Below are positions 1 to 29,149 of a stretch of DNA of 29,149 nucleotides, piece by piece. Under the pieces are notes generated by a model that worked only from the letters and a program-made list of their open reading frames with translations, was not told the origin of the DNA and did not search any database. Source of the DNA: a virus; IMG/VR virus record IMGVR_UViG_3300027823_000011, positions 1-29,149 of that record, one strand, 5' to 3'. The position numbers and the translations under genes were made by a program. The stretch's first letter is position 1. Every line of letters starts with the position of its first letter.

Positions 1-1
1 T

Positions 2-217
2 TCTAGCCCTCAGTATGGCTCTAGCCTTAGGAGAGGCGGGAACGCACACCGCCCACAAAATAAGAAGCCCGTCCAGTGCGTAGAAACTGGAATTGTTTAT
101 GAGTCCTTTACATCGGCGGCGATCGCCATGACAGGTCGGGCTAGTGATGCAAATCGAGTTGGGTTAGCTGTAAAAAAAAGCCAAAAATTCCATAAACACT
201 ATTGGAGACTAGCTTAA
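2..217 (+). CDS. C-terminal part of a NUMOD1-type (homing-endonuclease-like) protein, partial
   Basis: An open frame enters from the left edge and ends with TAA at 215-217, giving about 71 residues. The stretch KPVQCVETGIVYES followed by AAIAM, an Asn-Arg-Val step and a terminal HKHYWRLA has the spacing of a NUMOD1 DNA-binding module. Such modules lie downstream of the nuclease domain in phage HNH and GIY-YIG homing endonucleases: a hydrophobic strand ending in a Thr-Gly turn, a short helix, a basic linker, then a Tyr-Trp strand. The catalytic part would lie outside the window, so nuclease activity is inferred from the family, not seen. The stop codon shares one base with the next start (TAATG), which suggests translational coupling. 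It could instead be a stand-alone NUMOD1-containing regulator. Confidence 0.6.
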   Translation, partial: SSPQYGSSLRRGGNAHRPQNKKPVQCVETGIVYESFTSAAIAMTGRASDANRVGLAVKKSQKFHKHYWRLA

Positions 218-399
218 TGAATTACTTTATTCAAGCAGCATTAATTAGTGCTTCCGCTTGCTCTAACTATGCAGAAGCAAAGCCAATATATACGCCAATA
301 ACAAGGCAATATATCGGCTGCTCTATGTCAAAGAAAACCTATCTTGATGTAGTCAAAGACTTAAAGGAAAGAATTATTTTTACTTCAGGAAAAGAATAA
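217..399 (+). CDS. Small hypothetical protein, 60 aa
   Basis: The ATG at 217 is chosen because GGAG at 204-207 lies nine bases upstream. A TTG at 202 would also open the frame but has no ribosome binding site. The protein is unrecognised. It begins with a mildly hydrophobic, Ala/Ser/Cys-rich segment (residues 3-18, including AALISASACS) that could be mistaken for a weak signal peptide, and it ends with a basic helix-like tail (YLDVVKDLKERI). It is coupled to the upstream gene by a one-base overlap and lies six bases before the next gene, so it is a full member of the early operon. No function can be assigned. Confidence 0.5.
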   Translation: MNYFIQAALISASACSNYAEAKPIYTPITRQYIGCSMSKKTYLDVVKDLKERIIFTSGKE

Positions 400-405
400 A
401 TTATT

Positions 406-1632
406 ATGGCACTCAAAAATCGCACCATCCCGACGGCGGGATTTCCCAAGCTTGGGACAATTTTCAAAGGATCACCCAAAACCACATATAAAGACGATCA
501 AGGGAAAGAGAAAACCAAGATCGGAAAAGATTTAGACTATTTTAGGTTTGAACCTAAGAACTATAACCCCGAACTTCGGGAAGTGTGGCTAAGACACTAT
601 GGAGACGAGCCTAAAGCTATTAATTTTATGGTTCTAGGCGATCGCCCTCAAGACGTATTCGATCCCTTTTATTGCCAGTTCGCAACGATCAAAGGCTCTC
701 CACAAGGCAGAAAAGTTTTAGAATGCGACGGTGAAAACATTGTTCGGGAGATGAATCCCACTTCGCAAAAGTTCCAAACTGTGGAAAAACCTTGCAGAAG
801 GCTCCCTGATGAGGATCATTGCGATAAGTGCAAGCCATCGGGCTTGCTTAAGATGATCATCCCTGAGTTGTGGACTGAAGGATTCTGCGGTTACGTTGAG
901 ATTGCGATAAAAGGACAATATGACTTGGGAACTGTCCAATCCAACTTACAGGCAATGTACCAAGTCCTCATAGGCTTGGGTAAGACTCTACATGGGGTTC
1001 CTTTAGTATTGGAACGCGGCGATCGCATTGTTAATACTAGGTTCCAAAAAAATGGGGTTTGGATACCTAAGATCGAGACAAAATCGCTGCTATCAATTAC
1101 CCTCGAAAAACAGTTTTTGATGGGATTAGTTGCCCTCATGCGAGGTCAATCTGCAATCAATCTATTCCCAGAACTAACAACCGTTAAGCTATTGCCACCT
1201 AAAGAGAGCTTATCCGCTACGGAAATCCTCCAAGTAGGAGAAAGCCCTAAACAGAGACTTTATGAGATCTGTCTGGCTCTGCATATCGATAAAAAAGATA
1301 TGTCTGAGTATGTGAAAAGAACTATGGCCTATCGCGGCATACCAGAAACAGGCTTAGAAGTTGCTAACCTTAAAAAGGAAGATTGCGACAATACGATTGT
1401 TAATTTAATGGAAGTTTGGGCATTAGATCAGAATGTGTGGAAGGACGATAACTACTGTATTGATACCTTTGAAGATTTCATGGAAGCGAATCAAGAAATA
1501 GAGTTCAAAGAATTAGCGATCGCATGGTACGAAAAAATCCAACAGAAGTTAAGCGATCAAACAATTGAAGTCCCCGCTTTAATTCCAGAGGTTCAAACAC
1601 AAGATCCATCACAATATTCAGGAGATTTTTAA
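406..1632 (+). CDS. Recombination-directionality-factor-like (Gp3-like) phage protein
   Basis: This 408-residue protein has the layout of the phage family often labelled 'hydrolase or metal-binding protein' or recombination directionality factor-like (Gp3-like). There is an N-terminal IGKDLDYFRF segment, then LREVWLRHYGDEPKAINF, a DVFDPFYCQF strand, a Cys-Asp-Gly at 107-109, and a Cys cluster (C130, C139, C142) followed by KPSGLLKMIIPELW. An LQAMYQVLIGLG helix and a HGVPLVLERGDR strand follow, with a helical C-terminus. C107, C130, C139 and C142 could bind one zinc ion. In phages with large serine integrases, Gp3-type proteins switch the integrase to excision, but relatives also occur without a nearby integrase, so the role here is inference. 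Its stop overlaps the next start by one base (TAATG), consistent with co-expression with the RuvC-like resolvase. Confidence 0.6.
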   Translation: MALKNRTIPTAGFPKLGTIFKGSPKTTYKDDQGKEKTKIGKDLDYFRFEPKNYNPELREVWLRHYGDEPKAINFMVLGDRPQDVFDPFYCQFATIKGSPQGRKVLECDGENIVREMNPTSQKFQTVEKPCRRLPDEDHCDKCKPSGLLKMIIPELWTEGFCGYVEIAIKGQYDLGTVQSNLQAMYQVLIGLGKTLHGVPLVLERGDRIVNTRFQKNGVWIPKIETKSLLSITLEKQFLMGLVALMRGQSAINLFPELTTVKLLPPKESLSATEILQVGESPKQRLYEICLALHIDKKDMSEYVKRTMAYRGIPETGLEVANLKKEDCDNTIVNLMEVWALDQNVWKDDNYCIDTFEDFMEANQEIEFKELAIAWYEKIQQKLSDQTIEVPALIPEVQTQDPSQYSGDF

Positions 1633-2117
1633 TGAGAAATTTTATAGCTTTCGATCCTGGTCTAAAAGGTGGAGTCGCTTTTGCCCATTATGATGGCAAA
1701 GCATGGGATAGCTGCGCTCAAGTCATGCCGATCGCTGGCAAAGAAATAGATTGCGATGCGATCGCCAAAATGTTGGGATTTATTAAACAGCATGGAGACG
1801 TGATCGCCATTATCGAAAAAGTGTCAGCAATGCCGGGGCAAGGGGTAACTTCTATGTTCACCTTCGGCAAAGGGTACGGAACTTTGATCGGAATATGCGT
1901 TGGGCTAGGTGTACGGGTGGAATTAGTCACCCCGCAAGCATGGAAGAAGGTAGTTTTAGCAGGTACAAATAAGGATAAGAACGCGGCGATCGCTTATTGC
2001 CGTAGAGCATTCCCTGCCATATCCCTTTTACCTACTCCACGCTGTAAAACTCCTAGCGATGGGATTGCTGACGCTTTGTGCATCTTGGAATATGGGAAAA
2101 GAACTTATGTCAATTAA
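1632..2117 (+). CDS. RuvC-like Holliday junction resolvase (phage type)
   Basis: The 161-residue protein has an RNase H-fold nuclease layout. FDPG near the N-terminus gives D8, IIEKV gives E62, and the C-terminal SDGIADALCI helix gives D143 and D147, which matches the four acidic residues of RuvC-family resolvases. The SMFTFGKGYG segment (74-83) and LVTPQAWKKVV (99-109) correspond to the conserved central part seen in phage RuvC-like proteins. The expected role is metal-dependent cutting of branched DNA arising from recombination or replication, ahead of packaging. It follows the directionality-factor-like gene with a TAATG overlap. The length is typical for the family and no key residue is missing. 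Confidence 0.85.
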   Translation: MRNFIAFDPGLKGGVAFAHYDGKAWDSCAQVMPIAGKEIDCDAIAKMLGFIKQHGDVIAIIEKVSAMPGQGVTSMFTFGKGYGTLIGICVGLGVRVELVTPQAWKKVVLAGTNKDKNAAIAYCRRAFPAISLLPTPRCKTPSDGIADALCILEYGKRTYVN

Positions 2118-2137
2118 AACAGAAATTATTAATGGAG
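2103..2137 (+). repeat. 35-nt gene-start leader repeat, copy A
   Basis: This stretch (acttatgtcaattaaaaca... ending in aatggag) recurs at 2960-2994 with two mismatches in 35. Both copies end in the GGAG ribosome binding site of the next gene: the HTH-repeat gene at 2146 and the small gene at 3001. Copy A covers the last codons of the RuvC-like gene. Confidence 0.8.
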
Positions 2138-2145
2138 CAAAAAAG

Positions 2146-2946
2146 ATGGTAAAACCAGAGATTGAGCAGCAAGTTTTCGAGATGTACCAGAGTGGAATGA
2201 GTAGCTATCGCGTGGCAGAAAAATTAGGAATCGGCTCTAGTACCGTGTGCCGTATCGTAAAAAGATTGGACGGTAAAGTTAGGACTAATAGCGAAGCTAG
2301 AGGTATCACTTCAGAGATTGAGCAGGAAGTTTTAGAAATGTACCAAGGTGGAATGAGTTCATCTCAGGTAGCAGAAAAATTAGGAATCGGCTCTAGTACC
2401 GTGTGCCGTATCGTAAAAAGATTGGACGGTAAAGTTAGGACTAATAGCGAAGCTAAAGGCGTTAGCACGGAGATTGAGCAGCAAGTTTTCGAGATGTACA
2501 AATTCAATATAAATTCATATCAGATAGCAGAAAAATTAGGAATTTCTCATGCTACCGTGGGCAATATCGTGAGAAGATTGGGCGGTAAAATTAGGACTAA
2601 GAGCGAAGCTCAAACAAAAGCGATAAGCAAAGTGAAAGCTAGTCAATATTTCCGATTATATGAAGCTGGATATTCTTCACGTCAAATTGCGGAAGCTTAT
2701 GGGGTATCTTCCTCTACCATTCATGGCTTATTAAAAAGGTCTGGTTACAAATTGCGATCGCTATCAGAAGCCAACGAACTATCCTGCAATCCCAAAAACT
2801 TAAAACCGCTTTCTATATTGCCAGACACTCCTAACTCAATGCCTACACGTGGCAGAAGGGTTAGGAAGAAAGCCCCTAAGCCAAACCCATACTTAGAGAA
2901 TTTAACTCGTGAAGCTATGGAAGCGATCGCGCAGTGTCAGCCATGA
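2146..2946 (+). CDS. DNA-binding protein with four tandem helix-turn-helix repeats
   Basis: The ATG at 2146 is preferred because GGAG at 2134-2137 lies eight bases upstream; ATGs at 2059 and 2107 are in frame but lie inside the RuvC gene. The 266-residue product consists mainly of four units of about 52 residues (roughly 4-55, 56-107, 108-157 and 162-212). Each has a helix with the pattern EIEQQVFEMYQSGMSS, then a recognition-type helix pair such as VAEKLGIGSSTVCRIVKRL, then a basic GGKxRTxSEA turn. This is the resolvase/Hin-type (HTH_38-like) helix-turn-helix, repeated. Units 1 and 2 share 85 identical bases, so that duplication is recent, while unit 4 is the most diverged. The C-terminus is basic (RGRRVRKK at about 244-251). 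No catalytic domain is visible. A repeat-reading DNA binder or repressor is the natural inference; the target is unknown. Confidence 0.7.
   Translation: MVKPEIEQQVFEMYQSGMSSYRVAEKLGIGSSTVCRIVKRLDGKVRTNSEARGITSEIEQEVLEMYQGGMSSSQVAEKLGIGSSTVCRIVKRLDGKVRTNSEAKGVSTEIEQQVFEMYKFNINSYQIAEKLGISHATVGNIVRRLGGKIRTKSEAQTKAISKVKASQYFRLYEAGYSSRQIAEAYGVSSSTIHGLLKRSGYKLRSLSEANELSCNPKNLKPLSILPDTPNSMPTRGRRVRKKAPKPNPYLENLTREAMEAIAQCQP
2215..2299 (+). repeat. 85-bp exact direct repeat inside the HTH gene, copy 1
   Basis: Bases 2215-2299 are identical to 2371-2455, an offset of 156 bp or exactly 52 codons. They encode VAEKLGIGSSTVCRIVKRL plus the following basic turn. The first flanking base differs (g at 2214, a at 2370). 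Confidence 0.95.
2371..2455 (+). repeat. 85-bp exact direct repeat inside the HTH gene, copy 2
   Basis: Second copy of the 85-bp in-frame repeat (see 2215-2299). It marks a recent duplication of one helix-turn-helix unit, since synonymous sites have not diverged either. Confidence 0.95.
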
Positions 2947-2959
2947 GTAAAACAATAGG

Positions 2960-2994
2960 ACTTATATCAATTAAAACAGAAATTACTAATGGAG
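2960..2994 (+). repeat. 35-nt gene-start leader repeat, copy B
   Basis: This copy matches 2103-2137 at 33 of 35 positions and supplies the GGAG (2991-2994) for the ATG at 3001. It is intergenic here, whereas copy A is mostly inside a coding sequence. Confidence 0.8.
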
Positions 2995-3000
2995 ATCGTA

Positions 3001-3273
3001 ATGAACCAATATAAGATTTATCGAAAAAGCAAGTATTCAGTCATTCCAGACGAGAAAGTAATAGAAGCCAAAAGCATTGCAGAAGCCGAATCAATGGCTA
3101 AAGACTGGGCATTTGAACTTGTTACTAGTGGAGCAATAAAATTTACGCCAGAGAGTGAATCTAAGCGAAAAGAATTGATTGCTTCACAAATTACCTTACA
3201 ACAGATTCGCGAATTAATGGGAACTGAAACAATGGCAATTATAAGGAAATCGGAGGGCGATCGCAATGACTAA
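3001..3273 (+). CDS. Hypothetical protein, 90 aa
   Basis: The ATG at 3001 is chosen over 2989 because the GGAG at 2991-2994 is correctly spaced for it. The product begins MNQYKIYRKSKYSVIPDEKV. It continues with an Ala/Glu-rich helix (SIAEAESMAKDWAFELV), an extended segment and a second helix (LQQIRELMGTETMAII). The start resembles small phage proteins with a beta strand followed by an 'EAKSIAEAESMAKDW' helix, but no named family is recognised. The gene ends inside a HIP1-containing junction: its last codons GDRND and stop lie on GGCGATCGCAATGACTAA, which also holds the start of the ASCH gene, an eight-base overlap. Confidence 0.6.
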   Translation: MNQYKIYRKSKYSVIPDEKVIEAKSIAEAESMAKDWAFELVTSGAIKFTPESESKRKELIASQITLQQIRELMGTETMAIIRKSEGDRND

Positions 3274-3658
3274 GGCACTAACAATTAAGCAACCTTGGGT
3301 ACATTTTATCTTTAATGACTCCAAGGATATCGAAAACAGAAGCTGGGCAATTAACGAAAAGTATCTTAACAAATGGGTTGCAATTCATTCAGGTAAATCT
3401 ATCGATTCTATGGTGGATACAAATAGCTCCGCAGTAAAGGATTTAATCTTAGGCTCCGTTGTTGGGTTAGTTAAATTCTCGGAATGTAACGGAAAGTCAA
3501 CAAGTAAATGGGCGATCACAGGTCAATATCATTGGCATATTTCCGAAAAATTATTACTGCCAAACCCGATTAAGTGTAAAGGAGCCTTGAAATTTTGGAA
3601 TTTACCAGATTTAGTGCAAACAGAAATAGATTCTTTTTTAGGCGATCGCCATGACTAA
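3266..3658 (+). CDS. ASCH domain protein
   Basis: The protein has 130 residues. ALTIKQPWVHFIF at the N-terminus followed by DIENRSW (21-27) is the ASCH signature, a PUA-like fold. Further matches are a WVAIHSGK strand (37-44), GSVVGLVKFSEC and the terminal YHWHISEKLLLPNPIKCKGALKFWNLP. ASCH proteins are thought to bind RNA or modified bases, and some relatives hydrolyse N4-acetylcytidine; which applies here cannot be seen. GGAGG at 3252-3256 gives a strong ribosome site nine bases before the ATG. The gene overlaps its neighbours on both sides by eight bases (ATGACTAA), so expression is probably coupled to the following methyltransferase. Its last residues (GDRHD) are encoded by a HIP1 octamer. 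Confidence 0.85.
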   Translation: MTKALTIKQPWVHFIFNDSKDIENRSWAINEKYLNKWVAIHSGKSIDSMVDTNSSAVKDLILGSVVGLVKFSECNGKSTSKWAITGQYHWHISEKLLLPNPIKCKGALKFWNLPDLVQTEIDSFLGDRHD

Positions 3659-4721
3659 AACAATAGCAACCCTCTTTAGTGGAGGCGGCGGTTTTGATTT
3701 GGGCGCGATCGCCGCAGGATATAAACCAGTATTCGCGATCGATAATAATGCTGATGCTGTGGAATGCTACAAAAGAAACATAGGCGATCATATCGTCTTA
3801 GGTGATGTTCGTAACTTTCGATTCGCATCCACAGGTATTAAAATCGATCACCTCCACGCCTCCCCGTCTTGTAAATCTTCGTCTACCGCAAATGCTAATA
3901 AAGGCGAAACCGACTTTGATATTGACTGTGCCTACTCAATCGTGAGAGCTATACAACAGGTTGAACCTGAAACTTTTAGCTTGGAGAATGTCCGTGAGTA
4001 CCATAAAACTAAATCGTTCAGGATCATTGTTGAGGCACTTATTGATAATGATTATCTAGGGAGTTGGGAAACCTTAAACGCTGCTGATTATGGGGTTCCA
4101 CAATCTCGGAAGCGATTAATCCTAATGGCAAGCAAAATCAAAAAAGCGGAAATGCCGATCGCTACCCATGAGCAGAATCTTAGCGATCCATGTTTTGAAG
4201 GGTTTCAAACTAAGCAAAAGTGGATTGGTTGGTATGAAGCGATCGCTGATCTGATTCCAAGCCTACCAGAGACTAAATTAGCACCGTGGCAAGTAAAAGC
4301 GATGGGAACTTTACCTGAAGATTTCCCGCTGCTAGTTGAAAATACTGGGGCTAGGAGCGATCGCGATCTCCAAACCAGAAGACCAGACGAGCCCAGCTGG
4401 ACAGTCCGCGCTATGGGATTAGATGGGCATTGGCATAGGGCAAATGTTCTAGTAACTGGCAATTACTCAAGTTTTGGAAGTGGCAAACCATCACTAATTA
4501 ATGAGTTAGTCCCATGCCCAACATTAACAGCATCCCAGGATAAGCACCCTTTTAGGGTTATTTCAGACTGCAAAGTGTTAGCCATTACACCCCACTGCCT
4601 CGCACGGTTTCAGTCATTTCCTGACAGCTATATTTTGCCTGAACGTAAAGCGATCGCGGGAATGATTATTGGTAATGCGGTCCCGCCGTTACTAGCCCAG
4701 AGAATTATGGAGGCTTTTTAG
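3651..4721 (+). CDS. DNA (cytosine-5-)-methyltransferase
   Basis: The 356-residue protein carries the C5-methyltransferase motifs in order. Motif I is ATLFSGGGGFDLG (S-adenosylmethionine binding, 6-18). Motif II/III is FAIDNNADAVECY and GDVRNF. Motif IV is HASPSCKSSS, with C74 as nucleophile; the usual Pro-Cys-Gln is here Ser-Cys-Lys. Motif VI is ENV (112-114), motif VIII is QSRKRLIL (151-158), and motif X is GNAVPPLLAQ near the end. The target recognition region lies at about 200-320 and its specificity cannot be read. No restriction endonuclease adjoins it, so it is an orphan methylase, probably protecting phage DNA or altering its modification. It overlaps the ASCH gene by eight bases and its 3' end provides the GGAGG for the DUF3310 gene. 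Confidence 0.92.
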   Translation: MTKTIATLFSGGGGFDLGAIAAGYKPVFAIDNNADAVECYKRNIGDHIVLGDVRNFRFASTGIKIDHLHASPSCKSSSTANANKGETDFDIDCAYSIVRAIQQVEPETFSLENVREYHKTKSFRIIVEALIDNDYLGSWETLNAADYGVPQSRKRLILMASKIKKAEMPIATHEQNLSDPCFEGFQTKQKWIGWYEAIADLIPSLPETKLAPWQVKAMGTLPEDFPLLVENTGARSDRDLQTRRPDEPSWTVRAMGLDGHWHRANVLVTGNYSSFGSGKPSLINELVPCPTLTASQDKHPFRVISDCKVLAITPHCLARFQSFPDSYILPERKAIAGMIIGNAVPPLLAQRIMEAF

Positions 4722-5021
4722 ATGAGCGTTTTTACTAATGAAATTAACCCTATGGATAGGGAAAACAAAACTATGAGCGTTAATCAAATTAACTTTATGG
4801 ACGATGAACCCAGATCCGTAGATGAATCAGTCCATCACCCTGACCACTATAACGGGCGGGAGTGTATGGATATGTTGATAAAGATGGGAGTAGGTAAGGA
4901 AGGCTGCGTTTTTAATATCGTTAAGTACCTGTGGAGGTGGGAAAAGAAAGACGGGCTTCGAGATTTGAAGAAAGCCCAATGGTATCTAAACGAATTAATA
5001 AATCTTATGGAGAATAAATAA
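4722..5021 (+). CDS. DUF3310 family protein (phage, nucleotide-metabolism context)
   Basis: The core VHHPDHYNGRECMDMLIKMG, then CVFNIVKYLWRWEKKDGLRDLKKAQWYLNELI is the DUF3310 pattern (HPxHY near the start, then KYLWRWxxKDGxxDLKKAxWYL). This small family is common in phages beside nucleotide-metabolism genes and its biochemical role is not established. The start at 4722 follows GGAGG at 4709-4713 at good spacing and abuts the methyltransferase stop. The first 30 residues are not part of the family core and contain a repeated start (MSVFTNEINPMD, then MSVNQINFMD), so a second initiation at 4773 is possible. The stop abuts the ATG of the ThyX-like gene. Confidence 0.85.
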   Translation: MSVFTNEINPMDRENKTMSVNQINFMDDEPRSVDESVHHPDHYNGRECMDMLIKMGVGKEGCVFNIVKYLWRWEKKDGLRDLKKAQWYLNELINLMENK

Positions 5022-5819
5022 ATGATTAACGCTCAAATTATCGCTGACTCAGTAAATATTGAAACGGGCGATCGCCTAACTACTTTCGTGCTGCTAAGAT
5101 TCCCAAAATGCTTAGTTGCTGAACTCAATACCCACAGACAACTTTCTCGAAATTCTGAAAGTTCTAGGGCAATTCCAGTTAAAAAACGAATTGAAAAAAT
5201 TAACAAAGATCCATACATCCCAAGTTTTACGCTCAATCAAAAAGGAATGATCGGGGCTGAGATCGATTTAGAATCAAAGGAGATCGCTGAAAGCTACTGG
5301 TTCGCAGCAATGGGATCGGCTATTTCTAATGCGGAATGGCTATCTAATTCTGGTATTCATAAAGACATGGCTAACCGTCTCCTAGAGCCTTTTTCTAGGG
5401 TTCCAGTGATCGTATCGGCGACAGAATGGGATAACTTTTTTAAGCTTAGAACAGCTTCAGATTGTAATCCTGACTTCAGGCAAGTAGCGATCGCCATGCA
5501 AGAGCTAAGGAATCAATCTAAACCAAGGGAATTAGATTTAGGAGAATGGCATATTCCGTATGATTTCGATTCTTGCCACTTAGAAGATCGCTTAGGTGTT
5601 TCTGCTGCTAGATGTGCCAGAATTTCCTACTCAACGCATGATGGAGAATTTAGCCCTAGAAAAGATATCCTGCTATGCGATCGCCTAATCCGTGAGGGGC
5701 ATTTATCGCCATTAGAGCATCAGGCAAAAGCGATACATTCTATAGACTCGGTAAATACCCACAACCTAAAGGGCTTTCAGTCATACAGAGCATTAGTAGA
5801 GCTAGGAGAGATGACATAA
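5022..5819 (+). CDS. thyX: ThyX-like FAD-dependent thymidylate synthase
   Basis: The 265-residue protein has the segment LNTHRQLSRNSESSRAIPV, aligning with the ThyX signature R-H-R-x2-S-x-N-x2-S-x-R. H38, R39, S42, N44, S47 or S48 and R49 are present, but the first Arg is replaced by Thr (T37), as in a variant common among phages. The C-terminal part HLSPLEHQAKAI with NLKGFQSYRALVELGE fits the flavin- and substrate-binding end of ThyX. The family makes dTMP from dUMP using methylene-tetrahydrofolate, FAD and NADPH, supplying thymidine for phage DNA. GGAG at 5009-5012 precedes the ATG. It is the last gene of the + strand operon and ends two bases from the convergent tape measure gene, with no terminator visible between them. 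Confidence 0.82.
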   Translation: MINAQIIADSVNIETGDRLTTFVLLRFPKCLVAELNTHRQLSRNSESSRAIPVKKRIEKINKDPYIPSFTLNQKGMIGAEIDLESKEIAESYWFAAMGSAISNAEWLSNSGIHKDMANRLLEPFSRVPVIVSATEWDNFFKLRTASDCNPDFRQVAIAMQELRNQSKPRELDLGEWHIPYDFDSCHLEDRLGVSAARCARISYSTHDGEFSPRKDILLCDRLIREGHLSPLEHQAKAIHSIDSVNTHNLKGFQSYRALVELGEMT

Positions 5820-5821
5820 TT

Positions 5822-8800
5822 TTAGTTATATTTCATCGCTCGCCGATTAGCCTCGGCTTGCTCGATCGCTAGCTGACTAGAAGTTTTTCTCAAACTATCT
5901 GAGTTGGGGATAGTGTAATTATTTATAACGCTGACATTACGGCTTTGGTTGTCTGCATTGGAATTGCTGGAAGTTCTTAAATCTGGCATTTTAGGACGGC
6001 CAGAATTTCTAAGACCTTGCAAGAAATTTAAGCCAAGGCTGCTAACGTCTTCCTGCGAAAATACGACTTCCCCTTTGTGGACTATACCCGCAGGATCGAA
6101 CTTCCCACCCTGACCAGTAAAGCCACCTTCCGAGAAACTAAGCCCTTCTGGAATTGCCGTATCAAAACTAACCCCGTCTATAGCCCCTAATGGATCGAAG
6201 CTTGGAGCCGCGCTGGCTCCACCGTTAAAAAGATTCTGAATACTAAAACCAGCATCAGGACTTCCACCTAATCCAAGCAAGTTTTTAAGATTACTAAAGA
6301 ATCCATCACTAGCGATTTTAGCTAGGCTTTTTAAGATCGAGACAGCCATATTATTAAAAGCGTCACCTATCGATTTAGTGCCTTGGAATATCTCATCAAA
6401 GAAATTACCAAAAGCTGTATTTGCTGTGTCGGCGATCGTTGTTCCCAAATCTTTGAATTGCTGTTTTAGGTTATCAATCTTAATCTCGGATAGTTCGATA
6501 GTCGCATCTCTTAGAGCCATAACCTGTTCGACTGATTCATAATCGGATTCTGACAATGCCTTGGGACTGCTGATCAAACGGTTATATTCTGCAACTTTAA
6601 GATTAGTCTCGGACTGAATTCTTAATGTCGCAGTTGCGATTCTAAGCCTATTAGCTCCAAACAAATCGCCACCTCCCCTCTCTTGGCGATTAGCAAGCTC
6701 GTCAGAAATTTCCCCCCGTAAATTGCCTAAAGTGTTTTGACCTCTTAATTGTTTTATTAATTGGTTAATATTTGCGCCACGAGTAGCGATCGCTTTATTA
6801 ATATCAGCATCTTTAACTTGCTCTTTAACAAAATCAAGCTGCTTAATCAGCGAATCAATATTTTTCTGCTCATCTATTCCAGTGGTCAAGCCTTTAAGTT
6901 TAACTTGAGTGAGTTTTTCTTGGGCATTGGCGATCGCAATCTTCAGCCTTAATTCTTCTTGGTTTAATCTAATTGTTTCTTCAAGATATTTGCGATCGGC
7001 TGCAACGCGATCGGGATTATAGATAGTTTTGGCATCGCGAACTGCATTGTCAAAATCTCGAAGGGCTTTATCATCTTCCAGCTTTTGAGTTTCGACCGAT
7101 AATCGCTGTGATTGTTCTCTACGCTCATTAGCAAGATTTGTATTATTGTCTATTTTTAATATTGCTAGTTTCGACTTTCTGATTGATTCAATAAGGTTAT
7201 AGTTTATGAGAATTTGCTGCTCTTCTTCTTTTATCTGAGCAAGTTCCAAATTCTTATCAATGCCAGGGACAGCTAAGGCTCTATTCGCTGCCTCGAATTT
7301 TTGTTGGTTAGCGGTTCGATCTATGGCAAACTGCCCAGCATTCTGGAATCCTTCTTTTGAAGATTCGATATATTGCCTAGTGATGGTGTCTTGAGTTTTA
7401 GCTAATAACTGATCGTATGTTGCGATCCCGATCTTGAGCTTGCCTTGGGCTTTAACTAAATCGCTATCATTGGCTTGCTTAATCAATGATTCTGTATCTT
7501 GGATGATCGCATCCCTTTGACGGACTTGGGCATCAAGAACGCCTTTCTGAGTATTCCTGCTGTCGTCTAATAATTTCCGATAATCCTCAATAGATTTAAT
7601 CAATCCATCAAACAAAGGATTGCCCTTTTTGGTTGTCAAATCTTGACCGACATCATCAGGATTTATGCCCAATTTATCAAGCGTGTATTTGGCAAAAGGA
7701 AATGAGTCAATTTTCTTTCTAGCTTCTGAGATTTGGGACTGGGAAGCTAAAGATCTTTCTTGATCGGAAACTAATGCCGACTCTTCCTGCCTTCTAGTTA
7801 TAGCTGCTGTGCTTTGTTGGGCTGTGCTTTGAGATGGGGATACCGAGATCGCTCGTAAAAGTTTTTTAATTTTTTCAACTCTGGCTAATCCTCCAGACGC
7901 AAGATTCCCCGCGCTATCGTTATCATAAGCTCCACGCCCGTCATTGCCGGGGATAGAGGCAAATTCTTGAGATAGATCTGTAACAGCAGAATTTATATTT
8001 TTTGATTTCCCAGACAAAAATGCTGCTAGTCGAGGCCTCTTTGCTGGGGAGATTAAGTATTGGAATAATCGTTCCTGATTTTTTTCATTAAATAACTCCC
8101 CGCCGCCAATGCCAGTATAATTAACCGCCTCCTTAAGGGTTTGTGGGATAAATTGATATTTCCCGACTGCAAATAAATCATTTCGTTGTTTGCTCAAGAC
8201 TTGAGCAATCGTCATTTCTGTTAAATTCTTGCCATACAGAGAAAACGCACCTCCGGGGGTATCTCCCGCTTTGCCACGATTTACAGAGTTATAGCCGCCT
8301 TCGCCACTAGCAATCTCAGCTTTAAGTTGCTCTAGTGCTGACGAATTAGACAGATTGACCTTACTGCTGTCAGTTCGGTTACCTAATCCTTCATTCGTGA
8401 TATCAATACTATCTTGTACCTTTTTTGCTTCAGTTTTACGGTTCAAAGCATCGATCGCGCCCTGAAGATTATTAACAGTCTGGGTAACACCAGCCAAGCC
8501 CGTTGCAGTCTCAGAAAGCAATTTGGAGGTACTAGATATAGCGTTTTCTAATAGCCCAATACCAGTTTTTAATAAATTCCTGCTAATCTCATCAGTGGCA
8601 GCTTTTTCGAGTTGCTTTAAGGCTGCTAAAGATTGATCTAAATTAGTTCTTCTAGCAGAGATATCTTTGCTAATTTCTTCGTATTGTTGCAATAATGCTT
8701 TTTCTTTTGCGACTGACTCATCTAAGCCTAAGCGATCGCCCGGTAATATTTGAGTTCTTCTTTGTCGTTCAAGATTTAATTCGGTTTCTAATACTTGCTG

Positions 8801-11800
8801 TTTTTTTACCAGTGCAGGAATTGCAGAGGCATCATTCCTGAAAAGATCCGACTGGCTTAAGGCTTGTTCTCTTTTCCCCTCAAATATCGTCTGTCTTAAT
8901 TCTGCTCCTGTGGCAATACCTCGATCGCTAAGAAACTGTGGAATCCCTGCTTTCTTCAATAGTTCATTAAGTCGCTTTGCATCTTGTTCTGCCCTTGGGT
9001 TCAAGAAAGTATTAGAGGCAGAGCCTCCGTCTCCCCTTAAAGCCTTAATTAGGGAATCCCTCCAATCGTCAATATTCTGTTTGCTTTCAATAAATTTCTC
9101 ATCAACCTTATCTAAATCCTTTTGAATTTGATTGGTTAAACTGGCAAAACTCTCCCCAGACGTATCGAGGGTTTCAAATACCTTAGTCCAGACTTCAGTA
9201 GCAATATAAGCGGCTGCTAATTGCTTAAGTAAAGTTCCGAAGAACCCTGAGAAGAACCCGCCTATGGCTTGAACAGTTGCCCCTAATTTGGCTAAAGCAA
9301 TTTGGAAGAATCCAGAGGCGACCGTAGCACCTCCCAATGCCGTACTAGTTGTGAAGATTGATGTATATAACCCGACAATTAGGCTAGTAACCTTACCTAT
9401 CAATCCAAACGAAACAAGAAAATTAGCAACCCCAAAAAGACTAGCTGTTTTTATAATTCCTAAAATGGAGTCATTTAAGGTATCGATCGCAAAAGCAGCC
9501 GTATTAAATAAAGCAGTTTCAAAAGGTTGCTTGGCTTTCCCGAATAGGTTTAAAAACTCAGTTGTGCTATTGCTCAATCTTGCTACCGAAGCTTGAGCAG
9601 TGCTACTAGCACCAACCAAGCCGACAGCATTCTCAGCATTTAATTGGGCGATAAATCTGGGTAAAAAATCTGTAGTAATTAGTTCCCCAGATTCAGCCAT
9701 TTTTTTAAGCTGAATATCTGTAACTCCTAACGCTCTAGCGGCAATTTGTAAACCGCCCGGTAATGCGTTGATGGTTGAACTTAGTTCTTTAAAAGTAATT
9801 ACAGAGCGATCGCTTAAAGTCGTAAAAGTATCAAATAGAGCTTTCTGCTGATCCTTATCAAAGCCTCGGACTGCTGAGGTGTCAGCAACGGCATTAAAAA
9901 TTGAGTCTGAAACTGAGCCTTCCAAGGCAGTCCCTTTGGTAGCAAAATTTAGCTGTGTCTGCCCTTGCAAAGCTGTCTCAAAATCAGTCCCTCTTTGCTG
10001 TGTTTGCTGTCTAAGGGCTTCAAGTCTTCCTATTGAGCTTTCAGACGTGGAGAAGTTAAAAGCTTTCTCCATTTGCTCAAAACGCAAAGTGACTTCGCTC
10101 GCAGCGTCTCTTAATTGCTTAATCCAACCGATCGCGCCTTGGATGCCTTGCCCAACTAAAAAGCCAGTAAATAGCTGCTTAAATATTCCTAGCCCTTGTT
10201 TGGCTCCTTCTGGAAGCTTGTTGATTGCATTTCTAATCTTATCAACCCACTCAACAAAAGTTTTAGGTAAATCCCCAGCCCCTTCTACGCCGTTATTAAA
10301 TCCTTCAGTTACCCATTTCCCGATCTGTTCAAATACTTTAGATGGAGAACTAATTCCTAGCTCATTTTTTGCGCCATCAATCACCTCCTTACCAAATTTC
10401 TTACCTTGTTTTTTGCCTTTTATGGCTGACTCAAAACCACTATTAATATCTATTCCTAGTTTTTTCGCTAGTGCATCAATCCCATCAAAACCTTCAAAAT
10501 TTAAGAAGTCTTTAAAACTACCTTTAGTATTTGACTCTCTAAATTTCGCTTTTACCGCTTTGTATAAAGGGACTTTACTTTGAGCGTCTGCCTTAAAAAA
10601 GCCTCGATCAACTCTATCGCTATCAACATATTGATTTGCATAAGCTTCTTTTTCCGCTAAAAGCTCTTCTTTCCTGAATACCTTCTTAAATTCCGAAAGC
10701 ATATGAGCGGGAATTCTTGCCTCTAAGTTTTTAACACTTCTTTCTGCACTAGCCTTAATATCTTTGTGTTTTATTAGTGGTTTTCCAGTTTTGCCGATCA
10801 CATTAAAAAGCGGTTGATCCCGATTCTTGCCAAAAGCGGATTGTAGAGCATGGGTGTATTCGTGCGTTAATACACTGGCAAAGTCTTCAAGGTTGTTCTC
10901 AGAGACAGTAATTTGGTTTTTATTGGGATCATACTGACCGCCCACTTCGCCTAAACCTTTTTTAATTGCAACATCTGGGAAAGACTTTCCGACTTTTTTT
11001 AATGTAGACTTTGTTGGATCTTTGGCAGAAGATCCAATATCTTGGAATAACTTTCTAAGCTCTTGGGCTGGTGTATTCGCTTCGCCCACAACTTTCTTAA
11101 AGTCATAAACTAATTCAATTACGCTTTTTACATAACGTTCAAGGAATGATTTTTTCTCGTCTAAAGTCCCTTCAAAACCTTCTAACCCATTCTCAAGTCC
11201 CTCGACAACAAACTTGCCTATGCGCTGAAAAACCCTAGAAGGGGATTTAATCCCTAGCTCATCTTCAGTCCCATCAATTATTTCCTTCCCTAACTTTTTA
11301 CCTTGCTTTTTCCCATCGGCTCCAAGATCAAATCCAGCCGAAACATTCTGACCTATTGAAGGTGGCAATCCTGCTAAATCAAATTGAGTAGCAGCGCGCC
11401 GTGCTTCCATAGATCCCTTAACCCCTTTGAGGCTTTTGTCTCTATTTGCTTCAGGGATTTTATCGAATAATCCATAAGCTGCGTCTGTAGCTTTTATAAT
11501 GCGATCGCCTAATTCTTGAGCGAGTTTGTTATCTCCTTTAGCGATCGCATCTTGGAATTTCTTGCCTAATCCATCGGGACCCTTGAGCTTATTATTTATA
11601 TTTTTGAATGCTACGATCGGATCGATATTACTATCTGGCTTAGGGATAGGGTTAATCTTTTCTTCATTTTTATCGTTTGTTTCTTGGAAGTAAGAAATAA
11701 ATTCCTTTTGGAAATCTTTATTTCGGATATATTCCCTTAGCTCATGGTTCTTACCTCCCGCAACATCTTTGTTCCTAGCGGAATTCCCAAGCAAGTCTAA

Positions 11801-13246
11801 AGTAGGAAATCTGATTGGATCATCAGTCCCAACCATGTTGGTATAGTCTTTATCTTGATCGAATAAAATACCACTCTGAGGGCTACCAACTCCCAAGCCT
11901 TTGATATTTGTTATTCCTGCTTGTTTGAGGATTGCTAAAGCTTCCGAGGCAATATTCCCGCCGCCAGAATAGCCAGTTAGGTTAATGGGCTTATCTGGGA
12001 ATTGCTTGCGATAGGCGATCGCCTTTCCAGCCATTGCGATCGCGTCGGGGTTATAGCCTAAAATTGTATTCTCAAAAACAGCTTGGGCATAATTTCTGCC
12101 CATTGTGACTACTTTTTCTGTTGCTTCTGTGAAAGATTTACCTTGGAGTTGATCTGGGAGCTTAACTGGAAGGCGATCGCTAAAGGGATTGGCACTAGGG
12201 ATAACAGCAGAATCCTTAACCCCTAATTTCTTAAAAAGGATTCCCATGCCTCTAGCGGTTTTTGCAGAATCTTCGCCACCAGCTTGGGACAACCCACCAG
12301 CTACGATGTTTATTGATGGGCTGTCGTTAATCCCGTCAATATCTTTCTGACTAAGATTTAAGTCCGCAGTCCTTGCAGCCTGTCTAGCCTTACGGACAGA
12401 ATCCCCAACTTGCTGTTGCTTCCTATTTCGCAAAAAAGCAAAAGCCTCCCGCAAATCGGCATTTGTTTCTTTAGCCATATCCTCAATATCTTCGCCATAT
12501 TTGGCGGCGGCTTTAAGAGGATCGTTAATGAATTCAAAAGCTCTTTTCAATGAAGCCAAAGCTTTATTTGCAGTTTTGATCGCGCCCATCGGATCTTCTA
12601 GCGCAGGACTGTTATCTAAAAACTTATTAGTTTGTCTAGCGGTATATGTGCCTGTTACGCCGCGCCCAATACCTTCAAGAAATCCAGTCGTAATTCTAGC
12701 TAGTGGCGAGTTTGATTTTTGATTTTCCTTAATTAATTGGGAGAAGCCTTTCTCCAAAGTTTTGACAACTGGAGCCGAATAATCGCCTAAATTTTTACCG
12801 TCAATTTTTATCGTGGCATTGGCGATCGCCATGAATGAATCTTTAATATTAAAAGATCCTGTACTTAAAGATTGGACACCTATTTGCAATCCAACTTTTG
12901 CTAATGCTGATAAGTCAAAGCTTAGTTTGATTGGCTCGGTAAACCGCTTAACTGTAGCCTTAAAATCTTCTTCTAAGCTCTTTAACCCAGACTTATCGAA
13001 AATAAGTTTGATCGGATTCTTAGGGGCAATATCTTCCGCTTTGATCTGTTGGACTGACTTTACTAAGTCTTGCGGTTGTAATACCCTTGGCGATGGAGCA
13101 TATCCGCTATAAGCAGTTGAGCTTTTTTGTATACCTTCCCATTGTTTTTTTAGCTCATCCGTTCCCTTGGCGATCGCCTGTAAGTCCCGAATAGTTTGGT
13201 TAAAACCTTCGGTAGTAAACTTAGTGGTATAGGTATCTCTAGCCAT
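5822..13246 (-). CDS. Tail tape measure protein with embedded hydrolase-, metallopeptidase- and lysozyme-like modules
   Basis: The protein has 2474 residues. Residues about 1065-1205 match the tape-measure N-terminal domain (ALPGGLQIAARALGVTDIQLKKMAESGEL). Hydrophobic segments lie at about 1255-1300 and 1308-1350, followed by long coiled coil. The C-terminus (GGFTGQGGKFDPAGIVHKGE) is the lambda gpH-type end. Three modules are inserted. Residues 310-510 carry a GYSGG nucleophile elbow (S427), acidic D475/D476 and H501, like an alpha/beta hydrolase. Residues 760-890 carry HEYTH (795-799) and a later EKEAYA (E867), like a zinc metallopeptidase. Residues 1635-1785 carry IASGEGGYNSVNRG (E1649) and FAVGKYQFIPQTL, like a phage lysozyme. 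Tape measures set tail length and can carry peptidoglycan-cutting domains for DNA entry; roles of the other two modules are inferred. It follows the G/GT chaperone genes in the classic order, with an eight-base overlap. Confidence 0.93.
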   Translation of the reverse strand: MARDTYTTKFTTEGFNQTIRDLQAIAKGTDELKKQWEGIQKSSTAYSGYAPSPRVLQPQDLVKSVQQIKAEDIAPKNPIKLIFDKSGLKSLEEDFKATVKRFTEPIKLSFDLSALAKVGLQIGVQSLSTGSFNIKDSFMAIANATIKIDGKNLGDYSAPVVKTLEKGFSQLIKENQKSNSPLARITTGFLEGIGRGVTGTYTARQTNKFLDNSPALEDPMGAIKTANKALASLKRAFEFINDPLKAAAKYGEDIEDMAKETNADLREAFAFLRNRKQQQVGDSVRKARQAARTADLNLSQKDIDGINDSPSINIVAGGLSQAGGEDSAKTARGMGILFKKLGVKDSAVIPSANPFSDRLPVKLPDQLQGKSFTEATEKVVTMGRNYAQAVFENTILGYNPDAIAMAGKAIAYRKQFPDKPINLTGYSGGGNIASEALAILKQAGITNIKGLGVGSPQSGILFDQDKDYTNMVGTDDPIRFPTLDLLGNSARNKDVAGGKNHELREYIRNKDFQKEFISYFQETNDKNEEKINPIPKPDSNIDPIVAFKNINNKLKGPDGLGKKFQDAIAKGDNKLAQELGDRIIKATDAAYGLFDKIPEANRDKSLKGVKGSMEARRAATQFDLAGLPPSIGQNVSAGFDLGADGKKQGKKLGKEIIDGTEDELGIKSPSRVFQRIGKFVVEGLENGLEGFEGTLDEKKSFLERYVKSVIELVYDFKKVVGEANTPAQELRKLFQDIGSSAKDPTKSTLKKVGKSFPDVAIKKGLGEVGGQYDPNKNQITVSENNLEDFASVLTHEYTHALQSAFGKNRDQPLFNVIGKTGKPLIKHKDIKASAERSVKNLEARIPAHMLSEFKKVFRKEELLAEKEAYANQYVDSDRVDRGFFKADAQSKVPLYKAVKAKFRESNTKGSFKDFLNFEGFDGIDALAKKLGIDINSGFESAIKGKKQGKKFGKEVIDGAKNELGISSPSKVFEQIGKWVTEGFNNGVEGAGDLPKTFVEWVDKIRNAINKLPEGAKQGLGIFKQLFTGFLVGQGIQGAIGWIKQLRDAASEVTLRFEQMEKAFNFSTSESSIGRLEALRQQTQQRGTDFETALQGQTQLNFATKGTALEGSVSDSIFNAVADTSAVRGFDKDQQKALFDTFTTLSDRSVITFKELSSTINALPGGLQIAARALGVTDIQLKKMAESGELITTDFLPRFIAQLNAENAVGLVGASSTAQASVARLSNSTTEFLNLFGKAKQPFETALFNTAAFAIDTLNDSILGIIKTASLFGVANFLVSFGLIGKVTSLIVGLYTSIFTTSTALGGATVASGFFQIALAKLGATVQAIGGFFSGFFGTLLKQLAAAYIATEVWTKVFETLDTSGESFASLTNQIQKDLDKVDEKFIESKQNIDDWRDSLIKALRGDGGSASNTFLNPRAEQDAKRLNELLKKAGIPQFLSDRGIATGAELRQTIFEGKREQALSQSDLFRNDASAIPALVKKQQVLETELNLERQRRTQILPGDRLGLDESVAKEKALLQQYEEISKDISARRTNLDQSLAALKQLEKAATDEISRNLLKTGIGLLENAISSTSKLLSETATGLAGVTQTVNNLQGAIDALNRKTEAKKVQDSIDITNEGLGNRTDSSKVNLSNSSALEQLKAEIASGEGGYNSVNRGKAGDTPGGAFSLYGKNLTEMTIAQVLSKQRNDLFAVGKYQFIPQTLKEAVNYTGIGGGELFNEKNQERLFQYLISPAKRPRLAAFLSGKSKNINSAVTDLSQEFASIPGNDGRGAYDNDSAGNLASGGLARVEKIKKLLRAISVSPSQSTAQQSTAAITRRQEESALVSDQERSLASQSQISEARKKIDSFPFAKYTLDKLGINPDDVGQDLTTKKGNPLFDGLIKSIEDYRKLLDDSRNTQKGVLDAQVRQRDAIIQDTESLIKQANDSDLVKAQGKLKIGIATYDQLLAKTQDTITRQYIESSKEGFQNAGQFAIDRTANQQKFEAANRALAVPGIDKNLELAQIKEEEQQILINYNLIESIRKSKLAILKIDNNTNLANERREQSQRLSVETQKLEDDKALRDFDNAVRDAKTIYNPDRVAADRKYLEETIRLNQEELRLKIAIANAQEKLTQVKLKGLTTGIDEQKNIDSLIKQLDFVKEQVKDADINKAIATRGANINQLIKQLRGQNTLGNLRGEISDELANRQERGGGDLFGANRLRIATATLRIQSETNLKVAEYNRLISSPKALSESDYESVEQVMALRDATIELSEIKIDNLKQQFKDLGTTIADTANTAFGNFFDEIFQGTKSIGDAFNNMAVSILKSLAKIASDGFFSNLKNLLGLGGSPDAGFSIQNLFNGGASAAPSFDPLGAIDGVSFDTAIPEGLSFSEGGFTGQGGKFDPAGIVHKGEVVFSQEDVSSLGLNFLQGLRNSGRPKMPDLRTSSNSNADNQSRNVSVINNYTIPNSDSLRKTSSQLAIEQAEANRRAMKYN

Positions 13247-13487
13247 CTCCTTCTATCCTCTTGTTAGCGATCGCCTGTAAATTCTGCATAGCTTCGGAAC
13301 CATTAAATCCTGCTGAAGTGCCAATACCCAAATCTATTAAATTTCTAGCAGTTCTTTCCAATTCGAGTTGATTGGCATATTCCACAAACATTTTGAACTG
13401 GGGCATTGTGTAATTATTAATATCTTCTAGTCTGTGACCTTCTCTGATGAGTCTGGAGACTTCAAGCCCGTATCCGCTTTTCCTTTT
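13239..13487 (-). CDS. GT-type tail assembly chaperone extension, reached by -1 frameshift
   Basis: In the -1 frame relative to the chaperone gene, an uninterrupted 82-codon frame runs past the chaperone stop at 13427 to a TAG at 13239-13241. It encodes YGLEVSRLIREGHRLEDIN, then NYTMPQFKMFVEYANQLELE and a helical tail. The MPQFKMFVEYANQLE motif is typical of T extensions in siphophage G/GT pairs. It has no ribosome binding site of its own, fills the whole gap before the tape measure, and overlaps that gene's start by eight bases. The expected product is a G-T fusion of about 250 residues that bridges tape measure and tail tube proteins during assembly. Confidence is high that the frame is coding; the exact slip point is less certain. 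Confidence 0.82.
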   Translation of the reverse strand, partial: KRKSGYGLEVSRLIREGHRLEDINNYTMPQFKMFVEYANQLELERTARNLIDLGIGTSAGFNGSEAMQNLQAIANKRIEGDG

Positions 13488-13987
13488 GGAGTCACGATCA
13501 CTATGATCCGACTTAAGCGATCGGTTAATATTTTCCTGAAAAAACCTGCGTTTACCTCAACACAAGCCAATAGGATATCGATAACCTCGTCCCCATCTAA
13601 ATCATCTAAAAACTCTCTATCCTTGCCAGTAGAGATTTTTATAACTTCGGCAATATCTTCAAAAATCTCGCCGCCGTCGGTTTCAATTAATTTAATCTTG
13701 GCAGCAATCTCCTTTTCTTTTTCTGATAAAGTGGCGATCGCTTCTAAGTTAGTTGGTTCAAGCTTTGCCTTTTCTTCTTTGATTTTTTGGAGTTCAGTTT
13801 CTAGCTGAATAGTTTCGCCAAAAACTAAATATGCCCAATTACCTGTTGAGATTTCATTTATATATTTATTAGCAAATACTAAAATTCGTGGATAAACTCT
13901 AAACTTAAATTTGGAGACTTTTACTAACCCGCCGCTAGTGTTTATGCTTTCAACTTTCGGAAAAAGAACATCTAGATCGTCACTCAT
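13427..13987 (-). CDS. Tail assembly chaperone (G-type)
   Basis: The 186-residue protein lies directly upstream of the tape measure, where lambda-like phages encode gpG. The N-terminus (GGLVKVSKFKFRVYPRILVFANKYI) and the later DLDGDEVIDILLACVEVNAGFFRKI match the strand-then-helix plan of siphophage chaperones, which often end in a 'leucine-rich helix, xVNxxFF' segment. The middle (about 60-105) is a charged predicted coiled coil (LQKIKEEKAKLE and LSEKEKEIAAKIK). In the family these proteins keep the tape measure soluble and recruit tail tube subunits. AAAGGAAAAT precedes the ATG, and the gene overlaps its upstream neighbour by a few bases. Just before the stop, a -1 slip would produce the longer GT form. 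Confidence 0.78.
   Translation of the reverse strand: MSDDLDVLFPKVESINTSGGLVKVSKFKFRVYPRILVFANKYINEISTGNWAYLVFGETIQLETELQKIKEEKAKLEPTNLEAIATLSEKEKEIAAKIKLIETDGGEIFEDIAEVIKISTGKDREFLDDLDGDEVIDILLACVEVNAGFFRKILTDRLSRIIVIVTPKGKADTGLKSPDSSEKVTD
13475..13490 (-). other. Probable -1 ribosomal frameshift site
   Basis: The minus strand reads TCCAAAAGGAAAAGCG here, with zero-frame codons CCA AAA GGA AAA GCG. A slip back by one gives TCC AAA AGG AAA AGC and continues into the extension. AGGAAAA resembles the lambda GGGAAAG heptamer, and TCCAAAA is an alternative. Neither is a perfect X XXY YYZ heptamer. Confidence 0.5.
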
Positions 13988-14489
13988 ATTTTCCTTTGTA
14001 GTTACTAATTTTTTCAGATATTTGGCTTGATATGCGATCGCCTATTTGCCGCAATGGAACTCTTTTAATAAATACTCGTTGGATTTTATAGACTGGTACG
14101 ATCTGACCTCGATCGCTAAACAGAACGATATAGCCACTGCCTGAACGAACAATCTTAAATTTACTTTTGAACTTATTATAGATAGCTTTCCATTGATTCC
14201 CTACCCTTGGCAACCCAAGTCTTTTGCCTTGTGGTAAAAGAATGATTATGCGTTTTGTACTTTGCTGTTTATCGCCAAAAGCGACCCTAACATAAGCTGT
14301 TGGATTATCACTTTTACCTATCCTGATTTTTACTAATGATTCTAGCGATCGCCCTTTGAAATCCCCGACTCTACCAATTTCTTTCTTCATGGCAGAGATA
14401 GAATCTTTTAAGGCAGACATAGTGGCTTTTTTAAGATTTTTAGCCACTTTATCAACGAACTTTTGGGCAGACATGCGATCGCTAGACAT
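13980..14489 (-). CDS. Putative tail completion or minor tail protein (DUF6441/gpZ-like)
   Basis: The 169-residue basic protein starts with a helical segment (FVDKVAKNLKKATMSALKDSISAMKK, about 11-36). It continues with strands such as TAYVRVAFG and IIILLPQGKRLG, and ends with YIVLFSDRGQIVPVYKIQRVFIKRVPLRQI. The helix followed by a 'plastic' beta region and a PVYxxQxxVxIKRV end resembles DUF6441 or gpZ-type minor tail proteins of siphophages. The match is by layout rather than by a diagnostic motif. A second in-frame ATG at 14474 immediately follows a HIP1 site; the ribosome site is weak for either start. Position between the tail tube and chaperone genes supports a tail role. Confidence 0.5.
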   Translation of the reverse strand: MSSDRMSAQKFVDKVAKNLKKATMSALKDSISAMKKEIGRVGDFKGRSLESLVKIRIGKSDNPTAYVRVAFGDKQQSTKRIIILLPQGKRLGLPRVGNQWKAIYNKFKSKFKIVRSGSGYIVLFSDRGQIVPVYKIQRVFIKRVPLRQIGDRISSQISEKISNYKGKYE

Positions 14490-14491
14490 AG

Positions 14492-14707
14492 TTATTTGAT
14501 TACCGATCTAACGATGGCATCTTTTGCCTCTAGCAGTTTTCTTAATCCTGCTACAGTTTCAGCCACGTCAACATCTTCATCAAAATAGCGTTTGTGGATT
14601 TCATTAGCTAAATCCCCAAATGGCTTAGAAACACTCTTTAAGTATTCTGGGAGATGATCATACTTAAAATAGCGGATGATCGGGAGCGATCGCTTTTCTT
14701 GTGTCAT
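14492..14707 (-). CDS. Small helical-hairpin phage protein, possibly Acb2/Tad1-hairpin related
   Basis: The 71-residue protein has two predicted helices: FKYDHLPEYLKSVSKPFGDLANEIHKRYF (about 13-41) and AETVAGLRKLLEAKDAIVRSVI (about 49-70). The pattern aromatic-x-Tyr-x-His-x-Pro, then a helix with 'LA', a short loop and an ExxxxLRKLLEAKDAxVR helix recurs in small proteins of many phages. It resembles the hairpin family named for Acb2/Tad1, whose members sequester cyclic nucleotide signals of CBASS and Thoeris immunity. It lacks the LQQGF-type C-terminus typical of Acb2 itself, so a sponge function is only a hypothesis. GAGGG in the tail tube gene's 3' end serves as ribosome site. It sits in the late operon between tail genes, which fits either a structural or an accessory role. 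Confidence 0.55.
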   Translation of the reverse strand: MTQEKRSLPIIRYFKYDHLPEYLKSVSKPFGDLANEIHKRYFDEDVDVAETVAGLRKLLEAKDAIVRSVIK

Positions 14708-14713
14708 TTATTC

Positions 14714-15733
14714 TTAACCCTCAAGTAGTTGTTGCTGTAAGAAAATACCACCGGGGATAGTCCCATCACCGATCGGAGCATCATCAAACTGGCTTGTATA
14801 CAAGAGCATACCCGCCATAGTCAATTCCTCCCCTGCGGTTTTCCCAATAGAGATTAAATCCCATTGTGGAGTTGGCATTAATTGCAATCTTGGTGCTACT
14901 GCCAAGAATGGGGAATCATTCCGCAAGTTGTTTCTACCCTCGATCCTGATTGCGATTTCTTGACCTGACAGGGAATTGAACCCAACAGAGTCAGAACTAC
15001 CAAACGCATAGGAGACAAGCACAGATCCACCAGCAGGGATTAAACCAGTCAAGGTTCTACGGAAATTGCCGAATACATCCCATGTAAAATCAGTTCCATT
15101 GGTTAGGATTGTGTTAGTGCCAGAAAGGACAGCAGTAGCAGTAGCACCAGAGCCACCGCCTGAATCAACAAACGAAACCGCAGGAGCGGAGGCATATAAT
15201 CCGGGAGAAACTAAGGTAATCCCAGTAATTACGCCTGCGGAAATAACAGGAGTCGCAGACCCACCGCCTGAACCCGCAATTACCACTTGAGTAGCACCAG
15301 AATAGCCTGTACCACCTACGCCCACAGTGAATGAAGCAAGTGCCTGTCCTGTAACTGCGGTTACAGCCGAGACATTAAATTTGCCTAGAGGGGTAACTCC
15401 ATCCTCAAACGTGCTAGTTTTTACTGGCTGATTTGTGATCGATCCCGTAGCAGGTGTGATCACCTTACTAAATAATAATCTACGTAAATTCTCAATCGAA
15501 TATTTGGTAATAGTAGCCGTAAATTCCGCATCATTTCTAACGATAATGGAATCTATGACATTTTCTTTGCCAGTTGCACCTTCACGAACTTCTTTCTTAT
15601 TCCCAGCCGCAAACCTTACCTGGGCAAGAATCACATTTCCAATAAAATACCAGTTCAAGGCTTTCTTGCTGACAGCATCGATCGCCGAAGCGTATACCCT
15701 ACCATTACCCGAAAAAGACATATTCTCAGTCAT
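14714..15733 (-). CDS. Major tail (tube) protein with an inserted Gly-rich surface domain
   Basis: The 339-residue protein lies downstream of the tail terminator and upstream of the chaperone and tape measure, the usual slot for the tube protein. The N-terminus (about 1-130) and C-terminus (about 205-339, including QEIAIRIEGRNNLRND and LISIGKTAGEELTMAGMLLY) read as the tube core. Residues about 133-204 hold two units of the pattern GGxGYxxA/PxVxxxGGGSxA (GGTGYSGATQVVIAGSGGG, then an SPGLYASAPAVSFVDSGGG copy). These are found in phage fibres and bacterial surface proteins and probably project from the tube. Tube subunits of other siphophages also carry Ig-like decorations, though usually at the C-terminus; here the unit is internal. 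The assignment rests on context and fold pattern. Confidence 0.75.
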   Translation of the reverse strand: MTENMSFSGNGRVYASAIDAVSKKALNWYFIGNVILAQVRFAAGNKKEVREGATGKENVIDSIIVRNDAEFTATITKYSIENLRRLLFSKVITPATGSITNQPVKTSTFEDGVTPLGKFNVSAVTAVTGQALASFTVGVGGTGYSGATQVVIAGSGGGSATPVISAGVITGITLVSPGLYASAPAVSFVDSGGGSGATATAVLSGTNTILTNGTDFTWDVFGNFRRTLTGLIPAGGSVLVSYAFGSSDSVGFNSLSGQEIAIRIEGRNNLRNDSPFLAVAPRLQLMPTPQWDLISIGKTAGEELTMAGMLLYTSQFDDAPIGDGTIPGGIFLQQQLLEG

Positions 15734-15764
15734 AATTACCTCTTAAATTCTTTAAACCCTAAAT

Positions 15765-16229
15765 CTAAATTCCCCATCTATCTGTCTCGTAGTCAAGACT
15801 AACTACTAACGTCCTTTTAACACACGAGCTTCCCTCCAATTCTACAGTATTATTTGATTCTTTCAAATGCAGCATATTTCCAGAAATCCCTAGTGTAGGT
15901 AGTAAACCGATCGCCCGAATCAGATCGGCGATCGCATTGCTACTAGCAACCCCATAACCGATCGCCTCCTTATTCCACAAATAGCAATCAATAATAATCT
16001 CAACTTCATTTAATCTGAGAGTATTGCGATCGCTAAATTGCTCAGAATCATCACAATATACAATGCAGTCTTTCTTGTACTCAATCGGGTTCGGATGAAT
16101 CCAAAACACCGATTGTCCCAGATTCGTTCGATACCCATTCGTTATCTGGATCTGGGTCAGCCTCTCCCCCAATACCAGCATCAATTGCTGCAATCGGCTC
16201 GGATTCAACGGGTTTGATGGTAGTGTCAT
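15765..16229 (-). CDS. Tail terminator-like protein
   Basis: The 154-residue protein reads SRLQQLMLVLGERLTQIQITNGYRTNLGQSVFWIHPNP. This is a helix, a 'GYRTxxGxxV' turn and a Pro-containing strand, as in tail terminator (gpU-like) proteins of siphophages. Strand-rich segments follow (NEVEIIIDCYLW) and it ends RTLVVSLDYETDRWGI. Position immediately before the tail tube gene supports this. The ATG at 16229 gives the full family N-terminus but lies 149 bases inside the upstream small gene and lacks an obvious ribosome site, so translation probably depends on that gene. A shorter start at 16181 is possible. Confidence 0.65.
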   Translation of the reverse strand: MTLPSNPLNPSRLQQLMLVLGERLTQIQITNGYRTNLGQSVFWIHPNPIEYKKDCIVYCDDSEQFSDRNTLRLNEVEIIIDCYLWNKEAIGYGVASSNAIADLIRAIGLLPTLGISGNMLHLKESNNTVELEGSSCVKRTLVVSLDYETDRWGI

Positions 16230-16410
16230 TTTCTATGTGTAAATCTAGGTATGGAACTAATAGATGGAACGAGCGATCGCATATTCCCTCGTGTGGAAAT
16301 AATTCACCGCCTGTATATTCCCACCCATAAACCCCACCCCAATCAACATCATTGTCTGATGGGTTATGGGTAGCCGTATTTTTTGCCTTGACTGTGTAAA
16401 ATTTAGACAT
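16081..16410 (-). CDS. Hypothetical protein, 109 aa, overlapping the tail terminator gene
   Basis: A clear ribosome site (GGAG seven bases before the ATG) and the otherwise empty stretch 16230-16410 support translation. The first 60 residues include VDWGGVYGWEYTGGELFP and a YLDLHIENDT strand and look folded. The last 45 are acidic and low in complexity (EADPDPDNEW and SSEPD), and this part is read from the same bases as the start of the tail terminator gene in another frame. No family is recognised. It could be a small virion protein, or its tail could be a by-product of frame overlap. It follows the endolysin gene directly. Confidence 0.5.
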   Translation of the reverse strand: MSKFYTVKAKNTATHNPSDNDVDWGGVYGWEYTGGELFPHEGICDRSFHLLVPYLDLHIENDTTIKPVESEPIAAIDAGIGGEADPDPDNEWVSNESGTIGVLDSSEPD

Positions 16411-17055
16411 TTAAGTTCTCCATAGGTCGCCTTCTCTTCTTCTCCTGCGTGTTAATCCTGCCTCAACACTAGAGCCGGGATTAACGTAAAGCAAAAAATC
16501 ATCTGGGATCTTGCCCCAATTTTTTCTGGCCAAAGAGCCTGAAATCGTACTGAAGCCATTTGAGTTGTAAAAATGCGCTCCGAGGTTGTACGCAAAACTC
16601 AGCAGCGCCGATCGCTGATTGTCTGTCATCTCCTTCCAAAAAGGAATCGTGCGGACTAAGGTATCCCAGAAATTACGCAAGTCGTTGTTTGAATAAATTA
16701 TTGCTTCGGCTTCGGTAATTGGGCGATCGCCAAATCGAACCCTCGCCCCATTTGGGTATACTGTCGTACCGTACCCGATGGTAGCCACCCCGACCCCATC
16801 GTTATAGACAGTCGAGGAATAGCCTTCAAATTCCTTAATTAAAGCGATCGCTTGCTTAGGAATATTATTTGTAGGGGGTGTGACTGGCTTAGTTTGAGGT
16901 GGCTTTGCACTTCGCCAGACTGACGTAATCTCAGTACGCTCTTGATCGCTAAGAAGGCCCCACATTTTGATTAGAGCTTCTTTCTGTTTGTCTAATCCTT
17001 TGTAATTAGCAGGAATATCTAAAATATTCAGTTGGCTATTATTACTATTTGTCAT
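16411..17055 (-). CDS. Endolysin, T4-type lysozyme (GH24)
   Basis: The protein has 214 residues. Residues about 66-200 form a GH24 muramidase: ALIKEFEGYSSTVYNDGVGV then ATIGYG contains the family triad E77-x8-D86-x5-T92, and NQRSALLSFAYNLG (about 146-159) is the second conserved region. It would cut the glycan strands of peptidoglycan at the end of infection. An N-terminal extension of about 65 residues, with a helical part (LDKQKEALIKMWGLLSDQER) and a Pro-rich linker (KPPQTKPVTPPTNN), precedes the catalytic domain and may bind the cell wall or a partner. No signal peptide is seen, so export should need a holin; the adjacent membrane protein is a candidate. The C-terminus has a run of five arginines. 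Confidence 0.92.
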   Translation of the reverse strand: MTNSNNSQLNILDIPANYKGLDKQKEALIKMWGLLSDQERTEITSVWRSAKPPQTKPVTPPTNNIPKQAIALIKEFEGYSSTVYNDGVGVATIGYGTTVYPNGARVRFGDRPITEAEAIIYSNNDLRNFWDTLVRTIPFWKEMTDNQRSALLSFAYNLGAHFYNSNGFSTISGSLARKNWGKIPDDFLLYVNPGSSVEAGLTRRRRREGDLWRT

Positions 17056-17060
17056 CGGGT

Positions 17061-17756
17061 TTATTTAGTTTTGGTTAAAGAATTTTTAGCAAATTTAGCC
17101 CAGATATTATGATTTGATAAAAGCTTAGATATTATCGCGTCCGCAAATCTCCTAATCTCTTCTTGGCTAACCGAGTCAAAGTCCATTCTTGAATTGGGCG
17201 ATCTGTAATGAAAAGTAATAAACCCTAAAGGAAGATCGTCTCCAGCTAAAAAATAGTTGATCGAGAATCTAACTCCTAAAGACTCCAAGAATCCACGATA
17301 AGAAATATCCGTAATCTCATCCGTAATTCTTTTGGAGTAGCCATTAGCCAAAAATGACTTTAGAATTATATTGCTATAGTTAGATACGACAGAATTTACA
17401 TACCCTGATACTCTTGCTACTCCGAACTGTTCCACTTCGTGTGTGACAGTACAACCTTTGATCGAGGCTCCATCTATTGTATATGTCCCATTTGTGAATC
17501 TGGTTAGAATCACCCTATCAGCATTGGTTCGATCAAGTAGGGTGATTAATATCTGGTCGATCGCCTCATCCTGCTCTCTACTAAAAGATAGCTTCAATCC
17601 CTGCCTTTTTATCCAAGGGGAAATAAACTCTTTTACTACGACCGTGCAAAATGTTAGGACTACCAAGCTCACTGTAGCGATTACTTCAGTTTGGAATAAC
17701 TGGCTTGGGCTTTGAATTGGAGCGATCGGTTGTTCGATTTGATTGGTAGTTTGCAT
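17061..17756 (-). CDS. Membrane-anchored GAF-like protein next to the endolysin (holin candidate)
   Basis: The protein has 231 residues. One hydrophobic segment (about 23-42, VIATVSLVVLTFCTVVV) is followed by basic residues (KEFISPWIKRQGLK), which suggests the large C-terminal part stays in the cytoplasm. The rest (about 60-215) resembles a GAF fold: ADRVILTRFTNGTY, a TVTHEVEQFGVARVSGY segment, FLESLGVRFSINYFLAGDD, and LPLGFITFHYRSP then a DFDSVSQEEIRRFADAIISKLL helix. GAF domains bind small ligands. A single membrane anchor beside the endolysin fits a holin or lysis regulator, but no holin family is recognised. The start overlaps the upstream stop by one base (TAATG). Confidence 0.6.
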   Translation of the reverse strand: MQTTNQIEQPIAPIQSPSQLFQTEVIATVSLVVLTFCTVVVKEFISPWIKRQGLKLSFSREQDEAIDQILITLLDRTNADRVILTRFTNGTYTIDGASIKGCTVTHEVEQFGVARVSGYVNSVVSNYSNIILKSFLANGYSKRITDEITDISYRGFLESLGVRFSINYFLAGDDLPLGFITFHYRSPNSRMDFDSVSQEEIRRFADAIISKLLSNHNIWAKFAKNSLTKTK

Positions 17757-18043
17757 TATTCCCTTAAACCTAATTCCGTAAACGCTGCGTCATCAATGGG
17801 TTGAATATTAGTAATCGTATAAGTAACGGTTTCAATTACTAAAGTATCGCCATGCTTGACTGAGCCTAAATCTGAAGTCTTTGCTGTGGCTAAAATGCTT
17901 CGACCTTCGGCATTAAAGGTAAATTGTTGATAAGCTTTGTCAAAGAAAACCTTGATAGTTTTAGAAACGGAATCCTGAATTAGCACTGCTGCGATCGCTA
18001 ACTCAGATTCATTTAGGAAAATATTAAGGTTTTCTCTAAACAT
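17756..18043 (-). CDS. Head-tail joining protein (lambda FII-like)
   Basis: The start at 18043 gives a 95-residue protein. A longer reading back to 18181 would run through the preceding gene and adds an Arg-rich, non-family N-terminus. The pattern is IFLNESELAIAAVL, KTIKVFFDKAYQQF, RSILATAKTSDL, then VKHGDTLVIETVTYTITNIQPIDD and a terminal ELGLRE. It matches FII-type head-tail connectors: a first strand with 'IFD', a 'GDxLxI' turn and a 'YxIxxIxPDDxxxTxLxL' end. These sit between connector and tail in lambda-like phages. Only one base separates it from the upstream stop, and no ribosome site is visible, so translation is probably coupled. Confidence 0.72.
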   Translation of the reverse strand: MFRENLNIFLNESELAIAAVLIQDSVSKTIKVFFDKAYQQFTFNAEGRSILATAKTSDLGSVKHGDTLVIETVTYTITNIQPIDDAAFTELGLRE

Positions 18044-18044
18044 T

Positions 18045-18461
18045 TTAAGTCGGTAATTGCGCGATCGCATAAGTGATTGAAACTTCCGCAGTCTGTCCAG
18101 CCCCGCCAATCGTACCCGCCGCCGCGCCGTCGGCAGCACAGGCAAAAATACCGATAGTTTCTTCTGCTGCCAAAATCGCATCAGGAATAACTAGATTTCG
18201 GACTGGTTGAGCAGTTAAATCTGTACTAATCGCATATTTATTGGGGACTGCTGTAGCTGTTATTCTGCCTAGCCCAACCTTTACGGCGGTTGTCGCCAAT
18301 ACCGCGATCGGTAAAACCAGAGTAGCAGCATAGACAATGGCTCCTAGCGGAATTTTTTTGAGTAGAGTAAAGTTAGCGGCGGGAGTTGTGAGCGCGATCG
18401 TCTCTTCAATTGTGACAAACTTAAAACCCGCAGGTACGTTTGTTGGCAGAGTTGTACTCAT
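18045..18461 (-). CDS. Putative capsid decoration or head protein
   Basis: The 138-residue protein is rich in Ala, Thr, Ile and Val, with alternating strand-like segments (FKFVTIEETIALTTPAANF and GAIVYAATLVLPIAVL) and almost no charged residues. It reads as a beta-rich structural protein. Its place between the major capsid gene and the head-tail joiner is where lambda-type phages encode decoration and completion proteins. No family motif is recognised; the assignment is by composition and position. AGGATAAATA precedes the ATG, and a near-copy of this leader (aaataggataaat) occurs about 30 bases further upstream. Confidence 0.45.
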   Translation of the reverse strand: MSTTLPTNVPAGFKFVTIEETIALTTPAANFTLLKKIPLGAIVYAATLVLPIAVLATTAVKVGLGRITATAVPNKYAISTDLTAQPVRNLVIPDAILAAEETIGIFACAADGAAAGTIGGAGQTAEVSITYAIAQLPT

Positions 18462-18505
18462 TTATTTATCCTATTTGTTTATTAATTCCTTAAGATTTAT
18501 CCTAT

Positions 18506-18712
18506 TTATTTAGGTGAAGGAGGATCGACCTCCTTACGTTTTGGCGGGACATCAGGCTCTAATTTCTCGACTTGGTGAGCCACCAAGTTATATTCCGATG
18601 GGGTTAATGAAATCCGTTCCCCTTCATAGGAAGTTTTATTTGGGCGTTTAGGATCGCTGTCTGGCAAAGAGACGTTAAACCCTTTGCGGACAATAAATGT
18701 TTCGGTTGGCAT
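18506..18712 (-). CDS. Small head-region protein, 68 aa
   Basis: The product has a short beta-strand core (ETFIVRKGFNVSL, then SYEGERISLTPSEYNLVAHQVEKLEP) and a charged Pro-rich tail (PPKRKEVDPPSPK). The plan of strand, 'GExIxLTxxE', helix and short tail resembles the very small proteins (DUF7210-like) often found near capsid or connector genes in siphophages and Mu-like phages, but the match is weak. It lies directly downstream of the capsid gene, so it may be a head accessory protein. Function unknown. Confidence 0.5.
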   Translation of the reverse strand: MPTETFIVRKGFNVSLPDSDPKRPNKTSYEGERISLTPSEYNLVAHQVEKLEPDVPPKRKEVDPPSPK

Positions 18713-18736
18713 AATCTGAGTTTAATTAGTGGTTAC

Positions 18737-18781
18737 TTAGAGAGTGGAGATTTAGAGAGTAGAGATTTAGATAGTAGCTAC
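18737..18781. repeat. 15-bp tandem repeat spanning the capsid stop codon
   Basis: On the + strand the units are ttagagagtggagat (18737-18751), ttagagagtagagat (18752-18766) and a decayed third copy ttagatagtagctac (18767-18781). The third copy holds the capsid gene's stop and last codons. The array sits between the capsid gene and the 68-residue gene; it may be slippage, or a spacer lengthened by duplicating the gene end. Confidence 0.75.
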
Positions 18782-20737
18782 TAAATCAGTAATCGCAGCA
18801 AAAGCTTCAACCCGACGAAATTGAATATCGCAAGTTTGCATTGCTCGGATCATCAAAGTCCCTGACTCGTAACCACGTCCAAAGGGATTAGGTAATAAGT
18901 CTAAAATTCCCCAAGAAGCGAACACTACTTGACTGAAATCTCCATAAATTATACTGGTCAAATTGGTTCCACTACCTTTAGTCAGGTTCCGAGGAACTTG
19001 ATTTGACCGCATAACAGGATAACCGTTCAACATTCCAGGAGTCCCGGGGCTTAAACCGCTATCAGTGCCGATCCACATAGGGGAACCAGCAGTATCTTTT
19101 AGTTTTTTCATTACCCCGACCCCTCTGGCGCTTGAAAAGTAATGGGTCTGTCCTTCTTCATCTGCATTCAGATCAGACACCTTTGTTTCCAAATCGATCA
19201 GATTATCGTAAGTAAGAGTGGTTCCGTTCGCCCCGCCTGTTACGTTACCGATCCCTGCGGTATTTAGGATACCTCTAGGCTCACTATTTAGTCCCGATCC
19301 TGCGATCGCGGCTAAGTCCATAGCTAATGCCATCACGATCACCAAGTCTTCCCGAACTAATTGCTCAATATCGGGAGTGCTTTGCAACATCATCAATCTA
19401 GTGATCGCTGATAAAGCTGCAAGGGTGTTAGGTCGGAATGATAATTTCCCGAATCCACCCTCGGATTGTGGAATTTCCCCACCTTCAGGAACCCAGTACG
19501 CTGTAGAAGTCGAAATACGCCGAGGGATATCTAAATTCCCCACTAAACCAGCCAACATTCGTGCGCCCATCTGCATTATTTTTGGGCGGGTTCGGAGGAT
19601 ATCATAGAAGCTACTACTGTCCAAAATTGTAGCGACTAGATTCCCGCCAGTTGTAGGGGTATTGGTTGCATAAGTCGCCCGTGCGATCTTTGCTGTTGAA
19701 TGCCCAACCACTCTACTAACGGCTTCATGATCGACTGTTAGATCGGCAAAAGGCAAGATAATATTAGCACTCGCTACCCCAGTCCGTTTGATCATTTCTT
19801 CATGGCATTCAAGCTCAAACGATTTGAATCCGACAGCTCCCCAATTCCCATCCATAAAATCCCTTATGGCTCGGATTACTGAGAAAGATTTTTGCTCTTT
19901 GTTGGTAAATCCTAGCTTTAGGTCGGCTAGAGGCTCTTGTTTTGGCTGCTTCCCACTAAAAGCTCTATAAACAGTGGCAATATCGCTGCCATCGTCAATA
20001 AATTTATTAGCCAAATCTGTATCCGCATATTTTTTGCCGACTTCATAAATCTCCTTAATTCTTTCTCGCTCTAATTTCCTAGCTAAATCTAAATCCACAT
20101 CTTCTAATACTGTTGGCATTACGCCCCCCTTATTTGTTCTTGTCAGGTCAATTCCCAAATCTATATCTATAGTATCAGATGACTCGATTTCTACAGGATA
20201 CAAATCCTCGATCGCGTTGCTCCTTAAAATGCCTACCGTAGAATCAGCAGGATCACCAACTAAACTAGCATGGCTTGGTTGCCACCGCGTAGCTCTATAG
20301 ATAACTGGGTACTCGTCTTTTTTGCTCTCGCGTTTCATTTTGGAAACCTTGGCACTCACGGAAACATTACGGATAATCCCATCTAACACCTGCTGGTATT
20401 TGACTTCCGAGAAATCATCTTTAGCGAATCGAACCGCTATCTCCACTTCTTTATTTACAATTTCTGCGCGTTCGATCACGCCGACAATAAGAGATCCATT
20501 ATGCTCGAACAGTAGATTAGAGCCGTTACGAAACCTGCTCAAATCTACAGATTCTTCCGAGTGATCTAAGATGCACGTTCCAAAGTAATCAGGGCATGGG
20601 GTTTCGCTGGAAATCGTAAAAACTACTGTACGTTTTTCCAGATCCCAAGATTCAGCCCTCTTGATTGCCGACTGTCGGCGCCGCATTGGCAGCCTGTCCA
20701 GAATCTGAGTTAGTTGATTCGGTAGTGTTTGTTGCAT
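18767..20737 (-). CDS. Fused prohead protease and HK97-fold major capsid protein
   Basis: The protein has 656 residues. Residues about 35-170 resemble a caudovirus prohead serine protease: NLLFEHNG (H79), then IIRNVSVSAKV (S126 or S128), and RWQPSHASLVGDPADSTVGI, where this family usually has Glu and here His (H156) stands. Residues about 210-265 are a charged helical linker of scaffold (delta-domain) type (DLARKLERERIKEIYEVGKK). Residues about 285-656 are the HK97-fold capsid protein, ending IQFRRVEAFAAITDL. In separate-gene phages the protease cuts the capsid N-terminus during maturation; here both are one polypeptide and must cut in cis or trans. GGAGG eleven bases before the ATG confirms the start, which lies 86 bases inside the portal gene. 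Confidence 0.9.
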   Translation of the reverse strand: MQQTLPNQLTQILDRLPMRRRQSAIKRAESWDLEKRTVVFTISSETPCPDYFGTCILDHSEESVDLSRFRNGSNLLFEHNGSLIVGVIERAEIVNKEVEIAVRFAKDDFSEVKYQQVLDGIIRNVSVSAKVSKMKRESKKDEYPVIYRATRWQPSHASLVGDPADSTVGILRSNAIEDLYPVEIESSDTIDIDLGIDLTRTNKGGVMPTVLEDVDLDLARKLERERIKEIYEVGKKYADTDLANKFIDDGSDIATVYRAFSGKQPKQEPLADLKLGFTNKEQKSFSVIRAIRDFMDGNWGAVGFKSFELECHEEMIKRTGVASANIILPFADLTVDHEAVSRVVGHSTAKIARATYATNTPTTGGNLVATILDSSSFYDILRTRPKIMQMGARMLAGLVGNLDIPRRISTSTAYWVPEGGEIPQSEGGFGKLSFRPNTLAALSAITRLMMLQSTPDIEQLVREDLVIVMALAMDLAAIAGSGLNSEPRGILNTAGIGNVTGGANGTTLTYDNLIDLETKVSDLNADEEGQTHYFSSARGVGVMKKLKDTAGSPMWIGTDSGLSPGTPGMLNGYPVMRSNQVPRNLTKGSGTNLTSIIYGDFSQVVFASWGILDLLPNPFGRGYESGTLMIRAMQTCDIQFRRVEAFAAITDLVATI

Positions 20738-22220
20738 TTTGATTTTGTCCTCCTTTTTGGTAATAGCCTGATATGTCTACGCCGTACTTTGCTGCTAATT
20801 TCTGTTCCCTCGCTCTGGTTTTTAGAAAATCTTCTATATTATGCCCGTACTCTGCCAATGTATCACTGATCGTGGATTGCCCACTTTGTAAGGCTTCGGC
20901 ATTTGCTTGTACTTCTTTTTGCGGATCAACATAAGAAAACCTGCGAGGATACCAATGAGGTTTATTATATTTTCTTCTATCGCTAAAATAATTTCTAATC
21001 TTAACTACACCCGCTAAAACAGCAGCATCAAGCCAAGTTTCAAAAACTCTTTGATGCAACATTTTGATATATCGCAACCTTTCAAATTTCCAATTATCTC
21101 GGAATAGCATTTCTTCGCCTCGCATCCCTGAATAATTATAATCTTTAATATTGCCTGAATATTTACCCGGTGCAATTCCCAAGGCGATCGCTGCCATCCT
21201 GTTTCCGTAATCTAAAAAAGGCAACGAATTAGCACCTGAAGCTGAGGGGATAAAAGGGATCATACTCTCCCCGGGGTTCATTTGTTTATAGACTCCCGGC
21301 TCTAAATATTCTGAAACTTTAGTGCGATCGTAAAAATCCTGATCGCTGATCGGGTCTGGTGTTGTGATTAGTCCCATAATACAAGCTTCCAGCCTAGCCC
21401 TTATTAATAGAGCTTCCTCAAATTCTTTGATGTGATGCGATCGCACTAGAGTAGGGAAAAACCAACTAATCCCGCGTACTTGCCCAATGTCGTCACTTCT
21501 ATATATATGGATAATGTCTTCTGCTAGATTTCGTTCTGGGGTTAAAAGATTTTTAGCCGTATTATTAAACGAATAATCACCGGGATCCCAACCTCGAACA
21601 TGATAGGCGATCGGTCTTTTCCATTTATCAACTTCAACACCTAGCCTAATCTCGTCTCCAAGGTTTGTTTTCCCGTTCCAGTCATCGGCCAGTTGTCTGC
21701 CGGGGATAAACTCTAAAGCTAATGGGATTTTAGAATTACCAAATCGCTCACGAACAAAACGGATTAGAGCGTCTCCACTTACCGCAGGATGATGGACAGC
21801 CATTTGCTCGATCTCGTTAAAATGCAACAAGCCTGAAACATGGCAATTTGTAGCTAGGCACCATTCCTGCCACTCTTCTTCGATCATTTCGTTAGTGCTA
21901 TCGTCAAGATCTCCATTGGCTAAGAGGATCTGCGATTCCATCGGGACACCCTCCCCGATAATATCATTCTTAAAACAGCGCACGGCATGAGAGCCATTTC
22001 CATTTCTAAATTCTTCTTCTGCCCTTGCTCGTACCTGTCGGTATGAGCCACGGATTGCATTATCGATACTGCCCGCGCTTGATGTTGTCCAGTCGTTTGT
22101 AGTTCTCCCGATCGCCGCGCCGCTATAGCCCGATCGCTTTACTTTTGGTTCAGGTATGGCAGCTTTAGGGTTTAGGAAATTCCATATAGGCGATCGCTCG
22201 ATATTAAAAAAGTCTTTCAT
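20652..22220 (-). CDS. Portal protein (lambda gpB-like)
   Basis: The 522-residue protein matches lambda-type portals. The sequence NAIRGSYRQVRARAEEEFRNG precedes a helix ending HAVRCFKNDIIGEGV. Later come SGDALIRFVRERFG, LALEFIPGRQLADDW, IHIYRSDDIGQVRGISWFFP, EEALLIRARLEACIMGLI and MAAIALGIAPGKYSGNIKDYNYSGMR, and the C-terminus is disordered (QNATNTTESTNSDSGQ). The portal is the ring through which DNA enters and leaves the capsid. The start at 22220 is preferred over a TTG at 22310, because the longer form would run deep into the gpW-like gene and lacks a ribosome site. The gene still overlaps that neighbour by 17 bases and the capsid gene by 86. Confidence 0.93.
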   Translation of the reverse strand: MKDFFNIERSPIWNFLNPKAAIPEPKVKRSGYSGAAIGRTTNDWTTSSAGSIDNAIRGSYRQVRARAEEEFRNGNGSHAVRCFKNDIIGEGVPMESQILLANGDLDDSTNEMIEEEWQEWCLATNCHVSGLLHFNEIEQMAVHHPAVSGDALIRFVRERFGNSKIPLALEFIPGRQLADDWNGKTNLGDEIRLGVEVDKWKRPIAYHVRGWDPGDYSFNNTAKNLLTPERNLAEDIIHIYRSDDIGQVRGISWFFPTLVRSHHIKEFEEALLIRARLEACIMGLITTPDPISDQDFYDRTKVSEYLEPGVYKQMNPGESMIPFIPSASGANSLPFLDYGNRMAAIALGIAPGKYSGNIKDYNYSGMRGEEMLFRDNWKFERLRYIKMLHQRVFETWLDAAVLAGVVKIRNYFSDRRKYNKPHWYPRRFSYVDPQKEVQANAEALQSGQSTISDTLAEYGHNIEDFLKTRAREQKLAAKYGVDISGYYQKGGQNQNATNTTESTNSDSGQAANAAPTVGNQEG

Positions 22221-22758
22221 ACCCAAATCCCATATATAAATTTCTCGTACTAGGGCGATCGCCTCGCTGTTCAGCTTCCCGTCTAACTCTAGATCGCCAA
22301 TAGCCTTCAAGTTCGCTTAATTCCTGCAAGGTGAAATTCTCTACTTCACGATTGCCGATCTTATAGCGTTGTACGGCTCCGCCTTCTAGCTTGGCTGTAA
22401 TTGTAGCCTGAATTGCTGCCAATGTTTTCTCAGCGTAGCTAGAACCGTCATAAGGTACTAACGTGGTTTGGAGGTTTGGCTTTACTTCTATCTGTCCGTT
22501 ACCGATATTTATGCGACTTCCGACCTTGCTAACATAAGCTTGAAAATACATCACGCCAGAAATTAAAGCTAACGACTGGGCAGTAGTGATCGTGGTTTCG
22601 TAGCTTGAGGCATTAGCTGAAGCTGTTAAATCCAAAATCGAACTACCCCGAAGGGAATAGTTAAGCGTATATTCTGGACTCGAATACTCGGAGAATCGAT
22701 CAAGCCAAGATATTGAATCGCCACTGGTAATTATTCTGGGTATGGCTAATAGGATCAC
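22204..22758 (-). CDS. Head-tail connector protein with gpW-like C-terminus
   Basis: The 184-residue protein starts at GTG 22758 with AGGA eight bases upstream. The N-terminal half (SGDSISWLDRFSEYSSPEYTLNYSLRG and a YFQAYVSKVGSRINIGNGQIEV segment) is a beta domain found in phage proteins of this position. The C-terminal half (YAEKTLAAIQATITAKLEGG, YKIGNREVENFTLQELSELEGYWRSRVRRE) is gpW-like: a helix, a 'YxIxxR' turn and a second helix. Such proteins sit between terminase and portal genes in lambda-like phages and help complete the head. It is the first gene of the head operon downstream of the + strand cassette. Confidence 0.75.
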   Translation of the reverse strand: MILLAIPRIITSGDSISWLDRFSEYSSPEYTLNYSLRGSSILDLTASANASSYETTITTAQSLALISGVMYFQAYVSKVGSRINIGNGQIEVKPNLQTTLVPYDGSSYAEKTLAAIQATITAKLEGGAVQRYKIGNREVENFTLQELSELEGYWRSRVRREAEQRGDRPSTRNLYMGFGYERLF

Positions 22759-22853
22759 AAGTTTATTCCTTGTCTAAGGATTTGTTCATCGTAGCATTAG
22801 TCTAATCTGAGCTTATCAACAGATCCTAGATTGATGGGATTAGGACTAAAAAT

Positions 22854-22859
22854 ATTATA
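22854..22859 (-). promoter_or_regulatory. Possible -10 element for the head operon
   Basis: The minus strand has TATAAT inside a TATATATAATATT run, about 100 bases before the GTG at 22758. A weak -35 (TGTCAA, complement of the + strand TTGACA) lies further upstream. The head operon needs a promoter here if the cassette terminator or opposing transcription blocks read-through. AT-rich sequence alone could give this match. Confidence 0.3.
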
Positions 22860-22881
22860 TATAAAATCTTTGATTAATAGC

Positions 22882-22910
22882 TTGACATAATCTAAGATAG
22901 GTAGTAAATT
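22882..22910 (+). promoter_or_regulatory. Sigma-70-type promoter for the + strand cassette
   Basis: TTGACA at 22882-22887 is a perfect -35 element. After a 17-base spacer, TAAATT (22905-22910) is a four-of-six -10. It lies upstream of the first leader copy and the ATG at 22984. Together with the terminator at 24168 it makes the cassette a self-contained transcription unit. Confidence 0.6.
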
Positions 22911-22928
22911 AAAGGGGTGGCAAGGGTA

Positions 22929-22983
22929 AAGCGCAACTAACCCAAGCCACAAAGTCAAACTAACTAAATTAAGGATAACTCAA
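22929..22983 (+). repeat. 55-nt 5' leader, copy 1
   Basis: The sequence from aagcgcaactaacccaagcc to aaggataactcaa directly precedes the ATG at 22984. It matches 23230-23284 at 53 of 55 positions and includes an AAGGA ribosome site. No strong hairpin is seen. The TAAC and TAACT steps could be a protein-binding pattern. Confidence 0.9.
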
Positions 22984-23229
22984 ATGACTAATTTAATTGC
23001 CATTGGTGAATATATTCAGATTTCACAAGATGAGGAGGCAAAGGTGGATGGCTATGAATTTGCCGATAAGCTTTTAGGAGGATACGCCTATCATTCCGTA
23101 GTTTTGATTGAAGGAGTTTGGATGATGCCACACCCAACGGATGATACAGGTGGTTATATTAAAGCCCCCAAAGATATAAAAATTACAGAATCAGCAGACT
23201 ATTCCAAAGTAAGGAAAATTCGTAAATAG
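22984..23229 (+). CDS. Cassette gene 1, hypothetical protein of 81 aa
   Basis: The product (MTNLIAIGEYIQISQDEEA at the start) reads as a small mixed alpha/beta protein with aromatic residues (YAYHSVVLIEGVWMMPHP) and a basic end (VRKIRK). No family is recognised and no membrane segment is present. It is the first gene after the cassette promoter. It is flanked by the two leader copies, so recombination between them would delete exactly this gene. Confidence 0.6.
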   Translation: MTNLIAIGEYIQISQDEEAKVDGYEFADKLLGGYAYHSVVLIEGVWMMPHPTDDTGGYIKAPKDIKITESADYSKVRKIRK

Positions 23230-23284
23230 AAGCGCAACTAACCCAAGCCACAAGGTCAAACTAACTAAATTAAGGATAAATCAA
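23230..23284 (+). repeat. 55-nt 5' leader, copy 2
   Basis: Second copy of the leader (see 22929-22983), ending at the ATG of the 141-residue gene at 23285. The two differences are a/g in the cacaa(a/g)gtc part and c/a in aaggataa(c/a)tcaa. Confidence 0.9.
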
Positions 23285-23710
23285 ATGGCTATCAGAAGAA
23301 ACAAAGAAACTATCAATTCGGCAACGTTTTGGAAAGAAAACCCCTTTGAGGTCGATTTACCAAACTCGGCAAATACTGGATTTAATATAATTGCTTTACC
23401 CTATCTTGAGCAGGATCAAGATGGAAATATGATTTTAATTGATGGTTACGTCAAAGTCCAATCTTGGACTATTCAAGACATACCAACAATCTTGGATGAC
23501 CAAGGGCTTTTAATGAAAGAGCTAAACAGTAAGGTTTACTTTGATATTCCAGTAGGACATAAATGGTTCGAGGAACTTAGTAAAAATACCCCAGACAAAG
23601 ACTGGATTACTGTCCAAATTGACGGCGTACAATGGCAGAGTTTCGGGTTTGCTCCATCAGGTTTATACAGTGATCAAGCTGTCAGTGCTTTGAAACTTGG
23701 AGGTATTTAA
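23285..23710 (+). CDS. Cassette gene 2, hypothetical protein of 141 aa
   Basis: The start is MAIRRNKETINSATFWKENP. The rest alternates strands and turns (NTGFNIIALPYLEQDQ, YVKVQSWTIQDIPTIL, KVYFDIPVGHKWFEEL) with acidic loops, and ends WQSFGFAPSGLYSDQAV. It looks like a soluble globular protein and is not recognised. Its stop shares one base with the next start (TAATG), so it is probably co-translated with the ribbon-helix-helix-like gene. Confidence 0.6.
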   Translation: MAIRRNKETINSATFWKENPFEVDLPNSANTGFNIIALPYLEQDQDGNMILIDGYVKVQSWTIQDIPTILDDQGLLMKELNSKVYFDIPVGHKWFEELSKNTPDKDWITVQIDGVQWQSFGFAPSGLYSDQAVSALKLGGI

Positions 23711-23982
23711 TGCCTAGAGGTGGCGATCGCATTGGGAGCGGCAGGAAAAAGCTCCCAGAGTGTGACAAGAGGATAAAAACCTCAATCACGCTTGATGCTG
23801 AAACCCTTGCATGGGTAAAAAAGCTAGGTAGTAGCCCAACAATTAACAGGGCTTTGGATATATCCCATAGGCTTGTAGAAAATGCAATATTGTTGCAGAC
23901 TTTGGATGCGATCGCTCTTACCCGTGGAATAGCGATCGGTGAGTTGGTTGAAGAATTATTGATTGAAGCCGTCACAGGATAA
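23710..23982 (+). CDS. Small ribbon-helix-helix-like DNA-binding protein
   Basis: The protein has 90 residues. The N-terminus GGDRIGSGRKK is the basic 'GGxRxGxGRKP' tail common in small phage and cyanobacterial DNA-binding proteins. It is followed by RIKTSITLDAETLAWVKKLG (a strand then helix, as in a ribbon-helix-helix) and helices to the end (HRLVENAILLQTLDAIALTR, GELVEELLIEAV). It would be expected to dimerise on DNA; regulating its own cassette through the duplicated leader is a natural guess but is not shown. A HIP1 site lies inside codons 5-8. Confidence 0.6.
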   Translation: MPRGGDRIGSGRKKLPECDKRIKTSITLDAETLAWVKKLGSSPTINRALDISHRLVENAILLQTLDAIALTRGIAIGELVEELLIEAVTG

Positions 23983-23994
23983 GGAGGAAAACCT

Positions 23995-24162
23995 ATGAAA
24001 AACAAATTAATGTACCGAGTCTACTGGGAGCATAAGATCACGAGAGTCCAAGGGCATGGTAAATGGTTCCAAAGCAGAGAACTCATTCAATCATGGGTAA
24101 ACGGCTTAAATGCCAAAGATAATGACTGCATCCATTACGTTGAATCTGGTACTGACAATTAA
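23995..24162 (+). CDS. Cassette gene 4, hypothetical protein of 55 aa
   Basis: An AAGGAGG seven bases before the ATG is the best ribosome site in the cassette, which argues that this short frame is translated. The product (MKNKLMYRVYWEHKITRVQ, then GHGKWFQSRELIQSWVNGLN and a short acidic end) has a strand-turn-helix plan and is basic in its first half. No family is recognised. It is the last gene before the terminator; the stop lies five bases before the hairpin. Confidence 0.65.
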   Translation: MKNKLMYRVYWEHKITRVQGHGKWFQSRELIQSWVNGLNAKDNDCIHYVESGTDN

Positions 24163-24167
24163 ATCCT

Positions 24168-24196
24168 AGCCCTAAGTTAACCGCTTAGGGCTTTTT
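24168..24196 (+). terminator. Rho-independent terminator of the + strand cassette
   Basis: AGCCCTAAG (24168-24176) pairs with CTTAGGGCT (24184-24192) across a 7-base loop and is followed by TTTTT (24192-24196). It lies just after the last cassette gene and reaches the end of the convergent terminase gene. In the other direction it lacks a T run, so it should stop mainly + strand transcription. Confidence 0.9.
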
Positions 24197-25991
24197 ATTC
24201 GCTCTCTAGCGATTTGTTTATTCTAGCTTCTTCTTTGTCCCAGTCCCAAGCTTTTAGGTTAATCCCGATCGTATAGGCTGCGGCGAGATTGTATTTTTCG
24301 CAATCTAAAACCTCGTTTCGGCGCTTGGGCAGAACCCGCCAATATTCTTTAGTAATCCCGTTTTTAGCTATTTCAGTCACAAATTTTTCCGAGGTTAGCT
24401 CACTGTAATATTGATCTGCTATGCCAATGGGGAAATGGTAATAGCCGCGCTGATCCTCCCGTTCTAAGCCTAATCTACCATAGATCGTAGCTGTAGCAGT
24501 ATCTGAGCCAACCAGATAAAGCCTGATTGATTGGGGAAACGATCGCCCCTTATAATCAAAATCCTGCGTAGACGGACGGCTAACTATTGGCTTATTTTTG
24601 GTTGACGATCCTTTAATGGGAATTACACCCCGACGGGCATTATTACGGCAATAGTTATAAACTTCATTTTTGCTGTTGCCATCGCCAGAATCGATCGCCA
24701 TCCTGCGGATTTTGAGTTTAGCCCCTGAATGATGGTCAAATTCCATATCAAGAAAAGTATCTAATTGCTCCCAAGGCTCTTTAGTAAAAATATCACCCCA
24801 CAATTCTTGGTAATAGATTAACCACGATTTCTCATCTCTACCCCATGCTCTAATTACTAGTGCTAGGCGATCGTGTTGTACGTCTACACCAGCCGTTAAG
24901 ATTAAGCCACCCTTGGGTACAGTCAGGATTTTATAGGGTTCGGCTCTAGCCTGTAATTTGGCATAGTCTAATTCTTTGCCAGTCACCTCTTCATAGGGTT
25001 CACCTAAAGAAGTGTTTACCCATGTTTTGAAGCTTTCAGGGTTATCTTTGCATTCCAAAAAGTTTACGACTATATCGCCGAAAGTTCTCCAAGGTGAATA
25101 AGCTTCCCATATATGAAATCCTGCTCTATTGGTAAATTTTGCTGTAGGAATCCATACCCCATCCCTGAGCATTTCGGTTTTATGTGTATTTCTGATTATG
25201 CCTTTACAATTTGGGCATTCGTACCAAGCGTGTTGGGGAGAGTCTTCATCCCATTTAATATTTGTCCAATACAGTATTTGAGGCATACGGCAATGTGGAC
25301 AGGGTACATTGTAATATCTTTTGTCACTACGCTTAAAAGCTTCGGCAATTTTACTTTTACCTTCATTGCCAGGAGTCGAGAATCTGCCAATTTTGCGATC
25401 AGGAAAATTATTAGCTCTCCTAATAATTAAACGTGATGAGTCCCCTTCAGAGCCTGACGTACTCATTCTGTCCTCTTCATCAATCAAAATTACCTTGCAA
25501 GATCTTGACGATACTGATGATGGGGAATTTGCTCCAATAATATTAAGATTCCCGCCAACAAAAGATTTATGCAAAAGTGTATTTTGGGAATCTCTGGTTT
25601 TTATCGAAACTATATCGCTCAGTGATGGGCAATCTCTCAGCATTTTAGCTATGCGATCGCGGCTAAAAGTTTCAGCCATATCAACAGTTGGCTGCGCTAC
25701 AAGAATTGGGCAAGGGGCTTCAAGAATATAATATAAAATTACATTTTCAAGACAAGAAGTTTTCCCGACCTGCGTACTGGACATAAAATCAACTTCTTCC
25801 ACGCTTGGATCGCTAAAGCAATCCATTATTTCCTTAAGATAAGGAGTTCTAGAAGTTCTCCATCGCCCTGGTTCTGAAGAGGCTTCTGTCGATAATACTC
25901 GATGGTGATCCGCGTTTTCAGAAACCGATAATTTAAGCCTCGGAGTCAATAAGGTCAGAGTCTGCTTCGCTATTTCCCACGCTGTCTGCAA
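24195..25991 (-). CDS. Terminase large subunit (lambda gpA-like)
   Basis: The 598-residue protein has the gpA-type ATPase and nuclease. SSTQVGKTS (71-79) is the P-loop, VILIDEED (167-174) is Walker B, RFSTPGNEGKS is the coupling segment, and two pairs CPHC (231-234) and CPNC (259-262) form a zinc-ribbon-like insert. AGVDVQHDRL (D370) and AIDSGDGNS (D434) carry nuclease acidic residues. With the portal and small subunit it cuts and packages DNA. The start is TTG at 25991: GGAG eight bases upstream fits it, and the frame is closed further upstream by a TAG. It overlaps the small-subunit gene by 59 bases. Confidence 0.95.
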   Translation of the reverse strand: MQTAWEIAKQTLTLLTPRLKLSVSENADHHRVLSTEASSEPGRWRTSRTPYLKEIMDCFSDPSVEEVDFMSSTQVGKTSCLENVILYYILEAPCPILVAQPTVDMAETFSRDRIAKMLRDCPSLSDIVSIKTRDSQNTLLHKSFVGGNLNIIGANSPSSVSSRSCKVILIDEEDRMSTSGSEGDSSRLIIRRANNFPDRKIGRFSTPGNEGKSKIAEAFKRSDKRYYNVPCPHCRMPQILYWTNIKWDEDSPQHAWYECPNCKGIIRNTHKTEMLRDGVWIPTAKFTNRAGFHIWEAYSPWRTFGDIVVNFLECKDNPESFKTWVNTSLGEPYEEVTGKELDYAKLQARAEPYKILTVPKGGLILTAGVDVQHDRLALVIRAWGRDEKSWLIYYQELWGDIFTKEPWEQLDTFLDMEFDHHSGAKLKIRRMAIDSGDGNSKNEVYNYCRNNARRGVIPIKGSSTKNKPIVSRPSTQDFDYKGRSFPQSIRLYLVGSDTATATIYGRLGLEREDQRGYYHFPIGIADQYYSELTSEKFVTEIAKNGITKEYWRVLPKRRNEVLDCEKYNLAAAYTIGINLKAWDWDKEEARINKSLESE

Positions 25992-26457
25992 AATTATCGC
26001 TCCCTAGTTCTGAAGATACTTCTTGGATTTCTTGGTCTAGCAGTCCTTTAACGGTTTGATAATTAGTTTGCTCTAACAATCTATAAGCCATTTTTGCGGG
26101 TATAACCGATAGTTTAAGCTTGATTGCCATTATAACTTTTGCCCATACCATCCCCACTTCTGAGGCTAAAACTAATGTCCCCTCTTTCTCGTCATTTGCT
26201 AATTTCTCTTTACGGTATTGTTCCCACCTTAGAGCGATATTTGCGGCTGTAAGCTCATCATCAGAGTTATTATTTCTTGATTCGATCAATTCCTCGATCC
26301 GCTTATCTTTATGCGCTAAAATTGCTTTTATAATATCCCCTATTTCTGCTGATTTTGGGATAATTTTCTGAGATTGCCACTGGCTTATAGTTCTTATAGG
26401 TACGTCCGTTTTTTTGTGTATCTCAGTTGGGGTAAGGTTCTTTTTAACTTCTGTCAC
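25933..26457 (-). CDS. Terminase small subunit (Nu1-like)
   Basis: The 174-residue protein starts at GTG 26457. Residues 9-34 (TPTEIHKKTDVPIRTISQWQ) are a winged-helix-type helix-turn-helix that would bind the packaging site. Residues about 76-130 (LRWEQYRKEKLANDEKEGTLV, then WAKVIMAIKLKLSVIPAKMA) match the Nu1-like C-terminal assembly region, whose 'KREGELV..V..A' core is widespread. The end is acidic (SEADSDLIDSEA). It lies directly before the large subunit. Its 5' end is seven bases from the divergent DUF2460 gene, so any promoter lies inside that gene's coding region. Confidence 0.85.
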   Translation of the reverse strand: MTEVKKNLTPTEIHKKTDVPIRTISQWQSQKIIPKSAEIGDIIKAILAHKDKRIEELIESRNNNSDDELTAANIALRWEQYRKEKLANDEKEGTLVLASEVGMVWAKVIMAIKLKLSVIPAKMAYRLLEQTNYQTVKGLLDQEIQEVSSELGSDNFADSVGNSEADSDLIDSEA

Positions 26458-26464
26458 TACTACT

Positions 26465-27442
26465 ATGCCTCTACCGTCTTATATTAGCGATCGCTTAAAC
26501 ACTGAGAATTTATCAATAATTTACGATACGGTAGGATCGCCCGTTGGATTTGATACGACCATAATAACCCTTGATAATGGCTATCAATACGCTTTCGACA
26601 GGTACGATCAACCGAGGGCTAGGTTTAATATAGGCGATCGCATCTATAAAAAAGCAGAATGGGAATATTTGAAAAACTTTTTTTATAATGTGCGTGGTAG
26701 TGCGATCGCGTTTAGGTATAAAAATTGGGGAGATTATCAGGGCATTAATCAGGCGATCGCGATCGGGAATGGCATAAAAACAGTTTTTCAATTAGTCAAG
26801 AATTATGATGGTTATCAAAAAATCATTGAGAAGCCAATCAATGTAACAGTTTTTATTGATGGCATTTTAGTTACTTCTGGACTAACAATCTTTCCTGAAT
26901 CTGGAATTATTGCTTTTGCGATCGCTCCAATTACAGCAGCCGTTATTACCGCAAGTTTTGAATTTGACCTAAAAGTTAGATTTGAAAGTGATAGCCTAAG
27001 TGGCAGATTGGAAGCTGCTAGAACTTTTGATAAGGAAGAATTTATTTCTGTTCCGACGGTGGCGATCGTGGAGTTGCGATCGCCTTTTGCTGTGTATTTC
27101 TTAAATGAAGAGGATATACCTACTCTTGGACAATGCTTAGTTTTATACAACATCGCGGTCAATTACACTAGCTACTATTCTTATCTGGGCGTACAGCAAC
27201 CTACAGGAACTTTTACGATGAATTTTATCGATATTCTAGGCAAGATAAATGAAATTGATCGTATTCTTGTTGATACAACTCCTAGTCGCTTTGGGTTTGA
27301 TACGATTAGAGTAATTGCCGATAGCGGTAACTACTCTCAAGGGGCGCAATTTCCAGATTTGGGCGGGGCTATTGACTTCTACTTCCTGCAAATAGATTCC
27401 GTAACTATTACTACCGCTAGTGGTTTACCTGATATTTGTTAG
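26465..27442 (+). CDS. DUF2460 family distal tail-like protein
   Basis: The start at ATG 26465 gives 325 residues; a TTG at 26414 lies inside the terminase small-subunit gene. The sequence fits DUF2460: LPSYISDRLN at the start, FDRYDQPRARFNIGDR, RGSAIAFRYKNWGDYQ (77-92), VFQLVKNYDGYQKIIEKPIN, then FEFDLKVRFESDSL (165-178). The family includes the distal tail protein of the Rhodobacter gene transfer agent, which joins tail tube and baseplate. The second half (residues about 195-325) is an extra C-terminal region ending in VTITTASGLPDIC. It lies on the strand opposite to every neighbouring virion gene, which is unusual. Confidence 0.82.
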   Translation: MPLPSYISDRLNTENLSIIYDTVGSPVGFDTTIITLDNGYQYAFDRYDQPRARFNIGDRIYKKAEWEYLKNFFYNVRGSAIAFRYKNWGDYQGINQAIAIGNGIKTVFQLVKNYDGYQKIIEKPINVTVFIDGILVTSGLTIFPESGIIAFAIAPITAAVITASFEFDLKVRFESDSLSGRLEAARTFDKEEFISVPTVAIVELRSPFAVYFLNEEDIPTLGQCLVLYNIAVNYTSYYSYLGVQQPTGTFTMNFIDILGKINEIDRILVDTTPSRFGFDTIRVIADSGNYSQGAQFPDLGGAIDFYFLQIDSVTITTASGLPDIC

Positions 27443-27476
27443 CGATCGCCTTAATACTTTTGCAGGGCGATCGCGC
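27442..27476. terminator. Hairpin made from two HIP1 sites between convergent genes
   Basis: GCGATCGCC (27442-27450) pairs with GGCGATCGC (27466-27474) around a 15-base loop and is followed by GCTTTTA. It lies between the stops of the DUF2460 gene and the lectin-like fibre gene, so it may end + strand transcription. Each arm is also a palindrome by itself, so competing folds are possible. Confidence 0.4.
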
Positions 27477-27478
27477 TT

Positions 27479-28348
27479 TTACGCTCCTATAGCTGTTGCA
27501 AAAGTGTTCATAAGGTCTTCATAGGTGTTTATTTCTGCTGTAGTCAATCCAGAGGCAAGCATGATTTCAGACATCCTTCTGGGTGATAGTAATCCTACCG
27601 CATTACTACTATTGTCAAAAACACCCCAAGCAGCTAAATCTGTAGTGGGCAGTGCCGTTCCAGTTTGAGCATTATTTGTGATAGCTGTAATTTGAGATTT
27701 GTTCCTTCTTATTTGAAAGTTTGGAGCTGACTCCCTAATAAAACTCCATCTTCCCAAAATACTTCCAGCGTAAGCGGTTGTTGATATAAAAGCACTCCCA
27801 TTCCCTGAATAGAGTTCGGTAAAATCAATTCCTGAAGACGTAAATCTTGGATATGATTGCCAATAAATAAAAGGACTACCACTATTAGAACCGAACTCAG
27901 CAATATCATTACCTGTTTCAGCAGATTCGAGTTTGTAAGAAACAGATGTTGATGTTGCAATGTGATAAGTGTCAGGCACATAATTTAATCTTGCGTGTTT
28001 ATTTGAGCCATTACCTTTTAGCCCGTTTATTGTTAAATCGCCGCTAACAAAATTGGTAAACGTGATTTGCAAATTTGTGTTTGGATGCTTCAAACAAATA
28101 TTTGAACCCGCAAAAGTTGCATTGTGAGGTCGCCATAACAAACCAATTTTAGTCCAAAGACTATTAGCTTTCAGCGCAACAATTAAATTAACAATTGCGG
28201 TTGTTTGACTAGCACTTACCGTATTCCCTGCTGTAATACTTCTGTTAATATAGTTTTGAGCATCCGCATCAATTGCTACAAAATTCCTATTAGTCCTTAA
28301 TTTTGTTAAATAACTACCCGTCTTTAATCCAGTGGTAAAAATTGCCAT
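27479..28348 (-). CDS. Tail fibre or receptor-binding-like protein with lectin-like C-terminus
   Basis: The protein has 289 residues. Residues about 45-80 (TTAIVNLIVALKANSLWTKIGLLWRP) and the NATFAGSNICLKHPNTNLQITF segment match a family of phage appendage proteins in which 'ALKANGLWxKI' precedes a concanavalin-A-like beta sandwich. The end, LSPRRMSEIMLASGLTTAEINTYEDLMNTF, matches their conserved tail. Such proteins probably bind the host surface; the receptor cannot be read. The start has AGGAGG upstream and shares a TAATG overlap with the preceding gene. Confidence 0.65.
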   Translation of the reverse strand: MAIFTTGLKTGSYLTKLRTNRNFVAIDADAQNYINRSITAGNTVSASQTTAIVNLIVALKANSLWTKIGLLWRPHNATFAGSNICLKHPNTNLQITFTNFVSGDLTINGLKGNGSNKHARLNYVPDTYHIATSTSVSYKLESAETGNDIAEFGSNSGSPFIYWQSYPRFTSSGIDFTELYSGNGSAFISTTAYAGSILGRWSFIRESAPNFQIRRNKSQITAITNNAQTGTALPTTDLAAWGVFDNSSNAVGLLSPRRMSEIMLASGLTTAEINTYEDLMNTFATAIGA

Positions 28349-28701
28349 TAACCCCTACCTCCTAGTAGTTGCACTGTAATCTTAGAGGCAGAGCTTGCTA
28401 GTCCTTGAATGGTATCGTTAGTATCACTTAGAGATAGCCCAACCATAAACTCAAGAATTATAGTTTCATTTGGAACTAAATCTTGTCTAAAAAATTGATG
28501 AGCTACTGTAGCAGTCCTTACCGCTCCACTGTTATCAGGGACATTGTAAAGAGTTGCTGTTCTTGTCACAGTGTCATTATTATGCAAAATAATAGACTTA
28601 ATAAATGTCTCGGTTGAGGCTGGATTCGCGTAGATAGAACCTGCCACTGTAGCTAGGTATTGAATGTCAGCCAACTTTACTGGATTAACTGTACTTGCCA
28701 T
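28348..28701 (-). CDS. Small virion structural protein
   Basis: The 117-residue protein has a beta-sandwich look: KLADIQYLATVAGSIYANP, then TFIKSIILHNNDTVTRTATLYNVP and a LVPNETIILEF strand, ending SKITVQLLGGRG. The pattern ('TFIKSIxLxNxDTVxRTxTLY' followed by 'LxxxExIxLE') is common in small phage baseplate or capsid-associated proteins. No precise family is assigned. AGGAGG lies nine bases before the ATG, a strong ribosome site. It sits between two appendage genes, so a baseplate or fibre-joining role is likely. Confidence 0.55.
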   Translation of the reverse strand: MASTVNPVKLADIQYLATVAGSIYANPASTETFIKSIILHNNDTVTRTATLYNVPDNSGAVRTATVAHQFFRQDLVPNETIILEFMVGLSLSDTNDTIQGLASSASKITVQLLGGRG

Positions 28702-28704
28702 AAT

Positions 28705-29149
28705 TTAACCTCCTAAGAACCATGCATAACCGCTAGATAGACCGCCGCTTGCGTAATTTGGGATATTTAACGTGGTGCCAATCAGCGTAGAAACCCCACT
28801 TGTACCCGTTGTGGTTAGCGATAGCGACGATCCCGATCCAATCTGCTGAAACGCAATCGCCGTACTACCCAAAGTACCACCTTGATTATTGGTACAAAGC
28901 CACAAGGTGTCAGCATAAACAGAACCTTCTTCCACGCTAAGCTGAGCCGCTACAACCTCAGCGTAGCTATCCATATCAGTAGTTCGGGTTAGGGCGATCG
29001 CGCTGCCATTGAAAGTATATAACCCATTCTCGGCGGGTGCGGTGTTTGCCCTGACAAATAGCCTTTGTCCAGTAGTCAGCGTTACCCCATCAAAGATCGC
29101 CGTAGCAGGGTTACTTATTACGATATTGCCAGTGGTAGCAGCCCTTGCA
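28705..29149 (-). CDS. Tail appendage or fibre protein, C-terminal part, runs off the window
   Basis: The frame is open from the right edge to the stop at 28705. The ATG at 28972-28974 is internal, not the start. The visible 148 residues contain TATIFDGVTLTTGQRLFV-type text (actual: PATAIFDGVTLTTGQRLFVR), ENGLYTFNGSAIALTRTTDM, then EEGSVYADTLWLCTNNQGG and a TLGSTAIAFQQIG strand. This is the 'GQRLLVR..ENGLY..... RxxDxDxxxE......VxEGxxYxxTxW' unit found in phage fibre and side-appendage proteins. The C-terminus (STLIGTTLNIPNYASGG) is a short beta repeat followed by a Gly-rich tail. The full length and any head domain lie outside the window. Confidence 0.65.
   Translation of the reverse strand, partial: ARAATTGNIVISNPATAIFDGVTLTTGQRLFVRANTAPAENGLYTFNGSAIALTRTTDMDSYAEVVAAQLSVEEGSVYADTLWLCTNNQGGTLGSTAIAFQQIGSGSSLSLTTTGTSGVSTLIGTTLNIPNYASGGLSSGYAWFLGG

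Follow-up and report, generated by a model that had tools for sequence, protein, structure and literature searches.

Gene order around the cassette

What are four small plus-strand genes doing between the terminase and the head genes of a virus whose virion genes are read mostly from the other strand, and what might their products act on? We addressed this question in a 29,149-nt stretch of DNA (the window), which is one IMG/VR virus record and a fragment of a genome. Because the window contains 58 HIP1 sites (GCGATCGC) in 29 kb and its portal is 35% identical to the Synechococcus phages S-LBS1, S-CBS1 and S-CBS3, we assign it to a cyanobacterial virus; on this sequence evidence, it is a cyanophage related to these three phages. 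When genome contigs were searched with the terminase, none of the 80 loci retained came from a cyanobacterium.

Early-type genes occupy the plus strand from 406 to 5819 and encode, among others, a RuvC-like resolvase, an HTH protein, a DNA methyltransferase and a thymidylate synthase. The first complete early gene (406-1632) has a Gp3-like match in Pfam (E = 2e-13), that is, to a recombination directionality factor-like protein. The protein encoded at 2131-2946 is built of several helix-turn-helix repeats (HTH_23, three stretches), and the frame at 2-217, open at the contig start, has no Pfam match and resembles by eye a homing endonuclease C-terminus (NUMOD-like). Most of the virion genes are on the minus strand, beginning with terS and terL at ~26.4 kb and ending with the tape measure gene at 5.8 kb. 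The tape measure protein (5822-13246, minus strand; 2,474 aa) contains an apparent metallopeptidase-like stretch with HExxH (DUF6782, below the cut-off) and, judged by eye, stretches that resemble a lipase (GYSGG) and a lysozyme.

The cassette itself (22882-24192, plus strand) runs antisense to the late operon. On one side lies the GpA-type terminase large subunit gene terL (24195-25991, minus strand; profile matches), and on the other the genes for a head-tail joining protein (22204-22758, minus strand; phrog_5774, E = 7.5e-33) and the portal (20652 to about 22238, minus strand; profile matches). The placement given in the preliminary description of this DNA, between terminase and head genes and opposite to the late genes, is therefore correct. 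The comparison of the terminase-portal gap in related phages, which it had proposed, is equally clear: terL and the head-tail joining gene are 15 nt apart in S-LBS1, 29 nt in S-CBS3, 29 nt in S-CBS1 and 3 nt in the roseophage CRP-831, as against 1,436 nt in the window. Since its flanks stand 3-29 nt apart in these relatives, the cassette can be read directly as an insertion with respect to the named phages.

Two other contigs carry near-identical DNA from this region. One (L082, from another metagenome), aligned to window positions 20091-24460, is 100% identical over 20400-24171 and ~7-11% diverged at both ends, while the other (L170, from another sample), aligned to 17257-21600, differs at 1 base in 4,344. 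Two strains may share an identical cassette-bearing block by recent exchange, or the ends of L082 may be assembly artefacts.

Four coding ORFs, a terminator and a candidate promoter

The preliminary description of a four-gene plus-strand cassette within the late operon holds up in its main parts: a TTGACA-type promoter site is followed by four ORFs of 81, 141, 90 and 55 aa, each led by a Shine-Dalgarno (SD) sequence, and by a strong hairpin terminator. ORF A (22984-23229) encodes an acidic orphan (pI 5.2). ORF B (23285-23710) encodes a second acidic orphan (pI 4.45, net charge -8), and its stop overlaps the start of ORF C (TAATG). ORF C (23710-23982) encodes a probable ribbon-helix-helix DNA-binding regulator with a basic N-terminus (RGGDRIGSGRKK), and ORF D (23995-24162) a basic orphan preceded by the strong SD AAGGAGG. 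All four lie on the plus strand, start with ATG and have an SD-like purine stretch before them. None of 5,000 dinucleotide-model sequences of the same stretch attained the coding coverage of the cassette, and none had four SD-led ORFs; an ORF of at least 141 aa arose in 0.06% of them (n = 5,000). By the codon usage of the virus, the annotated frame fits best for all four ORFs, most weakly for D, and both GC skew and AT skew reverse their sign across the cassette.

Base composition tells, if anything, against a moron with counter-defence genes, in that the cassette is only slightly enriched in AT over its surroundings (38.8% GC, dropping to about 36-37% across A and B, with flanks at 42.2% and 40.4%). 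The HIP1-core sequence CGATCG likewise counts against this reading, occurring three times in the cassette, all within ORF C. We note that ORFs A and B have no such site, a distribution that would fit, if weakly, these two genes having come in after C.

The hairpin terminator is confirmed at 24168-24192 (plus strand), where a 10-bp stem is followed by TTTTTATT; the predicted energy is -15.4 kcal/mol (z -4.4), and the T-run is found on the plus side only. Nothing reached gathering level in an Rfam scan, and one group II intron hit below threshold that overlies the terminator was put down to chance. The promoter fared less evenly. A candidate sigma70-type site (TTGACA-N17-TAAATT, 10/12 matches in a motif scan) is present in a suitable position at 22882-22910 on the plus strand and ranks among the best-scoring plus-strand sites of the region. 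By count, however, sites of this kind are no commoner than chance: the scan found 10 promoter-type sites with 9.2 expected, and the exact form TTGACA...TAnnnT occurs 3 times with 1.3 expected. Scan counts do not separate this candidate from chance, and it is its position that makes it a plausible promoter. We see no clear operator, because the only palindrome with arms of at least 5 in the promoter region is TTATATATAA, a 5-bp AT arm.

A shared leader precedes two unrelated genes

Repeat searches reveal a feature that the preliminary description overlooked, namely a direct repeat of 62 nt (59/62 identical, 95%) that precedes both ORF A (22929-22990, plus strand) and ORF B (23230-23291, plus strand) and includes the SD and start codon. 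Copy 1 extends over the AAGGAT SD into the opening codons of ORF A, while copy 2 begins exactly past the stop of ORF A, and there is no further copy within the window. The two copies fold at 0 and -1.9 kcal/mol, which excludes a structured RNA, and they are devoid of promoter hexamers. The heptamer AACTAAC, over-represented in the window and present twice per leader copy, was rejected as an enriched motif, its four leader sites being accounted for by the duplication. Thirteen other viral contigs each contain a single match to a 19-nt core of the leader, which we take as chance given the size of the collection.

The proteins behind the two leaders, A and B, share no significant similarity. Since one leader is common to both of these unrelated genes, recombination at the leader homology may have brought in A or B. 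The simplest histories compatible with this arrangement would be the placement of one leader-gene unit beside another, or the swapping of a gene behind a duplicated leader.

Three orphan proteins and a candidate regulator

As the preliminary description had stated, three of the four products are unrecognised: apart from the near-identical contig L082, searches with A, B and D gave no significant match in Pfam, PHROGs, NCBIfam, PADLOC, PDB sequences or the sequence collections covered. The latter comprised phages, plasmids, viral contigs and genome contigs, with the ORFs covered differing per collection and the sensitive search not extending to cyanobacterial chromosomes. No homologue of A, B, C or D was found among the phages, none of A, B or C among the plasmids and none of B among the genome contigs, and in the viral contigs A, B and C matched only in the near-identical contig L082. 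The cassette DNA had no match in phages or plasmids, and no Acr or Aca homologue of the cassette genes was found, with none in Pfam, PHROGs or NCBIfam. AlphaFold single-sequence models of A and B reached pLDDT values of 37 and 44, too poor to use. The lack of homologues of A, B and D in the searched collections counts against the reading as a moron with counter-defence genes.

ORF C fits the DNA-binding-like gene of the preliminary description, though weakly, as its Pfam matches to the BrnA antitoxin (E = 0.011) and RHH_1 (E = 0.1) both fall below the curated cut-offs; we regard it as probably, if on slender similarity, a ribbon-helix-helix regulator. Among ~34,000 ORF frames from the fetched relatives, its best non-self match is a small antisense protein in the terL-portal slot of another phage locus, L048 (42% over 36 aa, E = 0.005 in that genome). 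Two more matches, in the same slot of L083 and L046 (E = 1.1 and 4), are too weak to count. These matches suggest that the slot carries a recurring type of regulator, which does not in itself prove homology of C. In L048, a small antisense orphan gene overlaps the RHH-like gene (10900-11620, minus strand), and the slot genes adjoin a terminator with a 15-bp stem.

The terL-portal slot holds variable cargo in relatives

A survey of 218 loci having both terL and portal, reduced to 109 by crude dereplication, reveals that terL-portal distances group at about 250-430 and 590-740 nt. The distance exceeds 800 nt in 18 of the 109 representatives, a share (about 16%) that is rough because the dereplication holds different gap lengths apart. 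The cargo of the slot visibly turns over between loci. It includes AbiD (E = 4e-57) and Abi_2 in L087 (10216-11106, plus strand), SoFic in L097 (5462-6634, minus strand, antisense; E = 2e-122), RelE with an HTH partner in L088 (10192-10840, plus strand), a ParE toxin with an RHH-like partner in L083 (10118-10633, plus strand), ArdC in L046, pRha with the antisense RHH-like protein in L048 and antisense orphans in L099 and L104. L097, L087, L088 and L083 are (pro)phages found in bacterial genome contigs. Four further loci (L112, L115, L124 and L155) carry virion-like genes on the late strand, so position in the slot does not by itself imply defence.

With near-adjacent flanks in the named relatives, a terminator and a candidate promoter of its own, and AbiD, toxin-antitoxin pairs, Fic and ArdC in the same slot elsewhere, the cassette deserves the term moron-like that the preliminary description gave it, and its identity as a moron is well supported at the sequence level.

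Proposed function and alternative explanations

We favor, with a probability of roughly 55% for the model as a whole, a four-gene moron at a recurrent terL-portal cargo slot that carries early host-interaction or counter-defence genes and an Aca-like regulator. An accessory transcription unit would have been inserted in the slot between terL and the head-tail joining and portal genes, opposite to the late operon. Host sigma70 polymerase would transcribe A-B-C-D from 22882 early in infection or, alternatively, in a lysogen, should there be one. A and B, both small and acidic and each made from its own copy of the leader, would act on the host, with a host defence system as their likeliest target. 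C, as a ribbon-helix-helix repressor, would damp its own promoter, and late transcription running head-on through the slot would help to silence the cassette later. We infer the counter-defence role of A and B from the layout and the slot, and the timing of transcription and the regulation by C are likewise proposed.

Several of these observations could be arranged differently. In a toxin-antitoxin or abortive-infection unit, B (or D) would be the toxin and C the RHH antitoxin and autorepressor, directed against competing phages or serving maintenance. B and C overlap, BrnA is the best, if weak, match of C in Pfam, and toxin-antitoxin pairs occupy the same slot in L083 and L088; all this speaks for such a unit, as does the order of toxin before antitoxin, known for BrnTA and HigBA. 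We nevertheless give it a minor share of the probability, since A, B and D lack a toxin family match in Pfam, NCBIfam and PADLOC, the genes number four and not two, and the strongly acidic B (pI 4.45) is unlike RelE, ParE and BrnT toxins. Lysogenic conversion, raised in the preliminary description, would have the cassette expressed from a silent prophage for the benefit of the host or the exclusion of superinfection. It is possible, at a rather low probability: prophage accessory loci typically stand antisense within the late region (PMC7067206), the window encodes the Gp3-like recombination directionality factor-like protein and S-LBS1 has an integrase, but S-CBS1 and S-CBS3 have none (PMC6157547). 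The 29-kb window itself contains no tyrosine or serine integrase (Phage_integrase or Resolvase domain), an absence that in a genome fragment is no proof, and this part of the preliminary description was not borne out.

We consider it improbable that the cassette is a timing module, in which an antisense transcript and the RHH protein would hold back the late genes until needed. Its head-on orientation to the late operon and its likely DNA-binding protein would suit this role; however, plus-strand transcripts would end at the terminator (24168-24192), short of terL, so that little antisense RNA to the late genes is expected, and relatives manage without the cassette. Most unlikely of all are accessory virion genes (decoration or fibre proteins), known from some phages with an enlarged slot. 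The virion-like inserts of L112, L115, L124 and L155 offer a precedent, but they lie on the late strand, whereas the cassette is antisense, comes with a terminator, a candidate promoter and a probable DNA-binding gene, and gives no structural PHROG match.

More tentatively, A and B might found new cyanophage counter-defence families under the control of a new RHH-type Aca-like regulator, and the slot might prove a general cargo site in phages with GpA-type terminases. The means by which cyanophages overcome host defence are poorly understood, and a bounded cassette with three orphans, in a slot that holds defence, toxin and antirestriction genes in relatives, provides a short list of candidates. 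The slot might serve as a source for mining unknown defence and anti-defence genes across GpA-terminase phages; it offers a simple search rule (an enlarged terL-portal gap with antisense genes), and its cargo in (pro)phages merits a systematic survey.

Comparison with known systems

Morons are defined as ORFs between a promoter and a terminator, inserted between genes that are adjacent in relatives (PMC4378225), and the cassette, with a candidate promoter and a terminator, resembles lambdoid and other morons in this layout. It differs in having four genes where one is usual, in a base composition that barely deviates and in its antisense orientation to the late operon. Small orphan genes beside a probable DNA-binding gene recall acr-aca operons, and an upstream sequence common to unrelated genes recalls archaeal anti-defence genes (PMC4378225, PMC11065993); unlike these systems, the cassette has no Acr or Aca homologue and no operator palindrome, and its repeat is a leader without a promoter. 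Similarly, the PeSL cassettes of T4-like phages (PMC4503421) place a repeated non-coding element, a possible recombination homology, before unrelated genes, but the repeat described here lacks the early promoter and the stem-loop of a PeSL unit, shows no promoter hexamers and occurs in two copies only. In the literature found, no such cassette is described for cyanophages.

The location has closer parallels. P2-like phages and P4 carry defence hotspots, small high-turnover loci of 1-5 kb between two conserved phage genes (PMC9122126); these belong to another phage group, are cos-proximal (gpA to the portal gene gpQ) and have proven anti-phage activities, whereas the cassette is known from sequence alone. 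In the Wolbachia phage WO, the same slot, from terminase/gpW to portal, is variable and contains RelE/ParE, nuclease or muramidase genes (PMC10299305). The terminase beside it is also of the GpA type and related to that of the window, with a terL identity of about 41-43%; the WO genes are not those of the cassette. The terL-portal slot thus belongs to a type of site described before, which the present survey finds over a broader range.
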